64,000 bases of DNA, taken from Martelella sp. AD-3. Its GTDB lineage: Bacteria > Pseudomonadota > Alphaproteobacteria > Rhizobiales > Rhizobiaceae. Below are positions 1 to 64,000 of this stretch, piece after piece. The stretch is taken from contig NZ_CP014275.1 of assembly GCF_001578105.1 (NCBI RefSeq), positions 1,364,001 through 1,428,000 on the forward strand, in the 5' to 3' direction. A program made the translations under genes and the position numbers. The notes under the pieces were generated by a model. That model made no database searches. It saw nothing but the letters and a program-made list of their open reading frames with translations, and was not told where the DNA came from. Each line of letters starts with the position of its first letter. Position 1 is the first letter of the stretch.

Positions 1-615
1 GCGCAGTCCTATTTCAATGCCGGCGGCCATGTGCAGAGCATCGAGGTCTTCGTCGATCACCCCGATGATGTCGATCAGGTGATCCCGCGGATCCGCGAGG
101 CCGCCGGCGAGGATATCGCGATCTCCGACTGGCGGCAGAACAACCGGACCTTCTTTTCCGCGCTGGAGGTGGAGCGCAACGTCATGTTCATGATCCTGAC
201 GCTGATCGTGATCGTCGCCGCGCTCAACATCATTTCCGGACTGATCATGCTGGTGAAGGACAAGGGCCCCGATATCGCGATCCTCAGGACCATGGGCGCG
301 ACATCCGGCGCGATCATGCGGATCTTCTTCATGACCGGGGCCGCGATCGGCATCGTCGGCACGTTTGCGGGCGTGTTTCTGGGCGTCATCGTCTGTCTCA
401 ACATCGAATCGATTCGCCAGTTCTTCTCCTGGGTCACCGGGACGGTGCTGTTCGATCCGCAGCTCTACTTCCTGAGCACGCTGCCGGCCGAAATGAGCCT
501 CGGGGAAACGCTCACGGTGGTGATCATGTCGCTCACGCTTTCCTTCATCGCGACGATCGTTCCGGCCTGGCGCGCCTCGCGGCTCGATCCCGTCCAGGCG
601 CTGCGCTACGAATAG
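1..615 (+). CDS. Lipoprotein-releasing ABC permease (LolC/LolE type), 3' part
   Basis: This is the C-terminal part of an inner-membrane permease that, with LolD, releases mature lipoproteins to LolA. The frame is open from the first base of the window, so the gene starts upstream. Three hydrophobic segments are visible (about residues 60-85, 105-135 and 170-190 of the visible part), and the end 'PVQALRYE' is typical of FtsX/LolC-type permeases. It stops 12 bases before lolD, as in the usual lol operon. LolC and LolE cannot be told apart from this fragment; alphaproteobacteria often have a single permease. Confidence 0.9.
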   Translation, partial: AQSYFNAGGHVQSIEVFVDHPDDVDQVIPRIREAAGEDIAISDWRQNNRTFFSALEVERNVMFMILTLIVIVAALNIISGLIMLVKDKGPDIAILRTMGATSGAIMRIFFMTGAAIGIVGTFAGVFLGVIVCLNIESIRQFFSWVTGTVLFDPQLYFLSTLPAEMSLGETLTVVIMSLTLSFIATIVPAWRASRLDPVQALRYE

Positions 616-627
616 CGGGAGAACAAT

Positions 628-1323
628 GTGGCCAATCCGTCTCTGGAACTGAAGTCGATCGTGCATGAATACGGGCAGGGCGACAGTGTGCTGACGATAC
701 TGAACGGTGCGTCGCTGAGGCTCATGCCGGGCGAGATGGTGGCGCTGGTGGCGCCGTCAGGCACCGGCAAGTCGACCCTGCTGCAGATCGCCGGCCTTCT
801 GGAAAAGCCGACCGCCGGCGAGGTGTTTGTCAACGGCAGGGAGGCCTCCGCGCTTGACGATGACGCCAGGACGGCATTCAGACGCAATGATGTCGGCTTC
901 GTCTACCAGTTCCATCACCTGCTGCCGGAATTCACGGCGCGCGAGAACATCATGCTGCCGCAGCTGATTGCGGGGCTCTCCACGCGCGAGGCGTCCGAGC
1001 GCGCGGACCAGATGCTCGACTATCTCAAGATCGGCCATCGCGCCGAGCACCGGCCGGCGGAACTTTCCGGCGGCGAGCAGCAGCGCGTGGCCATCGGCCG
1101 GGCGGTTGCCAATGCGCCGAGCCTACTGCTTGCCGACGAGCCGACCGGCAATCTCGATCCCGGCACGGCCGGCTATGTGTTCGAGGCGCTCGAGGCGCTC
1201 GTCCGTCAGTCCGGACTTTCGGCGCTGATTGCGACGCATAATCTCGACATTGCGGAGCGGATGGACCGTCGCCTCACCCTCAGGGACGGGCTCGTCGTCG
1301 ACCGCGACCATGCCGCCGCCTGA
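628..1323 (+). CDS. lolD: Lipoprotein-releasing system ATPase LolD
   Basis: ATPase subunit of the Lol lipoprotein-sorting ABC transporter. It shows a Walker A motif (APSGTGKST, residues 42-50), the signature [14 protein letters not shown] and Walker B with the LolD/MacB-type sequence [12 protein letters not shown]. At 231 aa it has the usual family length. The start is the GTG at 628; an ATG two bases earlier is out of frame. It forms an operon with the permease gene upstream. In rhizobia dnaE normally lies just downstream, but here about 56 kb separates the two. Confidence 0.95.
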
Positions 1324-1827
1324 TCCATCGCCATTGTCCTGACGCGGCGAAGCCGTGCCGCCCGCCGCATGCGGCGAGCCCGCCCTCGTGCTCGCCGCCG
1401 GCCTGACGAGAGGCATGGGGGCCGGTCCAAACGCTATCTTGCACACAGGACAGAGCGTTTTCCGTTTTCATGGCTTGCTAAATAGGAAAATTATCCTATA
1501 GTGATCAATACAACTCAGAGTAATCGATGCCGTGTCGGTCACAATGAGATGACGGCTTCCGTTTGGTCTGAAGTAAAGTGTATATTGGTCCCCATCGTTA
1601 CAATCGAAACATGTAAGAAATATTGATGATGTTGTTTCTGCCGATCGATTTAATTCTTTCTCTTTTATATTTACGAGTAATGAATGTATAGCCAATTAAA
1701 GAGTTATGACATACATGTAAGGATTTCTCATAACACGTATTTACTTCGAAGATACTATAGCTATAATTGTAAGTGCATCGAGTGCTCGCACCGGTTGGTG
1801 AGGCTTCAAATCAGGAGAGGTTTTGGT
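1324..1827. other. AT-rich stretch without a convincing gene
   Basis: About 500 bases follow lolD. The first 120 bases are GC-rich like the backbone. From about 1450 the DNA is strongly AT-rich and looks foreign. An inverted repeat of ATAGGA and TCCTAT lies at about 1482-1500 and could be an operator. A 75-codon leftward frame (1468-1695) opens only with TTG and has no clear ribosome site, so I do not call it. Confidence 0.5.
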
Positions 1828-2103
1828 ATGACGCAAGGCGGGATGGACAAGGACAGCCGGAAAGCGGAACGATCCGAAGAGGAGCGCACGGCTTGGAATC
1901 GCTATATGCGCAATTTCAGGCGCAGCTTCAAGGATCGGGGCTTGACCAGTCTGTCGACGGTTATCACGACCGAGCATGCTGAATTCATTGAGCGTTTCGG
2001 CCGGGAAAAGGCGTGCCAGTCAAAGCGCGAGGCGTTGATGATGATCATTGAGGACGTCAAGGATCGTTTTGAGAACGAGCCGGCGGACGGACGGCAGCTT
2101 TGA
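1828..2103 (+). CDS. Small ribbon-helix-helix-like protein
   Basis: Predicted 91-aa protein. The ATG at 1828 is chosen because AGGAGAGG lies just upstream (1813-1820); the frame is open further upstream, but that DNA is AT-rich and reads poorly as protein. After a charged N-terminus, residues near 40-80 (SLSTVITTEHAEFIERF, then REALMMIIEDVK) suggest a short strand and two helices, as in ribbon-helix-helix DNA-binding proteins. The sequence has moderate GC, unlike the AT-rich DNA upstream. It stands alone between lolD and tRNA-Leu, with a GC-rich hairpin at about 2130-2155 after it. The function is unknown; an antitoxin or small regulator is possible. Confidence 0.55.
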   Translation: MTQGGMDKDSRKAERSEEERTAWNRYMRNFRRSFKDRGLTSLSTVITTEHAEFIERFGREKACQSKREALMMIIEDVKDRFENEPADGRQL

Positions 2104-2376
2104 CGGTTCTTCCGGCCCGGCTGAAGTCCGGTCGCGGCTTGCGCCGCGGCCGGGCGGTCTTCGACCGATCGCAACACCATCATTGGTTGTATTGAGGCGG
2201 CGGCGGCTGATATATGTTCCTCGGCGGTTCCGGTGCTCTGGCAGACCCGATATGGCAATGGCCGGCCGGGGCCCGGCGATCATCGCCTCTGTTAAGGGCG
2301 CCTTGCGGATAACCTGCCCCTTGCGTCTGCCGTCGTGCTCGCCTAAGAGGAGCGAACCGGCGCGGAGCCGGTCTTG

Positions 2377-2461
2377 GCGCGTGTGGCGGAATTGGTAGAC
2401 GCAGCAGGTTTAGGTCCTGCCGCCGCAAGGTGTGGGGGTTCGAGTCCCTCCACGCGCACCA
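2377..2461 (+). tRNA. tRNA-Leu (anticodon UAG)
   Basis: The acceptor stem GCGCGTG pairs with CACGCGC, followed by A and an encoded CCA at 2459-2461. The D-arm contains GGCGGAATTGGTAGACGC, the anticodon loop is TTTAGGT (anticodon TAG), a short variable arm follows, and the T-arm has GGGGG-TTCGAGT-CCCTC. The gene is 85 nt long. A tyrosine integrase begins 102 bases downstream, so the 3' end of this gene is the likely attachment site. Confidence 0.97.
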
Positions 2462-2563
2462 AGATTTAAGAGCAGTTTTTTCTGTAAATATTTGAAAATA
2501 AAAGATATAATTTTGACCGCAATTTGCGGTCTTGTCTTTGTTGCGCTTTTTGTGTAGCGATTT

Positions 2564-3952
2564 GTGCATCAAAATGTGCTACAGGGTGCTCAAGTGGCTT
2601 CTAGCGGGCGAGAAAATCCGGATCGTTTTCTTCAGCGCCGTTCAGGCATTTATGGCTACGTGCGAAGGGTTCCGGCTAAGCTTTCAGGTGTCGATGAGCG
2701 TTCGCCTGCTGTCAGGATTTCGCTGGGCACACGCGATCTTTCCGAAGCCCGGGTTAAGCGAGATATTCATGAGGAGGCCGACAACGCACTTTGGGCTTCC
2801 ATGTTGGCAGGTGGCGACCGCGCGCAGGCCAATGCTCGCTATAAGGCAGCTGTCGCCAGGGCGCATGCGCTTGGCTTTTCCTATCGAACCACTATGGAAA
2901 TTCTTGCTAGCGAAAGTGGGTCTATGATTCATGACAGGCTGATGGCGCTTTCCAGGCTTCCTGTCGGTGGTCATGACGCCTCGGCTGTTGTGGGGCTTGA
3001 AAAGCATCCGCGCGTGCCGGTTTCCGAAGCCTTCTCTGTCTACACTGACGAAATTGCGGCGCCGGAGCTGACCGGGAAGAGCGATTTCCAGAGGTTTTCA
3101 TGGCTGAAGGTGAAGCGACGGGCGCTGAACAATTTTATCGAGGTCGTTGGCGACAAGCCGATCGATGAGATTACGAGGCAGGATGCCACGAAATTCTATA
3201 ATTTTTGGCTGACGCGTATTGCCCCAAAGGAAGGCCGTGCGACGCACACCGCTTCGTCAGGCAACCGCGATATTGGCAATATGCGGAAGCTCTTCACTGA
3301 CTATCATCGATACCGCGGCGTCGACGATGTGAAGAACCCCTTTGCCGGACTTTCTTTTTCCCAGAAGGTGAAGACAACCCGTCCACCTTTCCCTACCGAG
3401 TGGATATCCAGGCGGATACTTAAGGTCGGGACTCTTGCTGGGCTTAATGTCGAGGCGAGGGCGATCTTGCTGGCGCTGATAGAGACGGGGGCTCGGCCGT
3501 CGGAGATCTGTAACCTTACCCGCGGCATGATCGACCTTGACGCGGATGTGCCGCATATCTTGATCGAGCCTCGTTCTGATCCCGATGACCGGCGCGAGAT
3601 CAAAACCGCTTCTTCGATCCGCGCCGTGCCGCTGGTAGGAGTAGCGCTTGCCGCCATGCGCGGGCATCCGAATGGCTTCCCACGCTACAAGAATAAGGAA
3701 AACGGACTCTCGGCGACGCTCAACAAATATTTCCGTGAACATAAGTTGTTCCCGTCATCGCGCCACAAGATCTATTCTCTCCGGCATTCCTTTGAGGATC
3801 GGATGAAGGAGGCTGGTGTTGATACCGAGTTGCGGATGATGATGATGGGGCACACGATCGACCGTCCGCAATATGGCGCAGGCGGCTCGCTATCCTGGAA
3901 GCGGGATGCGCTGGAGAAGATCAAGCTGGATTTTGATGAGGCGATTGTTTGA
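2564..3952 (+). CDS. Phage-type tyrosine integrase
   Basis: Site-specific recombinase of 462 aa, placed to integrate at the adjacent tRNA-Leu. The N-terminus (RRSGIYGYVRRVPAKL) resembles the DUF6538-type arm-binding start of many alphaproteobacterial integrases, followed by a core-binding domain (about residues 150-270). The catalytic domain shows the first arginine in ETGARPSEICNL, the box YSLRHSF, the MMGH box and a tyrosine in RPQYGAGG. The usual box-II histidine two residues before the arginine is a tyrosine, a substitution I have seen in relatives. The ATG at 2564 is the first start in the frame. The gene appears complete. Confidence 0.9.
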   Translation: MHQNVLQGAQVASSGRENPDRFLQRRSGIYGYVRRVPAKLSGVDERSPAVRISLGTRDLSEARVKRDIHEEADNALWASMLAGGDRAQANARYKAAVARAHALGFSYRTTMEILASESGSMIHDRLMALSRLPVGGHDASAVVGLEKHPRVPVSEAFSVYTDEIAAPELTGKSDFQRFSWLKVKRRALNNFIEVVGDKPIDEITRQDATKFYNFWLTRIAPKEGRATHTASSGNRDIGNMRKLFTDYHRYRGVDDVKNPFAGLSFSQKVKTTRPPFPTEWISRRILKVGTLAGLNVEARAILLALIETGARPSEICNLTRGMIDLDADVPHILIEPRSDPDDRREIKTASSIRAVPLVGVALAAMRGHPNGFPRYKNKENGLSATLNKYFREHKLFPSSRHKIYSLRHSFEDRMKEAGVDTELRMMMMGHTIDRPQYGAGGSLSWKRDALEKIKLDFDEAIV

Positions 3953-4038
3953 AGGAATGCTGTCAACTGACGCGCAGTTCTGAACATACCTGGTTCGACT
4001 GACGGCCGCTGCACATCGGCTTATAGTTCAGTCTGATT

Positions 4039-4056
4039 AGCCAATTGATTTTGGCT
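4039..4056. terminator. Weak hairpin between convergent genes
   Basis: AGCCAA (4039-4044) and TTGGCT (4051-4056) form a perfect 6-bp stem with a 6-nt loop between the end of the integrase gene and the end of the leftward operon. There is no real T-run, so termination is only suggested by position. Confidence 0.3.
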
Positions 4057-4070
4057 CAAAAGGAGGCGAT

Positions 4071-4349
4071 TCAGGTCCCACTGATCCCGTTGATTTTGGC
4101 AATATTAGCTGCTTCTCCGGCCGTCTTCATTTGCGCTACGCGCGCGCGCGCTGCTTCGAAGATCGACCGGTTCTGGAGGCGTTTCTCGATTTGTCCCTCC
4201 ACCCAAGCATAAAGCTCCAGAAGTGGCGTGGCATCGTCTCCTCGGGCGACGATCTCCTGGGCGAGGCGGTCTCGTCCCTTTTCGATGTCGGCAAGCGGTA
4301 CATGGAGTGGAATATCGGATGGCGTTCTTGTCATCGCCTCCGCCTCCAT
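4071..4349 (-). CDS. Phage protein of unknown function
   Basis: Last gene of the leftward early operon, 92 aa, with its start overlapping the end of the preceding gene by 19 bases. It is mainly helical and charged (a run around LADIEKGRDRLAQEIVARG), with no recognised motif. Position and size fit the small accessory genes under the left operator of lambdoid phages. No function is assigned. Confidence 0.6.
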   Translation of the reverse strand: MEAEAMTRTPSDIPLHVPLADIEKGRDRLAQEIVARGDDATPLLELYAWVEGQIEKRLQNRSIFEAARARVAQMKTAGEAANIAKINGISGT

Positions 4350-4873
4350 GCTTCAAATTCTCTCACCATTTCCCGCCAGCGGGCCGCTGCTGCCGGTTCG
4401 GTGTTCAGTTCGCGGCGGCTTTGGATCGCAAGAATGGATCGCACGCGCGTTGCAGCCTTCGTGTCGGTGGCGGGGTTCGGCAGGTTGTGTCTTTCGATCA
4501 GAAACCGCTTGAATGCCGGCTCAGCGCATTTCATGGCGCATTCAGCAGAATAGTCCTTCGCTGGTCTGCCGCCCTTGGCTTCGAGCGCTCGCCGCAGTTG
4601 CTCGATCTCGCGTCGTCGTTCGGCATCACGACGCGCGGCTGCATCCAGCATGCCGATCAGGTCGGCTGGAATCTCGATATGCCTCCGGAGCAGTTCGCGG
4701 TTGTCGGCCGGGCAGGAGACCGGGAGCGAGCAGATGATCTCCGGTTCGCCCGGTTCCGATACCTCCAGATGCATGCCCTTCGTGTCGGCCATGACGCCGG
4801 AAAGCGGTACGGCGTTCGTGATCAGCGCGCGATAACTTTCCAAACGCTCCCTTGCTGGCAATCTGTCATACAT
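4331..4873 (-). CDS. Phage protein of unknown function, helical
   Basis: Predicted 180-aa protein. The ATG at 4873 is chosen because it overlaps the stop of the small frame upstream (ATGTATGA), suggesting translational coupling; the frame is open further upstream. The sequence has an N-terminal region rich in short strands, a central charged helix (MLDAAARRDAERRREIEQL) likely to form a coiled coil, and a basic C-terminus. I recognise no family. It belongs to the leftward operon that starts at 5519. Confidence 0.6.
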   Translation of the reverse strand: MYDRLPARERLESYRALITNAVPLSGVMADTKGMHLEVSEPGEPEIICSLPVSCPADNRELLRRHIEIPADLIGMLDAAARRDAERRREIEQLRRALEAKGGRPAKDYSAECAMKCAEPAFKRFLIERHNLPNPATDTKAATRVRSILAIQSRRELNTEPAAAARWREMVREFEAWRRRR

Positions 4874-4955
4874 GGAGCACCTCGCGCCGAAGCAATCCAG
4901 CCGCCGCGGGGAATTGAGCTTCCATTGGGCTCGTGGCGTCACGCGGTCCTGTCAT
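4866..4955 (-). CDS. Possible 29-aa coupled leader peptide
   Basis: Short frame starting MTGPRDATSP. It begins 4 bases after the stop of the 56-aa frame, and its stop overlaps the start of the next gene (ATGTATGA). It may be a coupling peptide rather than a functional protein. Support is positional only. Confidence 0.3.
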   Translation of the reverse strand: MTGPRDATSPMEAQFPAAAGLLRREVLHV

Positions 4956-4959
4956 GGTG

Positions 4960-5130
4960 TCAGACTCCGGATGCTGCAGCGAGGACTCTTTCGAAGGCGA
5001 TTAGTGCCCGCACTGTGAGCATGAGAAGGAGCGCGCTACCGACGACGACCGCCGGAAGTGCGATACGGTGCAGCAAGTCGCAGTCATCTTGCGTAAGGGG
5101 GTGACGGTGGGCTCTCAGGCGCGTGTTCAT
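4960..5130 (-). CDS. Small single-span membrane protein (56 aa)
   Basis: The ATG at 5130 overlaps the stop of the upstream gene (ATGA). The N-terminus is polar with several His and Arg, and residues about 24-45 (IALPAVVVGSALLLMLTV) form one clear membrane span, followed by a short tail. Small membrane proteins of this kind are common in the left operon of temperate phages, for superinfection exclusion or host takeover, but nothing here shows which. Confidence 0.5.
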   Translation of the reverse strand: MNTRLRAHRHPLTQDDCDLLHRIALPAVVVGSALLLMLTVRALIAFERVLAAASGV

Positions 5131-5519
5131 ATCTCAACGCCTATGTAAGCATTCATATCCGCAAAGATCCGCGAAACCATGCCATGCTTGCCGAGCGTGT
5201 CATCGAAGCGCCTCCAGCGCAGACTATCCGGGTCGAACAGCGCGTCGAAGGTTCGCTCGGATGGCTCCATATCTGCAGGTAGGAAACCGCCGTTCGCGAG
5301 GGGTATTGGGGTGGTGCAGTCGGTTTCGTTCGTTTTCGCTGGCTTTATCCCTGACGGCGAAAGCAGGCCGCCTGGCTTGAGTTTTGCGTATTCGAAGAAC
5401 TCCGGTTGGTCCATCTCGTCCAGGGTGTCCCATATCTGGTCAATATTGCCCCAGAGGATGCCATGCAGCATTTTGGTTTCAACGGCCCTGACCAGATAGA
5501 CACCCATTACATTCTCCAT
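5127..5519 (-). CDS. Phage protein of unknown function, first gene of leftward operon
   Basis: Predicted 130-aa acidic protein starting MENVMGVYLVRAVE. A second methionine at residue 5 is an alternative start. The sequence (NIDQIWDTLDEMDQPEFFEYAKL) looks globular; no family is recognised. It is the first gene downstream of the left operator pair at 5590-5635, so it should be silenced by the CI-type repressor and expressed early on induction. It is followed by a chain of overlapping genes down to 4071. Confidence 0.6.
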   Translation of the reverse strand: MENVMGVYLVRAVETKMLHGILWGNIDQIWDTLDEMDQPEFFEYAKLKPGGLLSPSGIKPAKTNETDCTTPIPLANGGFLPADMEPSERTFDALFDPDSLRWRRFDDTLGKHGMVSRIFADMNAYIGVEI

Positions 5520-5589
5520 TCACCGTGCCTGAGGAGAGCGTCATGATTGGTGGCTGCATCCTCTGATAAATTGCCTGAGATAGAAAATG

Positions 5590-5635
5590 TGCCATATAGC
5601 AAATTTATTGACAAGAGGTAATGTGCCAAATGGCA
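5590..5635 (-). promoter_or_regulatory. Left operator pair (OL-like) and leftward promoter
   Basis: Two 12-bp palindromes, TGCCATATAGCA (5590-5601) and TGCCAAATGGCA (5624-5635), share the half-site TGCCA and match the three copies upstream of the repressor gene. On the minus strand TTGGCA inside the second site and TAAATT 16 bases further form a plausible promoter for the leftward operon. Bound repressor would cover its -35 box. Confidence 0.7.
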
Positions 5636-5653
5636 TTATGGTATTGTCGACAT

Positions 5654-5679
5654 AAAAAAAGGCCCGCTGGAGCAGGCCT
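5654..5679 (-). terminator. Rho-independent terminator after the repressor gene
   Basis: Read on the minus strand, AGGCC and GGCCT form a stem around a 10-nt loop, followed by a run of seven T. It lies 74 bases after the repressor stop and would keep repressor transcription from running into the left operator and operon. Confidence 0.75.
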
Positions 5680-5752
5680 CTTGAATTTTGCTGAAGATGG
5701 ATTTCTCAGGGAGTGAGACCGCAGGTCACGCCCCGGCTTTGGGCAAGCGCCG

Positions 5753-6445
5753 TTATCCGCGCCATTGGAACCAGGCCACAATGCGCCCATAAACGCGAAC
5801 ATCCCGGCGAGAGAGGCGGTCGGGTTCGCCATACCGCTCCTTGTTATCCGAGATGACGAGTATGTCGTCGGTTCTGGGAACAAGCTTCAAGCGCTTGATG
5901 ACGAGACCGTCCCCGTAATCGCAGGCATATATGTCTTCCGGACTAGGAAAGACATGATCTGTATCGACAAAGACGGTGGAGCCTTTTTTAACAGTGGGCT
6001 CCATGCTGTCACCGATTACGGGCACCGCCTTAATACGGTTGAGATTGGGCCATCCAGCCTTAATTGTTTCAGGAAATGACCAGAAGCCATCAGACATTGA
6101 CGGGTCGAGCAATTCCCCGTCATCGGTGTATTCGACGCTCAAAAGACCACCTCCGCCGGCTCCTGACACGATGTTGAGATTTTCAACATCTCCCGTCTTT
6201 CGGGCGGGCTTTAGAAGAGACGGCATATCGCCAGCGAGAGATAGGGCTTCATGATCAAACTCGTCTGTCAGTTCGATTGGTTCGACCTCAAGACCTCTCG
6301 CGATCTTGATTACATTTTCTAGTGTAAGTCCACGCTTTCCGCTTTCCATGCGGGAAAGATGGGTATGGGAGATGCCTGTCCGTTCGGACAGCTCCTCTAA
6401 AGTTACAGATTTGGATTTGCGGAGTTCGCGAACTCTGTTTGCCAT
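5753..6445 (-). CDS. CI/LexA-type self-cleaving phage repressor
   Basis: Repressor of 230 aa. Residues about 5-60 form an Xre-type helix-turn-helix (LEELSERTGISHTHLSRMES). The C-terminal half is a peptidase S24 (LexA-like) domain with the nucleophile Ser147 in GDSMEP and the general-base Lys184 in LVIKRL. An Ala96-Gly97 pair in the linker (VSGAGGGG) is the probable self-cleavage site, so RecA-dependent induction by DNA damage is expected. The gene sits between two operator clusters with the same half-site, as cI does in lambda. The ATG at 6445 has operators 14 to 81 bases upstream, consistent with autoregulation. Confidence 0.88.
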   Translation of the reverse strand: MANRVRELRKSKSVTLEELSERTGISHTHLSRMESGKRGLTLENVIKIARGLEVEPIELTDEFDHEALSLAGDMPSLLKPARKTGDVENLNIVSGAGGGGLLSVEYTDDGELLDPSMSDGFWSFPETIKAGWPNLNRIKAVPVIGDSMEPTVKKGSTVFVDTDHVFPSPEDIYACDYGDGLVIKRLKLVPRTDDILVISDNKERYGEPDRLSRRDVRVYGRIVAWFQWRG

Positions 6446-6458
6446 GGGTTAGGTATTT

Positions 6459-6526
6459 TGCCAATTGGAACAAGTTTCAACCGCCAAATGGCAATGTGCC
6501 TATTGACAACATAGCGCCATATGGCA
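6459..6526. promoter_or_regulatory. Right operator triplet (OR-like) with divergent promoters
   Basis: Three 12-bp near-palindromes, TGCCAATTGGAA (6459-6470), CGCCAAATGGCA (6482-6493) and CGCCATATGGCA (6515-6526), have centres 23 and 33 bases apart. A TTGACA box (6503-6508) lies between the second and third sites and suits the rightward promoter. The site nearest the repressor gene is the most divergent, as expected if it controls repressor synthesis. Confidence 0.72.
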
Positions 6527-6674
6527 CATTGCGCATATGAATCTGGATCCTTACGTCAAATATTTAGGTCTAGGATACGGTTTGTCGGCTGCCCCGGCTC
6601 CGCTCTCCCCATCCCCCAAATCCGCGTGTGTCCAAAGATCCGCGCGGACACCTTACCGGCTTCGTTCCGGTGAA

Positions 6675-6711
6675 GCCGTGCCCGTGTCTTTGCGTCAGGC
6701 ACGGCCTTTTC
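6675..6711 (+). terminator. Terminator in the untranslated leader of the early operon
   Basis: GCCGTGCC (6675-6682) and GGCACGGC (6698-6705) form a perfect 8-bp stem followed by CTTTTCTT. It lies about 170 bases into the rightward transcript and 310 bases before the first convincing gene, so it should stop early transcription unless antitermination occurs. The whole 480-base leader holds no credible gene. Confidence 0.7.
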
Positions 6712-6968
6712 TTCTCCCTCACATCCCATATCGCGCGCGCCGAGCCACACCTCCCTTGGCCTGTTGCCGCGCGCGACGCACGGCTGGCCTTGTGGCTGGC
6801 TTGTGCCGGGGCAGGGCTTGTGGGAGCCTGCTCCGGCGCAGCGGTGATTTACGGTCGCAGGCTGCGGCCCTTCTTTCATCCTGTCCTTCCCGACTGCGCC
6901 CGCCCTAGCGGGTCTGTTCGACTGATCCGACCCTAAACCGCGATCCACCGTCCCGCCATGGGAAACGA

Positions 6969-7000
6969 CGCCGGGCCTTTCCCGGCGCGCCTGTCTTTTT
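6969..7000 (+). terminator. Second terminator-like hairpin before the early operon
   Basis: CGCCGGG (6969-6975) and CCCGGCG (6981-6987) pair around a 5-nt loop; a run of five T follows after an 8-base gap (6996-7000). The gap makes it a weaker terminator than the one at 6675. The ribosome site of the next gene begins about 10 bases later, so it could instead act as an attenuator. Confidence 0.5.
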
Positions 7001-7021
7001 GTGTCTTCGAAAGGGAGAGAT

Positions 7022-7525
7022 ATGGCCGAAGAAGCTGCAATCGATCCGTTCATCCTCGCCGTCCGCTGTGCCCAGCGCGACCTGATCCGCCGGGCCGGGG
7101 GGATTGAGCGCGTGGCCCTGATCACCAGCCGTTCAACCAGTGCCGTTGGCCGCTGGAACGGCAAGCGCGATACCGACATCATGCCAATTCCCGTGGTGCG
7201 GATATTGGAAGAGGATACCGATGCACCGCTGGTGACAGCGGCAATGGCGTCTGTGACGGGGCGCAGGCTTTCCGGTTCGGGAGAGCGGCGTGAACGCGCG
7301 CTTTCGCTGATCCAGTGCCTTGCCGGTGATCAGGCCAATGAAAGCGATCTGACCGGCACCATTCTGGAAGCGCTGTCGGATGGTCATGTGACGCCGACGG
7401 AAGCCCGGCTTTGCCTTGAGAAGCTTTCCGACAAGGAGACCAGCCATGACCGGCTGAAGCGCTGCCTGATCGATGCGATTGCCGGCGGTGGTCTGACTGT
7501 TCTGGATGGGAGGGCGGCACGATGA
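7022..7525 (+). CDS. CII-like phage regulatory protein
   Basis: Predicted 167-aa protein at the start of the rightward operon. The ATG at 7022 follows GGGAGAG. Residues about 12-60 (AQRDLIRRAGGIERVALIT, then SAVGRWNGKRD and MPIPVVRILEEDT) match the layout of the phage regulatory CII family (Phage_CP76), which binds DNA with a helix-turn-helix. The C-terminal part is helical and unassigned. Its position right after the operator and leader fits a cII-type or cro-type regulator. I favour CII-like; no separate Cro was found. Confidence 0.62.
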   Translation: MAEEAAIDPFILAVRCAQRDLIRRAGGIERVALITSRSTSAVGRWNGKRDTDIMPIPVVRILEEDTDAPLVTAAMASVTGRRLSGSGERRERALSLIQCLAGDQANESDLTGTILEALSDGHVTPTEARLCLEKLSDKETSHDRLKRCLIDAIAGGGLTVLDGRAAR

Positions 7526-7734
7526 AGGGCGCCTTTCCCTTTGCCGAAGCACCCGCGCACCGGGTGATGCCAGGCGAGACCAGACCACGACCGGATGCAT
7601 GGCAGGCAAAAACTGTCTCTCAAACCATCCCCACCATCGATTCCGAACACCTGAGCGAAGACGCGATCGATGCGCTGTGCATGGAGGCTGTCGAGGCGGC
7701 GGTCGACTGGCGGCAAAGACCGCAATTCAGCTGA
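7522..7734 (+). CDS. Small phage protein (70 aa)
   Basis: The ATG overlaps the stop of the CII-like gene (ATGA), so translation is probably coupled. The C-terminal half (EDAIDALCMEAVEAAVDW) reads as an amphipathic helix. No family is recognised; small proteins of this type are common between regulatory and replication genes. Confidence 0.5.
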   Translation: MKGAFPFAEAPAHRVMPGETRPRPDAWQAKTVSQTIPTIDSEHLSEDAIDALCMEAVEAAVDWRQRPQFS

Positions 7735-7805
7735 TCGTTCCGCTCGGGTGTCCCGCCGCTTGTCTTGAAGAGGGGCGGGCATCCCGAACGGAACGGAGAG
7801 GCTTT

Positions 7806-8357
7806 ATGACACGCTGGAACCCTGAAGCGCTTGATCAAATGGCGAAGATGTATCGCGGTGGCGACACGCTTGCCGTGATTGCTGCTGCCTTTGATGTCTC
7901 GCGTGCTGTGATCGCCGGTCTTGTCTCGCGCAATCCTGAAGTCTTTCCCAAAGAAGAGAGGGAGAAGCAACGACAGCTGCAGAAGGCTGCCGACGCGGCG
8001 GCAAAGGCTGCAAAGTCAACACAGAGCGAGGCATCAAAACGACGCGGGGTCAGTGCGCCAACACATCAAGCTGGATACCTGTCGGAAGAAGATGAGGAAC
8101 GCGCCATTGCAGCCCGGATCGAAAAACGGCTGCGTGCGGCCAAACGCGCCTTCGACACCCGACACATGCAGCTTGCCGGATCAAAGACTGTCCCGTTCAT
8201 CGACTGCGGCGAATTCCAGTGCCGTCTGGTCATCAGCGGAAGCGAGGACGCCCTTGGTCCGGATGCACCATGTTGCGGAAGACCGGTGGCAGAGGGCTCC
8301 GCCTACTGCCCGCAGCACCTGAAACTGATGTACCGGACACCGGGGAGGGCGGCATGA
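7806..8357 (+). CDS. GcrA-like cell-cycle regulator (phage-encoded)
   Basis: Predicted 183-aa protein with GGAGAGG upstream of the ATG at 7806. The N-terminus (WNPEALDQMAKMYRGGDTL, AAAFDVSRAVIAGLVSR) matches the GcrA helix-turn-helix arrangement. The C-terminus has the GcrA-type cysteine/histidine end (CGEFQCRLV, PCCGRPVAEGSAYCPQH). A charged linker separates them. GcrA is an alphaproteobacterial sigma70-binding factor that acts at promoters carrying CcrM-type adenine methylation. A phage copy could redirect host transcription. It overlaps the methyltransferase-like gene that follows. Confidence 0.72.
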   Translation: MTRWNPEALDQMAKMYRGGDTLAVIAAAFDVSRAVIAGLVSRNPEVFPKEEREKQRQLQKAADAAAKAAKSTQSEASKRRGVSAPTHQAGYLSEEDEERAIAARIEKRLRAAKRAFDTRHMQLAGSKTVPFIDCGEFQCRLVISGSEDALGPDAPCCGRPVAEGSAYCPQHLKLMYRTPGRAA

Positions 8358-9133
8358 GCGTGATGGCGAAGGCTGACAGCTCCAGAGCAGCAAATGCCGT
8401 GATCGAAGCATATCATCCGATGCGGATCCTGATCGGCTGCGAGACATCCGGCGTGGTGCGCCGTGCCTTTGCAGCCCGCGGCCATGATGTCTGGTCATGC
8501 GACCTTCTTCCGGCCGAAGACGGCAGCAACCGGCATATCGTTTGCGATATCCGGGATATCCTTGATGACGGCTGGGACCTTCTGGCGGTCATGCATCCAC
8601 CCTGTACGCGGCTTTGCAACAGCGGCGTGCGCTGGCTTTGCGGACCACCGACCAATCCGCCAAACGAGGCAAGGGCAGACGAACGACGGGCGTGGCCGGT
8701 TCTTTCGACAGAAGAGCGACGCGCCATCATGTGGCGGCTGCTGGATGAAGGGGCCGATCTGTTCGCAGCGTGCTGGAATGCAAAGATCGAACGGGTTGCT
8801 GTTGAGAACCCGGTCATGCACCGGCACGCCAAAGCCCGTATTGCCGGCTATGCGCCACCGGCCCAGACGGTCCAGCCCTGGTGGTTCGGGGACAGGGCCT
8901 TCAAAGCGACCTCACTCTATCTGCGTGGCCTGCCGACGCTGTCTCCGACAAACAGGCTGACACCGCCAAGGCCGGGAACGGATGATCACAGGCGCTGGTC
9001 GATCGTGCACCGCGCGCCACCCGGGACAGATCGCTGGCGCCTGCGCTCGAGGACATATCCGGGCCTTGCCGATGCCATGGCAGAGCAATGGGGCAGGCAT
9101 GCCGCCAAAGCCATGCAGGGGGGTTCCGCATGA
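8354..9133 (+). CDS. C5-cytosine methyltransferase-like protein
   Basis: Predicted 259-aa protein whose ATG overlaps the stop of the GcrA-like gene. A motif-I-like stretch (ILIGCETSGVVRRAFAARGH), a catalytic-type PPC motif (residues 82-84, in HPPCTRLCNSG) and an ENP motif (RVAVENPVMHRH) match the order of motifs I, IV and VI in C5-cytosine methyltransferases. The target-recognition region is short, so it may be a compact phage enzyme, a noncanonical base modifier or a relative without methylating activity. The role could be protection of phage DNA or marking of phage promoters. Confidence 0.68.
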   Translation: MSVMAKADSSRAANAVIEAYHPMRILIGCETSGVVRRAFAARGHDVWSCDLLPAEDGSNRHIVCDIRDILDDGWDLLAVMHPPCTRLCNSGVRWLCGPPTNPPNEARADERRAWPVLSTEERRAIMWRLLDEGADLFAACWNAKIERVAVENPVMHRHAKARIAGYAPPAQTVQPWWFGDRAFKATSLYLRGLPTLSPTNRLTPPRPGTDDHRRWSIVHRAPPGTDRWRLRSRTYPGLADAMAEQWGRHAAKAMQGGSA

Positions 9134-9912
9134 CCCGCCTGCCATCACAAACAGCACCAGCGCAAGCCGACGCCCAACATATCCGCCACTTCGAACGCAC
9201 CGGCATTGCCAGTGGCAGCGGCAGGATCACGGCACTGCGCATTGTCTGCGGCTGCTGCGAGGCAGCGGGCTATGTGCCGGCCACGGCAGCGCTGAGGCAG
9301 GGAGAGCCGGAGGCGGCCATTGCAGCCTTTGGCGCCCATGGCTGGCTGGTCGGTGCGACACCGGCCGAAGACCGCTGCCCGGCCTGCAGCCGCAGATCCT
9401 CTTCAGACAGGAAACAGACGACGAAAGGAGCCGGCACCATGGCGGCAGGACCGCGCAAGACAACTGCAAAGGCAAAAGTGGCCGGGGCAAAGGCGACGGC
9501 GATCACGGCCTCACCAACGGTATCCGAGGCACCCGGCATCCAGGCAGACCTCCCACCGCAGATGGGCCGGGATGATCGCCGGATCATCATGGAGAAGCTT
9601 GATGATGTCTATGGCGACAATGCCTATGGCGGATCATGGACGGATACGACGGTTGCCCGCGACCTCAATGTCCCCCGGGCATGGGTGAGCGAGGTGCGTG
9701 AAGCCTTCTTCGGGCCTGAGGGCAGCAATCCGCTGCTTGATCGCTATGGGGAAGAGAAGGAAGCGTTCGAGCGTCTTCATGCCGGCTTCATGGCCGCCCG
9801 CAAGAGCCATTGCGAAGAGCATGAGCGGCTTTTGAAGATGGCGATGGACATCTCGAAGAAGGCCGACGAGATCAATCGTCTCGGCAAGCGGGTCGAACGG
9901 GAACTCGGCTGA
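9130..9912 (+). CDS. Phage protein with N-terminal Cys cluster
   Basis: The ATG at 9130 overlaps the previous stop and is preferred over a more upstream start inside the methyltransferase-like gene. The 260-aa product has a CGCC motif near residue 39 and DRCPACS about 40 residues later, enough for one zinc site. A basic Ala/Lys-rich linker follows, then a C-terminal domain with a possible helix-turn-helix (TTVARDLNVPRAWVSEVRE) and a coiled-coil tail. It may bind DNA. No named family is recognised. Confidence 0.55.
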   Translation: MTRLPSQTAPAQADAQHIRHFERTGIASGSGRITALRIVCGCCEAAGYVPATAALRQGEPEAAIAAFGAHGWLVGATPAEDRCPACSRRSSSDRKQTTKGAGTMAAGPRKTTAKAKVAGAKATAITASPTVSEAPGIQADLPPQMGRDDRRIIMEKLDDVYGDNAYGGSWTDTTVARDLNVPRAWVSEVREAFFGPEGSNPLLDRYGEEKEAFERLHAGFMAARKSHCEEHERLLKMAMDISKKADEINRLGKRVERELG

Positions 9913-10969
9913 TGTCTGAGGTTGCCGCACTCATAGCCGATATGGTGCGTGCCGGGGTCGATGCCGATCTGATCGGACGGACGGCTCAGGCACTGGCCGA
10001 GCGCGAGCCTGTGTTTGTACAGGCCGGCGACGATGCCGGTGTGTCTGCAGAAGGCCATGGCGGTCGCTCGCAGGCTGCCATCCGGCAGGCGCGCTATCGG
10101 GCACGGCGTGCGGCAGCCGACGGGGCAGGGCATAACGCAGGCGTAACGCGTTACGCTTCGCGTTACGGTGCGGCAGAAACAGACGATGGAGCCGCAGGTC
10201 CCGGAATTGCGGGCGATAGCGCCGAAAAAGCGACTGATGGAGAGACCTTTGACCGTAACGCGGCGTTACGCTGCGTTACGGGTGACGTAACGCGTTACGG
10301 TGATGGGCAAAAAGAGAACACCCCCCACACCCCCCAAGAGAAAAATTCCCCCTTAAAGAAAAGGCCCCTAAAGGGGCCCAAAAGAAAATTCCCCCCGAAG
10401 CGGCGGACAAGGGGCTGTTCGAGGCAGAACCTGAGGCTGATCGTTTCGAAAGACCGGACGATGCAGCGCAGGTAGAAGCTTTCGAAGCATCCGGAGCAGA
10501 TGGATCATCAGCAGAACCGGCAGGCCCCGAGCGCAAACGCCGCTCTCGCCGTCATGGCGGTGATATCACCGGCCTGACAGCCGAGTTCGACACCCATGTC
10601 TGGCCGCTCTACCCGCAGAAGGTCGCCCGCAAGACGGCAGCAAAGGCTTGGGCCTCTGCACGCCAGCGCGCCAACTTCGATACGATCATGGACGGACTGA
10701 AGCGCTACGTCGCCAAACGCGATGACAGGCCGTGGTGCAATCTTTCGACATGGCTCAATCAGGACCGCTGGAACGACACACCGGCAGCAGCGCCAGCCAG
10801 AGCGCCGCCGCCATCCTCTGGCAGGCAATCACGCTCCGAACAGATCCGGGACCACAACAGGCGGGTCAGCGAAGCCCTCCATAAGCGCATGAGGCAGGAC
10901 AATGGCAACGCAACTGCAGACATCATCGACATCGACAGATCAGATTGGACGGTTGAAGGCAGCGCTTGA
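9912..10969 (+). CDS. O-like phage replication initiation protein, needs -1 frameshift
   Basis: The frame starting at 9912 (MSEVAALIADMVRAGVDADL) reads well to about residue 145, then becomes basic and junk-like and stops at 10475. The -1 frame is open from 10304 to 10969 and continues as a conserved-looking C-terminus (HVWPLYPQKVARKTAAKAW, then DRPWCNLSTWLNQDRW) typical of phage replication proteins in this position. A product of about 350 aa therefore needs a shift between 10304 and 10472. A candidate recoding site lies at 10355-10378. The middle of the gene carries a cluster of CGTWACG repeats. A sequencing error in the long C-runs or a true mutation are the alternatives. Confidence 0.6.
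10142..10299. repeat. Iteron cluster, candidate phage replication origin
   Basis: Eight copies of the 7-mer CGTAACG or its complement CGTTACG lie at 10142, 10149, 10161, 10254, 10264, 10274, 10286 and 10293. Two adjacent pairs form the palindrome CGTAACGCGTTACG. They are inside the O-like gene, the same place as the lambda origin iterons, and also encode repeated VTRY-type residues. Confidence 0.65.
10355..10378 (+). other. Candidate -1 ribosomal frameshift signal
   Basis: In the initial frame the codons TTA AAG give an A_AAG slippery tetramer (10355-10358). Four bases later a perfect 6-bp GC stem, GGCCCC (10363-10368) with GGGGCC (10373-10378), closes a TAAA loop. Slippage by -1 leads into the frame encoding the conserved C-terminus. 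The layout resembles recoding sites of IS3-family elements; the spacer is on the short side. Confidence 0.45.
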
Positions 10970-11396
10970 ACCGGCTGCCAGCCATCAGTCAGACCTGATG
11001 CTGACAAAGCTGATCGAACGCGGCTTCGTGGTTCCTGACAGCATCGACCCGGATATGGCGCCGGAACTCTATGCCGAAGTGCTCTGCGGCAAGCCGATTG
11101 CCGCCATGCGCCGTGTATTCGAGAACCTCAGGCTTGGACGCTATGAGCGCTATCGCTCCTTCCTGCCCAAACCGGCAGAGCTTTCCGCCCTGATCGATGA
11201 GGCCGCCCGTCATGACCGGGAGATGCTGGTGCTGGAGCGGGAACGGCAGAAGGCCATGGAAGAGCGCAGGCAGCTCACCAGACAGATGAGCGAGGAGGAA
11301 CGCGAACGCCGCCGGGAGAAGGTGGCGGCCGTCAGGGCGATGCTGGCCAATGCAGCTGCAGCCCGTATGGTGAAGGAGGACGCTGATGAGCGCTGA
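10902..11396 (+). CDS. Phage protein of unknown function, coiled-coil C-terminus
   Basis: Predicted 164-aa protein overlapping the end of the O-like gene by 68 bases in another frame. The N-terminal half looks globular (ELYAEVLCGKPIAAMRRVFE), and the C-terminal half is a long charged helix (REMLVLERERQKAMEERRQ). Its place directly after the replication gene is that of helicase loaders such as lambda P, but I see no motif that proves this. Confidence 0.55.
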   Translation: MATQLQTSSTSTDQIGRLKAALEPAASHQSDLMLTKLIERGFVVPDSIDPDMAPELYAEVLCGKPIAAMRRVFENLRLGRYERYRSFLPKPAELSALIDEAARHDREMLVLERERQKAMEERRQLTRQMSEEERERRREKVAAVRAMLANAAAARMVKEDADER

Positions 11397-12138
11397 GAGC
11401 GATACGACAAGCCGGAAGACCGTCAGAAAGGCTTTCCTCAAATTCTATCGGCAATGGCCAACCTTCGGTGATGACAGTGATGAACGTGCCTTTGCCGAAT
11501 GGCAGGCACTGCATCACGGTGAACGTGAAGCCGCTGCAAGCCTGCTGCCGGCCTTTCTCAGCTTCTCGGCCATGAAAGGACAGACGGTGAAGTTTGCCGC
11601 CAGCACCTATTTGAAGGAAAAGCGCTGGAAGGATGTGCCGGACGGTATCGATACGGCCGTAGGCCCTTCCATTGCCGCCACCTTCGGCAAGGCATGGATG
11701 GCGGAACGCTTCATCCGTCTGGCTGAACCCTGTGCCCGGCTTCCACCGCTGACCCGCTTCCAGGAAAGCCAGATTGCCGGCGGCAGGGCAGACCGCAAGG
11801 CGCTCTGGCGCGAGCGCATGCAGAAGATGGGCTGGCCTGACGTCAATGCCATGCATGAACAGGCCGTCCGCTATCCTGGACGCGGTGTCCGGGTCTCCCC
11901 GCAAACCGTGCTTTTGGGCGCAGACTTCGAACAGGTGAGGGTGGAAGGCAATCTCTGGCGGGCATGGGAGGCGGAACATCATGCCCATGGCTATCCATGG
12001 CTTCCGGATACGGGACGTGTGGAATGGGTCTACTTCCCGCCCATCCCTGCTGATGAAGACGGACCGAAGGCAGCGCTTGCGGCCTTCTTCGACAGGCTGA
12101 AACGGATCGGACGGACAAGCGGGGCGGCAGCACAATGA
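11386..12138 (+). CDS. Phage protein of unknown function
   Basis: Predicted 250-aa protein, overlapping the gene before by 11 bases and the NusG-like gene after by 4. It starts with a basic segment (RKTVRKAFLKFYRQWPTF) and has a middle part (STYLKEKRWKDVP) seen in proteins of phage replication modules. No catalytic motif is visible. It probably belongs to replication or host takeover by position. Confidence 0.55.
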   Translation: MSAESDTTSRKTVRKAFLKFYRQWPTFGDDSDERAFAEWQALHHGEREAAASLLPAFLSFSAMKGQTVKFAASTYLKEKRWKDVPDGIDTAVGPSIAATFGKAWMAERFIRLAEPCARLPPLTRFQESQIAGGRADRKALWRERMQKMGWPDVNAMHEQAVRYPGRGVRVSPQTVLLGADFEQVRVEGNLWRAWEAEHHAHGYPWLPDTGRVEWVYFPPIPADEDGPKAALAAFFDRLKRIGRTSGAAAQ

Positions 12139-12776
12139 CACGGGATATGACGAGCCTTGAGGCAGAACTCGGCAAGAATAGCCTTCGGCGTCTGGACCGG
12201 GATGCAGCACTCAGACGCATGCGCCTTGATGAGCAGCATGCACTGACGGAAACTCATGAACAGGCGACATGGTATGTGGCAGCGGTTCATCCGGGCCATG
12301 AGCAGCAGGTGGAGACGGTCCTGAAGGACATTGGTGCTGAGGCGCTTGTGCCAATGCGCAAGGGCAAGCAGAGGCGCAGGCGAGGGCGGATGCTGCCGGT
12401 GAGAGACGAGGTGCTGATGACCGGCTATGTGCTTGTCCGCTTTGTCAGCACGGCCCGGGCGCTCAGAGGCCTCCTCAGGCTTGATTATGTCATCGCCATA
12501 CTCGGGGGCTGGGAGACGCCGTATCCTGTCGCAGACGACAAGGTGGCTCAGATCATGCGCAAGGCTGACAATGGCGACTTCGACTATGAGCGTCACAGCG
12601 ATGTCGAAGTCGTAGCCGGCGACCGGGTGATGATCGGCGAGGGGATCTTCGAGGGACAGGTCGGCACGGTGGTTACGGCCAACAGCAAGGGCAAGGGTGA
12701 TGTCGTGGTCGAGGTTGATCTGTTCGGCCGGCTGACGCCGATGGTCGTGCCGCTTGCCGTGATCGCCAAGGTGTGA
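12135..12776 (+). CDS. NusG paralogue, probable phage antitermination factor
   Basis: Predicted 213-aa protein. After a charged lead of about 40 residues the NGN domain begins at ATWYVAAVHPGHEQQVETVL and continues through LVPMRKGK and EVLMTGYVLVRF. The KOW domain follows (VVAGDRVMIGEGIFEGQVG). NusG-family factors bind RNA polymerase and suppress pausing; specialised copies such as RfaH and LoaP control long operons. It is the last gene of the early operon, 82 bases before a strong terminator, with two terminator-like hairpins in the operon leader. It is not the housekeeping nusG, which would lie beside secE and rplK. Confidence 0.8.
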   Translation: MTRDMTSLEAELGKNSLRRLDRDAALRRMRLDEQHALTETHEQATWYVAAVHPGHEQQVETVLKDIGAEALVPMRKGKQRRRRGRMLPVRDEVLMTGYVLVRFVSTARALRGLLRLDYVIAILGGWETPYPVADDKVAQIMRKADNGDFDYERHSDVEVVAGDRVMIGEGIFEGQVGTVVTANSKGKGDVVVEVDLFGRLTPMVVPLAVIAKV

Positions 12777-12858
12777 ACCAACACCCCTGCCGATCGAAGA
12801 TGATCCATCAGGATCTCGGCACGATCGCAGCGTATCAGCGGGACGGGTGGACTGGCGG

Positions 12859-12889
12859 GAGCGGGTTGCTTCGGTGACCCGCTCTTTTT
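12859..12889 (+). terminator. Strong rho-independent terminator ending the early operon
   Basis: GAGCGGGT (12859-12866) and ACCCGCTC (12877-12884) form an 8-bp stem followed by five T. It marks the last recognisable prophage position; no late gene follows. Confidence 0.85.
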
Positions 12890-13001
12890 CGTTAGGGCAG
12901 GGGGCAAGCGGTCCGCGGGTCCTCTGATGTTCGTTTGTCAAGTTTCTTGCACACTGATCCGTTTGACGGGGCAGGTGCCCCGCCGTGTTGGAAGTTTATG
13001 C

Positions 13002-13201
13002 GACGCGTATTGCAGGGGGCAGAGCAGATAAGACGACGGTAGATCACACTCTGATACGCGGGTTGGTTACCGCAGGACCGATGATCCGTCTTGGGCTCGC
13101 CTGCTGTCTTCCTGCGGACGTCGGCCAACTCTGCGAGAGTGGCCGGTCACTAAGGACCCTCGAGGGTTCCCTGGATTGCTCTGCCCCCAGTAATACGCGT
13201 C
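13002..13201. repeat. 200-bp element with 25-bp terminal inverted repeats
   Basis: The left arm starts GACGCGTATTGC (13002) and ends GGGGGCAGAGCA (13026). The right arm (13177-13201) is its reverse complement with 3 mismatches in 25. The 150 bases between hold no gene. It could be a miniature inverted-repeat transposable element or a remnant of a larger transposon. It lies 48 bases from the end of the IS110 transposase gene, outside the usual IS110 structure. Confidence 0.6.
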
Positions 13202-13249
13202 ATTGATGATGAACTGAACTTTCCCCTTTCTCTGCTCTCAATCCCATCG

Positions 13250-14368
13250 TCAGGCGGCGGGCGACGCCGGATGAACATGGCGTGCGATGGCCCAGATAAA
13301 GGCAGCCATCTCTCTGGCTATTGCTGTGGTTACAACAGTCTGCACTTTTCCGCGTGAACTCAGGCGCCGGTATCTGGCACACAGTCTGATCTGTGCTTTC
13401 CAAGCGATGTCTCTGACAGGTTTGGGAAGTGCCTCCAGTCTGCCTGAGTGTTCTGATCCGACAGCCGCATGGCATCGGTAGGCCCATGCACCTTCAATCA
13501 AGACGCGTCGGGCCTCTTTTGAACCTGCCTTGGTGATTCCGCCCCTTCTGGTGCTGCCTCCACTGGAATACTCTGATGGCACGAGACCGAGATAGCTCAT
13601 GAACTGCCGCGGCGTATCGAAGCGGTTTATATCGCCGGTCTCTGCGACGATGGTGACGGCTGAGATGAGCCTCACGCCACGCATGGCCTGGATCGCTTGC
13701 ACGACTGGCCCCAGTGACCACTCTGGGATTAACATCTTTATCTGTGTTTCGAGCCGGGAAAGCCTCTTGTCGGCATCATCGACAGCGTCGACGTATTCCT
13801 GCAGGACAATCTGATGTGCAGGATGTCCAAATCGGAGCGTTGACAACCATCGCCGATGTTTCTTCGTCCAGTTTAGCCCCGATCTGTAGATGCGGCCGTG
13901 CCGCAAAAGGAAACCGGCAAGCTGTTGTCGGGCCCGACGCCGATTCTCCATCGCCGACGTGCGGGCCCGCACCAGGTCGCGGATCGCTTCATGTCCTTCA
14001 TCGGGAACCCAGACTGCGGTGAGCTCATCGGCGCGATGCAGGCGTGCCAGCAGGACGGCATCTCTGCGGTCTGTCTTAACCCGGTCTCCAGGGCGCGCCG
14101 GTGTCAGAGATGGCGCAACGACGATGCAATCCTGACGGAGATCTGTCAGTTGCCTGTGAAGGACATAGCCGCAGGGACCGGCCTCGTAGCAGAAGCGGAG
14201 TATGGCTTCATGCTTCCCGAGCTTGGCGACCAGACGTCGAACGGCTTCGTGTGAGTTCCTAATCTCTCCGAGATAACGCACTTCACCGCCACGTATGCCT
14301 TCCGCCACAGCGACAGCGATTGTCTCTTTGTGGACGTCAAGCCCGACAAATAATGTATCCTCTCCCAT
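13250..14368 (-). CDS. IS110-family transposase
   Basis: DEDD-type recombinase of 372 aa starting MGEDTLFVGLDVHKE; the frame runs on upstream, but this start fits the family. The N-terminal RuvC-like domain shows the first Asp in GLDVHKE, the Glu in YEAGPCGY and the Asp residues in VKTDRRDAVLL. The C-terminal transposase_20 domain has the conserved block AVTIVAETGDINRF and the serine region SEYSSGGSTRRGG. It appears complete. IS110 elements lack long terminal repeats, so exact ends are not called. Confidence 0.9.
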   Translation of the reverse strand: MGEDTLFVGLDVHKETIAVAVAEGIRGGEVRYLGEIRNSHEAVRRLVAKLGKHEAILRFCYEAGPCGYVLHRQLTDLRQDCIVVAPSLTPARPGDRVKTDRRDAVLLARLHRADELTAVWVPDEGHEAIRDLVRARTSAMENRRRARQQLAGFLLRHGRIYRSGLNWTKKHRRWLSTLRFGHPAHQIVLQEYVDAVDDADKRLSRLETQIKMLIPEWSLGPVVQAIQAMRGVRLISAVTIVAETGDINRFDTPRQFMSYLGLVPSEYSSGGSTRRGGITKAGSKEARRVLIEGAWAYRCHAAVGSEHSGRLEALPKPVRDIAWKAQIRLCARYRRLSSRGKVQTVVTTAIAREMAAFIWAIARHVHPASPAA

Positions 14369-14540
14369 GGTCCGTCTCCTCGTGTATGGGGCTCTGCTCC
14401 GTCGATGCGGGGCAATCCCCGACATAACACGACGGGGGCGGGCTGCCCCCCGAAACGAACATTGGGTCCTTCCCACGGCCCCTTGCCCTGCGGGTATTTG
14501 GCACCGCGCGGGTTGCCCAGTCTGAGACTAAATTGAAAGC
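14369..14540 (-). other. Upstream noncoding end of IS110, possible bridge RNA region
   Basis: IS110 elements carry a structured noncoding (bridge) RNA in a noncoding end, usually upstream of the transposase in this group. This GC-rich stretch has a hairpin from GGGGGCGGGC and GCCCCCC around 14425-14450. Its identity is inferred from position only. From about 14540 to 14701 I see nothing recognisable. Confidence 0.35.
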
Positions 14541-14701
14541 CTAAAGTCAGGGCTAAACTAAAGTCGATACAGGGTTGTCGTGAAACTTATCGACGGCCTT
14601 GAACGGTACTTTGCGACGTTGTTGATGACCATTCGTGCCGGCGGCCACCTACTCCTGAGTAGATGAGTATGCCGGAGCGATAGACCATTCCAATGAACAG
14701 G

Positions 14702-15820
14702 TTAGTTTGCCCTTGCGGCGATATGGCGCTGCGCATGGCCGAATGCCTTTCCCTCTTCATCGAATAAGTAGATTTTGCCGGAATCCATTCCGACATTCAA
14801 CTCGTCGTCAGCCTGCAGATCGATGCTTCCTTGGGTTACGATCACGACCGCGTCTTCACCGCCACGCGAGTGAAGTTGCGTCGATCCACCCAGGTTCTCC
14901 GTGATGTCGAGTTTGAGGCGTAGCAGCGGGGCTTCATTGTCCAGCACAAGGTGTTCAGGGCGAAGCCCGATGGTGACAATGTCTCCCTGGCGGATTTTTG
15001 CCGTGGCATCAGTTGCCAAGGATAGGCACCCATCGGAAAATGAGGGGTGCGCCAACAAGAGTACGCCTTGGCTCACGCGCTCCGCGGTCGCCTTGATAAA
15101 GTTCATTTTCGGAGAACCGATGAAGCCGGCGACGAAGGTGTTGACGGGTGTATCATAAAGTTCCGTCGGTGTTCCCACTTGCTCGACCAGCCCGGATCGG
15201 AGCACGACAATCCGGTCGGCAAGTGTCATTGCTTCCACCTGATCGTGCGTGACATAGACCATGGTCGCCCCAAGTTTACGGTGCAGACGAGCAATTTCGA
15301 CCCGCATTTGGGTGCGTAGTTCTGCGTCGAGGTTTGAGAGCGGTTCGTCAAACAGGAATATTTTCGGATTTCGCACGATGGCACGGCCGATCGCCACGCG
15401 TTGTCGCTGACCGCCAGAAAGTGCTCGCGGCTTACGATCCAACAATTGCTCGATCTGCAATATGCCTGCGGCCTCTTCGACGCTGCGCCTGATTTCGCTT
15501 TCCGGTAACTTGGCCATCCTGAGACCGAATGCCATGTTTTCGAACACGTTCATGTGCGGGTAGAGCGCATAGGACTGAAACACCATGGATATGGCTCGGC
15601 GCGCTGGTTCTTCGAAGGTGACATCCCTGCCGTCGATCGTCAGGCGCCCGCCATTCACTTGCTCAAGTCCAGCGATCATTCTCAGTAATGTAGACTTCCC
15701 GCAGCCTGATGGACCGACGAAGACCACGAACTCACCTTTCTCCGCGGAGAAGCCGACTCCCTTTATGACCTCCAGTTCTCCGAACGTCTTCTTTACGTTT
15801 TCGATTTGCAGAAATGACAT
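14702..15820 (-). CDS. Sugar-type ABC transporter ATPase (UgpC/MalK family)
   Basis: ATPase of 372 aa for a CUT1-type importer. It has Walker A ([11 protein letters not shown], near residue 36), signature [14 protein letters not shown], Walker [16 protein letters not shown], and the H-loop [14 protein letters not shown], followed by the TOBE regulatory tail with the MalK/UgpC-type GLRPEHLVL. It is transcribed away from the matching binding protein, oxidoreductase and permeases at 16055-21351, and the 234-base divergent gap carries shared operator-like sites. The substrate is not evident. Confidence 0.9.
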
Positions 15821-15969
15821 TACCGATTGACCTCCTGATTCGTTGCGGCACGTTCTAAATTCGCCGGTATAGTGAATAATGACGTGCTGTCGCGAAGCTC
15901 GCCGCTACGGTCCATAAACCGCGGTGACCTGAATTTTCCCGAATTCACGCTCATCCCTCTTGCAATGCT

Positions 15970-16011
15970 CAACATGATATGACTAACATGTCAATCAAAG
16001 GTTAGCATGTT
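15970..16011. promoter_or_regulatory. Operator-like sites of the sugar ABC locus
   Basis: The sequences CAACATGATA (15970), TAACATGT (15984-15991) and TTAGCATGTT (16002-16011) repeat the core AACATG or its complement in the divergent promoter region. The same core occurs as the perfect palindrome TAACATGTTA before the GntR gene at the other end of the locus. Confidence 0.5.
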
Positions 16012-16054
16012 GTCGGGTTCTGTCAAAGCCTGACCTTTTCAAAGGGAGGAAAAT

Positions 16055-17329
16055 ATGAGGGTTTACATGAAGGCCATTCTCGCCGCCGCCGGAGTTGCCG
16101 CTCTGGCCACTTCGGCGAGTGCCGAAACGATCCGGGTCTTCGCCAATTCTGCGCATCAGATCGCGTTTGAAGGGCAAGGTGGGCAGGCTGACGCCAGCCT
16201 TGCTGATGCGTTCGAAAGGGAAACGGGTATCAAGGTCGTTTGGGAGACGGTTCCCTATCCGGAGATGCGTCAGACCATGTTACGGGCTCTTGCCGGCAGG
16301 AGCGCCCAGTATGACGTCGTGATGGTTGAGAACAGCTGGGCGGTTCCATCCGTACTCGACAAGCTTGTGTCAGTGAACTCTGTTGCCAGTCCTGATCAAA
16401 CGGATGAGCTCGCAGATATCTTTCCTGCGATGAAGGGAGATTTTACACAAAACGGTGAACTCAAGGGCGTGCCGATCCGCTCCAATCCGCAGATCGTTCA
16501 TTTCAACAAGAAGATTTTCTCCGAACGCGGCATCGATGTGCCGATCAGCTTCGAGGCGATGCTCGATGCTGCTGAAAAGGCTTCGTACAAGCGTAGTGAC
16601 GGGGCGTCCATTTATGGTCTGGCGATCAAGCCCAATGAGGACCTTATATCAATCGTCAAGGCGCTCGGCGGCGGTATCGTCTCGCCGAACTATGAAGTCC
16701 TAGTCGACACACCGGAAACCATAGCCGCCATCAAGCGGATCAGGACGCTTTTTGATGACGGCGCCATTCCGCCGAACTTCTTCTCCATGGATTCAGCTTC
16801 GGTGCAGACGCTGATGCGTGAAGGTCTCGCCGCGATGACGCTGTTCGGCGACAACTACTATCTGCGTTTCAACGACCCAAACTCGTCGCGCATTGCGGGA
16901 GACGCCGGCTTCTTCGCGGTTCCCGGCGAGAAGGATGGCAGTTACGCGCCCACAAAAGTCGCCTTCTGGTCAGCGGCACTGCCGGCGAATGCCGATGCTG
17001 AAAGCCATGCGAATGGCTGGAAGTTCATCCATTATCTCGCTTCTCCACCTGTGCAGCTGCAGATGGCCCTGAACGGCAACGGCCCCGTCAGCATCACAAC
17101 CCTGCATGATCCGGCCTTCATCGACGCGGCGCCCTATGCGGCTGTCTCCGAAATTGCACTCGACCATGCGAGCCCGCTGCTGCCCGTCTTCGACGGGACG
17201 GCTCAGATCCAGGATACGTTCGAACAGGCTGCCGTCGCTGCTATTCTCGGAAAGGAAACAGTGGAGGTCGCGATGAGCGAAGTCGCGGCGAAGATCGAGA
17301 AGATCATCGCAAGCAAGCGTCCTGAATGA
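16055..17329 (+). CDS. Extracellular sugar-binding protein of ABC transporter
   Basis: Family 1-type solute-binding protein of 424 aa. AAGGGAGG precedes the ATG at 16055; a second ATG four codons on is possible. Residues 1-23 are a signal peptide (ILAAAGVAALATSASA, cut after ASA). The mature protein has the usual repeats of such proteins, including ERETGIKVVWETVPYPEMR and SQYDVVMV-like segments. It heads the operon of binding protein, FAD enzyme and two permeases. No ligand can be inferred beyond an oligosaccharide- or polyol-like compound. Confidence 0.9.
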   Translation: MRVYMKAILAAAGVAALATSASAETIRVFANSAHQIAFEGQGGQADASLADAFERETGIKVVWETVPYPEMRQTMLRALAGRSAQYDVVMVENSWAVPSVLDKLVSVNSVASPDQTDELADIFPAMKGDFTQNGELKGVPIRSNPQIVHFNKKIFSERGIDVPISFEAMLDAAEKASYKRSDGASIYGLAIKPNEDLISIVKALGGGIVSPNYEVLVDTPETIAAIKRIRTLFDDGAIPPNFFSMDSASVQTLMREGLAAMTLFGDNYYLRFNDPNSSRIAGDAGFFAVPGEKDGSYAPTKVAFWSAALPANADAESHANGWKFIHYLASPPVQLQMALNGNGPVSITTLHDPAFIDAAPYAAVSEIALDHASPLLPVFDGTAQIQDTFEQAAVAAILGKETVEVAMSEVAAKIEKIIASKRPE

Positions 17330-17452
17330 GCAACGGAGCCTGCCTGCTGATCGTAATGATCCTGCGGGCAGGCACCTGAATTCGAAATGGAGGCTCGGCA
17401 AGCGCGGGCCGGACTCGGCGAGCGTCGAGACTTTCTGAAACGGAGCTTTCAA

Positions 17453-19564
17453 ATGACAGGCTACACCTTGAGCGATCGCGCGGTGCAAACGCGCGATGTG
17501 GATGTCCTTGTGCTTGGCGGCGGCATGTCGGGCGTGTTCTCCGCCATCGGTGCGAAGGACGAGACCACAAGCGTTGTGATCGTGGAACCGGCCAATGTGC
17601 TCGGCGGACAGGGAACAAGCGGCGGCGTCGCCGGTTTCGTGGGTGACACGGAGAATGTCAACGATGCCTTTCGCACGCTGATCGAGCGACTTGCCCTATG
17701 CGGCAAGATTGATCCCTATCGTCCGAATGAAGATCGCCGTGCCTATGATCTGGAGAGCTGCGCCTTTATCCTTCAGGAGCTTGTCGACGAGGCGGGAATA
17801 GAGATCTGGCTGCATTCAACGGCGCTCGACATGCGCAAGGAGGGCGCCGACGTCAGAGAAGTCCTCGTTAGATGCGGCCCGAATCTTGTGGTTGTCCGCC
17901 CTAAAATGGTGATCGATGCAACGGGCAATGCGGTCATTGCGACGATTTCCGGTTGTGAGACCATCCATCTCGGGCCGCGCAAGCAACTGCCGATGAGCCT
18001 CTATTTTACGCTGTGGAATACCGGAAAGCCCGTTGAGCCCTATCTTCCGCCGGGCTGTCCGCTGTGGGAAAGCAGTGACGATTTGCCGATGACTTCCTTG
18101 CATGCCTTCAGCAATGGTCGTGTTGAAGTGAAGATGAAGGTCGTGGGCTTTGATGCCGCCGACGGGTTCAGCCTGTCACGGGCTGAAATCTACGCCCGCC
18201 GACAGATGATGGGTCTGATTTATCACCTGCAAACACAGGGCTATCAGGGAAGGCATTCCTTTGACGGCGGGCGGCCCCTCGCGACCTACACCTTGGCCTC
18301 GGTTTCCCGGAATATCGGGCAGCGGGAAGGGCGCAGGATCATTGGCAGAAGCAAGTTGACCGATGACGATGTGCGCTCTGCCTGCACTTTTAGCGATGCA
18401 GTCGCCGTCGGAGCATATCACCTTGATTTTCACTGGACGGACACGGAAAAGCGCGCCGGAACGGGCGTAACCGATATGGTCGAACCCTATCAGATCCCCC
18501 TGAGCGCCATGCGGCCTGTCGGCCTCAACAATGTCCTTTGTCCAGGCCGCTCGCTCAGTGGCGACCAACTCGCCCTCAGTTCCTACCGCGCGATGACAAC
18601 CTGCGCGCAGATGGGTTTCGGCGCCGGGAAGGCCGCGGTGCACGCTATCTCGCGATCCGGCACGCTTGACACCATTGATTTCGAGGTCCTGAAGAAGACG
18701 CTCGCGGAAAATGGGCAGTCGCTCAACCTTTCGGACTATGGTGATTATTTGCGATGCCTGAGGGTATTTGATGAGTCTGTTCCTTTCGCGGGTCGCTCGG
18801 AAACGAATAGTGAAGGCCGTCTGATACTGGCACGTGCATCAGGCGGTCGGACGCTTGCTCTCCGCCACAACGCGCAGGCCGGGCGTATGGAGATAGCCCT
18901 GCGCCGCGGTGGTGGATGGCAACCAAAAGTGGAGCTGGAGGCGTCAGCGGATGCTGGACATCTTGTCTCATGCGCATTTGGGGGCGACGGCGGGCTTGTC
19001 CTGAACTTCGAGAACAGTCAACAGCGAACCTTTGTGGCTGAAATGCCTGTTGCCGACCTCGATGACGGCAAGGCCTTTTCCGTTCCGGTGGGGAGTATCG
19101 GCGGTGTCCCGTCGACTGACGATCTGGATCAGGTCCGCTTTTCACTGATCTGCGACGCTGAGGGATTTCCGGTCAGCGCATCCGCTTCGGATCACGAAGG
19201 TCCGGCTGCGGTGGATGGAATGTCCGTCCTTTCTCTTGCGTCCTGTCCTTTTGGTCCGGGACGCGCCCATCTTGTGGCTGGCAGAGACGGGGTTCGTGAT
19301 CTGATGCTTGTTCTCATTGTGGAGGGCGAAACGAAGACCATTTCGCGGTATCTGCTTGTTGATCGCAATGCCGATGCCGGAACGCGTCCCGCAATCATTC
19401 CGACCGCCGTCGGGCTCGCATTACTCTATCAGCGCCAGGATGGGGAGGTGCGGTTTTACGAGGGAGCGGTGGAACGTTTCGCGGCGGTCGGCGAGCGGCC
19501 GCCGCGGGAAGAGGACCTGCAGGCCATGCCCTATAATGACCACGTCATTTTTTCGACTTTGTAA
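17453..19564 (+). CDS. FAD-dependent oxidoreductase with C-terminal extra domain
   Basis: Predicted 703-aa protein; the ATG at 17453 is favoured, with CGGAG upstream. The Rossmann FAD motif is VDVLVLGGGMSG (residues about 17-28), followed by GGQGTSGGVAGFVG. The family is the FAD_oxidored group often found with sugar or amine transporters. The core ends near residue 445 (SSYRAMTTCAQMGFGAGKAA occurs about residue 382). The remaining 240 residues form a separate beta-rich domain of unknown type. It sits between the binding-protein and permease genes, so its substrate is probably what the transporter imports. Confidence 0.78.
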   Translation: MTGYTLSDRAVQTRDVDVLVLGGGMSGVFSAIGAKDETTSVVIVEPANVLGGQGTSGGVAGFVGDTENVNDAFRTLIERLALCGKIDPYRPNEDRRAYDLESCAFILQELVDEAGIEIWLHSTALDMRKEGADVREVLVRCGPNLVVVRPKMVIDATGNAVIATISGCETIHLGPRKQLPMSLYFTLWNTGKPVEPYLPPGCPLWESSDDLPMTSLHAFSNGRVEVKMKVVGFDAADGFSLSRAEIYARRQMMGLIYHLQTQGYQGRHSFDGGRPLATYTLASVSRNIGQREGRRIIGRSKLTDDDVRSACTFSDAVAVGAYHLDFHWTDTEKRAGTGVTDMVEPYQIPLSAMRPVGLNNVLCPGRSLSGDQLALSSYRAMTTCAQMGFGAGKAAVHAISRSGTLDTIDFEVLKKTLAENGQSLNLSDYGDYLRCLRVFDESVPFAGRSETNSEGRLILARASGGRTLALRHNAQAGRMEIALRRGGGWQPKVELEASADAGHLVSCAFGGDGGLVLNFENSQQRTFVAEMPVADLDDGKAFSVPVGSIGGVPSTDDLDQVRFSLICDAEGFPVSASASDHEGPAAVDGMSVLSLASCPFGPGRAHLVAGRDGVRDLMLVLIVEGETKTISRYLLVDRNADAGTRPAIIPTAVGLALLYQRQDGEVRFYEGAVERFAAVGERPPREEDLQAMPYNDHVIFSTL

Positions 19565-19575
19565 TTGGGGGCGAT

Positions 19576-20505
19576 ATGTCGACCACAAGTGTTGAAACCG
19601 ACCTTGGCGTTGAACGTCAGATCCGAAAACTTGCCCGCAAAAGCGCGTTCCGCGGCTGGTCGCTCATGGCACCGCTCTACGTTTTGTTGATGCTGGTGAT
19701 CGTGCTGCCGGAACTCTGGGCGTTCTACCTGAGCTTCACGGATTATTCCGTCGGGCAGGTTGCCAGCCGGGTTGGACTCCAGAACTACAACGAAGTCCTG
19801 CAGGACTCCGAGTTCTGGTACTCCGCCCTCCGGACGCTGATATTCGCAGCGGTCGCCGTGGCGCTGGAGGTCGCCGTAGGCCTGTCGCTTGCCTGCATTC
19901 TGAACAAGAAACTGCTGCTGCGCGGCCTTTTCATTGCGGCGCTGATCGCTCCGATCGCCATGAGCCAGGCGGTGACGTCTGCAATCTGGAGCTATCTCCT
20001 GGACTTCAACGTCGGGCCGCTCAACTACCTGACCGGTATTCTCGGCCTCGGACGGCATCAATGGCTTTCTTCGACGGCGACAGTTCTCGTCGTTGTCGCG
20101 CTTGTCGAATTCTGGGCCGGCATGCCGCACGTTCTGATCATGCTCTATCCGGTGCGCGCTTCGCTTCCCGAGGAACTCTACGAGGCGGCAGAACTCGACG
20201 GAGCCGATGGGCATCAGATTTTCCGACGTATCACCATGCCCCTGATGGCGCCGGCAGTCCTGATCGCCATGATTTTCCGTATCATCATCACGATGCGTGC
20301 CTTCGGTGTGATTTGGATTCTGACCCGCGGCGGTCCCCTCAATGCCTCCGAAATCCTCTCGATCTATCTTTACAAGATCGGCTTCAGCTATTTCGAATTC
20401 GGCAAGGCCGCAGCGATCGCCTGGCTCATCCTGCTACTGACGGCGCTTGTCGCATCGTTCTACATCTTCCGGCTTTACGCCGTTTCGTTTTCTGAAAAGC
20501 GCTGA
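19576..20505 (+). CDS. Sugar ABC transporter permease (MalF/UgpA type)
   Basis: Inner-membrane permease of 309 aa with six predicted spans and the EAA loop EELYEAAELDGADGHQIFRR. It starts 11 bases after the oxidoreductase gene and ends 9 bases before its partner permease. Length and order are typical for CUT1 importers. Confidence 0.92.
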   Translation: MSTTSVETDLGVERQIRKLARKSAFRGWSLMAPLYVLLMLVIVLPELWAFYLSFTDYSVGQVASRVGLQNYNEVLQDSEFWYSALRTLIFAAVAVALEVAVGLSLACILNKKLLLRGLFIAALIAPIAMSQAVTSAIWSYLLDFNVGPLNYLTGILGLGRHQWLSSTATVLVVVALVEFWAGMPHVLIMLYPVRASLPEELYEAAELDGADGHQIFRRITMPLMAPAVLIAMIFRIIITMRAFGVIWILTRGGPLNASEILSIYLYKIGFSYFEFGKAAAIAWLILLLTALVASFYIFRLYAVSFSEKR

Positions 20506-20514
20506 GGAAAGACA

Positions 20515-21351
20515 ATGAGCGCCAGACACAAACTCACAGTCGCCGAACGAGGCTTTCTCGCCATCTTCGTGTTTCTTTCGGTCTTTCCGATCCTTGTCGT
20601 TGTCGTTTCCTCGTTCAAGGCTGGACGAGATATCTTCACCTACAAGCCGGTTATCTTCTTTGCACCGACGCTGGACAATTACCTCAGCCTGTTCACCCGC
20701 TGGGGGCGCTTCGGTGAAGGTATACTCAACAGCCTCGTCGTCACCGCGGGCTCTATTCTTCTTACGCTCGTGGCCTGCCTGCCGGCGGCCTACGCAATGT
20801 CGCGGATGCCGCGTTATGGTGTCGGCAAATCATCGATCGTGCTCCTCGTCATCGAGATGCTGCCGCCACTGGTCGTGACGGTGCCCCTTTTTCCGATCTT
20901 CTCCTATCTCGGACTGGATAATTCCAACCTGGGCCTGATGCTGATCTATTCGACTTTCGAGGTCACGCTCGCGACCCTGATTCTGAAGACCTTCATCGAC
21001 AGTATTCCTGCCGAGATCGAGGAAGCTGCGGCTATCGACGGCTGCCGCGGCCTTGCGCGGTTCTTCCGGATCGTCTTTCCACTAATCGTGCCCGGTATTG
21101 TTACGGTGGCGATCTTCGTCGCCTTGTTTGCCTGGAACGACTTCATGTTCGGGCTCATTCTAACGACATCGAGGACGCAGACTGCGCCGGTCGTGCTTGC
21201 TGACATGCTGGCGGGGATAGGCGAGGGTACTGCAACATGGGGAGAAGTGTTCGCCGCGGCAACGCTCCAGATGATCCCTGTGTTGGCCTTTACATGGCTG
21301 GTTCAGCGGCAGATGCTGTCAAAGGCGGTTGGCAGCGCGGTCAAGGGATGA
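20515..21351 (+). CDS. Sugar ABC transporter permease (MalG/UgpE type)
   Basis: Second permease, 278 aa and six spans, with the EAA loop EIEEAAAIDGCRGLARFFRI. It completes the binding protein, FAD enzyme, permease, permease operon. The GntR regulator is convergent, ending 69 bases after this gene. Confidence 0.92.
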   Translation: MSARHKLTVAERGFLAIFVFLSVFPILVVVVSSFKAGRDIFTYKPVIFFAPTLDNYLSLFTRWGRFGEGILNSLVVTAGSILLTLVACLPAAYAMSRMPRYGVGKSSIVLLVIEMLPPLVVTVPLFPIFSYLGLDNSNLGLMLIYSTFEVTLATLILKTFIDSIPAEIEEAAAIDGCRGLARFFRIVFPLIVPGIVTVAIFVALFAWNDFMFGLILTTSRTQTAPVVLADMLAGIGEGTATWGEVFAAATLQMIPVLAFTWLVQRQMLSKAVGSAVKG

Positions 21352-21419
21352 ATTTGCGAAACCGCCACGGCGCGTACATTCCTGGCGGGGCTGATCTTCG
21401 GAAAGGCCGCCCGAACCCC

Positions 21420-22094
21420 TCAGCCGATCCCGAGCGCGCGGTTCCGGCCTTTCATGATATGGGTCGTCATCGCCTCGGCGGCCCTTTGCGGGTCGCGCGC
21501 CTCGAGAGCGTCGATGACCGCCAAGTGATCACGCATGGTCGGCTTGACGATTTCGTTGAAAAGCCGGCCTTGCTCCTGCCGGACAAGGCTGATCTTCATT
21601 GCATTGACGCGATATGCGTCCGAGATGACCTTGTTGTGCAGCGCTTCTATGATCGTGTTGTGAAACCCGTGATCGACCTCTTGCGCCGCGTGCACGAGGC
21701 CTAGAGGCACCTGTTCGTTCATCGACAGGGCCTCGACCTTGTCGACGATCGCGGTGTGATTTTGTCTCGCTTCGGCAAGGGCCGCGGGAGAGGCCGTCCT
21801 GGCGAATTCCATCACGGCCTCGCGTTCCAGAAAAAGCCGGAACTGAAACGCATCGCGGATCAGATTGACATCAATGCTTGCGATCTGCAGGCCGCGTTGA
21901 GGAATGGTCGTGATCAACCCTTCGGTTTCGAGGCGCGGAATCAGTTCGCGGATTGCCGCCAGCGGCAGTCCCGTAAGTTCCACGAGCTGTCGCTGGCTTA
22001 CAAACTGTCCCGGCCGCAGTTCGCGGGCCAGCAGTTGCTGAGTGAACCGGACATAGGCTTTGTCACGAAGATTGGAGCGTTCGCCATTCGTCAC
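21420..22094 (-). CDS. GntR-family regulator with FCD-type domain
   Basis: Predicted 224-aa repressor. Residues about 10-75 are the GntR winged helix (LVELTGLPLAAIRELIPRLE with ITTIPQRGLQI), and the C-terminal helical half resembles the FCD ligand domain (LFLEREAVMEFARTA, metal-site histidines likely in AAQEVDHGFHNTI). A perfect palindrome lies 44 bases before its start, and related sites lie in the transporter promoter, so it probably controls both. The inducer is presumably the transported compound. Confidence 0.85.
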   Translation of the reverse strand: MTNGERSNLRDKAYVRFTQQLLARELRPGQFVSQRQLVELTGLPLAAIRELIPRLETEGLITTIPQRGLQIASIDVNLIRDAFQFRLFLEREAVMEFARTASPAALAEARQNHTAIVDKVEALSMNEQVPLGLVHAAQEVDHGFHNTIIEALHNKVISDAYRVNAMKISLVRQEQGRLFNEIVKPTMRDHLAVIDALEARDPQRAAEAMTTHIMKGRNRALGIG

Positions 22095-22137
22095 TGTGTT
22101 TCTGATCCTCGGGTGTCATCAAAAGGTAAAATGATAT

Positions 22138-22147
22138 TAACATGTTA
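22138..22147. promoter_or_regulatory. Palindromic operator before the GntR gene
   Basis: TAACATGTTA is a perfect 10-bp palindrome 44 bases upstream of the regulator start, matching the AACATG cores at 15970-16011. Autoregulation is inferred. Confidence 0.5.
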
Positions 22148-22301
22148 CGCGGCGCGGTGAAAGACCGCAAGCACCGGTGCATCAAAAGTCGGATTTTGCT
22201 GCTGATAGTCGGACCACCTCCCGAAAATCCGGACACTGACGGCTTTGGAAGTGAACGGTGCCGGGTTTGCCGGAGACCCCAGCTCTTGAGAGGTAGGGGC
22301 T

Positions 22302-23063
22302 ATGACAAGCAAGATGACCAATAGATATTCGCCAGAGGTCCGCACCCGGGCTGTTCGGATGGTGATCGAACACGAAGCCGAACATCCTTCGCTGTGGGCT
22401 GCCATTTCCTTGATAGCTGCAAAGATCGGTTGCTCGGCACATACGCTCAATGAGTGGGTCAAACGGGCTGAGGTGGATAGCGGCAAGCGGGCCGGTTTAC
22501 CGAGCGATGTCGCGGAGAAGATGAAGGCTTTGGAACGCGAGAACCGGGAACTTCGTCGGGCGAACGAGATCTTGCGCAAGCGTCTGCGTATTTTGCTTGA
22601 GCCGAGCTCGACCGCCCACTGAAGCGATGATTACCTTCATCGATGAACGTCGTTCTGTGCTTGGGCCAATGTCGGATATTGGGCCTATATCTGCGGGCTT
22701 CTGCCGATTGCCCCATTCACCTACTACGATGCCGTTGCCAAGCGCACTGACGTGGATCGCCTGTCGGTCCGCGCTCGACGTGACATGGCCATGAAGATCG
22801 AGATACGCCGGGTGTTCAACGAGAACTTCCTGGTCTATGGCGTGCGGAAAGTCTGGCGGCAGTTGCAGCGAGAAGGCTTCGTTGTCGCTTGGCTCGCACC
22901 GTCGCACGGCTCATGAGAATGATGGGACTCCAAGGCATCATTCGTGGCAAGCCAGTCAAAACCACCGTGCCGGACAAGTCCGCTCCGTGCCCACTCTACC
23001 GGGTCAACCGACAGTTCTTCGCATCCGCGCCGAACATGCTTTGGCTTTCCGATTTCACATATG
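22302..23063 (+). pseudogene. IS3-family transposase genes, frameshifted and split
   Basis: The first frame (22302-22622) encodes an OrfA-type helix-turn-helix protein ([16 protein letters not shown], leucine-zipper region near [16 protein letters not shown]). OrfB follows in pieces: MITFIDERRS in one frame, AKRTDVDRLSVRARRDMA and VYGVRKVWRQLQREGF in another, and ARTVARLMRMMGLQ to NMLWLSDFTY in a third. At least two frameshifts and a small internal duplication are present. At 23063 the coding sequence is broken by a group II intron, and its continuation is not found nearby. Confidence 0.8.
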
Positions 23064-24446
23064 GTGCGCCTCGTCCCGGATGGTCCGGGGTGCATATGTC
23101 TGGAATGCATTGAGAAAGGAGGAATTAAAGACTGCCTTGCCCCCTGCTGTGAGGGGCATGAGCCCAAGCGGCGGTGACCTGTCGTCAACTGGCAGGGTGA
23201 CGTAGCCCGCAGGTAAAGGGGATTGAGGCGAAGCCGCTACGCCGAGATGGTTCCCGAGGCTGAAGTATTGGAAGGTTGAGGAACACGAACCGGTTCACCC
23301 GCATCTGAGGGCTGGAATGTCGCCTCCGCCTACACGGCTTAACAGGCGGAATGCCAATGGTGCCGACGGAGACGTATGTCGGCGGCACGCGAATGTGACT
23401 GCACAAGTGGGGCAGTTACATGGGGCATGGGGAGAATGCAGCCAGACCATGACATCGGCATCGACTTGCGGAACGCAAGGGAAAAGACTGCGACCGGCAG
23501 CCTCACCAATACGCATGACGTCCAGCATATGAACGAGGGAAGGCATGATGGAATGCCCACGATGTTCTGCGTCGCAAGGGAGTTGACCCTGATGTCCATC
23601 ATGCTGGCGGAGTTCCCGTAGTAGTTCGCGGCAGGGAAAGCCTGTCACATGGCGAAGTGGAACAGTTCAATCTGCTTGGAGTGCAAATTACCTGACCGAA
23701 AGAGGTGAAGACCTTTGATAATCAGCGAAATGCAGCACAAGCTCGCAACATGGGCCGAGGCCGATCCGAACCGGCGGTTCGATCGTCTTCTGCGGCTCAT
23801 TGCCGATCGGGAGTGGCTTGCCGAAGCGGCCCGCGTTGTTCTGGCGTCAAGTGGCGCGCGGACACCGGGCATAGACGGAATAGACAGGCAACGGATGTAG
23901 GCCGGATTGGACCACCATCTGGCCGGCCTGCGGACTGACCTGCTGAAGGGTAGCTATTGCCCGATGCCGGTCAAGCGGATCTATATCCCGAAAGTCAATG
24001 GCAAGCTACGACCGCTGGGTATACCGACCCTGACAGACCGCATCGTCCAACGTGTCATGCTGATGGCCATGGAGCCGATCTGGGAAAGCGACTTCCATCG
24101 CTTGTCCTACGGCTTCCGGCCGGAACGCAGCGTGCATCATGCTGTCCGCACCGTGAAGATCCAGCTTCAAGATGGAGCGGATACGACGAGGGGGCGCTGG
24201 GTCATCGAAGGTGATCTGGCAAGTTACTTCGGCACGGTCCATCACCGGCTGCTTCTTAAATGCGTGCGGCGGCGGGACGGACGGTTTGTCGAACTCCTCT
24301 GGCGCATTCTCAAGGCAGGTCACATTGACCGTGGCCTGTTCAGGGCTGCCAGCCAGGGTGTTCCGCAAGGTGGCGGCCTGTCACCGCTCCTGTCCAACAT
24401 CATGCTCCATGAGTTCGATGTCTGGCTGGAGGCGAAATACCTGACC
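23064..24446 (+). mobile_element. Group II intron, 3'-truncated, inserted in IS3 orfB
   Basis: The insertion begins GTGCGCC, the usual GUGYG start of bacterial group II introns, directly after the DFTY codons of the IS3 gene. About 650 bases of ribozyme-like leader precede the reverse-transcriptase frame. The sequence ends abruptly at about 24446 inside that frame, so domains V and VI and the 3' splice site are missing. It cannot splice. Confidence 0.8.
23715..24446 (+). pseudogene. Group II intron reverse transcriptase, nonsense-mutated and truncated
   Basis: The frame starts MIISEMQHKLATWAEADPN (TTG start) and shows RT blocks RIYIPKVNGKLRPLGIPTL, YGFRPERSVHHAV, WVIEGDLASYF and VPQGGGLSPLLSNI. 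An in-frame TAG at 23898-23900 interrupts it after GIDRQRM. The frame is cut before the catalytic YADD motif, so maturase and endonuclease parts are lost. It is dead by two independent changes. Confidence 0.85.
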
Positions 24447-24507
24447 CGATGCCGAGCATTGCAGCGCGAACATCGTCCATCTCTTTCCAGAATTCGGATT
24501 TTGACAT
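24447..24507 (-). pseudogene. 5' fragment of a pyridoxamine-phosphate-oxidase-like gene
   Basis: On the minus strand GGAGAAAAGA precedes an ATG at 24507 and the peptide MSKSEFWKEMDDVRAAMLGI, which resembles the start of general-stress flavin-binding proteins of the PPOX family. It ends where the group II intron remnant begins. Only about 20 codons survive. Confidence 0.45.
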
Positions 24508-25096
24508 TCTTTTCTCCTTCGGAGAGATAAACGTTTTCCGCCTTGAAAAGGTTGCTGCCAAAAACTCGAATAGAGGATTTCGCGCGAACGTTTTGGACCG
24601 CGCGGAAGTGTGACGCTTCCGTTCGGCGGATTGGTGCCGCAATGGTGACGACCGCTGGCTCAAGGCGCCGCTGCAGAGCATTGCGCCTCAAATGTCCGTC
24701 GTTGAATGATTATGGACAGAATGGGTTCTGTCTGTCGATTCCGGATGGCCAGCCGCCCGACGCTTGCTCTACCATCTTCCAGAAGCGCTTCGTTAGGGAC
24801 TGCCCACCCGGCGCGGTTCAGCCTGTGACGGGCTGAAAATTCAAGAGCAAGGTTTCCGCCAACAGTTAGAGATTTTCGAGATAATTTATAAGACCACTGA
24901 AGCATCGGAACGCCGAAGGTGTCCGCGCCCGGAATGCGTGTAAGGTCGAAGTTGGCCTCTCCCGCTTTCCGCGGACGTTGGACGATTTCTCGAACGAGCG
25001 GTCTGTCGCGATGCGCGTGCGTCTCACCGTTTTGTTCAATGGTTTCCGCTGGCTTTGCCAAGTTGTTTGACCTCCGCGTTTGGGGATCGAGACGAG
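24508..25096. other. Stretch with no confident gene
   Basis: This holds the upstream region of the PPOX fragment and about 500 bases I cannot assign. A leftward frame starting at a TTG near 25060, with GGAGG upstream and the beginning KPAETIEQNGETHAHRD, could encode a protein of about 130 aa or be a decayed gene. I do not recognise it. Confidence 0.35.
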
Positions 25097-25799
25097 ATGA
25101 AGTTGCCGAGCTCATTTCCCCGTCTGAGGGGGGCGTTTTCCGCGTGAAGTTGTCGCCTGCGCGGTCTGGGCCTATCATCGATTTACGTCGAGCACGGCCG
25201 ATATGGTAGATCTTCTTGCTGAACGCAGTGTGATCGTGAGCAGGGAAACGGTTCGTCTCTGGATCAACCGCTTTGGCCGACATTTTGCCGACTCTATTCG
25301 CACAGACCGGCCCAAGCCGAACGATAAGTGGCATATGGATGAGGCTGTCATCACGATCGGCGGAAAGAAATTCTGGCTTTGGCGGGCAATTGACACCGCT
25401 GGTGACGTGCTCGACATTTTGGTTCAAGCTCGCCGCCATACCAAAGCTGCCAAGCGTTTTTTCTCAAGGCTGGTCAAGCAATTCGGTGAACCACGTGTCG
25501 TGGTGACGGACCAGCTGCGGTCCTACGCCGCGGCGAAACGCGAGGTCGCGCCCGGTCTGGACCACTGGTCGCACAAAGGCCTCAACAACAGGACCGAAAA
25601 CAGCCACCTACCGTTCCGCAAACGGGAGAAAACGATGCAGGGCTTCAGATCAGCTAGCGGGCTGCAGCGTTTCATCTCCGTTCACTCCGCAACCCGCAAC
25701 GACTTCTTCGTTCCCGCCCGCCGCCGATATGCCCAGACCATCCGCTACCATCGGATGGTAGCCATCGACGCTTGGAAGACGGCGTCCGGCATCGCTTGA
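25097..25799 (+). pseudogene. IS6-family transposase with 5' frameshift
   Basis: The gene begins MKLPSSFPRLRG at 25097 and loses frame in a run of G near 25130. The correct frame resumes as RFPREVVACAVWAYHRF and stays open to 25799 through VSRETVRLWINRFGRHFAD. The DDE residues are visible in HMDEAVITIGGKK, VVTDQLRSY and NRTENSHLPFRKRE. The catalytic domain is intact, but the N-terminal end is out of frame, so the element is probably inactive unless an internal start serves. Confidence 0.8.
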
Positions 25800-25871
25800 A
25801 GTAAGCTGACAATCCGGGAAGCTGATCCTCCTACGTTACCGTGACAACTCCCCCGGTTTTCATCATCGACA

Positions 25872-27866
25872 TCAGTTTGCTCCCTCAGGCAGGCCGTTGC
25901 GGATGGCGTCCATGATCTCGGCTTCGGAGCGCATCTGGCCGTTTTTCTTGATGACCGGCTGAGTTGCAGTCAGCATGGCCTGGAAGACGGCGGAGAAGGC
26001 CGCCATGTCCGATTGCGGCGTGACGCAGAGCCTGCCGGCTGCAACGGGCGCGCACATGCCGTCGGCGATGCTGTCGAGTGGGTTCGGGTTGAGCGCGATG
26101 CGCCCGTCACCCGACAGCGGCATCATATTCAGCCGAACCGGATCTCCCTCGGCCTCGTCGTCTGGGTAGGGGAAATCGGTGATCCATCCCGGGGGCAGCG
26201 CGAAGGAAAGCCCGGTGCCTTCGTCTGTCAGCAGGCAGAGTTCGGGGCCGTCGCAGACGAAACCGACATCCTCACCCAGACCTTCCTCTTCAAATCCTTC
26301 CTCGGCATCCGGTCCTTCACCCACGACGTCCGCATCGGCATCCATGCGCGGCGCAAGCTCCGTCCGGGCGGGCGCTGAGGCGGCGACCGCCAGGGGCAGG
26401 CGGTAGAGGACCTTTCGCCCGTCCTGACCATCCAGAACGTAGCGCAGTTCATAATCGCCGGGCGTTTCCGGAGCGAACAGCGTCTCTTCGTCGTTGCGCG
26501 TGTCCTGCGTATAGAAATAGGTGATTTCTCCGCTGAAATCCGCAAAGCCCGGTGTGACGATGTCGACCCAGTCTCCGGGGGTCTTGGGGCCGCGGAAACG
26601 AACCGGAAACTCGGCGCCGGGCCGCACGGCCGGCGGTGCTTCGAGCATCGCGGTCGTCTCCGTCACGCGCAGGGGAACCGAAATGCCAATCTCCCGTGCC
26701 TCCGGCCCCTGAACGATGTAGCGCAGATCATACTCCCCCGGCTGGGAGGGAGCCTGGATCAAGGCGGGGTTGCCGTCGCGAACCCAGACATAGGTGAGTT
26801 CGCTCTCCGTCCGCGGGGACCCGGCCTCGACCGTATCGAGATAATCTTCATCATTGCCGGGACCGTTCCAGTTGACGCTCATCATTGTGCCGAGTTCCAC
26901 GGTCAGCGGGGCGTCGATTGCAAAATCTGCCTCTGTTACCGTGATCGGTTGACTGGCGGCGGCGGCCTCGCGGCTCGCACCGGTCCAGACATAGCGCAGC
27001 AGGTATTCGCCGGGATTGGCGGGCATCTTGACCCGAGCAGGATTGCCGTCGCGGACATAGGCCCAGGTCACCGGGCGTGCGGTTGGCATATCCGCCGGCA
27101 CGATGTCGATGTAGTCATCGGGATCTGCCGGACCGGTCCAGCCGATTTCGACCGCGCTGGTGATCGGCGCCGTGGCAGGTGCATCGAGGCTTGCCGGCGG
27201 AATATCGGAAACAGGCTTTTCCGGTGGTCTCTCGGTCTTCAGCACGGCCTCTGCCAGCGCGCTTGAGAGACTAGCTGCATTGCGGGCTTCGATGTAGCGT
27301 CCGCCGGTATTCTCCGCGAGGCAGGCAACCTGGGCGCCTTCCTCCTTGGAAAGCCCGAAGCCGACGACATGGGCAGTGAAATCGATGCCCGCCGCCTCCA
27401 GCTCTGCGCCCAGCGCGCAGGGGTCGGCGCCGCACGTCTCCAGCCCGTCGGTGACGAGCACGAGCGTTGCAGGGTTTTCGGTGATCCTGAGTGCCTCGGC
27501 GCCGATCCGCACCGCATCCGAGAGCGGTGTCCGGCCCTGAAAGCGCATGGTATTGACCGCATCCAGCACGGCAGCGGCCGTACCGGGGGCGGGCTCGACC
27601 ATTACCTCGATATCGCTGCAATCGCCGCGGCTGCGGTGTCCGTAGGCCACGAGGCCAAGCGCGCGGCCAGGGCTGATCTCGTCGACGAGATCAGCGACGG
27701 CATTGCGTGCGATCTCCAGCTTGGGCACGCCATCGATCTGGCCCCACATGGAGCCTGAGCCATCCATGACGATGAGCGTGCGTCCCGTGTCGGCGGCTTG
27801 CGTCATGCCCGCAAGCGAAAGGAAAACCGCACCTGTTCCAAGCGCAGCCTGGCAAAGCCTCTTCAT
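25872..27866 (-). CDS. Secreted von Willebrand factor A protein with three repeat modules
   Basis: Predicted 664-aa periplasmic or secreted protein. The ATG at 27866 begins a signal peptide (MKRLCQAALGTGAVFLSLAG, cut near TQA-ADT). The VWA domain follows, with the metal-site motif DGSGS at residues 35-39 and TPLSDAV and LVTDGLETCG later. Then come three related modules of about 90 residues, each with a WTGP/WNGP/FRGP start, a DYIDIV/DYLDTV/DWVDIV block and a PGEYLLRY/PGEYDLRY/PGDYELRY block. An acidic linker and a C-terminal domain with SFALPPGWITDFPYP follow. It is the last gene of a five-gene leftward cluster with a two-component system. No function is known to me. Confidence 0.75.
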   Translation of the reverse strand: MKRLCQAALGTGAVFLSLAGMTQAADTGRTLIVMDGSGSMWGQIDGVPKLEIARNAVADLVDEISPGRALGLVAYGHRSRGDCSDIEVMVEPAPGTAAAVLDAVNTMRFQGRTPLSDAVRIGAEALRITENPATLVLVTDGLETCGADPCALGAELEAAGIDFTAHVVGFGLSKEEGAQVACLAENTGGRYIEARNAASLSSALAEAVLKTERPPEKPVSDIPPASLDAPATAPITSAVEIGWTGPADPDDYIDIVPADMPTARPVTWAYVRDGNPARVKMPANPGEYLLRYVWTGASREAAAASQPITVTEADFAIDAPLTVELGTMMSVNWNGPGNDEDYLDTVEAGSPRTESELTYVWVRDGNPALIQAPSQPGEYDLRYIVQGPEAREIGISVPLRVTETTAMLEAPPAVRPGAEFPVRFRGPKTPGDWVDIVTPGFADFSGEITYFYTQDTRNDEETLFAPETPGDYELRYVLDGQDGRKVLYRLPLAVAASAPARTELAPRMDADADVVGEGPDAEEGFEEEGLGEDVGFVCDGPELCLLTDEGTGLSFALPPGWITDFPYPDDEAEGDPVRLNMMPLSGDGRIALNPNPLDSIADGMCAPVAAGRLCVTPQSDMAAFSAVFQAMLTATQPVIKKNGQMRSEAEIMDAIRNGLPEGAN

Positions 27867-27903
27867 TGTCTTGTCCCCCTTCAGGATTTGCCCGCAGACA
27901 TTT

Positions 27904-28878
27904 TCAAACTTTCGCACCCGTCCCGGTATGACCGCCCATCCAGGCGGTCGCCTGTTGACCCATTTTTCTGAATTTTTCCGAGGCACCGTCGAGCTTTGCT
28001 TCCCATGCCGGATTGGGCTGCTGCCCGTCGGTCACCTTGAAGAAGGCCTGCAGCAGGCAGGCGATGGCAAAGGGCTCGATCAGGGCCGCCTTGATTGCCC
28101 AGGCAAAGAGGATGGCAAAGATGAAGCCGCCCGCCGACCAGGCGCCTGGAATGAGATAGACGACGGCGGCTGCCGGTGCGAGCATGAGCAGGAAGGCGAT
28201 GAAGGAAAGTCCGTAGACGAACAGTGTCACCCAGGCTGCGTTGATCATCATCGGCTTTGCGTTCTGGCCATAGAGAACGAGGGCCTCGCGCGCGGAGGCC
28301 CACGGATTGTCGCTGCGATGGCGGAAGGCGTGGGCGAGGATCACCTCGTCGAGCAGGCCGACGGCAATCTTGAGGTAGCCGCGGATCAATCCAGCAATAT
28401 TGTTCAGGCCCGGGATCGGCACCAAGGTCAGGATTCCTTCCAGGAGACCGGTAACGACCCGCAAAACGCCCTTCACCAGTTGGTCGATGCCGAAGAGCAC
28501 CGAGGTCTGACCGAAGTGATCCGCGACGATGGTGCGCGCATAGGCGATCTGGCTCTGCCCGCGCGGAAGGCTTCTGCCGTCGAGCGCCTCGACCATGACA
28601 GCGATATGGCCGGCCTTGACCACATAGAGCAGGTATTCTCGCATGAAGAAAATCACGCCCGCCGTCAGCGCAAAGCCGATGCCTCCGCCCCAAAGGGCGC
28701 CGGTCGCACGCTGTCCGGCATCGCCAAAGCCCGCCACAGCATAACCGAGGCCGGCGCCCGTCCCCGTGACGGCAACGAAGAACACAGCGATCACGAAATA
28801 GACAATGACCCTGAAAATGATGAAAGGCGCGGTTCGCCCCATGATGACAAGGCTTTTGGTGACAGAGAAATCCCACAT
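27904..28878 (-). CDS. Integral membrane protein of unknown function
   Basis: Predicted 324-aa protein with about six membrane segments (for example FRVIVYFVIAVFFVAVTG, GGGIGFALTAGVIFFM, FVYGLSFIAFLLMLAPAAAV, GGFIFAILFAWAIKAALIEP). Between them is a cytoplasmic-looking loop with GQSQIAYARTIVADHFGQTS. I do not recognise the family. It begins 25 bases before the end of the next gene pair's spacer and is followed after 37 bases by the VWA gene, so they are probably co-transcribed. Confidence 0.7.
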   Translation of the reverse strand: MWDFSVTKSLVIMGRTAPFIIFRVIVYFVIAVFFVAVTGTGAGLGYAVAGFGDAGQRATGALWGGGIGFALTAGVIFFMREYLLYVVKAGHIAVMVEALDGRSLPRGQSQIAYARTIVADHFGQTSVLFGIDQLVKGVLRVVTGLLEGILTLVPIPGLNNIAGLIRGYLKIAVGLLDEVILAHAFRHRSDNPWASAREALVLYGQNAKPMMINAAWVTLFVYGLSFIAFLLMLAPAAAVVYLIPGAWSAGGFIFAILFAWAIKAALIEPFAIACLLQAFFKVTDGQQPNPAWEAKLDGASEKFRKMGQQATAWMGGHTGTGAKV

Positions 28879-28945
28879 GCGACGCTCACATCCCCTAATT
28901 TGAGCATGTGCGCAGTTTACGCAGGGCTGAAACCTGCCGCCCCCT

Positions 28946-29950
28946 CTATTTGCAGGGGGAAAGGCTCGCTAGCGAGCAGAGCAGGACGACGAGATCGCTC
29001 TGCCGGTTGGTGGCAGTCTTGGCGAAGAGGTTCTTCAGGTGATAGGCGATCGTGGTCTGCGAGACGCCCATGATCTCGGCTATTTCGTCGCGCCTCAGTC
29101 CCTTGGCGAGAAGGGCGGCAAATTCCGCCTCCTTCGGCGTCAGCCCCAGCGCCTTCTGCAGGAGGCCCGGCTCGGGCATGTGCCGGTTTTCCGGATCGAC
29201 AATCAGCACCATGGCGGCGGGCCGTCCACAGCATTCATCCGCCACCCGGCCGATCAGAAGGATGAAATTCTGGATGCTGTCCGGCATGGCAACCTTGACG
29301 GCGCCGATCGTATCGCGGTCGCTGTCAAACAGGCTTTCGACCGCATGGCGGAGCCGCCCGTTGTTGCGCGCCAGTGCCATCGTCTCGGCAAGCAGGATGG
29401 GGTCCTCGGTTTCTGCAAGCTGAAGCGCCGCGGCATTGGCATGGATGACGCCCATATCCGCGTCGATCAGGACAAGGGCCTGCGAGAGCGTTTCAAGCGC
29501 TGAAAACCTGCCGGAATCACGCTCGGCAAGCGCCTTTTTCGTTGCTTCGATCCGATATCCCGTCACCCGCTCTACCTGTCTGAGATGAGCGGCGAGCGTT
29601 GCCAGCATCATCTCGTAGTCCACCGGCTTGACCAGATAGTCATCCGCACCGGATCGCTTCCCGGTGATAATGTCCGAGCGCTCGGCAAAGGCTGTGAGGA
29701 AGAGGAAGGGTACGTGAGACAGGTCGTTTCGGTTCTGCCTGATATGTTTTAGCAGGGCCCGGCCATCAAGGCCGGGCATGGCGATGTCGCACAGGATGAG
29801 GTCGGGCGTGAGCGTTGTGAGCGCTTCGAGCGCGGCATTGCCGTTGCGCACCGGCGCCGGGACATAGCCTGCCTCGTCAAGTTCCGCGCAGATATCGTCG
29901 AGGAGGGCGGGTTCGTCCTCGCAGACCAGGATAACGGGCCGGTCATGCAT
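28946..29950 (-). CDS. Response regulator, receiver and LuxR-type HTH
   Basis: Predicted 334-aa regulator. The ATG at 29950 overlaps the kinase stop by 8 bases. The receiver domain has acidic residues EDEP (11-14), phospho-acceptor Asp55 in LILCDIAMPG, and Lys in YLVKPVDYE. A middle PAS-like region (QALVLIDADMGVIHANAAA) follows, and a C-terminal LuxR-type helix-turn-helix (LTPKEAEFAALLAKGLRR, GVSQTTIAYHLKNLFAK). It is paired with the kinase at 29943-31298. Targets may include the VWA and membrane genes downstream. Confidence 0.88.
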   Translation of the reverse strand: MHDRPVILVCEDEPALLDDICAELDEAGYVPAPVRNGNAALEALTTLTPDLILCDIAMPGLDGRALLKHIRQNRNDLSHVPFLFLTAFAERSDIITGKRSGADDYLVKPVDYEMMLATLAAHLRQVERVTGYRIEATKKALAERDSGRFSALETLSQALVLIDADMGVIHANAAALQLAETEDPILLAETMALARNNGRLRHAVESLFDSDRDTIGAVKVAMPDSIQNFILLIGRVADECCGRPAAMVLIVDPENRHMPEPGLLQKALGLTPKEAEFAALLAKGLRRDEIAEIMGVSQTTIAYHLKNLFAKTATNRQSDLVVLLCSLASLSPCK

Positions 29951-31298
29951 CGCCACGGTCCTCCGGTTTTTTTTCGTTCGGCAGCAAAAGAGTGAACGTC
30001 GCGCCAGCGCCGGGTTCGCTTTCAAGCAGAATGCGCCCGCCCAAGAGGTCGGCGAGACGGCGGGCTGTCCAGAGGCCGATGCCCGATCCCTCCGGCGGGC
30101 GATCTGCCGAACCGCGGCGGAAGCGCTCGAACAGCTTATCGCGCATCTCGATCGCGACGCCGCATCCGTAATCCCGGACGGAGCAGGAGACGAGTCCGTC
30201 GCGCGTCGCCAGCTCAACCTTGATCGGCGCGGTGTCGCCTGAATATTTGGCGGCATTATCGATCAGGTTCATCAGAATGTGGATGACCAGTTGCGGATCG
30301 CAGTAGGCGGATATCGACGTGTCGTTGCTCAGAAACCTGATCTTGCGTTCGCCAAGACGGATCTGCATGTCCTTGACCAGGCCGAAGACAACCGGAACCA
30401 GATCGACATACCGGGCGTCGACCCGCTTCAGCCCGTTATCGAGCTGACCCACCAGCAGTGCGGCATCAACCAGCCGGTCCAGCGAGGCGACCGTGTCGCG
30501 GATCGTCTTCTGCTTTTCGGCCAGCGCCTCGTTGTCGAGACTGCGTCCGCGCCGCAGCAGCCGTTGCGCCGCGCTGTCGATGACGGCCAGCGGCGTTCTG
30601 AACTGATGGGAGACGACGGCAGCGAAATCGCGCCAGTAGGCAACGGTTGCCCTTTCGCGGTCGAGGTCCTGCTCAAGCCGTTTCGAACGGCGCGCCAGTT
30701 CCTGTGCCTCGAACTTCAGCCGTTGGTCGGTCACGATGCGCCAGCCGAGATAGATGGCAGCGGCCATGACGCCGAGAAGGGAGTAGACCACCTGGCCAAC
30801 GGCGCTTCGGTAGCGCTCAAGCCTTAGGGAGAGGTTGTCCCACTCCACCACCATGGTGCGGTTTGCCGCCCGGTTAAGCGTCCGCTCCAGCTTTTCCAGC
30901 GCGAAGGAGAGTTCACGCCGTGCAAAGGCGGAACCCGCGTCCCGTTCAGGATCGAAGCGGTTGACGGCTGCGGCCTCCTGTTCGAAGTTCTCCAGAACGC
31001 CGCGATCGTCGAGATAGCGCAGTTGCGGGCCGTCAAAGAGCAGGGCTATCCGGCTCGAAAGAAGATCGTATCGCCGGGCTATGGCCTCGCCATCCTCCGG
31101 CGTTTCCATGAGTTGAACCTTCAGCCGCAGAGCCTCGACCTCGCTTTGAGTGATCACCCAGAGCATATTGGTGGCATTGTCGATCCGCATCGTCTTTTCG
31201 ATCGCGACGAGCCGGATAATGCCGAAGACGACCAGTCCGGTGAAGGCAAGGAGCACGACGGTCGGCGGACCGGAACGCCACATCCAGCCCTGTTTCAT
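29943..31298 (-). CDS. Sensor histidine kinase
   Basis: Kinase of 451 aa with a first membrane span at about 13-32, a helical periplasmic sensor region of about 135 residues, and a second span at about 168-187. The phosphorylated His231 is in VVSHQFRTPLAVI, the N box is NLIDNAAKYSGD, and the G boxes are DYGCGV and GSGIGLW. Its start overlaps the stop of the molybdopterin-fold gene (ATGA), which suggests that the periplasmic protein contributes to sensing. Confidence 0.9.
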   Translation of the reverse strand: MKQGWMWRSGPPTVVLLAFTGLVVFGIIRLVAIEKTMRIDNATNMLWVITQSEVEALRLKVQLMETPEDGEAIARRYDLLSSRIALLFDGPQLRYLDDRGVLENFEQEAAAVNRFDPERDAGSAFARRELSFALEKLERTLNRAANRTMVVEWDNLSLRLERYRSAVGQVVYSLLGVMAAAIYLGWRIVTDQRLKFEAQELARRSKRLEQDLDRERATVAYWRDFAAVVSHQFRTPLAVIDSAAQRLLRRGRSLDNEALAEKQKTIRDTVASLDRLVDAALLVGQLDNGLKRVDARYVDLVPVVFGLVKDMQIRLGERKIRFLSNDTSISAYCDPQLVIHILMNLIDNAAKYSGDTAPIKVELATRDGLVSCSVRDYGCGVAIEMRDKLFERFRRGSADRPPEGSGIGLWTARRLADLLGGRILLESEPGAGATFTLLLPNEKKPEDRGDA

Positions 31299-31780
31299 GG
31301 CGTTTCAAGCCGATCGAGCTGCCATACCCAGCGATAGTCGTAGCGAATATCCTGCAACTCGGAAGCATCGTCACGGGGGTAGACGATCCAGACCGGGCCC
31401 TTGTCCCGCGGCGTCAGCTCTTCGCCATTCATGGTGATGGCGGCGATGACGTCGAACCGTTCGAAATCGCTGGTCGGGATCGTTACCTCGTAATCGTTGA
31501 GCGCTCGCGCCCGCACGCTGTCGCCGTCAAAACCTGCATCCGCAAGGAGCTCGCGCATCAGCGGCCCGGAAAAGATCTGGGGGCCGTCGGTCACGCTGGT
31601 GTGGGTTTCAAGCCGATGCTGGGGAAAGGCCGCCAGCATCGGCCGACTGTAGCCTTTCTCGCCATCCTCAGTCGAAATCATCAGGACGCTGTCATCAGCC
31701 CTCAGCGGATTGCAGGCCAGCAGAATGGCGGCAATAACTGCGCAAAGAAGAAATGCCCGCTTTCTCAACTTCCTCTCCAA
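31295..31780 (-). CDS. Periplasmic molybdopterin-fold protein lacking the cofactor cysteine
   Basis: Predicted 161-aa protein with a signal peptide (AFLLCAVIAAILLACNPLRA). The mature part resembles the oxidoreductase molybdopterin-binding domain: FSGPLMRELLADAGFDGDS, then AAITMNGEELTPRDKGPVWI and VYPRD. The mature sequence contains no cysteine, so the usual Mo ligand is absent and catalysis is unlikely. It is the first gene of the five-gene leftward cluster, coupled to the kinase by an ATGA overlap, and may be an accessory sensor protein. The 91 bases upstream are AT-rich and should hold the promoter. Confidence 0.7.
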   Translation of the reverse strand: MERKLRKRAFLLCAVIAAILLACNPLRADDSVLMISTEDGEKGYSRPMLAAFPQHRLETHTSVTDGPQIFSGPLMRELLADAGFDGDSVRARALNDYEVTIPTSDFERFDVIAAITMNGEELTPRDKGPVWIVYPRDDASELQDIRYDYRWVWQLDRLETP

Positions 31781-31972
31781 AGGCAGCGAGTTTTATTTTC
31801 CTGAATTATGTTACCTAATATTTATCTCAAGTAGAAGGTTGCCTTCACGACTATCTTGCAATCAGGCGGCGTCAGTGCCCTCCCGCCGTTAACGGCTTTG
31901 GCCGTCTTTCTAGAGGTATTCCCTGAATAGCCCCGCGAATTGTAGACAGGCGACCATGAGTAAGTCGATACC

Positions 31973-32035
31973 GTTCGTCAGATCCCGGAACGAGGCTATC
32001 CGGTGTCGGAAGTCTCTCAACGGCTCGGTGTAAAC
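31973..32035 (+). pseudogene. IS3-family OrfA fragment
   Basis: A 20-residue stretch (VRQIPERGYPVSEVSQRLGV) matches the N-terminal helix-turn-helix of IS3-family OrfA proteins. It starts and ends abruptly. Confidence 0.55.
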
Positions 32036-32037
32036 CA

Positions 32038-32100
32038 GCCGTAGCCCGCGTATGGTCAGGTTGCGGAGGAATTCCGTCCAGATCGGCGCGGCTTCTGATG
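32038..32100 (-). pseudogene. IS256-family transposase fragment
   Basis: About 63 bases match, with mismatches, the IS256 transposase gene at 55503-55560 in this window, encoding a piece like [17 protein letters not shown]. It lies directly after the IS3 fragment. Confidence 0.6.
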
Positions 32101-32192
32101 AAGATTTTCCGTCTCAACGCCTTTGAGACAGATCATGCTTAACGGATAAGGGAGGAATTTGGCTCATCATAGCGCACGCAAAAGAAGCGAAG

Positions 32193-32317
32193 ATGAGACA
32201 GAAATCCGGGCAGCAGAAGCCGAGCGCAGACAAGGCGATCAAGGATATCCGCCGGGCCACACGTAAATTCTATTCTGCGGAAGAAAAGATCCGCATTGTG
32301 CTGGAAGGCCTGCGCCG
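32193..32317 (+). pseudogene. IS3-family OrfA, truncated
   Basis: It starts at an ATG with the peptide MRQKSGQQKPSADKAIKDIR followed by KFYSAEEKIRIVLEGLR, the beginning of an IS3-family OrfA. It ends at about 32317, where unrelated sequence continues. Confidence 0.65.
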
Positions 32318-32381
32318 CCGGGCGCCAGGCAATTATATCCTCACGCCCATTTTTGCGAGCACCTTAACGGTGCTGCTGACG

Positions 32382-32753
32382 TCAATGACGTTCGTACTCG
32401 AAATCGACATCGATGTCCGGCGGCTCGCGCCGTTCTTCCGATGCGAAGCGCTCGAACAGGAGATCATTGCGATCGGGATCAACCGAGGTCACGCCAGGCA
32501 CATAGCAGACGGCAGAGCTGGCCGCCGATCCCCGACCCCGACAGAGAATGTCCTTGGAGCGGACAAAGCGGACGATCGCATTCACCGTCCGGAAATACGG
32601 CGCATAGTCCAGCTTCTCGATCAGAGCCAGCTCATGGCCGAGATCGGACCTCACCTTGTCGGGCAGGCCTTCGGGATAGCGCTCGGCCGCACCTTCACGG
32701 GAACGAAGGTCGCTCGATCTCTTGATCAGGCTTGTCACGTTAGACTCGCGCAT
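32382..32753 (-). pseudogene. Internal fragment of error-prone DNA polymerase DnaE2
   Basis: About 110 residues match the DnaE2/ImuC polymerase core: [20 protein letters not shown], then [38 protein letters not shown] and the catalytic [10 protein letters not shown]. The frame stops just after this motif, and the rest of the gene is missing on both sides. The true gene is over 1000 codons, so this is a small relic, flanked by IS fragments. It is unrelated in position to the intact dnaE at 57277. Confidence 0.8.
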
Positions 32754-32773
32754 ATAATGTCACTAACTGACAT
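32753..32773 (+). promoter_or_regulatory. Promoter -10 with overlapping palindromic operator
   Basis: TATAAT (32753-32758) is followed by the palindrome ATGTCACTAACTGACAT (32757-32773), with 6-bp arms and a 5-base spacer. It lies 27 bases before the SDR gene. The TetR-family regulator encoded after the SDR is the natural candidate to bind it. Confidence 0.6.
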
Positions 32774-32799
32774 AATCAATCGATCATGGGAGGAGCCTT

Positions 32800-33582
32800 A
32801 TGTCTAAAGCATCTTTGTCCTCAACGCCTGTGCACCGCACGCACGAGGGCCGTATCGCCATCGTCACCGGCGCAGCTCGTGGTTTCGGCCAGGCATTCAG
32901 TCTCGGTCTCGCCGCACGCGGTGCGACCGTGGTGGGTGTCGATCTGCTTGACCTTTCGAAGACGAACCAGAAGGTGACCGAGCTCGGGAGTACGTTCCGC
33001 GGGTTTCAGATCGATCTGACCGATCCTGAGGCTGTCTTAGCAATGGCAGCAGCGGTGGACGACGAATTCCATCAGATCGATATCCTCATCAACAATGCCG
33101 GGATCGCTGACCCCGAGACCTGGGACGAGCTCAACTTCGCGCGCTTCTCACAGGTGCTCAATGTGAACTTGAACAGCCAGTTCCTGATGGCGAAGGCCGT
33201 CACGCCGATCATGAAGCGTAACGGGTACGGTCGTATCCTGAACATGAGTTCGTTGACGGTGCAGATGAATATTGACGTCAACATCGCATACCGCGTATCG
33301 AAGATGGGGGTCATCGGGCTGACGCGCGCGCTCTCCGGTAGCCTGGGCAATGCGGGGATCACCGCAAACGCGATCAGCCCCGCCTACACGCCGACAATGA
33401 TGATTGCCCAGAGCGGACACGAAGGCGAAGGCGAAGCCGTGGCCCAGATGCAGAGCATCAAGCGCCCGGCGACCATGGAGGATACGGTCCCCACGGTGAT
33501 GTTCCTGACCAGCGAAGACGCTCACTGGGTCACCGGGCAGTCCTTCAACGTCGACGGAGGCCTCTCATTCAACCTGCCGTGA
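32800..33582 (+). CDS. Short-chain dehydrogenase/reductase
   Basis: NAD(P)-dependent oxidoreductase of 260 aa. It shows the cofactor motif TGAARGFG, the NNAG motif, the catalytic Ser in LNMSSLTV and the YxxxK motif YRVSK, and ends with the usual WVTGQSFNVDGG block. The substrate is not predictable. It is followed after 22 bases by a TetR-type gene. Confidence 0.9.
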   Translation: MSKASLSSTPVHRTHEGRIAIVTGAARGFGQAFSLGLAARGATVVGVDLLDLSKTNQKVTELGSTFRGFQIDLTDPEAVLAMAAAVDDEFHQIDILINNAGIADPETWDELNFARFSQVLNVNLNSQFLMAKAVTPIMKRNGYGRILNMSSLTVQMNIDVNIAYRVSKMGVIGLTRALSGSLGNAGITANAISPAYTPTMMIAQSGHEGEGEAVAQMQSIKRPATMEDTVPTVMFLTSEDAHWVTGQSFNVDGGLSFNLP

Positions 33583-33604
33583 TCGACAGCGAAGCGAGGA
33601 CATA

Positions 33605-34165
33605 GTGCCCAGGACAAGAGACGAAGAGCAGGTCCGGATCGCCTCGGAGGCATGCCTACGCGTATTCGCCTTGAAAGGGCCACCTGCCACCTGCGTTGCC
33701 GAGTTGGCGGAGGCGGCAGGTATCAACGAGCGCAAGTTCTATCGCTGGTTCTCGACTAAGGAGCAGTCTATACGTCCGGCCCTCGAGGCCGGGGCGAAAC
33801 AGTTCAGAGAACTGGTCGATCAATCGGATATGCCTTTACCGCAGGCGACAATCGATGCCTTCGCCGAGGTGATATGGAATGACAATCGGGAACGCAGCAT
33901 GGCTCTCTATCCCGCCATATTCGGCGACCCGGTCACCTGGGCCGTGTTCCTTGACACCATCGACAACAGCCAGGTGCATCTCGTAGCCACAGTCGCAAAA
34001 AAGATGAGGATCGACAAAGGCTCGATGGCGGCGCGCCTGGCTGCGGCGGCCATCACGAGCGCGGTTCGCTTCGCGCTGCAAGACTTCGCAGCCACTGGCG
34101 ACGATCCCCGCCCTAACTTCGAGAAGGCCATCCAGGCGTATCAGGACGGCGTTTTCTCCGACTGA
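33605..34165 (+). CDS. TetR-family transcriptional regulator
   Basis: Predicted 186-aa protein starting at GTG, with GCGAGGA upstream. The N-terminal helix-turn-helix is CVAELAEAAGINERKFYRWF, with the usual TetR flanks (ACLRVFALKG before, STKEQ after). The C-terminal ligand domain is unassigned. It probably represses the SDR-TetR pair through the palindrome at 32757-32773. Confidence 0.88.
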   Translation: MPRTRDEEQVRIASEACLRVFALKGPPATCVAELAEAAGINERKFYRWFSTKEQSIRPALEAGAKQFRELVDQSDMPLPQATIDAFAEVIWNDNRERSMALYPAIFGDPVTWAVFLDTIDNSQVHLVATVAKKMRIDKGSMAARLAAAAITSAVRFALQDFAATGDDPRPNFEKAIQAYQDGVFSD

Positions 34166-34223
34166 TGTTTCCGGCGCGCGTGCGGACCGTCTGTTTTCAG
34201 TAAATCGGAGAGGTGACTTGAAC

Positions 34224-34285
34224 GGCAGACATGGTGATGGGTTTCGGGTGCCATCAGGCGTACGAAACCCATCACCATGTCTGCC
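34224..34285. repeat. Perfect 23-bp inverted repeat (hairpin)
   Basis: The arms 34224-34246 and 34263-34285 are exact reverse complements, 23 bases each, starting GGCAGACATGG, with a 16-base loop. It sits between the convergent tetR and VOC genes. It has no T-run, so it may be a bidirectional terminator, a small repeat element or a cruciform. Confidence 0.85.
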
Positions 34286-34356
34286 TTTCAGAGTCCGGGC
34301 TCGATCTGTCGAAGACAAACACTTGGCGTTTGCAATGACGTGCTCGATCGCAAGAT

Positions 34357-34764
34357 CTATCTTGAGGCGAAACGTTCCCTGGCTGCCTCCGTTTCAGGCA
34401 TGTAAAACGATACTACGTTTCCTGCCGGGTCGCGGAATTGGAACGTCTTGTTGCCCCAGGGCATCGTCTTCATTTCGTGCACCAATGGCACCCTGTCTTT
34501 CAGCCGCTCGAATTCGGCATCAATATCCCCGACCTGAAACTCCAGATAGGCGGTGCGGTTCGATCCCGCCTCGCCGCTTCCTGCTTTCCAAAGTGCGACT
34601 GTTTCGGCCGCGCCGATTACCAGCGTCGCACCGGGGCAGACGATTTCGGCAAAGACCGGCGCGAGCCATTCGGCCTTGACGCCAGTAATCATTTCATAAA
34701 ATGCGACCACTGTCTTGAGATCGGCTGCAATGAGGCGGACTGAAGCGAGTTTAATTTTTGACAT
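34357..34764 (-). CDS. VOC-family (glyoxalase/bleomycin-resistance-like) protein
   Basis: Predicted 135-aa protein with two beta-alpha-beta-beta-beta modules: SVRLIAADLKTVVAFYEMIT at the start and YLEFQVGDIDAEFERLK in the second half, then FRDPAGNVVSFYMP. The second metal-site residue is less clear. Such proteins are metal-dependent lyases, dioxygenases or drug-binding proteins; nothing here selects one. It is transcribed away from the broken HTH gene at 34852. Confidence 0.82.
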   Translation of the reverse strand: MSKIKLASVRLIAADLKTVVAFYEMITGVKAEWLAPVFAEIVCPGATLVIGAAETVALWKAGSGEAGSNRTAYLEFQVGDIDAEFERLKDRVPLVHEMKTMPWGNKTFQFRDPAGNVVSFYMPETEAARERFASR

Positions 34765-34851
34765 CCGTTTGAGGGCTGATCCTTGAATTTACGACAAGTT
34801 GCTTGTCGCACAGCCCTGTTGCCATCATTATGGCAGCAGGAGTCAGTAGTG

Positions 34852-34956
34852 ATGCGCCGGGCCGACCGTTTGTTTCAGATCATCCAGATATTGCGACGTT
34901 CGGAGCGGGTGGTGACGGCGGCTGCGATCGCCGAAGAACTGGAAGTCTCCAGACGA
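34852..34956 (+). pseudogene. N-terminal fragment of a YafY/WYL-type HTH regulator
   Basis: MRRADRLFQIIQILRRSERV followed by VTAAAIAEELEVSRR is the typical start of DeoR-like WYL-domain regulators. The sequence leaves the family at about 34956 and stops soon after. Divergent pairing with the VOC gene suggests it once regulated that gene. Confidence 0.75.
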
Positions 34957-35054
34957 CGACATGTCCCGTGAAACGGCGGGCCTCCAACATAACGTCGCCT
35001 TAAAGGCATGCCGGCTTTCGGGCACTTCAGGGGACGCTCTCTACGTCCGGCATG

Positions 35055-35101
35055 GGGGCGCTTTCTTGACCGGCAACAAGGGGGCCGTGAGGAGACGGTC
35101 G
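35055..35101 (+). repeat. Direct repeat, upstream copy
   Basis: A stretch of about 47 bases beginning GGGGGCGCTTTC recurs at 36435-36480 in the same orientation, with about 7 differences and one base of length difference. The two copies flank the orphan gene at 35304-36263. Confidence 0.6.
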
Positions 35102-35303
35102 GCTCGCGTGCTCCGATCGCGTTTAGCTGACATTCGTCGACTCCGGATGCGCGGGCGTTTCCTGTCCTTTGCCGCCGTCTACGAAAATCGCAACGAATGT
35201 CGGCTGTGAGCCCATCTTGCATGAAGCTGCAATTGCAGCGATTGTCTTCTTCAAGAAATTCCTCGTGACTCAGATATGTATTGTTAAAAGGTGCCAAGTA
35301 CCA

Positions 35304-36263
35304 ATGGTTGAAACAGCCGCGACAGAGCATTCCGGCAAACTCGAGGTAAAAATTCCAGAGGAGACCCATACAGCCGGCTCGCCAAGCGTGGTTCGAGTTG
35401 TGGTGCACAATCCTTTTCCTGTTGATGTGGAAATTCTCGAGATCTTGGCGCCACAATCCTCACTTGTTCGCAGGGTAATGAATGGGAGCGGAAAACCGCC
35501 TCAGAAACAGTCTGAAGCAGATAGTTCAGCTTTTGTAGATGATACCCCTGTTAAAAGGACAAAGAAGGAGGGCTATATCGCCGAGAGTTTGATATCTGGC
35601 CTCCTTGTTTCATCTGTGAGCGTTGCTGGGTTGGGGGTAAGCGCCAGCTTCTTTGACAAACCTCGAAGGTTTATGCTGAGTGCAGAGCCCGGCTCGGACA
35701 CAAGAATTGAAAGGGACTTGTCAGACTTTGATGAGGTGTCAATCTCTGCATCAGAAAACGCAAAGCTTACCATCGCTTCCTCCACACCTGACGATTCCCC
35801 TGATGAGCCAGAAACGCATCTGATTCGACCACACTGCGACAAGGTCGCCTATTTCTCAATTATGTCAAATGGGTGGTTATTCTTTACTCCACAGCGAATA
35901 AATCTGAGTACAGAAATTCGATACATAATTGGCGGTGAAGAAAGGACCCAAGTTGTAACGTCATACTTCGATATGAAACCACCTTTGGCATCAATGATTA
36001 CAGGATCGATTTTTGGTGGAATTCTTGGCTCAATCGCGCGCGTATTACAAAACGGATCAGCATTTGAAGTTCAGTCGGCAATAGTTTCAGCTGGCGCATC
36101 TGTGATTATGAGCCTCATTGCGGCAATCGCTTTATCAAGAAAATCCGGCACACAAGGGTTCATTACTGTTGAGGACTTCTTCGGAGCATTCGTAATAGGA
36201 TCGTTGATTGGCTATGGTGGGTCAGAGTACTTTGACAGAGCGATCTTGCCTCAAGATGGCTGA
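35304..36263 (+). CDS. AT-rich orphan membrane protein, unknown function
   Basis: Predicted 319-aa protein. The ATG at 35304 is used because an AAGGTG site precedes it; the frame is open further upstream in poorer context. The N-terminal 60 residues look like a beta-rich domain (VVRVVVHNPFPVDVEILEIL). A hydrophobic segment is at about 95-115 (SGLLVSSVSVAGLGVSAS), then a soluble domain, then three membrane segments at the C-terminus (MITGSIFGGILGSIA, IVSAGASVIMSLIAAIALS, FFGAFVIGSLIGYGG). Its base composition is clearly lower in GC than its neighbours, which points to transfer. No family is recognised. It is flanked by direct repeats. Confidence 0.65.
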   Translation: MVETAATEHSGKLEVKIPEETHTAGSPSVVRVVVHNPFPVDVEILEILAPQSSLVRRVMNGSGKPPQKQSEADSSAFVDDTPVKRTKKEGYIAESLISGLLVSSVSVAGLGVSASFFDKPRRFMLSAEPGSDTRIERDLSDFDEVSISASENAKLTIASSTPDDSPDEPETHLIRPHCDKVAYFSIMSNGWLFFTPQRINLSTEIRYIIGGEERTQVVTSYFDMKPPLASMITGSIFGGILGSIARVLQNGSAFEVQSAIVSAGASVIMSLIAAIALSRKSGTQGFITVEDFFGAFVIGSLIGYGGSEYFDRAILPQDG

Positions 36264-36753
36264 TTGGGTGGAGCTCCTTTCGATCCGCTCATCTGAACGG
36301 CAATAAAGTTTGCACAGCAGTCACTCGTGCAAGTCGCAATAAGCGTCTGCTTCCCACCCCTCTTGGACCTTTGCTGCGAGGCAGACGAACGGCGGCTTTC
36401 GGGATGAGGTCGCGAACAGCAGAATGACCGAAACGGGGGCGCTTTCCTGACCGGCAGAAAAGGGCCGAGAGGGGACTGTCTGGTTAAGAGTGAAGATCAG
36501 GCTATGCGGACATTTGCCGTCACTGGACGCTGTGGCGCTTTGCGGCCCATTGCCGTCATTCGTAGTGGATGAATCGAATGTCTGCAAATGGCTATGAGCA
36601 AAGCGAACCTCGGCCTTAGTACTCGACGTCACAGATTATGTTTCACGGCTATCAAGGATGGAATCATGTACGCGTTTTGGCTCTTCATTTATGCGAGAGA
36701 TTAATGACAATCACATCAATCTGGTGACGTAAATCTTGCGGCATAGCTTCGAT
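36264..36753. other. Intergenic stretch with second direct-repeat copy
   Basis: About 490 bases between the orphan gene and IS21. It contains the downstream copy of the direct repeat (36435-36480). I see no gene; several short frames lack ribosome sites. Confidence 0.5.
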
Positions 36754-36865
36754 TGTTGATTTGCGCTGAGAACTGACCCGGGATTGCGGGAAATTATCAC
36801 TGAGATTTGACCCATGTTTCAATCACCCCTCGCGAGGTTCAAGCGGGGGTTCTGGAGTGATCGAC

Positions 36866-38392
36866 ATGGCGTTATTGAGCGTAATTCGGCGCTGGCATTT
36901 TCGAGAGCATTTATCGATCCGGGAGATTTGTCGCAGGACCGGCCTATCCCGGAATACCGTCCGGAAATATCTGCGACTTGACGGCGTTGAACCGAAGTTC
37001 AAAGTCCCGGAGCGGCCGAGCAAGCTTGATCCGTATGCGGATCGGCTGTCGGCCTGGCTGAAGACGGAGTCAAAGAAGGGCCGCAAGCAAAAGCGCACCT
37101 TGAAGCAACTCCATGCCGACCTGATGAGCCTCGGCTATGAGGGTTCCTATTGCCGTGTTGCAGCCTTTGCCCGGGAATGGAAGGCGGACCGGCAAAGGGA
37201 ATTCCAGACGACAGGGCGCGGAACGTTCGTGCCTCTGGCATTTGAGCCGGGCGAAGCCTTCCAGTTCGACTGGTCTGAAGATTGGGCCATCATCGACAAT
37301 GAGCGCACCAAGCTGCAGGTAGCGCATACCAAGCTGAGTTATAGCCGCGCCTTTATCGTCCGGGCCTACCTCCTGCAGACGCACGAGATGCTGTTCGACG
37401 CCCACAATCATGCATTCCGCGTCTTCGGCGGCATTCCAGGACGTGGGATCTACGACAATATGCGCACGGCGATCGACAAGGTCGGCCGTGGCAAGGATCG
37501 CGACGTCAACGTCCGTTTCCTGGCGATGGCCAGCCACTATGTGTTTGAGCCCGAGTTCTGCAATCCTGCATCCGGCTGGGAGAAGGGACAGGTCGAGAAG
37601 AATGTGCAGGATGCACGCCATCGATTCTTCCAACCCATACCCCGCTTCCCGTCATTGGAAGCCCTGAACGATTGGCTTGAGCTTCGCTGCAAGGAGTTCT
37701 GGACCAAGACCCCGCATGGTCAGATGCGCGGCACCATCGCCGACATCTGGGCTGAGGAGGCTCAGGTATTGATGCCTCTCTCCCGGCCATTCGACGGGTT
37801 TGTCGAATATACGAAACGGGTCACACCGACCTGCCTCGTGCATCTGGAACGCAATCGCTACAGCGTCCCGGCATCCTTCGCCAACCGGCCGGTGAGCATG
37901 CGGGTTTACCCGGAACGTGTTGTGATCGCTGCAGAAGGTCAGATCGTTTGCGAGCATCGCCGCGTCATCGATCGATCCCATGACCGGCCGGGACAGACGA
38001 TTTACGACTGGCGGCATTATCTGGCGGTGGTGCAACGCAAGCCAGGTGCCCTGCGCAATGGCGCGCCATTCGCCGAACTCCCCGGTGCATTCCGATCCTT
38101 ACAGCAATACCTGCTCAAGAGGCCGGGTGGTGATCGTGAGATGGTCGATATTCTGGCGCTGGTCCTTCAGCACGATGAACAAGCGGTGCTCTCGGCCGTG
38201 GACCTGGCGCTGAAGTCAGGCGTTCCGACCAAGACGCATGTACTGAACCTGCTGCATCGCCTCGTCGACGGTAAACCCTGTACGCCCCTCACCATTGATG
38301 CACCACAAGCCCTGACGCTCACCAATGAGCCCAAGGCCAATGTTGAACGATACGACACCCTGAGAAAGACGGAGGCTCGCCATGCGCCATAA
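36866..38392 (+). CDS. istA: IS21 transposase IstA
   Basis: DDE transposase of 508 aa. The ATG at 36866 is placed correctly behind GGAG; a GTG three codons upstream is too close. The N-terminus has a helix-turn-helix ([20 protein letters not shown]). Catalytic residues lie in [20 protein letters not shown] and EKGQVEKNV. It overlaps istB by 11 bases. Apparently intact. Confidence 0.92.
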
Positions 38393-39182
38393 CCCCGCAA
38401 GCGGCGCGATCGTCATCATGCTGCGTCAATTGAAGATGCATGGCATGGCCCAAGCCGTCGGCGAGCTCACCGAACAAGGATCGCCGGCATTCGAAGCGGC
38501 AATCCCCGTCCTGTCACAACTCCTCAAGGCCGAAACCGCCGAGAGGGAAGTCCGTTCGACTGCCTATCAGCTCAAGACCGCACGCTTTCCAGCCTACCGT
38601 GATCTGAACGGCTTCGACTTTGCCAGCAGTGAGGTCAACGAAGCGCTTGTGCGCCAGCTCCATCGCTGCGAGTTCCTCGACGCCGCCAACAATATCGTTC
38701 TGGTCGGCGGTCCCGGTACAGGTAAAACGCACATTGCCACCGCGATCGGCGTTCAGGCCATTGAGCATCACCACAAGCGGGTTCGGTTCTTCTCAACAGT
38801 CGAACTGGTCAACGCGCTGGAACAGGAGAAGGCCCAAGGCCGCCCGGGTCAGATCGCCAATCGCCTGGCTCATTCCGATCTCGTCATTCTGGATGAACTG
38901 GGATATCTGCCGTTTAGTGCCTCAGGTGGCGCACTGCTCTTCCATTTGCTGAGCAAACTCTACGAGCACACCAGCGTAATCATCACCACCAACCTCAGCT
39001 TCAGTGAATGGGCCAGCGTGTTCGGCGATGCCAAGATGACCACCGCGCTGCTCGACCGCCTTACCCACCACTGCCATATCCTCGAGACCGGAAACGACAG
39101 CTTTCGCTTCAAGAACAGCTCAGCTCATGAAACCAAAACAACAAAGGAGAGACGGAGGAACTTGACCACGACAACCGAATAG
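38382..39182 (+). CDS. istB: IS21 helper ATPase IstB
   Basis: AAA+ protein of 266 aa with Walker [10 protein letters not shown], Walker [15 protein letters not shown] and the DnaA/DnaC-like downstream block [19 protein letters not shown]. It assembles at target DNA and stimulates IstA. Apparently intact. Confidence 0.93.
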
Positions 39183-39249
39183 AACGTTATATAAAGGCGG
39201 GTCAATTCTCGGCGCAAATCCCGGGTCAGTTCTCAGCGCAAATCAACAC

Positions 39250-39512
39250 AACGTCTTCGTCGAGCGGCTCTGGCGGTCGATCAAATACGAGGAGGTCTAC
39301 CTCCACGCCTACAAGACCGTGTCCGAGGCCCGCGCTGGCATCGGCCGCTATCTGACCTTCTACAACATCCGACGCCCGCATTCGTCCCTTGACCGGCAGA
39401 CCCCGGATCAGGCTACTTCAACGCGCTGAAACCAATGAACGTGCCACAGCATAAGCGAGGCGGAAATCCACTTAGCAAAACGCCCGAAACTGTTCAGATA
39501 AACCGAGCCACC
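39250..39512 (+). pseudogene. 3' end of an IS3-family element
   Basis: The codons from 39251 read NVFVERLWRSIKYEEVYLHA and continue to FYNIRRPHSSLDRQTPDQAT, the end of an IS3-family OrfB, stopping near 39429. The following 80 bases end with ACCGAGCCACCTCT, which looks like an IS3 right terminus. The 5' part was removed at the IS21 junction. Confidence 0.75.
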
Positions 39513-39552
39513 TCTATTATGCATTTCCGGTCCTGGATGGAGTGCTTTGACC

Positions 39553-39886
39553 ATGTCAAATACCGCCTCCGACATAACCCGACTACGGGCCGCGCTTGCG
39601 GCTTCGCAGGCCCGCGCCGAGGCCGCCGAGAGCGAGCTGACGCAGGTCCGGGCGGTGGTCTCGACCGAGCAGGCCATGATCAAGCATCTGAAGCCGGAGA
39701 TCACCGAACTCCGACGGGAACACTATGGCCACAGCTCGGAGCGTCGCGTCCGGCTGATCGACCAGATGGAGCTGCAGCTCGAAGAACTCGAAGCCGCTGC
39801 GACCGAAGACGCGATCGACGCTCTGAACATGGCGAAGACTAAGGCCGTGGCCAGTTTTGGGCGCCGCCGTCCGGCGCGCAAGCCAT
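39553..39886 (+). pseudogene. IS66 TnpC-type transposase, N-terminal fragment
   Basis: Starting at the ATG at 39553 the product has the IS66 transposase coiled-coil start (ASQARAEAAESELTQVRAVV), then LRREHYGHSSERRVRLIDQM. It ends at about RRPARKPL, exactly where the sensor-kinase gene on the other strand terminates. More than 400 codons are missing. Confidence 0.78.
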
Positions 39887-39888
39887 TG

Positions 39889-42348
39889 CTATTCCGTTGT
39901 AACAAGCTGAAACCAGTTGTCGAGAAAGCGCCCACGTTTGATGGTGTCAAGAAAGACGAGCAACTCTGGCCCCAGAGTTATTCTTTGCTCGCTTCCAGGC
40001 GCAGCAGCACGGACAGTAAGCCCAAGAACGTCGTTGGCAAAGACCGTGCGTCCCTCCGCTGATAACATCGCTGCGGCGACGAAGGCAGCAAGCGGATGAG
40101 TGGACTTGTCTGGGACGAAGATTGTCCAGGGAACCGATAATAGGTAGTCCTGAGGTTCTATATAGTCGATCGGCGCTCCATCTACCTGTGCAGAGATGAC
40201 ACTGGAGAGGGGAATATTGTATCCGAGATCGATTTCGCCGGCGGCAAGCGCTGTGAGCAGCTCGGTGCCGGTTTCGAATATCCGTGCCTGTACGCTTCCG
40301 AAATCACGCGCCAGCCGCCAGGACAGAGCTGAGCGAAGCGAATCTTGTGTGGCGAGAAGGTAGGAGATGCTGTCGATCCCAACGTTGACGATACCAATTC
40401 GTTGGTAATAGGGGCTTGGTGACTGCTCCAGGGCGCGTGCGAGTGCCAGTCTTGTCGTCGGCAGGTCACCTGTTGTCATGGTATCCTCTTTGCGGATGAC
40501 GAAGACGGCGGGATCGGAATGCATTTCAAAGAGTTCGTTGCGCCAGTGCGGTGGGCGCCCGTCCGGTCCCGCCGAGGCTATAAAGTCGACCAGTGGCCTG
40601 ACGAAGCCATTGTTGCTCAGCGAGACGGCAATATCCGGCACAGGAAGAAGCACGATATCAGCGGAACCGAAGGTCGGTGTTCTGACCAAAGCGGCAATCT
40701 GCGGCGGGCGGAGCGAGGAGTAGTTGATGGCCAGTGAGGGAAAGCGCCCGGCAATCCAGTCCAGTAGGGGACGCATATTGTCGCGCGGCAATGTGCTTAC
40801 GATCGTGAGGTCCGGCTCCGGCTGCTGCGCATTCAGGTCTGCCGGAGGCAAGAGCGCTGCCAGGCTCAGGAACGCGAATGCCGGCAACTTGATCCAGCCC
40901 GCCCGAAACCAGGGCTTGCGGGGCGTCTTGTCTGCGCCGGAGGCATTTGGGATTGGAAGGCGGACCTCCACCCGCAATCCGCCGCCGTCAGCTTCGTCGA
41001 GTTCGATTGTTCCGTGCGCCGCGCTGATAACCTCACGGGCGATGGCGAGGCCGAGTCCTGAGCCGGGCCTGTCCATCCGGTCCCGCACATAGCGCTCGAA
41101 AACGGCTTCCCTGCGGTCGAGCGCGATACCGGGCCCTTTGTCGCAAACTGTGAGCACGGCCTCGCTGCTCTGTGTCGTGACCGTCACCCGTGTCGGGCCT
41201 GGTGCATGCAGAAAGGCATTTTCGATCAGGTTGCGGATCATTTCGATCATTCCGACCGGATCGGCATCGATGAGTACCTGTTGGTCCGGGCGCGAGAACT
41301 CAACCTCACGGAGACCTTCTGCGAACTCGCCATTGCTCCCGATGCGGTTCAGTGCTTCTTCGACATAGTCGGATAGGTCGCCGGTCTCCGCCTCCCTCAT
41401 CTTGAGTTTATGCAAAAGCGTTGCGTCAGTGAGCCATCGGTTTGCCAGAGTGCTGGCGGTGGCGGCGTTGCGATGAATCCTTGCGACCCTGTCGCGCATG
41501 ATCTCAGCATCAGTTTCGTCGAGCGCAACCTCCGCCTGCGCGCGCAGCGCTGCAAGTGGCGTGCGAAGCTGATGGGCGGCATCAGCCGTGACGCGCCTCA
41601 ACCCCTCCAGCGTCGAGGCGAGCTGGGCCATGAAATCATTGAGTGCGACGACGAGCGTTTCGATTTCCCTGGGGACGTCCCGTGAAATCGGGCTGAGGTC
41701 GGAGCGGGCTCGGTTGCGCAGGACCCTCGCCACCGAGCGTAGAGGCCGGAACGCAAGGCGGATGCCGCCCCACATAAGGAGAAAGGCGGCGACAGCGACG
41801 GCCGCCGCTGGAACGAGCGAGTCGACGATAAGATGGCTGGTCAGTGCGTTGCGTGATTCCCGCGTTTCGGCGACCAGCACGTCAATCCATCCCGCATCTC
41901 CGGTTGTCGCGTCGGTTCTGTAACGCGCTACTGCCGCGATGCGCACCGGCTCGCCGTCCATCGTTCCGTCCGAAAGCCTGAGGGAGGGGGTCTGCGGCGT
42001 CTCGATATCGAGGCCCAGAACCGGAGAGCCGGTGACGACCGACCCGTTCGGCGCCACGACCCGATAGAATATTCTGTTCATCTGGGTCGTTCCCAGGATG
42101 GCGAAGGCCGAATAGGGGATATCGACGATGACGTTGCCGTTCTCATAGGCGGCGGTATCAGCAATGGCCAGGGCCGCCGCTCCCAGCACGCGGTCGAAAG
42201 CTTCATCAGCGGCGCGGTAGGCATTGCTGTAGGCGGTGTTGTAGAGCAGGGCCCCGGCGAGAAGAAACACGAACCCGGCGCTTGCAATCACCGCTTTTTC
42301 GATCGAAAGGCGCGCCAGCCGCTGCCGGATTGAAAGGCGGTCGGTCAT
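39889..42348 (-). CDS. Histidine kinase fused to a C-terminal solute-binding domain
   Basis: Predicted 819-aa protein; the ATG at 42348 is chosen 34 bases after the regulator gene. Residues 1-470 form a TctE-like kinase: spans at about 18-37 and 178-198, a periplasmic sensor between, HAMP-like RPLRSVARVLRNRAR, His259 in DAAHQLRTPLAAL, N box NLIENAFLHAP, G boxes DKGPGIAL and GSGLGLA. After a short linker, residues about 486-507 form a third span or uncleaved signal (PAFAFLSLAALLPPADLNA). Residues 510-819 then resemble an FbpA/AfuA-type periplasmic binding protein (LTIVSTLPRDNMRPLLDWI). The frame is continuous, with no sign of a sequencing join. The IS66 remnant abuts its stop codon. Confidence 0.8.
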   Translation of the reverse strand: MTDRLSIRQRLARLSIEKAVIASAGFVFLLAGALLYNTAYSNAYRAADEAFDRVLGAAALAIADTAAYENGNVIVDIPYSAFAILGTTQMNRIFYRVVAPNGSVVTGSPVLGLDIETPQTPSLRLSDGTMDGEPVRIAAVARYRTDATTGDAGWIDVLVAETRESRNALTSHLIVDSLVPAAAVAVAAFLLMWGGIRLAFRPLRSVARVLRNRARSDLSPISRDVPREIETLVVALNDFMAQLASTLEGLRRVTADAAHQLRTPLAALRAQAEVALDETDAEIMRDRVARIHRNAATASTLANRWLTDATLLHKLKMREAETGDLSDYVEEALNRIGSNGEFAEGLREVEFSRPDQQVLIDADPVGMIEMIRNLIENAFLHAPGPTRVTVTTQSSEAVLTVCDKGPGIALDRREAVFERYVRDRMDRPGSGLGLAIAREVISAAHGTIELDEADGGGLRVEVRLPIPNASGADKTPRKPWFRAGWIKLPAFAFLSLAALLPPADLNAQQPEPDLTIVSTLPRDNMRPLLDWIAGRFPSLAINYSSLRPPQIAALVRTPTFGSADIVLLPVPDIAVSLSNNGFVRPLVDFIASAGPDGRPPHWRNELFEMHSDPAVFVIRKEDTMTTGDLPTTRLALARALEQSPSPYYQRIGIVNVGIDSISYLLATQDSLRSALSWRLARDFGSVQARIFETGTELLTALAAGEIDLGYNIPLSSVISAQVDGAPIDYIEPQDYLLSVPWTIFVPDKSTHPLAAFVAAAMLSAEGRTVFANDVLGLTVRAAAPGSEQRITLGPELLVFLDTIKRGRFLDNWFQLVTTE

Positions 42349-42382
42349 TTCCTGCTCCGGTTTCTCCTCTTCGGCAGAAGTC

Positions 42383-43060
42383 TTAACGCTGGCTGCTTGT
42401 TTCCCGCAAGATGTAGCCGACTCCGCGCTGCGTGATGATCTCGACCTGGGCGCCCTGCAGTTTTTTTCGCAGACGAGAGACCAGCAGTTCCACCGCATTG
42501 GGCGTGCCCGCGTCATCATGGCCGAAAAGCCTGACTACGACATGCTCCTTGTTGACCGGCGTGCCGGGCGCTTTGGCCAGCGCCTCGAGCATATCGTATT
42601 CGCGGCGGCCGAGCTCGAGCGGCGCGCCGGCAAGGCTGGCCGCCCGGTTGTTCATGTCCAGTCTGAGATCGCCAAAAACGATTTCGCCGGTCGTTATGCC
42701 GCTGCTGCGGCGCGCAAGCGCGCGCACCCGCGCCGTCACCTCGCTGAGATCGCAGGGCTTGACGATGTAATCGTCGGCGCCAAGATCGAGCAGTCCCACC
42801 TTGTCGGCGATCTGGTTGCGGGCTGTCATGACCAGAACCGGCGTCCTGCTTCCGCCGTGACGGATTGCCGAAAGAACTTCAAAACCGTCGCGTTTCGGAA
42901 GGTTGATGTCGAGGATGACGACATCAAAGCCGTCACTCATGGCATAGTCCTCGCCGCGCTCGCCATCGCCGACATGTTCGACATCGTGCCCCTCGCGGCG
43001 CAGCTTTGTCGCAATGGCGTCGGCAAGGTCTTCCGAGTCTTCAACTAATAGTATTCGCAT
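42383..43060 (-). CDS. OmpR-family response regulator (TctD-like)
   Basis: Regulator of 225 aa. The receiver begins MRILLVEDSEDLADAIATKL, the phospho-acceptor Asp is in DVVILDINLPKRDGF and the Lys in DDYIVKPCDL. The C-terminal winged helix (LELGRREYDMLEALAK, ends TQRGVGYIL) is of OmpR/TctD type. It is followed by its kinase and is divergent from the PhnD-like gene at 43166, so the 105-base gap may hold regulated promoters. Confidence 0.92.
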   Translation of the reverse strand: MRILLVEDSEDLADAIATKLRREGHDVEHVGDGERGEDYAMSDGFDVVILDINLPKRDGFEVLSAIRHGGSRTPVLVMTARNQIADKVGLLDLGADDYIVKPCDLSEVTARVRALARRSSGITTGEIVFGDLRLDMNNRAASLAGAPLELGRREYDMLEALAKAPGTPVNKEHVVVRLFGHDDAGTPNAVELLVSRLRKKLQGAQVEIITQRGVGYILRETSSQR

Positions 43061-43165
43061 CTCTTCCCATGACAGGACTCTGACAGAAAATCCGCCTAGT
43101 CTCTTCTCCCAAGGGCCAAGGCGAAATCGCACGCGAGTTCTCCGGGCCCGGGAGGAGACTATACT

Positions 43166-44128
43166 TTGACGAACGCAGGAAGAACAGGCTTGCTGGCTTG
43201 CGCCATTGCCGTTTGCGCGTCGGCCGCCATGGCGGGCGCCGATGCCGAGCAATGCGCGAGGCCCTATCTGGCGGCGCCATACAGCGACTGCAACAATGAT
43301 CTCGTCGCCGACCTTCCCGCCGACCCGGCGCTGTGGAGGAACCCGCCGACGCTGGTTTGGGCCTATGCGCCGATCGAGGATCCGGCGGTTTACGCCGAGC
43401 TCTTCAAGCCTTTCACCAACCACCTGAGCCAGTGCCTCGAACGACAGATAGTCTACTATCCCGTCTTGACCGGTGCCGCCGAAATCGAGGCTCTGAAATC
43501 GGGGCGGCTGCATTTCGCCGGGTTCGCGACGGGATCGACGGTCACGGCCGTTCGCGAGGCCGGCGCCGTGCCTTTCGCGACCAAGGGAATAGGCGACGAG
43601 GTCCGGGGCTATCGTCTGATCTCCGTGGTGCGGAAGGGGTCTCCCTATCACAAGCTCAGTGATCTTGTTGGCGGGCGGGTGGCGCATTCCAGTCCGTTGT
43701 CCAATTCCGGAAACCTCGCGCCCAGGGCCCTGTTCCCCGAACAGGGGCTGCGACCCGACATCGACTATATACCGATCATGTCCGGCGGACATGATAAGTC
43801 CCTGCTTGGACTGGTCGCCGGCGATTACGACATGGCCGCCGTCGCGTCGGATGTCTACGAGCGCATGGCGGACAGGGGCATGATCGATCCCGAGAGCGTG
43901 CGGATCATTTATGAAAGCCCGCTCTTTCCGACATCCTCGTTTGTCTATGCGCATGATCTCGATCCGGAGCTGTCATCCGCCCTGGAACGCTGCTTTTTCG
44001 GCTTTCTGTTCCCGCCGGAGATGCAGGCGGAATTCAATGGCGACACCAATTTCATTCCGCTTTCCTTCAAGGACAGCTGGGCGACGGTGCGCGACGTCAT
44101 GGTCAGGGCAAACGCCATGGCGGAATAG
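43166..44128 (+). CDS. PhnD-like periplasmic phosphate/phosphonate-type binding protein
   Basis: Predicted 320-aa protein with a TTG start after GGGAGGAG. A signal peptide covers about residues 1-27 (GLLACAIAVCASAAMAGADA). The mature part matches the PhnD family: LTGAAEIEALKSGRLHFAGF, then VVRKGSPYHKLSDLVGGRVA and SGGHDKSLLGLVAGDYDMA. It lies between a two-component system and an iron/phosphonate-type ABC transporter that has its own binding protein at 47209, so it may be a second receptor or a ligand-presenting sensor protein. Confidence 0.82.
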   Translation: MTNAGRTGLLACAIAVCASAAMAGADAEQCARPYLAAPYSDCNNDLVADLPADPALWRNPPTLVWAYAPIEDPAVYAELFKPFTNHLSQCLERQIVYYPVLTGAAEIEALKSGRLHFAGFATGSTVTAVREAGAVPFATKGIGDEVRGYRLISVVRKGSPYHKLSDLVGGRVAHSSPLSNSGNLAPRALFPEQGLRPDIDYIPIMSGGHDKSLLGLVAGDYDMAAVASDVYERMADRGMIDPESVRIIYESPLFPTSSFVYAHDLDPELSSALERCFFGFLFPPEMQAEFNGDTNFIPLSFKDSWATVRDVMVRANAMAE

Positions 44129-44197
44129 AGCTTAGCCGAAGCGAAGGCGCCCGACGGCGCCGCTTACTCACACACGCAACAGCCGAGGTAAACTTCA

Positions 44198-46045
44198 ATG
44201 GGATCTTTCACGGGATCGCCACCAGGGACGACTGTGCCCGCAGTCAGGGGCAAAAGCCGGATCCATCGCTGGCTTTACTACAGCCGCATTGCGGCGAACG
44301 AGCCGGCGGGACTGCTCGCCATCGTTCTCCTTGTACTCTTCTTCTACCTGATTGCCGCGCCCGTCCTTCTGTTGCTGGCAGATGCATTCCGGGTTCAGTA
44401 CGCCGAGCAGGCGCGCACCGGAAAAGAGGTGGGGGCGCTGACAACCTATTACGTCCAGCGGGTCATGCTTTCACCCATCGCCCGGGATGTTTTCTGGACG
44501 CCGCTTTTCAATACGGCGACCATCGCGGCGGGTGCGATCGTCGTCGCGCTTGTCGTCGGCACACCGCTCGGCTGGCTCCTGAGCCGCACCGATCTTCCGG
44601 GCAAACGCTGGTTTTCGACCGCGCTCATCGTTCCCTACATGCTGCCGTCATGGACCTTTGCCCTGGCATGGACGACCCTTTTCAAGAACCGGACGACCGG
44701 CGGCGCCACCAGCTGGGCGGAGGCGGTTGGCTTCGAGCCGCCGGACTGGCTCGCCTACGGCTTCCTGCCGATTACGCTGATCCTGGCGTTGCACTACACG
44801 CCCTTCGTGATCCTGCTTTTCGGAAACGCCCTGCGCAAGTTCGATTCCCAGCTTGAGGATTCAGCCCGCATTCTCGGCGCCGGCCGATGGGACGTGGCGC
44901 GTCGCATAATATTGCCTTTGATGCTGCCGGCGCTGGTTTCCGCTTCAACACTGATCTTCGCCAAATGCCTCGGAGATTTCGGCGTGGCCTATATCGTCGG
45001 GGTTCCCGTCGGCTATGATGTTCTTGCCACCTCGCTGTTCCGCGCGATCAGCACCAGCCAGACCGGCGTCGCTGCCGTCCTGGCCGGAACGATCGTTCTG
45101 CTCGGCGCCGTCTCCATTCTCATCGACATGCGCCTTTTGAAGGAAGCGCGCCGTTTCGAGACGATCGGTTCGAAAAGCGCGATGAACAGGGTGACGCCGT
45201 TGCGAAAGTGGCGGCTTCCGGCGACCGGCTTCGCTCTTCTCGTTTTCACCGTCAGTGCAGCCATTCCGCTTCTGGCATTGGGGCTGACCACGGTGATGCT
45301 GCGTCCCGGCGTCTTCGCGCTGGACAACTTCACCCTGGATTTCTGGCTGGGCCGCAACCTCGAGACGACGGCACTGCATCAGGGTATTCTTCTCACGCCG
45401 GAATTCTGGGCCGCGACATGGAACACGGTGACCATCGTCGGCGGAGCGGCGATCAGCTCGGGAATTCTCGGACTGCTGGTGGGTTTCGCGGTCGCGCGAT
45501 CGCCGGTCCCCTTCGTCGGCGGACTGCTGCGCCAGATCACGTTCATGCCCTATCTGGTTCCCGGCATTGCCTTTGCCGCGGCCTATCTGGTCATGTTCGC
45601 CTTTCCACGCGGCCCGCTGCCGGCGCTCTACGGGACGTCGATCATTCTGTTTCTGGCGCTCGTCGCCGACCAGATGCCCTTTGCATCCCGCGCGGGCATC
45701 ACCGCCATGATGCAGCTTGGCAGGGATCCCGAGGACGCGGCGCGCATCGTCGGCGCCGGGTGGTTCCGGCGGTTGCGCTCGGTCGTCATTCCGATCCAGC
45801 GCGGCTCGCTGGTCTCGGGCATCCTTCTGCCGTTCATATCCGGTCTGAAGGGATTGAGCCTCGTCGTCGTCCTCGCCGTTCCCGGCACCGACGTCCTCAC
45901 CACCTATGCCATCCGTCTCGTCGACTACGGATACAGCCAGGCGGCCAACGCGGTCGTGCTGATGATCTGCGCGATCGCCTTTTTCGGAACGCTGGGCGTG
46001 CAAAAGCTCACCAGAAGTTCGCTCTCTGACGGGTTGGGGAAGTAA
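44198..46045 (+). CDS. Iron/phosphonate-type ABC permease, double-domain
   Basis: Permease of 615 aa with about 12 spans made of two permease halves, as in FbpB and related Fe3+/2-aminoethylphosphonate systems. EAA-type loops are LEDSARILGAGRWDVARRII in the first half and PEDAARIVGAGWFRRLRSVV in the second. It starts 69 bases after the PhnD-like gene and ends 2 bases before the ATPase gene. The substrate cannot be fixed from the sequence. Confidence 0.88.
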   Translation: MGSFTGSPPGTTVPAVRGKSRIHRWLYYSRIAANEPAGLLAIVLLVLFFYLIAAPVLLLLADAFRVQYAEQARTGKEVGALTTYYVQRVMLSPIARDVFWTPLFNTATIAAGAIVVALVVGTPLGWLLSRTDLPGKRWFSTALIVPYMLPSWTFALAWTTLFKNRTTGGATSWAEAVGFEPPDWLAYGFLPITLILALHYTPFVILLFGNALRKFDSQLEDSARILGAGRWDVARRIILPLMLPALVSASTLIFAKCLGDFGVAYIVGVPVGYDVLATSLFRAISTSQTGVAAVLAGTIVLLGAVSILIDMRLLKEARRFETIGSKSAMNRVTPLRKWRLPATGFALLVFTVSAAIPLLALGLTTVMLRPGVFALDNFTLDFWLGRNLETTALHQGILLTPEFWAATWNTVTIVGGAAISSGILGLLVGFAVARSPVPFVGGLLRQITFMPYLVPGIAFAAAYLVMFAFPRGPLPALYGTSIILFLALVADQMPFASRAGITAMMQLGRDPEDAARIVGAGWFRRLRSVVIPIQRGSLVSGILLPFISGLKGLSLVVVLAVPGTDVLTTYAIRLVDYGYSQAANAVVLMICAIAFFGTLGVQKLTRSSLSDGLGK

Positions 46046-46047
46046 TC

Positions 46048-47151
46048 ATGTCGAATATCAATCTCGTAAACATTTCGAAAGCCTATGCGAAGAATGCGCC
46101 GAAGGCCGTCGAGAACCTGGACATCGAAATCGCGGATGGTGAGTTCCTCTGCCTTCTCGGCCCTTCGGGCTGCGGCAAGACGACGACATTGCGCATGCTT
46201 GCCGGTTTGGAGCACCCAACGGATGGCAAGATCCTGATCGATGGAAAACCGATCGTTTCGGTCGATGACGGGATCTATACGCCTCCTGAAAAGAGGGGGC
46301 TTGGCCTGGTCTTCCAGAGTTACGCGCTTTGGCCGCACCTTTCCGTCGAAGAGAATGTCGCATTCGGGCTGAGGCTTCGGAAAGTGCCGCAGAGCGAACG
46401 CGACAAGACCGTTGCCGAAGTGATGGAGACGCTTTCGATCGCCCAGTATCGCGATCGCTATCCGAGCCAGCTTTCCGGAGGGCAACAGCAGCGTGTCGCA
46501 CTGGCCCGGACGCTTGCGACCCGCCCCGGCATCATCCTGCTCGATGAGCCGCTGTCCAACCTGGACGCCAAGCTGCGGCTGGAAATGCGCGCGGAACTGA
46601 AGCGAATCCACCGCGAAATGGGGGCGACGATCATTTTCGTGACCCACGACCAGTGGGAAGCCATGACGCTCGCCACGACAATCGCGGTGATGAGCGATGG
46701 CACGCTCCAGCAGCTGGGCAATCCGACGGATATCTATGAAAGACCGGCGAACCGGTTTGTCGCGGGCTTCGTGGGAAGCATGCCGATCAACTTCATCGAT
46801 ATCTCCCATGGCGACACCGGCGTTCTGGCCACCTGGACGCGGACGATGCTGGCTGATCATGCAGAGCCGGCGAAAGTCGCGACCGTCGGCATCCGGCCCG
46901 AGGCGATCCGTGTTCTTCCCGAGGGAGAAAACGCGGGCCCGGACTGCGTCGTTGCCGCAGGTGCACACGTGAACGACGTGTTGCCGACCGGCGGAAGCTG
47001 GATCATCGAGCTGCTTGTCGAAGGCCGCAAGGTCTTCGCCATCACAGAGAGCACGCCGTCGCAACGTGCCGGCGATGCCGTCAATCTCGCTGTCGAGCGG
47101 GGCCACCTGCATCTTTTCGACAGCGAGGACAACCGGATCGCAACGGCCTGA
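46048..47151 (+). CDS. ABC transporter ATPase (FbpC/PotA type)
   Basis: ATPase of 367 aa with Walker A GPSGCGKTTTLRML, signature LSGGQQQRVALARTLA, Walker [16 protein letters not shown] and H-loop VTHDQWEAMTLA, followed by a TOBE tail with GIRPEAIRVL. It is closely spaced behind the double permease. Confidence 0.92.
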   Translation: MSNINLVNISKAYAKNAPKAVENLDIEIADGEFLCLLGPSGCGKTTTLRMLAGLEHPTDGKILIDGKPIVSVDDGIYTPPEKRGLGLVFQSYALWPHLSVEENVAFGLRLRKVPQSERDKTVAEVMETLSIAQYRDRYPSQLSGGQQQRVALARTLATRPGIILLDEPLSNLDAKLRLEMRAELKRIHREMGATIIFVTHDQWEAMTLATTIAVMSDGTLQQLGNPTDIYERPANRFVAGFVGSMPINFIDISHGDTGVLATWTRTMLADHAEPAKVATVGIRPEAIRVLPEGENAGPDCVVAAGAHVNDVLPTGGSWIIELLVEGRKVFAITESTPSQRAGDAVNLAVERGHLHLFDSEDNRIATA

Positions 47152-47208
47152 AAGCCGCATGCGATTCCATCTTTACCCAAAAACCGGATTAATCTGGAGG
47201 AGAAACCC

Positions 47209-48342
47209 ATGAAAACCATGATCCTGGCAACCACGGCTCTTGCGCTTGGCGGGGTGTTGCTGTCGTCCACCGTCAACGCGCAGGACCTCGGCATATCCGA
47301 TTCGGACTACTCGCTTGACGCCCTCATCGAAGCGGCGCGTCAGGAAGAACCGATCACGGTCATCGACGCCACCGGCAAGATTGTGACGATGGCCGAGAAC
47401 TTCACGGAGAAATACGGCGTTCAGGCGACGGGCGTCAAAATGTCCGCTTCCGAGCAGGAACAGGTCATCACCCGCGAGGCGCAGTCCAACAATGTGCGCA
47501 CGGATGTCTTCAACATGAGCAACCTGCCGTCGGTCACCTCGCAGATCCTGCCGCAGGGCTTCGGCGTCAGCTGGTTCCCACCGGATCTTGCCGATGAGGT
47601 TCCTGAAAATTACCGCAACCCGGCGATCACCAGCCTCAATCCGTGGGTCTGGGCCTATAATGACGCGGTCTATACCGACGGTTGCCCGATCGACAACATG
47701 TGGGCGCTGACGGAACCGGACTGGAAGGGGCGCGTGGCCATTCCCGATCCGCTCCTGCGCAATGAAACCATGTTCTGGTTCAACCAGCTTGCCACCAACT
47801 CTGACGACAAAATGGCCGAGGCCTATGAAGCCTATTTCGGTGAGCCGCTTGATACCGATGAAGCGAGCGCCACCGCGGAATGGGTGAAACGCCTCGCCGC
47901 CAATCAGCCGGTCGTCACCAAGGGCGATTCCGATGTCGGTCCGATTATCGGCGCTCCGGGACAGGAAAAGCCGTTCATGGGCTTGCTGAGCGCGGCCATC
48001 TTCCGCCATGCCGACCGTGATGGCTACAGCATGGGGATTTGCGAGGGGCTGAAGCCATTTATCGGTCAGTTGACGCCGCGCGTCGCTGTCATTGCGGCTG
48101 GAACGGACAGCCCGAACGCCGCCAAGTTGTTCGTGCACTATATGATGACTGGCGAGGGCATGGCACCGCAGCTCTCCGACGGCAAGATCTCGACCAACGA
48201 AAATGCGGTCATGCCCGAAGACGAGCATTCCGGCGTGTTCGATGTCCGCGACCAGCTGCATGTCACCGACTCCGCGACCACAGCGGATGATTTTGCCAAG
48301 CTTCAGGACTGGCAGGACTTCTGGATCGTGAACAATCGCTAA
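47209..48342 (+). CDS. Periplasmic binding protein of the iron/phosphonate-type transporter
   Basis: Predicted 377-aa protein with CTGGAGGAG upstream and a signal peptide (MILATTALALGGVLLSSTVN, cut after NAQ or VNA). The mature protein belongs to the extracellular solute-binding family of FbpA/PhnS-type importers (EPITVIDATGKIVTMAENFT, then WKGRVAIPDP). No obvious iron-binding tyrosine pair is identified, so an organic ligand is as likely as iron. A weak hairpin at about 48358-48391 follows. Confidence 0.85.
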   Translation: MKTMILATTALALGGVLLSSTVNAQDLGISDSDYSLDALIEAARQEEPITVIDATGKIVTMAENFTEKYGVQATGVKMSASEQEQVITREAQSNNVRTDVFNMSNLPSVTSQILPQGFGVSWFPPDLADEVPENYRNPAITSLNPWVWAYNDAVYTDGCPIDNMWALTEPDWKGRVAIPDPLLRNETMFWFNQLATNSDDKMAEAYEAYFGEPLDTDEASATAEWVKRLAANQPVVTKGDSDVGPIIGAPGQEKPFMGLLSAAIFRHADRDGYSMGICEGLKPFIGQLTPRVAVIAAGTDSPNAAKLFVHYMMTGEGMAPQLSDGKISTNENAVMPEDEHSGVFDVRDQLHVTDSATTADDFAKLQDWQDFWIVNNR

Positions 48343-48567
48343 ATAGCATTGAGCAAGCGGGAAGTCGGAAATGAATTTCGGCTTTCCGCATCTGAACACA
48401 GCAGAAGAATCCGAGGGAACACGCTGATTCCTTGAGGGCGTGCGTCCATGCGAACGGTCGACGCGGGGAGAAGGCACCAGCATCATACCAGAAGCGTCGA
48501 TAGTCCACTCTTGTTCGCTTGGGTACCCGTGGCTGTCCTGCTTGCACGGATCTGGATTCGGAAGGTC

Positions 48568-49560
48568 CTAGTCTCGGACGGTCTTCCGCCACACCATACG
48601 GGAGGACAGCATGATCGAACGCGGCTCATCATGCTCCGGCTCGGAAAGGTAGCTGACCGCAGCCTTGGCAAAATCATCAACCGGCTGACTGAAGGTCGTC
48701 AGATTGTAGCTGTCCCAAGTGGCCTGCTCGATATCATCGAAGCCGATGATGGAAACCTCTTCGGGCACACGTAATTTCAGACGCTGACGGGCAGCATCGA
48801 GCACGCCGCACGCGATCAAGTCGGTCGAGCAGAAAATGCCATCCGGACGTTCCGGCCGGGTCAGCAGACGCATACCGACATCGAGCCCCGTCTGATAGGA
48901 GGTCATGCCGCTTGCATCTTCGATGAGTGCCAAGCCTGCATCAGCCGCAGCGGCGGCAAAGCCCTTGCGTCGGTCCTCGAGGCTCGGGGTGCCCGCCAGA
49001 GATGAGGCAAATGCCATCCGCCTGCAACCCGCGGCGAACAAGGCGGCAAACGCTTGGCGCCCGGCAGCAGCGTCGTCCAGCCTTAGCTGAAGCGTGCCGG
49101 CGCGCTCTTCATCGCGATTGATCAGGACCAGGCGCATGCCATTGCGAAGGCAAATCTCCGCCAGCGATGTGTCCGGCATGCCGGAGAGAATGATCGCCGC
49201 TTCCGTGCGATAGGAAATGGCCTGCCGCAAGGCCTGGGCGACGCTTTCGTCCGACCGGTCCGTATTGATCAGCATGCCGACCTTGCCAGCAGCCTGCAAC
49301 TGGCTCGAAAGGGCGGCAAGCAGGGTGGACCGATAGGGCGTATTAATCTCGGCCGCAATGAGAGCGACGATCCCCGTTTTCGATGTCAGAAGACCGCGCG
49401 CCAGATTGTTCACCTGGTACCCGAGTTTCTCGGCCGCCTCATAGACCTTTGCGCGGGTTTCGGAGGAAACGGAAGCGCCTGGCGTGAAGGCTCTAGAAAC
49501 CGCCGTGCGAGAGACCCCGGCCAGCTCTGCTACATCTTTCGCACTTACCTGAGTTCTCAT
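48568..49560 (-). CDS. LacI-family transcriptional regulator
   Basis: Predicted 330-aa repressor. The ATG at 49560 is favoured over a TTG six codons upstream. The N-terminal helix-turn-helix with hinge is VSAKDVAELAGVSRTAVSRA to VNNLARGLLTSKTG. The ligand domain ends with PEEVSIIGFDDIEQATW and LTTFSQP, as in sugar-responsive members. It is divergent from the AfuABC-like operon, and the gap carries matching palindromes, so it most likely represses that operon in the absence of its substrate. Confidence 0.92.
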   Translation of the reverse strand: MRTQVSAKDVAELAGVSRTAVSRAFTPGASVSSETRAKVYEAAEKLGYQVNNLARGLLTSKTGIVALIAAEINTPYRSTLLAALSSQLQAAGKVGMLINTDRSDESVAQALRQAISYRTEAAIILSGMPDTSLAEICLRNGMRLVLINRDEERAGTLQLRLDDAAAGRQAFAALFAAGCRRMAFASSLAGTPSLEDRRKGFAAAAADAGLALIEDASGMTSYQTGLDVGMRLLTRPERPDGIFCSTDLIACGVLDAARQRLKLRVPEEVSIIGFDDIEQATWDSYNLTTFSQPVDDFAKAAVSYLSEPEHDEPRSIMLSSRMVWRKTVRD

Positions 49561-49572
49561 GATGCTGTCTTC

Positions 49573-49615
49573 TTGCAAACCTGTGCATTGGCGTAATTCA
49601 TAGAATTAACGCCAA
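49573..49615. promoter_or_regulatory. Operator-like sites next to the lacI-type gene
   Basis: TTGCAAACCTGTGCAT (49573-49588) carries the half-site CTGTGCAT of the perfect palindrome at 49660. Directly after it, TTGGCGTAATTC (49588-49599) and GAATTAACGCCAA (49603-49615) form a second inverted repeat with one extra base in the right arm. Confidence 0.5.
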
Positions 49616-49659
49616 ATTGCTACAGTTTATTGACATAAGGAAATTTTAAATTCAAGGTA

Positions 49660-49675
49660 ATGCACAGCTGTGCAT
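49660..49675. promoter_or_regulatory. Perfect 16-bp operator palindrome
   Basis: ATGCACAGCTGTGCAT is a perfect palindrome 36 bases before the binding-protein gene. A TTGACA box lies 25 bases upstream (49630-49635). It is the best candidate for the LacI-type operator. Confidence 0.65.
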
Positions 49676-49711
49676 CATGCCAGCACCCGGAAACGGGAAT
49701 GGGAGGAGAAC

Positions 49712-50734
49712 ATGAATACATTGAAGTGCGCCCTTGCGGGCGCAGCAATAATGTTGCCCGCCAGCGCCATGGCGGACGAGTTGAACCTGATCTGCTCGGC
49801 CGATGTCGTCATCTGTGAACGGCTTGTCACTGAGTTCGAGAGCAGCCATCCGGACACCGATGTGAACATGGTGAGAATGTCATCCGGTGAGGCCTATGCG
49901 AAAATCAGGGCCGAAGCGCGTAATCCGCAAACCGATCTCTGGTGGGGAGGGACGGGAGACCCTCATCTTCAGGCGGGACATGACGGGTTGACCGCCGAAT
50001 ACAAGTCGCCAATGCTGGCCGAGTTGCAGGACTGGGCGCAAGGACAGGCAGAAGTCTCTGATTTCCGTACGGTGGGAGTCTATTCCGGTGCTTTGGGCTG
50101 GGGATACAATAAAGAGCTGTTTGCGGAAAAGGGCATCGCCGCTCCGGAGTGCTGGGCCGACCTGCTGGACCCTGCCTTGAAGGGCGAGATCCAGATCGCC
50201 GACCCGAACTCGTCCGGCACGGCCTATACGACGCTTGCAACGCTCGTCCAGCTGATGGGTGAGGACGAAGCTTTCGATTTTCTGAAAAAAATGCACGCGA
50301 ACGTCTCGCAGTACACAAAATCCGGCAGTGCTCCCGTGAAAGCGGCGGCACGCGGTGAAACAGGACTGGGTATTGTCTTTCAGCATGACGCTGTTGCTCA
50401 GGCAGTGTCCGGTTTCCCGATCGGAGTCGTCGCCCCCTGCGAGGGGACGGGATATGAGATCGGCTCCATGTCCATGATCGAGGGTGCGCAGAATCCGGAA
50501 GCAGCCAGGACCTTCTATGACTGGGTGCTGACGGCAGAGGTGCAGAACATGATGCCGGAAGCAGGTTCATTCCAGATTCCGTCAAATGCCAGCGCGACGC
50601 CGCCCGAAGAGGCGCCGGACCTGTCGACGATCAAGCTGATCGACTATGACTTTGCCGAGTATGGCAGCGCGGAAAGGCGCAAGGCCCTGCTGGCGCGGTG
50701 GGACGATGAAATCGGGTCCCTGCCGCTCCAATAA
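49712..50734 (+). CDS. AfuA-like periplasmic binding protein
   Basis: Predicted 340-aa protein. The ATG at 49712 follows GGGAGGAG and starts a signal peptide (LKCALAGAAIMLPASAMA, cut before DELN). The mature part has the AfuA/FbpA layout (FESSHPDTDVNMVRMSSGEA, DLWWGGTGDPH, then GLGIVFQHDAVAQA). Actinobacillus AfuA, first called iron-binding, binds hexose phosphates. A phosphatase gene in this operon makes a phosphorylated ligand plausible here too, but the binding residues were not compared. Confidence 0.8.
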   Translation: MNTLKCALAGAAIMLPASAMADELNLICSADVVICERLVTEFESSHPDTDVNMVRMSSGEAYAKIRAEARNPQTDLWWGGTGDPHLQAGHDGLTAEYKSPMLAELQDWAQGQAEVSDFRTVGVYSGALGWGYNKELFAEKGIAAPECWADLLDPALKGEIQIADPNSSGTAYTTLATLVQLMGEDEAFDFLKKMHANVSQYTKSGSAPVKAAARGETGLGIVFQHDAVAQAVSGFPIGVVAPCEGTGYEIGSMSMIEGAQNPEAARTFYDWVLTAEVQNMMPEAGSFQIPSNASATPPEEAPDLSTIKLIDYDFAEYGSAERRKALLARWDDEIGSLPLQ

Positions 50735-50800
50735 CGTGACCTGACGCAGGCAGGCTGGAGCCTGCCTGCGTTCGCGCCCCTGAACTCATCGGACAGTGTC

Positions 50801-53008
50801 ATGACATCCAGAGACAACCGCAGGCTCGATATGATCCTGGCGGCGGCGATTGTCGCTTTCATCGCCCTGCCTTGGTATCGAGTCCGCTCCGGATTTTTCA
50901 GCTTCGAATGGCTGAGTGATTTCGTCGTTTCAGACAGCCTGTGGCCGGGCATTGCCCAGCTCCTTACGGGCCGCTGGCAGCTCCTGCCGGTTTTTTTGAT
51001 GCTTCTTGCAGCGCTCTATCTGCGTGTCACACGACACCCGGGGGATCGGGGACGCGCTCTGATCAATATCGGCGTTGCGGGACTTCTTTGGATGTTGGTC
51101 GAGGGCCTTTCGATCGGCATGCGTGGCTGGAACTGGAGCCTTCTGGAGGCCACCTTCGGGGAAATATCCGGACAGCCAGCCTTTGGGGCAGGTGCCGTGG
51201 TCATTGGCACCGTCTTTGCGCTGATGATTGCTTTCGGAGCCGCCGAGCGTGGCGCATTGAAGGGCGATGCCTTCGTACTCGCCTGCATTACGCTGCTGGT
51301 GCTGCTTGTCGCGGTCTTTGTCTTTTACCCGCTGGTATCCATGTTCACCGGCGCCTTTCAGGAATTCGATGGCTCATTCACGACGGAGGGCGTGCGCAGG
51401 AACATCATTGACCCAAAGATCTGGTCACTTGCCTGTCTTGCAGGCGGCAATTGCGGCGTTGCCTGGCGCACCTTCTTTCTGGCCGTCTGTACAGCGACAG
51501 GGACGACGCTGCTGGGGCTGGTCTTCGCGCTCGTGGCGACCAGAACAGGGTTTCGCTTCAAGAAATCGCTGCGGCTGCTGACGGTGTTGCCGATTATCAC
51601 GCCGCCCTTCGTCGTCGGCCTTGCGCTGACCATGCTGCTGGGTCGCTCCGGCACATTGACCAATGTGATCGAAGCCGCGACGGGTCTGGAGCTGGGGCGC
51701 TGGCTCTATGGGCTGACAGGAATCTGGATTGCCCAGATGCTCAGCTTCACGCCGATTTCCTTCCTTGTTCTGATCGGCGTGGTCGATGGGATCAGCCCAT
51801 CCATGGAAGAGGCAAGCCAGACGCTGCGCTCGGACCGCTGGCGCACTTTTCGCAAGGTTACGCTGCCGCTGATGGCGCCCGGGCTGGCCAATGCGTTCCT
51901 GATCGGTTTCATCGAATCCATGGCTGACTTCGGCAACCCTTTGGTCCTCGGCGGCTCGGGTGGCGTTCTGTCGACAGAGATATTCTTTGCTGTCGTCGGT
52001 GCGCAGAATGACCCTGCGCGCGCGGCAGTACTCGCCACAGTCCTGCTGGTGTTCACGCTTTCGGCCTTCCTTGCTCAGCGCCTGTGGCTTTCCGGCAAGA
52101 ATTACTCGACCGTGACGGGGAAAGGGGATGGCGGACGGCATATACAGCTGCCGCATCGCGTAGCCATCCCGGTGATAACCGTAGCTGTCATCTGGGCCGT
52201 GTTCACCATCACGGTCTATGCGATGATCCTCTTCGGCGGCTTCGTTAGCATCTGGGGGCTTGATCACTCGCTGACGCTTGCGCACTACACGAGGGCGTTC
52301 GGTATCAGCTGGGAAAACGGCATCCGCTGGACAGGCGTTGCCTGGGACAGCTTCTGGACCACAATGGAAATCGCTCTGATCGCCGCGCCGTTGACCGCCG
52401 CCGTCGGACTTCTGACGGCCTGGCTGATTGTTCGGCAGAGATTTCCGGGGCGCTCTGTCTTCGAATTTGCTCTGATGATGAGCTTTGCCATTCCCGGCAC
52501 AGTCATCGGCATCAGCTACATCATGGCATTCAACCTTCCGCCTCTGCAGATGACCGGTACGGCGGTAATCCTGATTGCCTGCTTTGTCTTCCGTAACATG
52601 CCGGTCGGCGTGCGGGGAGGGGTGGCGGCCATGTCACAGCTGGACGGATCGCTTGACGAGGCTTCTCTGACACTCGGGGCAAGCTCGGGCCGCACGATGC
52701 GCAAGGTCATCCTGCCGCTCATGCGCCCGGCCATCCTGGCAGCATTGGTCTACAGCTTCGTTCGCGCAATCACCTCGATTTCAGCTGTGATCTTTTTGGT
52801 CAGCGCGAAATACAACATGGCGACCGCCTACATCGTTGGCCTGGTCGAGAACGGGGAATACGGCATTGCCATCGCCTATTCCTCGGTTCTGATCCTGGTG
52901 ATGATCACGGTCATTGGCGGCTTTCAGCTTCTGGTTGGCGAACGTCGCATTCGCCGAAGAGAAGAGAAGGACGCCGCAGCCCCCATCAAGAAGGAAGCAC
53001 TCGGATGA
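50801..53008 (+). CDS. AfuB-like ABC permease, double-domain
   Basis: Permease of 735 aa, longer than usual because of about 150 extra N-terminal residues with three or four spans (VFLMLLAALYLRV, IGVAGLLWMLVEGLSIGM). Two permease halves follow, with EAA-type loops MEEASQTLRSDRWRTFRKVT and DEASLTLGASSGRTMRKVI. It overlaps the ATPase gene by 4 bases. Confidence 0.88.
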   Translation: MTSRDNRRLDMILAAAIVAFIALPWYRVRSGFFSFEWLSDFVVSDSLWPGIAQLLTGRWQLLPVFLMLLAALYLRVTRHPGDRGRALINIGVAGLLWMLVEGLSIGMRGWNWSLLEATFGEISGQPAFGAGAVVIGTVFALMIAFGAAERGALKGDAFVLACITLLVLLVAVFVFYPLVSMFTGAFQEFDGSFTTEGVRRNIIDPKIWSLACLAGGNCGVAWRTFFLAVCTATGTTLLGLVFALVATRTGFRFKKSLRLLTVLPIITPPFVVGLALTMLLGRSGTLTNVIEAATGLELGRWLYGLTGIWIAQMLSFTPISFLVLIGVVDGISPSMEEASQTLRSDRWRTFRKVTLPLMAPGLANAFLIGFIESMADFGNPLVLGGSGGVLSTEIFFAVVGAQNDPARAAVLATVLLVFTLSAFLAQRLWLSGKNYSTVTGKGDGGRHIQLPHRVAIPVITVAVIWAVFTITVYAMILFGGFVSIWGLDHSLTLAHYTRAFGISWENGIRWTGVAWDSFWTTMEIALIAAPLTAAVGLLTAWLIVRQRFPGRSVFEFALMMSFAIPGTVIGISYIMAFNLPPLQMTGTAVILIACFVFRNMPVGVRGGVAAMSQLDGSLDEASLTLGASSGRTMRKVILPLMRPAILAALVYSFVRAITSISAVIFLVSAKYNMATAYIVGLVENGEYGIAIAYSSVLILVMITVIGGFQLLVGERRIRRREEKDAAAPIKKEALG

Positions 53009-54069
53009 CACATACAAAAGGTGCCGTGGCGTTTCGCAATGTGCGGAAGAGCTTCGGCCATTTCACCGCCATTCCGGACCTCTCGCTCGACATTGAGCCA
53101 GGCCAGCTTGTCACGCTGCTCGGACCCTCTGGATGCGGCAAGACGACAACGCTCCGCATGCTGGCGGGTCTGGAAAGCCCTACCGAAGGCCAGATCATGA
53201 TCGGCGGCGAGGATGTCACCCGCCTGCCTGCCGACAGGCGCGACGTATCGATGGTGTTCCAGAGCTATGCGCTTTTTCCGCATATGCGCGTTGGCCAGAA
53301 TGTAGCCTACGGCCTTGAAGCGAGCGGTATCAAATCAGGTGAGGCGCGCAAGCGCGCCGAGGAGGCGCTCGAAGTCGTTGGGCTCTCCGGTCTGTCAGGG
53401 CGCCTGCCGGCAGAGCTTTCCGGCGGCCAGCAGCAGCGCGTCGCCGTGGCGCGCGCACTCGTTCTAGAGCCACAGGTCCTGCTGCTCGACGAACCGCTTT
53501 CGAATCTCGATGCCCGACTGCGTCGCCAGGTGCGCACGGATATCCGCACGCTGCAGCAGCGCCTTCGTTTCACGGCTGTTTACGTCACGCATGATCAGGA
53601 AGAAGCGCTCGCTGTCTCCGATACCATCGTTGTCATGAAGGATGGGAAGGTCGCTCAGATTGGGTCACCGCGCGAGCTTTATGAAGCGCCAGCTTCCGAG
53701 TTCATTGCCGACTTCATCGGAGAGGCCAATGTTGTGGATGGGCATATTCGGTCCATCGAAGGCGATATTGCGAAGGTCGAAGTGGGCGGGGTAACCATCG
53801 CGCTGCCGTCGCGCGGCACTAAACCGGGCCCGGCACGGCTGTCGCTCCATGCCAATGCCATGAAGGTCAGATCCGAAGGGCAGGGGGTTCCGGGCACAAT
53901 CGCCTCCTCGGCTTATCTCGGTGATCACGTCGAGTACGAGATCGATGGTCCGCTTGGACGCATATTCGTGGTCGATGACGAAAGCGAAGTGCCGTTGCCG
54001 GCCGGTTCAAACGTCCGACTTGAAGTTCGCCCGAGGGGCGTCGCGCTTATTCCGCAGGAGAATGCATGA
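53005..54069 (+). CDS. AfuC-like ABC transporter ATPase
   Basis: ATPase of 354 aa with Walker A GPSGCGKTTTLRML, signature LSGGQQQRVAVARAL, Walker [16 protein letters not shown] and H-loop VTHDQEEALAVSD, then a TOBE tail. Its start overlaps the permease stop and its stop overlaps the phosphatase start, so the four genes form one tightly coupled operon. Confidence 0.92.
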   Translation: MTHTKGAVAFRNVRKSFGHFTAIPDLSLDIEPGQLVTLLGPSGCGKTTTLRMLAGLESPTEGQIMIGGEDVTRLPADRRDVSMVFQSYALFPHMRVGQNVAYGLEASGIKSGEARKRAEEALEVVGLSGLSGRLPAELSGGQQQRVAVARALVLEPQVLLLDEPLSNLDARLRRQVRTDIRTLQQRLRFTAVYVTHDQEEALAVSDTIVVMKDGKVAQIGSPRELYEAPASEFIADFIGEANVVDGHIRSIEGDIAKVEVGGVTIALPSRGTKPGPARLSLHANAMKVRSEGQGVPGTIASSAYLGDHVEYEIDGPLGRIFVVDDESEVPLPAGSNVRLEVRPRGVALIPQENA

Positions 54070-54872
54070 CCGGAACAATCATGACTGAGAGCAGGCTCGA
54101 TACGGCAACGGAGCTTGCCAGGCGCGCCGGCAAGCTGGCTCTTGCCTATTTCGAGAACCGCGAGGAACTACTGGTGCGGCAAAAACGCCATGTGACCGAT
54201 CTGGTGTCCCAGGCGGATCTCGAAGTCGAAACGCTTATCCGGGACGGGCTTAACAGATCATTCCCGCTTGACGCGCAACTCGGCGAAGAACACGGCTTGA
54301 GCGAAGGCAGTTCCGGCGTGACCTGGGTAATTGATCCGATTGACGGCACGGCTCCCTACCTAAACGGCCTGCCAGGCTGGTGTGTGTCGATCGGCGCCTG
54401 TGACGAGGACGGCCCGATCCTCGGCGTGATCTATGTACCGGTCCTGAATGAGCTATTCATCGCGGCGCGAGGGCAAGGGGCTACGTTGAACGGCAAGCCC
54501 GTCCGCGCTCTGGACGGGGATCTCAGGTCCGGCCTGTTGGGTGTCGGTGCCAATGACCGCGTCTCCAGCGAGCGTGTCGGGCGCATGCTGGCCGAGCTGT
54601 CAGAGGCCGGGGCAGGGTGGGTCCGATACGGGTCGGGCGCCTTGATGCTGGCCTGGGTCGCCGCCGGTCGCCTCACCGGATACGTTGAACCGCGGATGAG
54701 CGCATGGGATTGCCTCGCAGGCTACTGCTTGATCCAGGAAGCTGGCGGGCGTGTGCTTGCCTTTCCGAACGGTCCCGGGCTGACCGCGCCAGCGCCAGTT
54801 CTAGGCGCGTGCGCGGGCGCATACGCGGAACTTGCCAGTATATGCGGGTTTGGCCAGTCGCCTGAATGGTAG
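54066..54872 (+). CDS. Inositol-monophosphatase-family phosphatase
   Basis: Mg-dependent phosphatase of 268 aa. A second methionine at residue 6 is an alternative start. It carries the family metal-site motifs GEEHG, DPIDGTAPYLNG and SAWDCLAGY. Members hydrolyse inositol phosphate, histidinol phosphate, fructose bisphosphate or similar. The ATGA overlap with the ATPase gene suggests that the transporter delivers a phosphorylated sugar or polyol that this enzyme dephosphorylates in the cytoplasm. Confidence 0.88.
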   Translation: MTGTIMTESRLDTATELARRAGKLALAYFENREELLVRQKRHVTDLVSQADLEVETLIRDGLNRSFPLDAQLGEEHGLSEGSSGVTWVIDPIDGTAPYLNGLPGWCVSIGACDEDGPILGVIYVPVLNELFIAARGQGATLNGKPVRALDGDLRSGLLGVGANDRVSSERVGRMLAELSEAGAGWVRYGSGALMLAWVAAGRLTGYVEPRMSAWDCLAGYCLIQEAGGRVLAFPNGPGLTAPAPVLGACAGAYAELASICGFGQSPEW

Positions 54873-54894
54873 CCCGCAGCTCTTCCCTTAACCA

Positions 54895-56252
54895 GATCGT
54901 GTCCCATGACGTGGTGTAGCTTAGACGACCACGGCTCATCCCAGAGGGGCGGATGAGTGTCAGCTTGCTGCTGGCAGGCTGATGAGCGGATCATCGCTCA
55001 TCGTGGCGATTGTCTCAAGTGTCATGTAGCGGGACCTCTGGACGGCCCATTCGTCGTTTTGCTCCAGGAGCAAGGCACCGACCAGTCTGACGATGGCGTC
55101 GTCGTTGGGGAAGATGCCAACGACTTCAGTGCGTCGCTTGATCTCGCCGTTGAGACGCTCGATCGGATTTGTCGAATGAAGCTTTGCCCAGTGCTGCCTG
55201 GGAAAGGTCATGTAGGCGAGCACGTCCTGTTCGGCGTTGTCCATGAGCGTGGCGAGTTTCGGCACCTTCGGCCTGATCTGGTCAGCGACATTGCGCCACT
55301 GGGTGCTCGCCGCCTCCGGCGTGTCCTGTGCAAACGCGGTGGCGATGAAGGCGGAGACGACGCGCCGCCCGCTCTTTCCGGCATGAGCCAATGCGTTTCT
55401 CATGAAGTGGACCCTGCAGCGCTGCCAGGTGGCGCAAAGCACCTTCGTCACGGCGGCCTTGATCCCCTCATGGGCATCGGAGACGACGAGCTTGACGCCG
55501 CGCAGCCCGCGCCTGGTCAGCTTTCGCAGGAACTCGGTCCAGATCGGCTCGGCTTCTGATGTTCCGATCTCCATGCCGAGCACTTCGCGCCGGCCGTCGG
55601 TGTTCACGCCCACCGCGATGATGACGGCGACTGAGACGATGCGCCCGCCGCGTCGGACCTTCAGATAGGTGGCATCAATCCAGAGGTAGGGCCATTCTCC
55701 TTCGATGGGCCTGTCCAGAAAGGCCTTCACCTTGTCGTCTATTTCCTCGCAAAGTCGCGAGACCTGGCTCTTGGAGATGCCCGACATGCCCATGGCTTTG
55801 ACGAGATCATCGACGGACCGGGTCGAAACGCCCTGGATATAGGCTTCCTGGATGACCGCCGTCAGAGCCTTCTCCGCCATCCGGCGTGGTTCGAGAAAGC
55901 TCGGAAAATAGCTGCCGGTGCGAAGCTTGGGGATGCGCAGCTCAACGGTGCCCGCTCGCGTTTCCCAGTCTCGATCGCGGTAGCCGTTGCGCTGGGCAAG
56001 CCGGAACGTGGTCTTCTCGCCGTATCCAGCGCCTGTCTTCGCGCTCACCTCCAGCGCCATCAGTTTCTCGGCTGCAAAGCCGATCATCTCACGCAGCAAA
56101 TCGGCATCAGCGCTCTTCTCAACAGCCAAGCGCAGGTTCATCATGTCGTCGGTCATCGGTGGTGTCCTTAAGGTTGGTTCTAAGCAACCCGACCCTACCG
56201 GAAATCACCGATGGCTATGAAATCCAGCTACACCACGTCATGGGACACGATC
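54895..56252 (-). mobile_element. IS256-family insertion sequence with 8-bp target duplication
   Basis: Inverted repeats of about 27 bp start GATCGTGTCCCATGACGTGG at 54895 and match in reverse up to 56252. The 8 bases CTTAACCA occur directly before (54887-54894) and after (56253-56260). The element is 1358 bp with one intact transposase gene. The exact duplication suggests a recent insertion. Confidence 0.93.
54960..56156 (-). CDS. IS256-family (mutator-type) transposase
   Basis: DDE transposase of 398 aa. The catalytic residues are in [29 protein letters not shown] and [16 protein letters not shown], with the family block [14 protein letters not shown] between them. It fills the IS between its inverted repeats and appears intact. 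A degraded piece of a related gene lies at 32038-32100. Confidence 0.94.
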
Positions 56253-56472
56253 CTTAACCACGGATGTGAGTTGGCCTGAACGGTACAGCGTGTGCGAACC
56301 GAACCGTGCGGTTGCCCTGGCAAAGGAAGCCCGCAAAAGGTTGCAATGATGTTCAGAATAGAGTTTGCAAATGGACGATAACTCATTGATTTGTTTGTGT
56401 CGGCTTTGACGCTCTTTTTTAGAAAATTGCCTTGCGATCAAGTGTATTGGCAAAACTACGAAATTTTGGGGG

Positions 56473-56501
56473 GCGGGAGTTCGAATCTTCCCGAGCGCGC
56501 C
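56473..56501 (+). other. tRNA 3'-end-like sequence, possible att remnant
   Basis: GGGAG-TTCGAAT-CTTCC (56475-56491) forms a T-arm with one G-T pair, and it is followed by CGAGCGC, G and CC, the layout of an acceptor 3' strand. It resembles the end of an alphaproteobacterial tRNA-Arg rather than the tRNA-Leu at 2377. No 5' half is present. It abuts an integrase remnant, as expected at an old integration junction. Confidence 0.45.
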
Positions 56502-56502
56502 T

Positions 56503-56610
56503 TAAGGAATGGCCCGTGACGGATGCAATTTCTCCCAAGTTGCACCCGGCTTCGAACAGCATCGTCACGGTCGTTCCGCGTATGTCGTGAAAGTGAAGAT
56601 CGTCAAGGCC
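56503..56610 (-). pseudogene. Tyrosine recombinase C-terminal remnant
   Basis: The minus-strand codons read GLDDLHFHDIRGTTVTMLFE, then AGCNLGEIASVTGHSL, including the catalytic HxxR box (HDIR) and the TGH box. A stop codon lies directly upstream, and the frame runs into the tRNA-like sequence, so only about 36 family codons remain. Confidence 0.7.
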
Positions 56611-57072
56611 TCATCAGGCCGATGGCTGCGGGACCGTGAATGTCAAAGTCGCCTGATGTTCTTCAGCGCGAACCCGCTTTCCGGGCCAGTTGGGATGCGG
56701 TCAAGCGGCACATTGAGGTTCTGTTCAGGCACTTCGAATGACATCTCGTGTGTCATCAGGCGTGTTGCCTCGGCGACAAGTGCAACGGTCGCCTGCTCCC
56801 CCGGACAGCGGTGCGCGTTTGCCGCGTAGCGGGTTCGTGCATCGCCCGATCACGGCCATCACAGTTGCTTACGCAGACCGATAGCTTTCGAAAAATCGGC
56901 GGACTGATCTGAGTGTCCGGAGTTAGGCCGTAAATACGCCGCCCATGCCGACGAAGGGTTCGGCGTAGCCGCGGCCCGACTTGGCCGGCCACGGCGGAAA
57001 ATATCTCGAGGACGCTTGCAAAAGGAACAAAAACAGAACATAATAAAAACATAAAGCGAAACGGAGGCGAAA
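56611..57072. other. Stretch with no recognisable gene
   Basis: About 460 bases with no convincing coding frame. The last 70 bases are A-rich and lead to the small gene at 57073, so the promoter for that gene and perhaps dnaE is probably here. The accessory-to-core junction should also lie in this stretch. Confidence 0.5.
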
Positions 57073-57159
57073 ATGACAGAAATTTTGCGCGATGTGGCGG
57101 CATTCTTCTCGATCACGCTGTTCCTGACCAGCATGGCGCTGATCGTCAGCTCAATGTAG
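57073..57159 (+). CDS. 28-aa membrane peptide upstream of dnaE
   Basis: The frame starts behind ACGGAGG and begins MTEILRDVAAFFSITLFLTS; the whole product is 28 residues with a single membrane span. It lies 117 bases before dnaE. The ideal ribosome site and the composition favour a real small protein. The role is unknown. Confidence 0.55.
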   Translation: MTEILRDVAAFFSITLFLTSMALIVSSM

Positions 57160-57276
57160 ATACGCCCGCCACCTCACAGCGGTGCGAGCTTTCTGTGCAT
57201 ATGTTTTGTTGGCGTTGCGCGGGCCGGGCCGGCCTGCGAGGATCAGGATCCATGGTAAGGCACGACGGAGCAGGCA

Positions 57277-60200
57277 ATGGCAGATGTGATCGGACACGGC
57301 GGCGATGACCGGTCGGGCGGGGCAGCGGTTCGATTCGTTCACCTGAGAACCCACTCGGCCTATTCCCTTCTTGAGGGAGCCTTGCCGCTCAAGAAAATCC
57401 TGAAGCTTGCCCTTGATGACCGGCAGCCGGCAGTCGCCGTCACCGACACGAACAATCTGTTCGGCGCGCTCGAATTTTCGCAGAAGGCGATCGGGGAGGG
57501 GCTGCAGCCGATTATCGGCTGTCAGCTGTCGATCGACATGGAAGACGGCGGCGAGGGCGATCGGCGCGGCGGGTCCCACCTCCCGGCAAAATTGCCGGCG
57601 ATCGTTGTTCTCGTGGCCAATGAAACGGGCTATGCGAACCTCATGCACCTCGTCAGCGAGGCCTATCTTGGCGGCGAGGCGCATGACAGCATCTATATCC
57701 GGAAGTCCTGGCTGGAAGGCCGGGCGGACGGTCTGATCGCTCTGACCGGTGGGCCGGGCGGTCCGATCGACCAAGCGCTCGCCTCGGGTTTCGAGGCCAA
57801 GGCGCGCGAGCGTCTGGAAGCGCTCAAGACGCTTTTCGGCGACCGGTTGTATGTCGAATTGCAGCGTCAGGGTGCTTTTGATCTCCAGCGCGAACGCCAT
57901 GTGATCAATCTGGCCTATGAGCTTGAACTTCCGCTGGTGGCAACCAATGAGCCTTTTTTCCCGGCGCGCGAGGATTTCGAGGCGCATGACGCGCTGATGG
58001 CCGTCGCGCATAATGCCATTGTCTCCGACGACCGGCGTTTTAGGCTGACGCCGGACCACTTCATGAAAACGCAGGCGGAAATGGCGGAACTGTTTTCCGA
58101 CCTTCCCGAGGCGCTCGACAATACGGTCGAGATCGCACGGCGCTGCGGCTTCATCCTGCAGACGCGCAGTCCGATCCTGCCGCGCTTCACCGGCGCTTCC
58201 GACGATCCGGAGGAGGCCGAGCGGGCCGAGGCGCTCGAGTTGCGTCGACAGGCCGTCGAGGGGCTCGAGGCGCGGCTCTCCCATGTGGGGCTGAGCGAGG
58301 GGCACAGTCGCCAGGATTATGTCGAGCGGCTCGACTATGAACTGGGCATCATCGAGAGCATGAAGTTTCCCGGCTACTTCCTGATCGTTGCCGACTTCAT
58401 CAAATGGGCCAAGGAACATGATATTCCCGTCGGTCCGGGCCGCGGCTCGGGCGCGGGCTCGCTTGTCGCCTATGCGTTGACGATTACCGATGTCGACCCG
58501 CTGCGCTTCTCGCTTCTGTTCGAACGCTTTCTCAACCCCGAGCGCGTGTCGATGCCGGACTTCGATATCGATTTCTGTCAGGACCGGCGCGAGGAGGTGA
58601 TCCGCTACGTTCAGCAGAAATACGGACGCGCCCAGGTGGCGCAGATCATCACTTTCGGGTCGCTGCAGGCGCGTGCCGCCCTGCGCGATGTCGGCCGCGT
58701 ACTGGAAATGCCTTACGGGCAGGTCGACCGGATCAGCAAGCTCGTGCCCAACAATCCGGCCAATCCGGTCACGCTTGCCAAGGCGATCGAGGACGAGCCG
58801 AAATTCCAGGAGGCCGCCGAAGAAGAGCCGATCGTCGGGCGTCTGCTGGCGATCGCGCAGAAGATCGAGGGGCTCTACCGGCATGCCTCGACCCATGCCG
58901 CCGGGATCGTGATCGGCGACCGGCCGCTTTCGCGACTGGTGCCGATGTATCGCGATCCGCGCTCGGACATGCCGGTCACGCAGTTCAACATGAAATGGGT
59001 GGAGCAGGCCGGTCTCGTGAAGTTCGACTTTCTCGGGTTGAAGACGCTGACGGTGTTGAAGACGGCGGTCGACTTCATCGCTCGGCGCGACATCAAGGTC
59101 GACCTGTCGCTGGTTCCGCTCGATGATCACGACACCTATGACATGCTGGCCCGCGGCGAGACAGTCGGCGTGTTCCAGGTGGAAAGCGCCGGCATGCGCA
59201 AGGCGCTGATCGGGATGAGGCCGGACCGCATCGAGGACCTGATCGCCCTTGTCGCGCTTTATCGGCCGGGGCCGATGGAAAACATCCCCGTCTATAATGC
59301 GCGCAAGCACGGCGAGGAGGAGATCGAGTCGGTGCATCCGATGATCGATCATCTTCTCGCCGAGACCCAGGGCGTTATCATCTACCAGGAACAGGTGATG
59401 CAGGTGGCGCAGGTGCTTTCGGGCTATTCGCTCGGTGAGGCCGACCTTCTGCGCCGCGCGATGGGCAAGAAGATCAAGGAGCAGATGGACAAGCAGCGCG
59501 TCCGTTTCGTCGAGGGCGCGGTCGAAAAGGGCGTCAAGAAGCAGCGCGCGGACGAGATCTTCGATCTTCTGGCGAAATTCGCCAATTACGGCTTCAACAA
59601 GTCGCATGCCGCGGCCTACGCCATCGTCTCTTATCATACTGCCTTTCTGAAGGCGCATTATCCGGTGGAGTTCCTTGCCGCGTCGATGACGCTCGACATG
59701 GCCAATACCGAAAAGCTGAACGATTTTCGGCACGACGCCCGAAGGCTCGGCATCGAGGTGGTGGCGCCGTCGATCCAGACGAGCCACCGGCATTTCGAGC
59801 CGGGCGAGGACCGGATCTACTATGCGCTTGCCGCCATCAAGGGCGTCGGCGATGCGGCCGTCGATCATATCGTCGCGGCGCGCGGCGAGAGGCCCTTTGT
59901 CGATCTTGAGGATTTCTGCCAGCGCATTGACCCCAAGCTCGTCAACCGCCGGGTTCTGGAGAGCCTGATCTGCGCCGGCGCGTTTGATTGTTTCGGCCAT
60001 GACCGCGCGGCGCTTCTGGCCGGACTCGATCGCATCATCGGCCTTGCCCAGCGAACCCAGGAGGATCGCGCCAGCGGCCAGGCCGATATCTTCGGAAGCG
60101 CCGGCCAGGTCTCCAAGATCGTGCTCCCGGACTATACGCCGCTTTCCGACTCCGAACGGCTGATGCGCGAGTACCAGATGCTCGGCTTCTATCAGACGGC

Positions 60201-60768
60201 CCATCCGCTCGATGCCTATGCCGATATTCTGGCGAAGATGCGCGTTCAGGCTTTCTCGGCCTTCCAGCTTTCGGTGAAGAACGGTTCGGACCGCGGCCGG
60301 CTCGCGGGCACCGTGGTGGCCAAGCAGGAACGCAAGACCCGGACCGGCAACCGCATGGGCATCGTTACCTTTTCAGATGCCACCGGCCAGTTCGAGGCGG
60401 TGCTGTTTTCGGAGATGCTCTATCAGTACCGTGATCTGCTGGAACCCGGCACATCGGTCGTCATCACCGTTTCCGCCGAAATGCGGCCGGAAGGGATCGG
60501 CATGCGCATCCAGACGGTCCAGTCGCTCGAGGAGGAGGCGGTGCGCCAGCAAAGCGCGATGCGGATATTCCTGCGCGACGATTCGCCGATCGCCTCGCTC
60601 GCGCGCCACCTGAATGAGAATGGCGAGGGCCTGGTGTCGTTTGTCGTCATCCAGGATCACGGTCTTCGCGAGATCGAGGTCGAGTTGCCGGGCAAGTATC
60701 GCCTGTCGCCCGAGGTGGCCTCGGCCATGCGGGCCGTCGCCGGCGTCGTGGACGTGGAACTGGTCTGA
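57277..60768 (+). CDS. dnaE: DNA polymerase III alpha subunit
   Basis: Replicative polymerase of 1163 aa, the usual DnaE1 length. The PHP domain starts at VRFVHLRTHSAYSLLEGALP. The polymerase core has GPGRGSGAGSLVAYAL and the catalytic aspartates in MPDFDIDFCQDRR (about residues 426-438). Finger and tau-binding regions follow, with NYGFNKSHAAAYAIVSYHTA, then helix-hairpin-helix residues AAIKGVGDAAVDHIV and a C-terminal OB fold (GRLAGTVVAKQERKTRTGN). The gene is intact. It marks the return to core chromosome. Confidence 0.97.
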   Translation: MADVIGHGGDDRSGGAAVRFVHLRTHSAYSLLEGALPLKKILKLALDDRQPAVAVTDTNNLFGALEFSQKAIGEGLQPIIGCQLSIDMEDGGEGDRRGGSHLPAKLPAIVVLVANETGYANLMHLVSEAYLGGEAHDSIYIRKSWLEGRADGLIALTGGPGGPIDQALASGFEAKARERLEALKTLFGDRLYVELQRQGAFDLQRERHVINLAYELELPLVATNEPFFPAREDFEAHDALMAVAHNAIVSDDRRFRLTPDHFMKTQAEMAELFSDLPEALDNTVEIARRCGFILQTRSPILPRFTGASDDPEEAERAEALELRRQAVEGLEARLSHVGLSEGHSRQDYVERLDYELGIIESMKFPGYFLIVADFIKWAKEHDIPVGPGRGSGAGSLVAYALTITDVDPLRFSLLFERFLNPERVSMPDFDIDFCQDRREEVIRYVQQKYGRAQVAQIITFGSLQARAALRDVGRVLEMPYGQVDRISKLVPNNPANPVTLAKAIEDEPKFQEAAEEEPIVGRLLAIAQKIEGLYRHASTHAAGIVIGDRPLSRLVPMYRDPRSDMPVTQFNMKWVEQAGLVKFDFLGLKTLTVLKTAVDFIARRDIKVDLSLVPLDDHDTYDMLARGETVGVFQVESAGMRKALIGMRPDRIEDLIALVALYRPGPMENIPVYNARKHGEEEIESVHPMIDHLLAETQGVIIYQEQVMQVAQVLSGYSLGEADLLRRAMGKKIKEQMDKQRVRFVEGAVEKGVKKQRADEIFDLLAKFANYGFNKSHAAAYAIVSYHTAFLKAHYPVEFLAASMTLDMANTEKLNDFRHDARRLGIEVVAPSIQTSHRHFEPGEDRIYYALAAIKGVGDAAVDHIVAARGERPFVDLEDFCQRIDPKLVNRRVLESLICAGAFDCFGHDRAALLAGLDRIIGLAQRTQEDRASGQADIFGSAGQVSKIVLPDYTPLSDSERLMREYQMLGFYQTAHPLDAYADILAKMRVQAFSAFQLSVKNGSDRGRLAGTVVAKQERKTRTGNRMGIVTFSDATGQFEAVLFSEMLYQYRDLLEPGTSVVITVSAEMRPEGIGMRIQTVQSLEEEAVRQQSAMRIFLRDDSPIASLARHLNENGEGLVSFVVIQDHGLREIEVELPGKYRLSPEVASAMRAVAGVVDVELV

Positions 60769-60777
60769 AGCCTTAAG

Positions 60778-60795
60778 CCGGGGCGGCGGCCCCGG
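60778..60795 (+). terminator. GC-rich hairpin after dnaE
   Basis: CCGGGGC (60778-60784) and GCCCCGG (60789-60795) pair around a 4-base loop, starting 10 bases after the dnaE stop. There is no T-run, so it may stabilise or terminate the transcript only weakly. From here to 61145 I see no gene. Confidence 0.4.
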
Positions 60796-61145
60796 AAACT
60801 GGCAAGGGCGGACCGTTTGATGATGGCGCCGGGGGACGCGGCGCATTGGCTTTACGGGTCTCGTTCATCCGTGCGGCAGACGGCATGCACGGTGATTCCC
60901 GTCGAAATCGCGTGCGGACGGCAGGCTGTTGCGGGCGAATGGCGTGTTGCGACGGACGGATTTTCGCCTGGAAAGGCCTTCTTCAGGCAGATTCGTTCGT
61001 TCCCGACTGCGATCCGACGCCTGTTTCGCTCTTGTTTTCTTTACCTTTTGTAAAGATTTGCCGCTCCGGAGGGGGTACTTGTTGCCAATCCGCAACAGCA
61101 AGCAGGTAAGGACGGCCTGAAGACGACAAACCGGATGATTGGTGA

Positions 61146-61173
61146 TTGCGATCGTGACGCGGTCTTGTATGTT
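61146..61173 (+). promoter_or_regulatory. Possible promoter of the porin gene
   Basis: TTGCGA (61146-61151) and TATGTT (61168-61173) are 16 bases apart and give a leader of about 105 bases before the porin start. The match is moderate. Confidence 0.35.
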
Positions 61174-61285
61174 CAACCTCGGAAGTGAGGGCGAGACGGC
61201 CCGGTCTTCTTGAAACCAGGGGATGGGGCAGGGAACGCCTCGGCGAAAATCCCAGACCCGCTTTAAACCTTATTTGGAGGTCATT

Positions 61286-62380
61286 ATGAACGTGAAGAGC
61301 CTTCTCCTCGGCTCCGCTGCAGCAGTTGCAGCAGCTTCCGGCGCTCAGGCTGCCGACCCGGTTGTGGTCATCGAGCCTGTAGCTGCCAACTATGTTGAAG
61401 TCTGCGACACCTTCGGTGCCGGCTACTTCTACATCCCGGGCACCGAAACCTGCCTCGATATCGGCGGTTACGTCCGTTTCCAGGTTAGCGCCCTGAGCAA
61501 GACGACCCCGCAGTGGGCCGCTGGTCAGCCGAGCACCTGGGACGTTTTCACCAAGGCTCAGATTGACATCGCCAGCAAGACGGAAACCGAACTCGGTGTC
61601 CTGACCGGCGTCATCAAGATGAACGCTGAAGCGCACAGCGCCGGCGGTTCGGGCACGACCTTCGGTCTCGACCAGACCTATCTCGCTCTCGGCGGCTTCC
61701 AGGCCGGTTATTTCCAGAGCTACTGGGATGAAGGTCTTGTCGGCGAAATCGACGACCTGTCGGGCAACACCAAGTTCAACTCGATGCGTTACGTCTTCAC
61801 GGGCGACGGCTTCGTAGCCGGTCTCTCGCTTGACGCTCTGACCGCTTCGCAGGTTGGCTACACCGGCGACCCTGACCTGGCTCGCCTCGGCGTTTCCGGT
61901 CGCGTTGGCTTCCAGGCCGGCGGCATTGGCTTCAAGGTTGACGGTGGCTACGACACCTTCAACGAAGACGGTTCGGTTCGTGCGATGACGAGCCTTGCTC
62001 TCGGCCCGGGTCAGCTTGACCTCGGTGCTTCGTGGGCTTCGGGCTGGAACGCCTATGCCAACACCTTCGATGACTGGTTCGACAGCTATCCCTTTGCTGG
62101 CGCTCCGGCTCCGAACTCGATCTACGCCGAATGGCAGCTGGCTGCCGGTTACGCTCTTGACGTCACCGACAAGTTCACCATCACGCCGGCTATCCAGTGG
62201 ACCTCGGTCAACATCCCGACGGCTTCGAACAAGAGCTTCTACACCTTCGGCGCTCTGTTCGACTACGAGATTGTTGACGGCCTGTCCGCCAAGGTCAACT
62301 TCGACTATGCCGACCTGCCGGACTCCTACTTCAAGGACGACACTTGGGGTGGTTGGTTCCGTCTGCAGCGCGACTTCTAA
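61286..62380 (+). CDS. Outer-membrane porin (Omp2/RopA type)
   Basis: Porin of 364 aa. The ATG at 61286 follows TTGGAGG. The signal peptide is MNVKSLLLGSAAAVAAASGA, cut after AQA. The mature start (DPVVVIEPVAANYVEVCDTF, then GYFYIPGTETCLDIGGYVRF) is the signature of the rhizobial/Brucella Porin_2 family, and the protein ends in the C-terminal Phe needed for outer-membrane assembly. Codon use is strongly biased, as in highly expressed genes. A good terminator follows. Confidence 0.95.
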   Translation: MNVKSLLLGSAAAVAAASGAQAADPVVVIEPVAANYVEVCDTFGAGYFYIPGTETCLDIGGYVRFQVSALSKTTPQWAAGQPSTWDVFTKAQIDIASKTETELGVLTGVIKMNAEAHSAGGSGTTFGLDQTYLALGGFQAGYFQSYWDEGLVGEIDDLSGNTKFNSMRYVFTGDGFVAGLSLDALTASQVGYTGDPDLARLGVSGRVGFQAGGIGFKVDGGYDTFNEDGSVRAMTSLALGPGQLDLGASWASGWNAYANTFDDWFDSYPFAGAPAPNSIYAEWQLAAGYALDVTDKFTITPAIQWTSVNIPTASNKSFYTFGALFDYEIVDGLSAKVNFDYADLPDSYFKDDTWGGWFRLQRDF

Positions 62381-62404
62381 GAAGCGCTCAGGTCTAGTTT
62401 TGAG

Positions 62405-62432
62405 AAACCCGGTCCTTGCGGCCGGGTTTTTC
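62405..62432 (+). terminator. Rho-independent terminator of the porin gene
   Basis: AAACCCGG (62405-62412) and CCGGGTTT (62422-62429) form an 8-bp stem followed by further T residues, 25 bases after the porin stop. Confidence 0.85.
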
Positions 62433-62602
62433 TGTTTTCGGATTGCGCATGGGCAGGGCGCAACCTGCACGACGGCCCTTCTTTCCGGCAATGGCAGCCT
62501 TGCGCATCCGGACGCGCCGAATGCGTGGCCGGCATCGCTGCCCGGAGGCGGCGCGCCCGGGCTATTCCGCTTCTCTATGTTCGCGCGCGTGAGGGGGGGG
62601 GC

Positions 62603-62689
62603 TGGTGCGGACGGCGGGGCTCGAACCCGCATGACCAATCGGTCGAGGGATTTTAAGTCCCTTGCGTCTACCTGTTTCGCCACGTCCGC
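62603..62689 (-). tRNA. tRNA-Leu (anticodon UAA)
   Basis: On the minus strand the acceptor GCGGACG pairs with CGTCCGC, followed by A and an encoded CCA. The anticodon loop CTTAAAA gives anticodon TAA, a long variable arm follows, and the T-arm has GCGGG-TTCGAGC-CCCGC. The length is 87 nt. No integrase lies next to this gene. Confidence 0.96.
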
Positions 62690-63038
62690 TTCGGCCAAGA
62701 GCTTTATTATGGCGATGGTCTTTAGGCAACACTTGATCGCGGTTCTTCCGGCGCGGCCAAAGGGCGTTCGCCGGTGATGCTGTCTTAACCTTGTTGCGGA
62801 CAAGTGTTTGGTTTGGCCTCGTTTTCAGACTCAAACTTGCAAGTGTGTCGCTTGCGTCACAGTAATTCAGCAGAATTTCACATAAAAGCATTTGGCGGAA
62901 GGCCGTCCATTTCCCGCCACAAAGGAGGAGCATCAGAAGGGTCTGGTGCCGTTGTCGGCGAACCAGGGTTTTCGGTCCGGCCGTGGGTCGGCGCCGCCGG
63001 CGTTTTTGCCGGGCAGGTGTGTCCGGTCAGGTGTTTCG
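62690..63038. other. Intergenic region between tRNA-Leu and exoR
   Basis: About 350 bases that should hold the divergent promoters of the tRNA and exoR genes. I see no gene or clear operator. Confidence 0.5.
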
Positions 63039-63860
63039 GTGAAGAAACGTTCAATGATGATGGATAAGACAGGTCACAGACAGATCGGCATTGTCGTGGT
63101 GATGGCAAGCCTGATGATCGGCTCCGGCGTCGGGCGACCTGCCCGGGCCTTCGATATTACCACGGACGTTCCGAAAGAATCCGGCCGGTTCGATCTCTTT
63201 CGTTTCGGTTTCAAGGCTTATCAGAACGGCGACAAGGAAAAGGCAGTCGAAGCCTATCGTTATGCCGCGGAAAAAGGGCATACCGGTTCGCGCTGGGCGC
63301 TCGCCAATATGTATGCCTATGGCGACGGCGTTCCAGAGAATGATTACGAGGCTTTCAAGGCTTATGCCGAGATCGTCAATCACGATGTCGAGCCGGGCTC
63401 TCCCGATACGGGGTTTTATGTGAACGCCCTGCTGGCGCTCGCAGGCTACTACCAGACGGGCATTGCCGGCACGCCGGTCGAAGTGGATCTGGTGCAGGCG
63501 CGTCAGCTCTATTTCCAGGCTGCGTCGGTATTCGGCAGTCCCGAGGCGCAGTTCCGCCTTGCCCGGATGATCCTGAACGGCGAGGGCGGCGCCAAGAATG
63601 TGCGCCTGGCCAAGAAATGGCTGAACCTCGCCCGCAAGAACGGCAATGTCGGCGCCATGGCGGTGTTCGGCGATCTCGTTTTCAACGAGGGGCAGCCGGT
63701 GCTCGGCCTTGCCTATCTGACCATGGCCGCGGATCGTTGCGCGCCCGGCGATTGCTCGTGGATCCGCGAGCTGCAGGAAAAGTGTTTCTCCGTTGTCGAT
63801 GAGAACGACCGCCGCGGCGCCATCGCGCTTGCGCAAAATATGAGCACAAGCAACCCTTGA
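63039..63860 (+). CDS. exoR: Periplasmic Sel1-repeat regulator ExoR
   Basis: Predicted 273-aa protein. The GTG at 63039 gives a basic signal-peptide start (KKR); ATGs at 63054-63060 are alternatives. After the signal (GIVVVMASLMIGSGVGRPAR, near ARA-FD), the protein reads like rhizobial ExoR: ESGRFDLFRFGFKAYQNGD, AAEKGHTGSRWALANMYAYG, then Sel1-like repeats ARQLYFQAASVFGSPEAQFR and AKKWLNLARKNGNVGAMAVF. ExoR binds the sensor ChvG/ExoS in the periplasm and restrains the ChvG-ChvI system controlling succinoglycan and motility. A short hairpin around 63876-63894 (CAGCCGC with GCGGCTG) follows; nothing else is recognised up to 64000. Confidence 0.85.
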   Translation: MKKRSMMMDKTGHRQIGIVVVMASLMIGSGVGRPARAFDITTDVPKESGRFDLFRFGFKAYQNGDKEKAVEAYRYAAEKGHTGSRWALANMYAYGDGVPENDYEAFKAYAEIVNHDVEPGSPDTGFYVNALLALAGYYQTGIAGTPVEVDLVQARQLYFQAASVFGSPEAQFRLARMILNGEGGAKNVRLAKKWLNLARKNGNVGAMAVFGDLVFNEGQPVLGLAYLTMAADRCAPGDCSWIRELQEKCFSVVDENDRRGAIALAQNMSTSNP

Positions 63861-64000
63861 TTGTTGTTTCCGTAAGCAGCCGCAACAGCGGCTGACCATC
63901 GATTTCGCGCATATCGTCCTTGCATGCGCTCGTCAGCGATCAAGATTTCTTGGGCAAGGTTCTGTCGGGCGCGGTCTACGGCCAGTCGCAATCAAAAACT

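Follow-up and report, generated by a model that had tools for sequence, protein, structure and literature searches.

A TctE-type histidine kinase and a solute-binding protein in one reading frame of Martelella sp. AD-3, joined by a signal-peptide-like segment

The 64,000-nucleotide stretch of Martelella sp. AD-3 analysed here (the window; contig NZ_CP014275.1, positions 1,364,001 to 1,428,000) encodes a histidine kinase whose reading frame runs on into a solute-binding protein (SBP). Is the SBP held by a third membrane segment as a receptor built into the kinase, as the original prediction proposed, or are the two proteins made together and then separated?

Kinase and binding protein in one frame

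39889..42348, minus strand: whole fused gene, kinase, putative internal signal peptide, and SBP (one frame, 819 aa)
41833..42255, minus strand: 2CSK_N sensor domain, aa 32-172 (Pfam)
41422..41598, minus strand: HisKA domain with phospho-acceptor H259, aa 251-309 (Pfam)
40948..41262, minus strand: HATPase_c domain, aa 363-467 (Pfam)
40828..40929, minus strand: internal signal-peptide-like segment, aa 474-507 (hydrophobicity, length, position conservation)
39889..40827, minus strand: SBP domain, aa 508-819, and stop (3c9h match, AlphaFold model, MctA fold)
42383..43060, minus strand: cognate response regulator, TctD-like (Response_reg and Trans_reg_C), directly upstream (Pfam, NCBIfam)
43166..44128, plus strand: PhnD-type SBP, divergent, first gene of an ABC cassette (profile match, neighbourhood comparison)
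44198..46045, plus strand: ABC permease, two permease domains; PhnU2 is the best NCBIfam model but scores below cut-off
46048..47151, plus strand: ABC ATPase
47209..48342, plus strand: second SBP of the cassette (SBP_bac_11)

The mechanical open reading frame of the fused gene extends to 42519, across the response-regulator gene. The 2CSK_N, HisKA, and HATPase_c domains all scored above the Pfam cut-offs, and H259, N377, and the G-box glycines were invariant in the 33 fused rows (of 37 fused) that were aligned. In the C-terminal part, an SBP_bac_11 match at aa 650-771 lay below the Pfam cut-off, and a search against solved structures matched aa 505-816 to the Agrobacterium SBP 3c9h (E 5e-22). 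Modelled on its own with AlphaFold, the SBP part (312 aa) had a mean pLDDT of 92.8; its closest fold was that of the metal-citrate-binding protein MctA (7f6r; TM 0.88, E 4e-25), followed by 3c9h (TM 0.84). The full-chain model of the 819-aa protein had a mean pLDDT of 82.8 and contained long helices flanking 2CSK_N at aa 16-65 and 164-212, both with pLDDT values of approximately 90 over most of their length.

The kinase is of the TctE type and catalytically complete by its residues, and the SBP is complete. The open frame, the Pfam domains, the 3c9h match, and the pLDDT of the SBP part bear out the original prediction of a complete TctE-like kinase continuing into an SBP within 819 aa. The missed stop or frameshift that might have explained the join was absent from the frame, and a second genome (L041, 51% identical) had the same one-frame form, with its C-terminus ending at the same place.

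Beyond the 3′ end of the gene lie IS21 istA/istB genes (36857-39182, plus strand) and an IS66 transposase fragment (LZ_Tnp_IS66; approximately 39547-39885, plus strand) that ends near the fused gene's stop codon; this boundary was placed by eye, and the protein end still matches its relatives. Further out, a 364-aa open reading frame with a TTG start (35169-36263, plus strand) had no Pfam match at E 0.01.

Relatives with one gene and with two

Whole-protein searches (E ≤ 1e-60, the own genome counted in each sample) matched 30 of 247 family genomes, 52 of 397 in the order sample, and 11 of 387 in the class sample. The best-scoring matches together with seven plasmid records made up 75 loci, of which 37 were one-frame forms (window included), 30 had adjacent genes, and 8 lacked a same-strand SBP frame within a locus that often ended 1.5 kb past the kinase match; this set gives no frequencies, since long matches score higher and one-frame forms were thereby favoured. 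With 36 other one-frame forms found, the domain order recurs elsewhere and is not unique to the window. One-gene forms of 799-836 aa on NZ_CP058351, NZ_CP032343, and NZ_CP045374 are named only 'extracellular solute-binding protein', and such database names hide the kinase. Among the matches listed from the open-licence literature, no title or abstract described such a fusion.

When 299 further genomes of the phylum were searched with a relative of the fused protein (L053), 8 matched; three genomes from outside the class had their kinase and SBP matches in separate frames, and this search gave no one-frame match besides the window's own. A search of genome contigs for similar loci returned only distant kinases (3 loci).

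The kinase tree and the SBP tree each required 5 state changes, of which well-supported branches force 4 and 3, respectively. A constraint keeping all 37 fused rows together was rejected for the kinase tree (AU p 4e-6, by a quick method with the constrained group named after the tree was seen). Both trees recovered a clade of nine containing the window and a fused clade of 27, and they differed in where the nine attach. The window and L041 were sisters (SH-aLRT 97 and 95) within the clade of nine, whose other seven members are two-gene forms; both are long branches in the SBP tree, for which the program warns of a false join. On these trees, there has been more than one change between the one-gene and the two-gene form; the trees are unrooted, and each change may have been a fusion or a fission.

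The joining segment and the fate of the precursor

The segment at aa 474-507 has a K/R-rich start followed by a short hydrophobic core, and the proposed cut, placed by eye, falls after LNA (aa 505-507) and before QQPEPD. The median KD19 of the fused junctions was 1.86 (n=37) versus 1.92 for the N-termini of two-gene SBPs (n=30; p=0.46), whereas the kinase helices TM1 and TM2 had medians of 2.56 and 2.52 (n=75 each; p≤6e-14 against the fused junctions). The hydrophobic run was 14 in fused junctions and in two-gene SBPs versus 19 in TM1 and 20 in TM2. An [AVSTGLI]xA site followed the core in 37/37 fused junctions, 28/30 two-gene SBPs, 58/75 TM1, and 50/75 TM2; with shuffled linker residues, such a site was expected in 33.4 of the 37 (P of all, 0.015), and its mere presence in alanine-rich linkers is weak evidence. 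The window junction had a KD19 of 1.52, lower than all 75 TM1 and all 75 TM2. Since the window's own TM1 also has a hydrophobic run of only 14 and carries an [AVSTGLI]xA site, the contrast for this protein alone rests on KD19 and on its relatives. The −3 residue of its proposed site is L, not A. Net charge before the core had a median of +3 in both fused junctions and TM1 and gave no separation.

Position conservation was examined in the 27-row fused clade by aligning the linker from the last LP of the kinase to the YPA motif. The −1 alanine column was A in 26 of 27 rows (pairwise identity 0.93), whereas the columns on either side had identities of 0.13 and 0.25. The linker otherwise drifts: identities lay mostly within 0.1-0.4, apart from one column at 0.48 and two core columns at 0.65 and 0.66. 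Counting back from the YPA motif without an alignment, offset −5 was A in 23 of 27 rows (0.72), and the remaining 29 offsets reached 0.33 at most.

Two other approaches were less decisive. In the full-chain AlphaFold model, aa 470-509 had a pLDDT below 50 and no helix, which agrees with a signal peptide but proves nothing. A weight-matrix site scorer trained on two-gene SBP sites ranked fused junctions somewhat above the membrane helices (AUC 0.66 for TM1, 0.74 for TM2), but they scored lower than the held-out signal peptides of two-gene SBPs (AUC 0.25). The scorer put the window's site elsewhere than LNA, with a score that was reached by 20/75 TM1 and 17/75 TM2; overall, it separated the groups poorly and placed many sites at positions judged not credible. 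In length and hydrophobicity, the joining segment resembles the signal peptides of two-gene SBPs and not the kinases' own membrane helices, and it carries a putative −3/−1 site.

Lipobox-like motifs were present in 3/30 two-gene SBP segments and 2/37 fused segments, and membrane attachment may therefore be tolerated in some relatives. In L071 and L017, a lipobox-like motif lies within the internal segment of the fused protein and, if real, would be an internal lipoprotein signal.

The start codons at the join also differed between the forms. In the 30 codons preceding the core, 1/37 fused versus 23/30 two-gene forms had an ATG accompanied by a ribosome-site-like motif, and 11/37 versus 26/30 had any ATG, leaving 26/37 fused forms without one. 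The window has a single in-frame TTG in this range, without a ribosome-site motif, and its segment at aa 474-507 contains neither an ATG nor such a motif. The SBP's own start thus appears, from these counts, to have decayed in fused genes until nearly gone, and a cut precursor would be expected to lose this start while retaining the cleavage site. In the two-gene forms, the nearest ATG or GTG overlapped the kinase end by 4 nt in 19/30 and by 1 nt in 6/30; with the genes so nearly contiguous, a small indel could join them. Two relatives (L065 and L066) have kinase and SBP in the same frame with one TGA between them; their SBP N-termini carry lipobox-like motifs, and they are possibly a half-way form of the fusion.

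We consider it probable that the precursor is cut by signal peptidase I into a kinase and a free SBP, and place our confidence no higher in view of the window's own TM1 and the site scorer, which both weigh against cleavage. A TctDE-type kinase and its cognate SBP, joined in frame, would be made as a single precursor. What was once the signal peptide at the SBP's N-terminus, now inside the chain, would restart export after the cytoplasmic catalytic domain, and signal peptidase I would probably cut after LNA. The products, equal in amount, would be a kinase that stays in the membrane with a short stub at its C-terminus and an SBP free in the periplasm. The 2CSK_N sensor domain may then bind the loaded SBP, the TctD-like regulator would be phosphorylated from H259, and this regulator would in turn activate the divergent ABC cassette. 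On balance, it also seems likely that Alphaproteobacteria merged kinase and SBP genes more than once, with the internal signal peptide still being cut to yield 1:1 products at the same membrane site.

A rather unlikely alternative, though one to be taken seriously, is that the segment stays as an uncut signal anchor and the SBP, hanging from the kinase C-terminus, sits next to the sensor loop in the periplasm at a locally high concentration. By sequence, the product is a single polypeptide; a short segment can also serve as an uncut anchor, and the charge of +3 before the core fits an inside-to-outside crossing. The lipobox-like motifs in both forms suggest that membrane attachment may be compatible, and the site scorer gave cleavage no preference. 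However, the joining segment is shorter and weaker than these kinases' helices, the fused clade keeps the cleavage-site alanine both with an alignment (26/27) and without one (23/27), and AlphaFold builds the other two long helices yet gives no confident helix at 470-509. The third membrane segment of the original prediction, taken as a stable helix, is thus disfavoured by a KD19 like that of signal peptides and by the low pLDDT, and tethering through it by the match to signal peptides and by a signal-peptidase alanine kept in a drifting linker. What stands of the 'built-in receptor' is a kinase with its own SBP in one frame; the SBP is probably made together with the kinase and then cut free.

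The remaining explanations concern the join itself. Two products could arise by an internal translation start or recoding there, as the start overlaps of 4 nt and 1 nt in two-gene relatives and the single TGA in L065 and L066 might suggest, but with one TTG lacking a ribosome-site motif in the window and no ATG in 26 of the 37 fused genes, we regard this as highly improbable. A sequencing error or a decaying pseudogene beside insertion sequences would fit the IS21 genes and IS66 fragment abutting the 3′ end and the long terminal branch of L004 in the SBP tree; the same form in L041, the intact catalytic residues, a C-terminus that ends with those of the relatives, and the well-folded model speak against it, and its probability is very small indeed. 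Sequencing error, pseudogene, and internal start were each judged unlikely on this evidence.

Neighbourhood, ligand and known systems

The best NCBIfam model of the regulator was TctD, with 190 bits against an equivalog cut-off of 337. Three Tct queries had no match in the whole window at E 1e-5, and the system does not lie beside tctCBA. Instead, the PhnD-type SBP, permease, ATPase, and second SBP were divergent to the regulator in 8/8 clade relatives (55-76% identity), one of which (L090) also had Tct genes at the far end of the locus; in other branches, Tct transporter genes were in the same locus in 17/19 loci examined. The divergent cassette is probably controlled by the kinase/regulator system. 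Beyond it lie a LacI-type regulator (48568-49578), a second ABC cassette of the PhnS2 type that comprises an SBP, a 735-aa permease, and an ATPase and is accompanied by a HisN/inositol-phosphatase-like gene (49670-54872, plus strand), and, close to this cassette, an IS256-family transposase (54960-56156, minus strand).

To compare binding sites, residues were taken from the titles of MctA mutant entries, with the numbering shifted by 2, which agrees with the Y221A chain, in an SBP alignment of 63 of 67 rows (9 of the window's clade and 54 others). Matches to D28, S164, Y221, and S79 numbered 53/54, 52/54, 54/54, and 51/54 in the other rows versus 0/9, 0/9, 1/9, and 3/9 in the window's clade. 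The T199 position was S or T in 50/54 and 4/9 rows, respectively, and the S26 position was poorly conserved in both groups. Because the citrate-site residues of MctA are mostly lost and a PhnD-type cassette replaces the Tct genes, both ligand and partner have probably changed in the window's clade; judging by these residues, citrate-like compounds may be sensed by the main branch and something else by the window's branch. Phosphonate is only a lead: in the two genomes checked, annotated phosphonate catabolism genes were near the system in Shinella (L080) and not within 7 kb in Ensifer (L079).

In Bradyrhizobium, a single reading frame encodes the FbcH cytochrome b/c1 precursor, which is divided into two proteins at an internal signal peptide; it serves a respiratory complex and not signalling, unlike the kinase-SBP fusion. 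BvgS/EvgS-type kinases have a venus-flytrap binding-protein fold as a covalent part of the kinase; there, the domains are N-terminal, periplasmic, and stay attached. MctA and Agrobacterium 3c9h, the closest folds to the fused SBP, were deposited as ABC transporter SBPs, and the window's clade lacks most of the residues named in the MctA mutant entries.

The kinship with kinases informed by a separate SBP, part of the original prediction, also agrees with published systems. In PMC5812351, signalling from SBP to kinase is reported for BctC/BctE; in TctDE and BctDE with BctC (citrate, tripartite tricarboxylate transporters), as would be the case here, a periplasmic SBP informs a two-component system, and the kinase of the fused system is of that type, with a TctD-like regulator beside it. 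BctC, however, is a separate gene and a TctC homologue, whereas the fused SBP belongs to the MctA/3c9h fold group and lies in the kinase's own frame. Such signalling is likewise proposed for AioX/AioS in arsenite sensing, where the signalling SBP is encoded with kinase and regulator (AioX-AioS-AioR; PMC5908839); those are separate proteins, and AioX is PhnD-like. As a caution, PMC11113362 describes two kinases encoded near SBP genes for which SBP binding was not seen.

If the fused protein is cut, it would be a bacterial signalling precursor that fixes the ratio of a kinase to its binding partner and delivers both together; if uncut, it would be a kinase that keeps its receptor tethered to itself. 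In both cases, the existence of one-gene and two-gene forms offers a natural experiment on how SBPs and kinases communicate.
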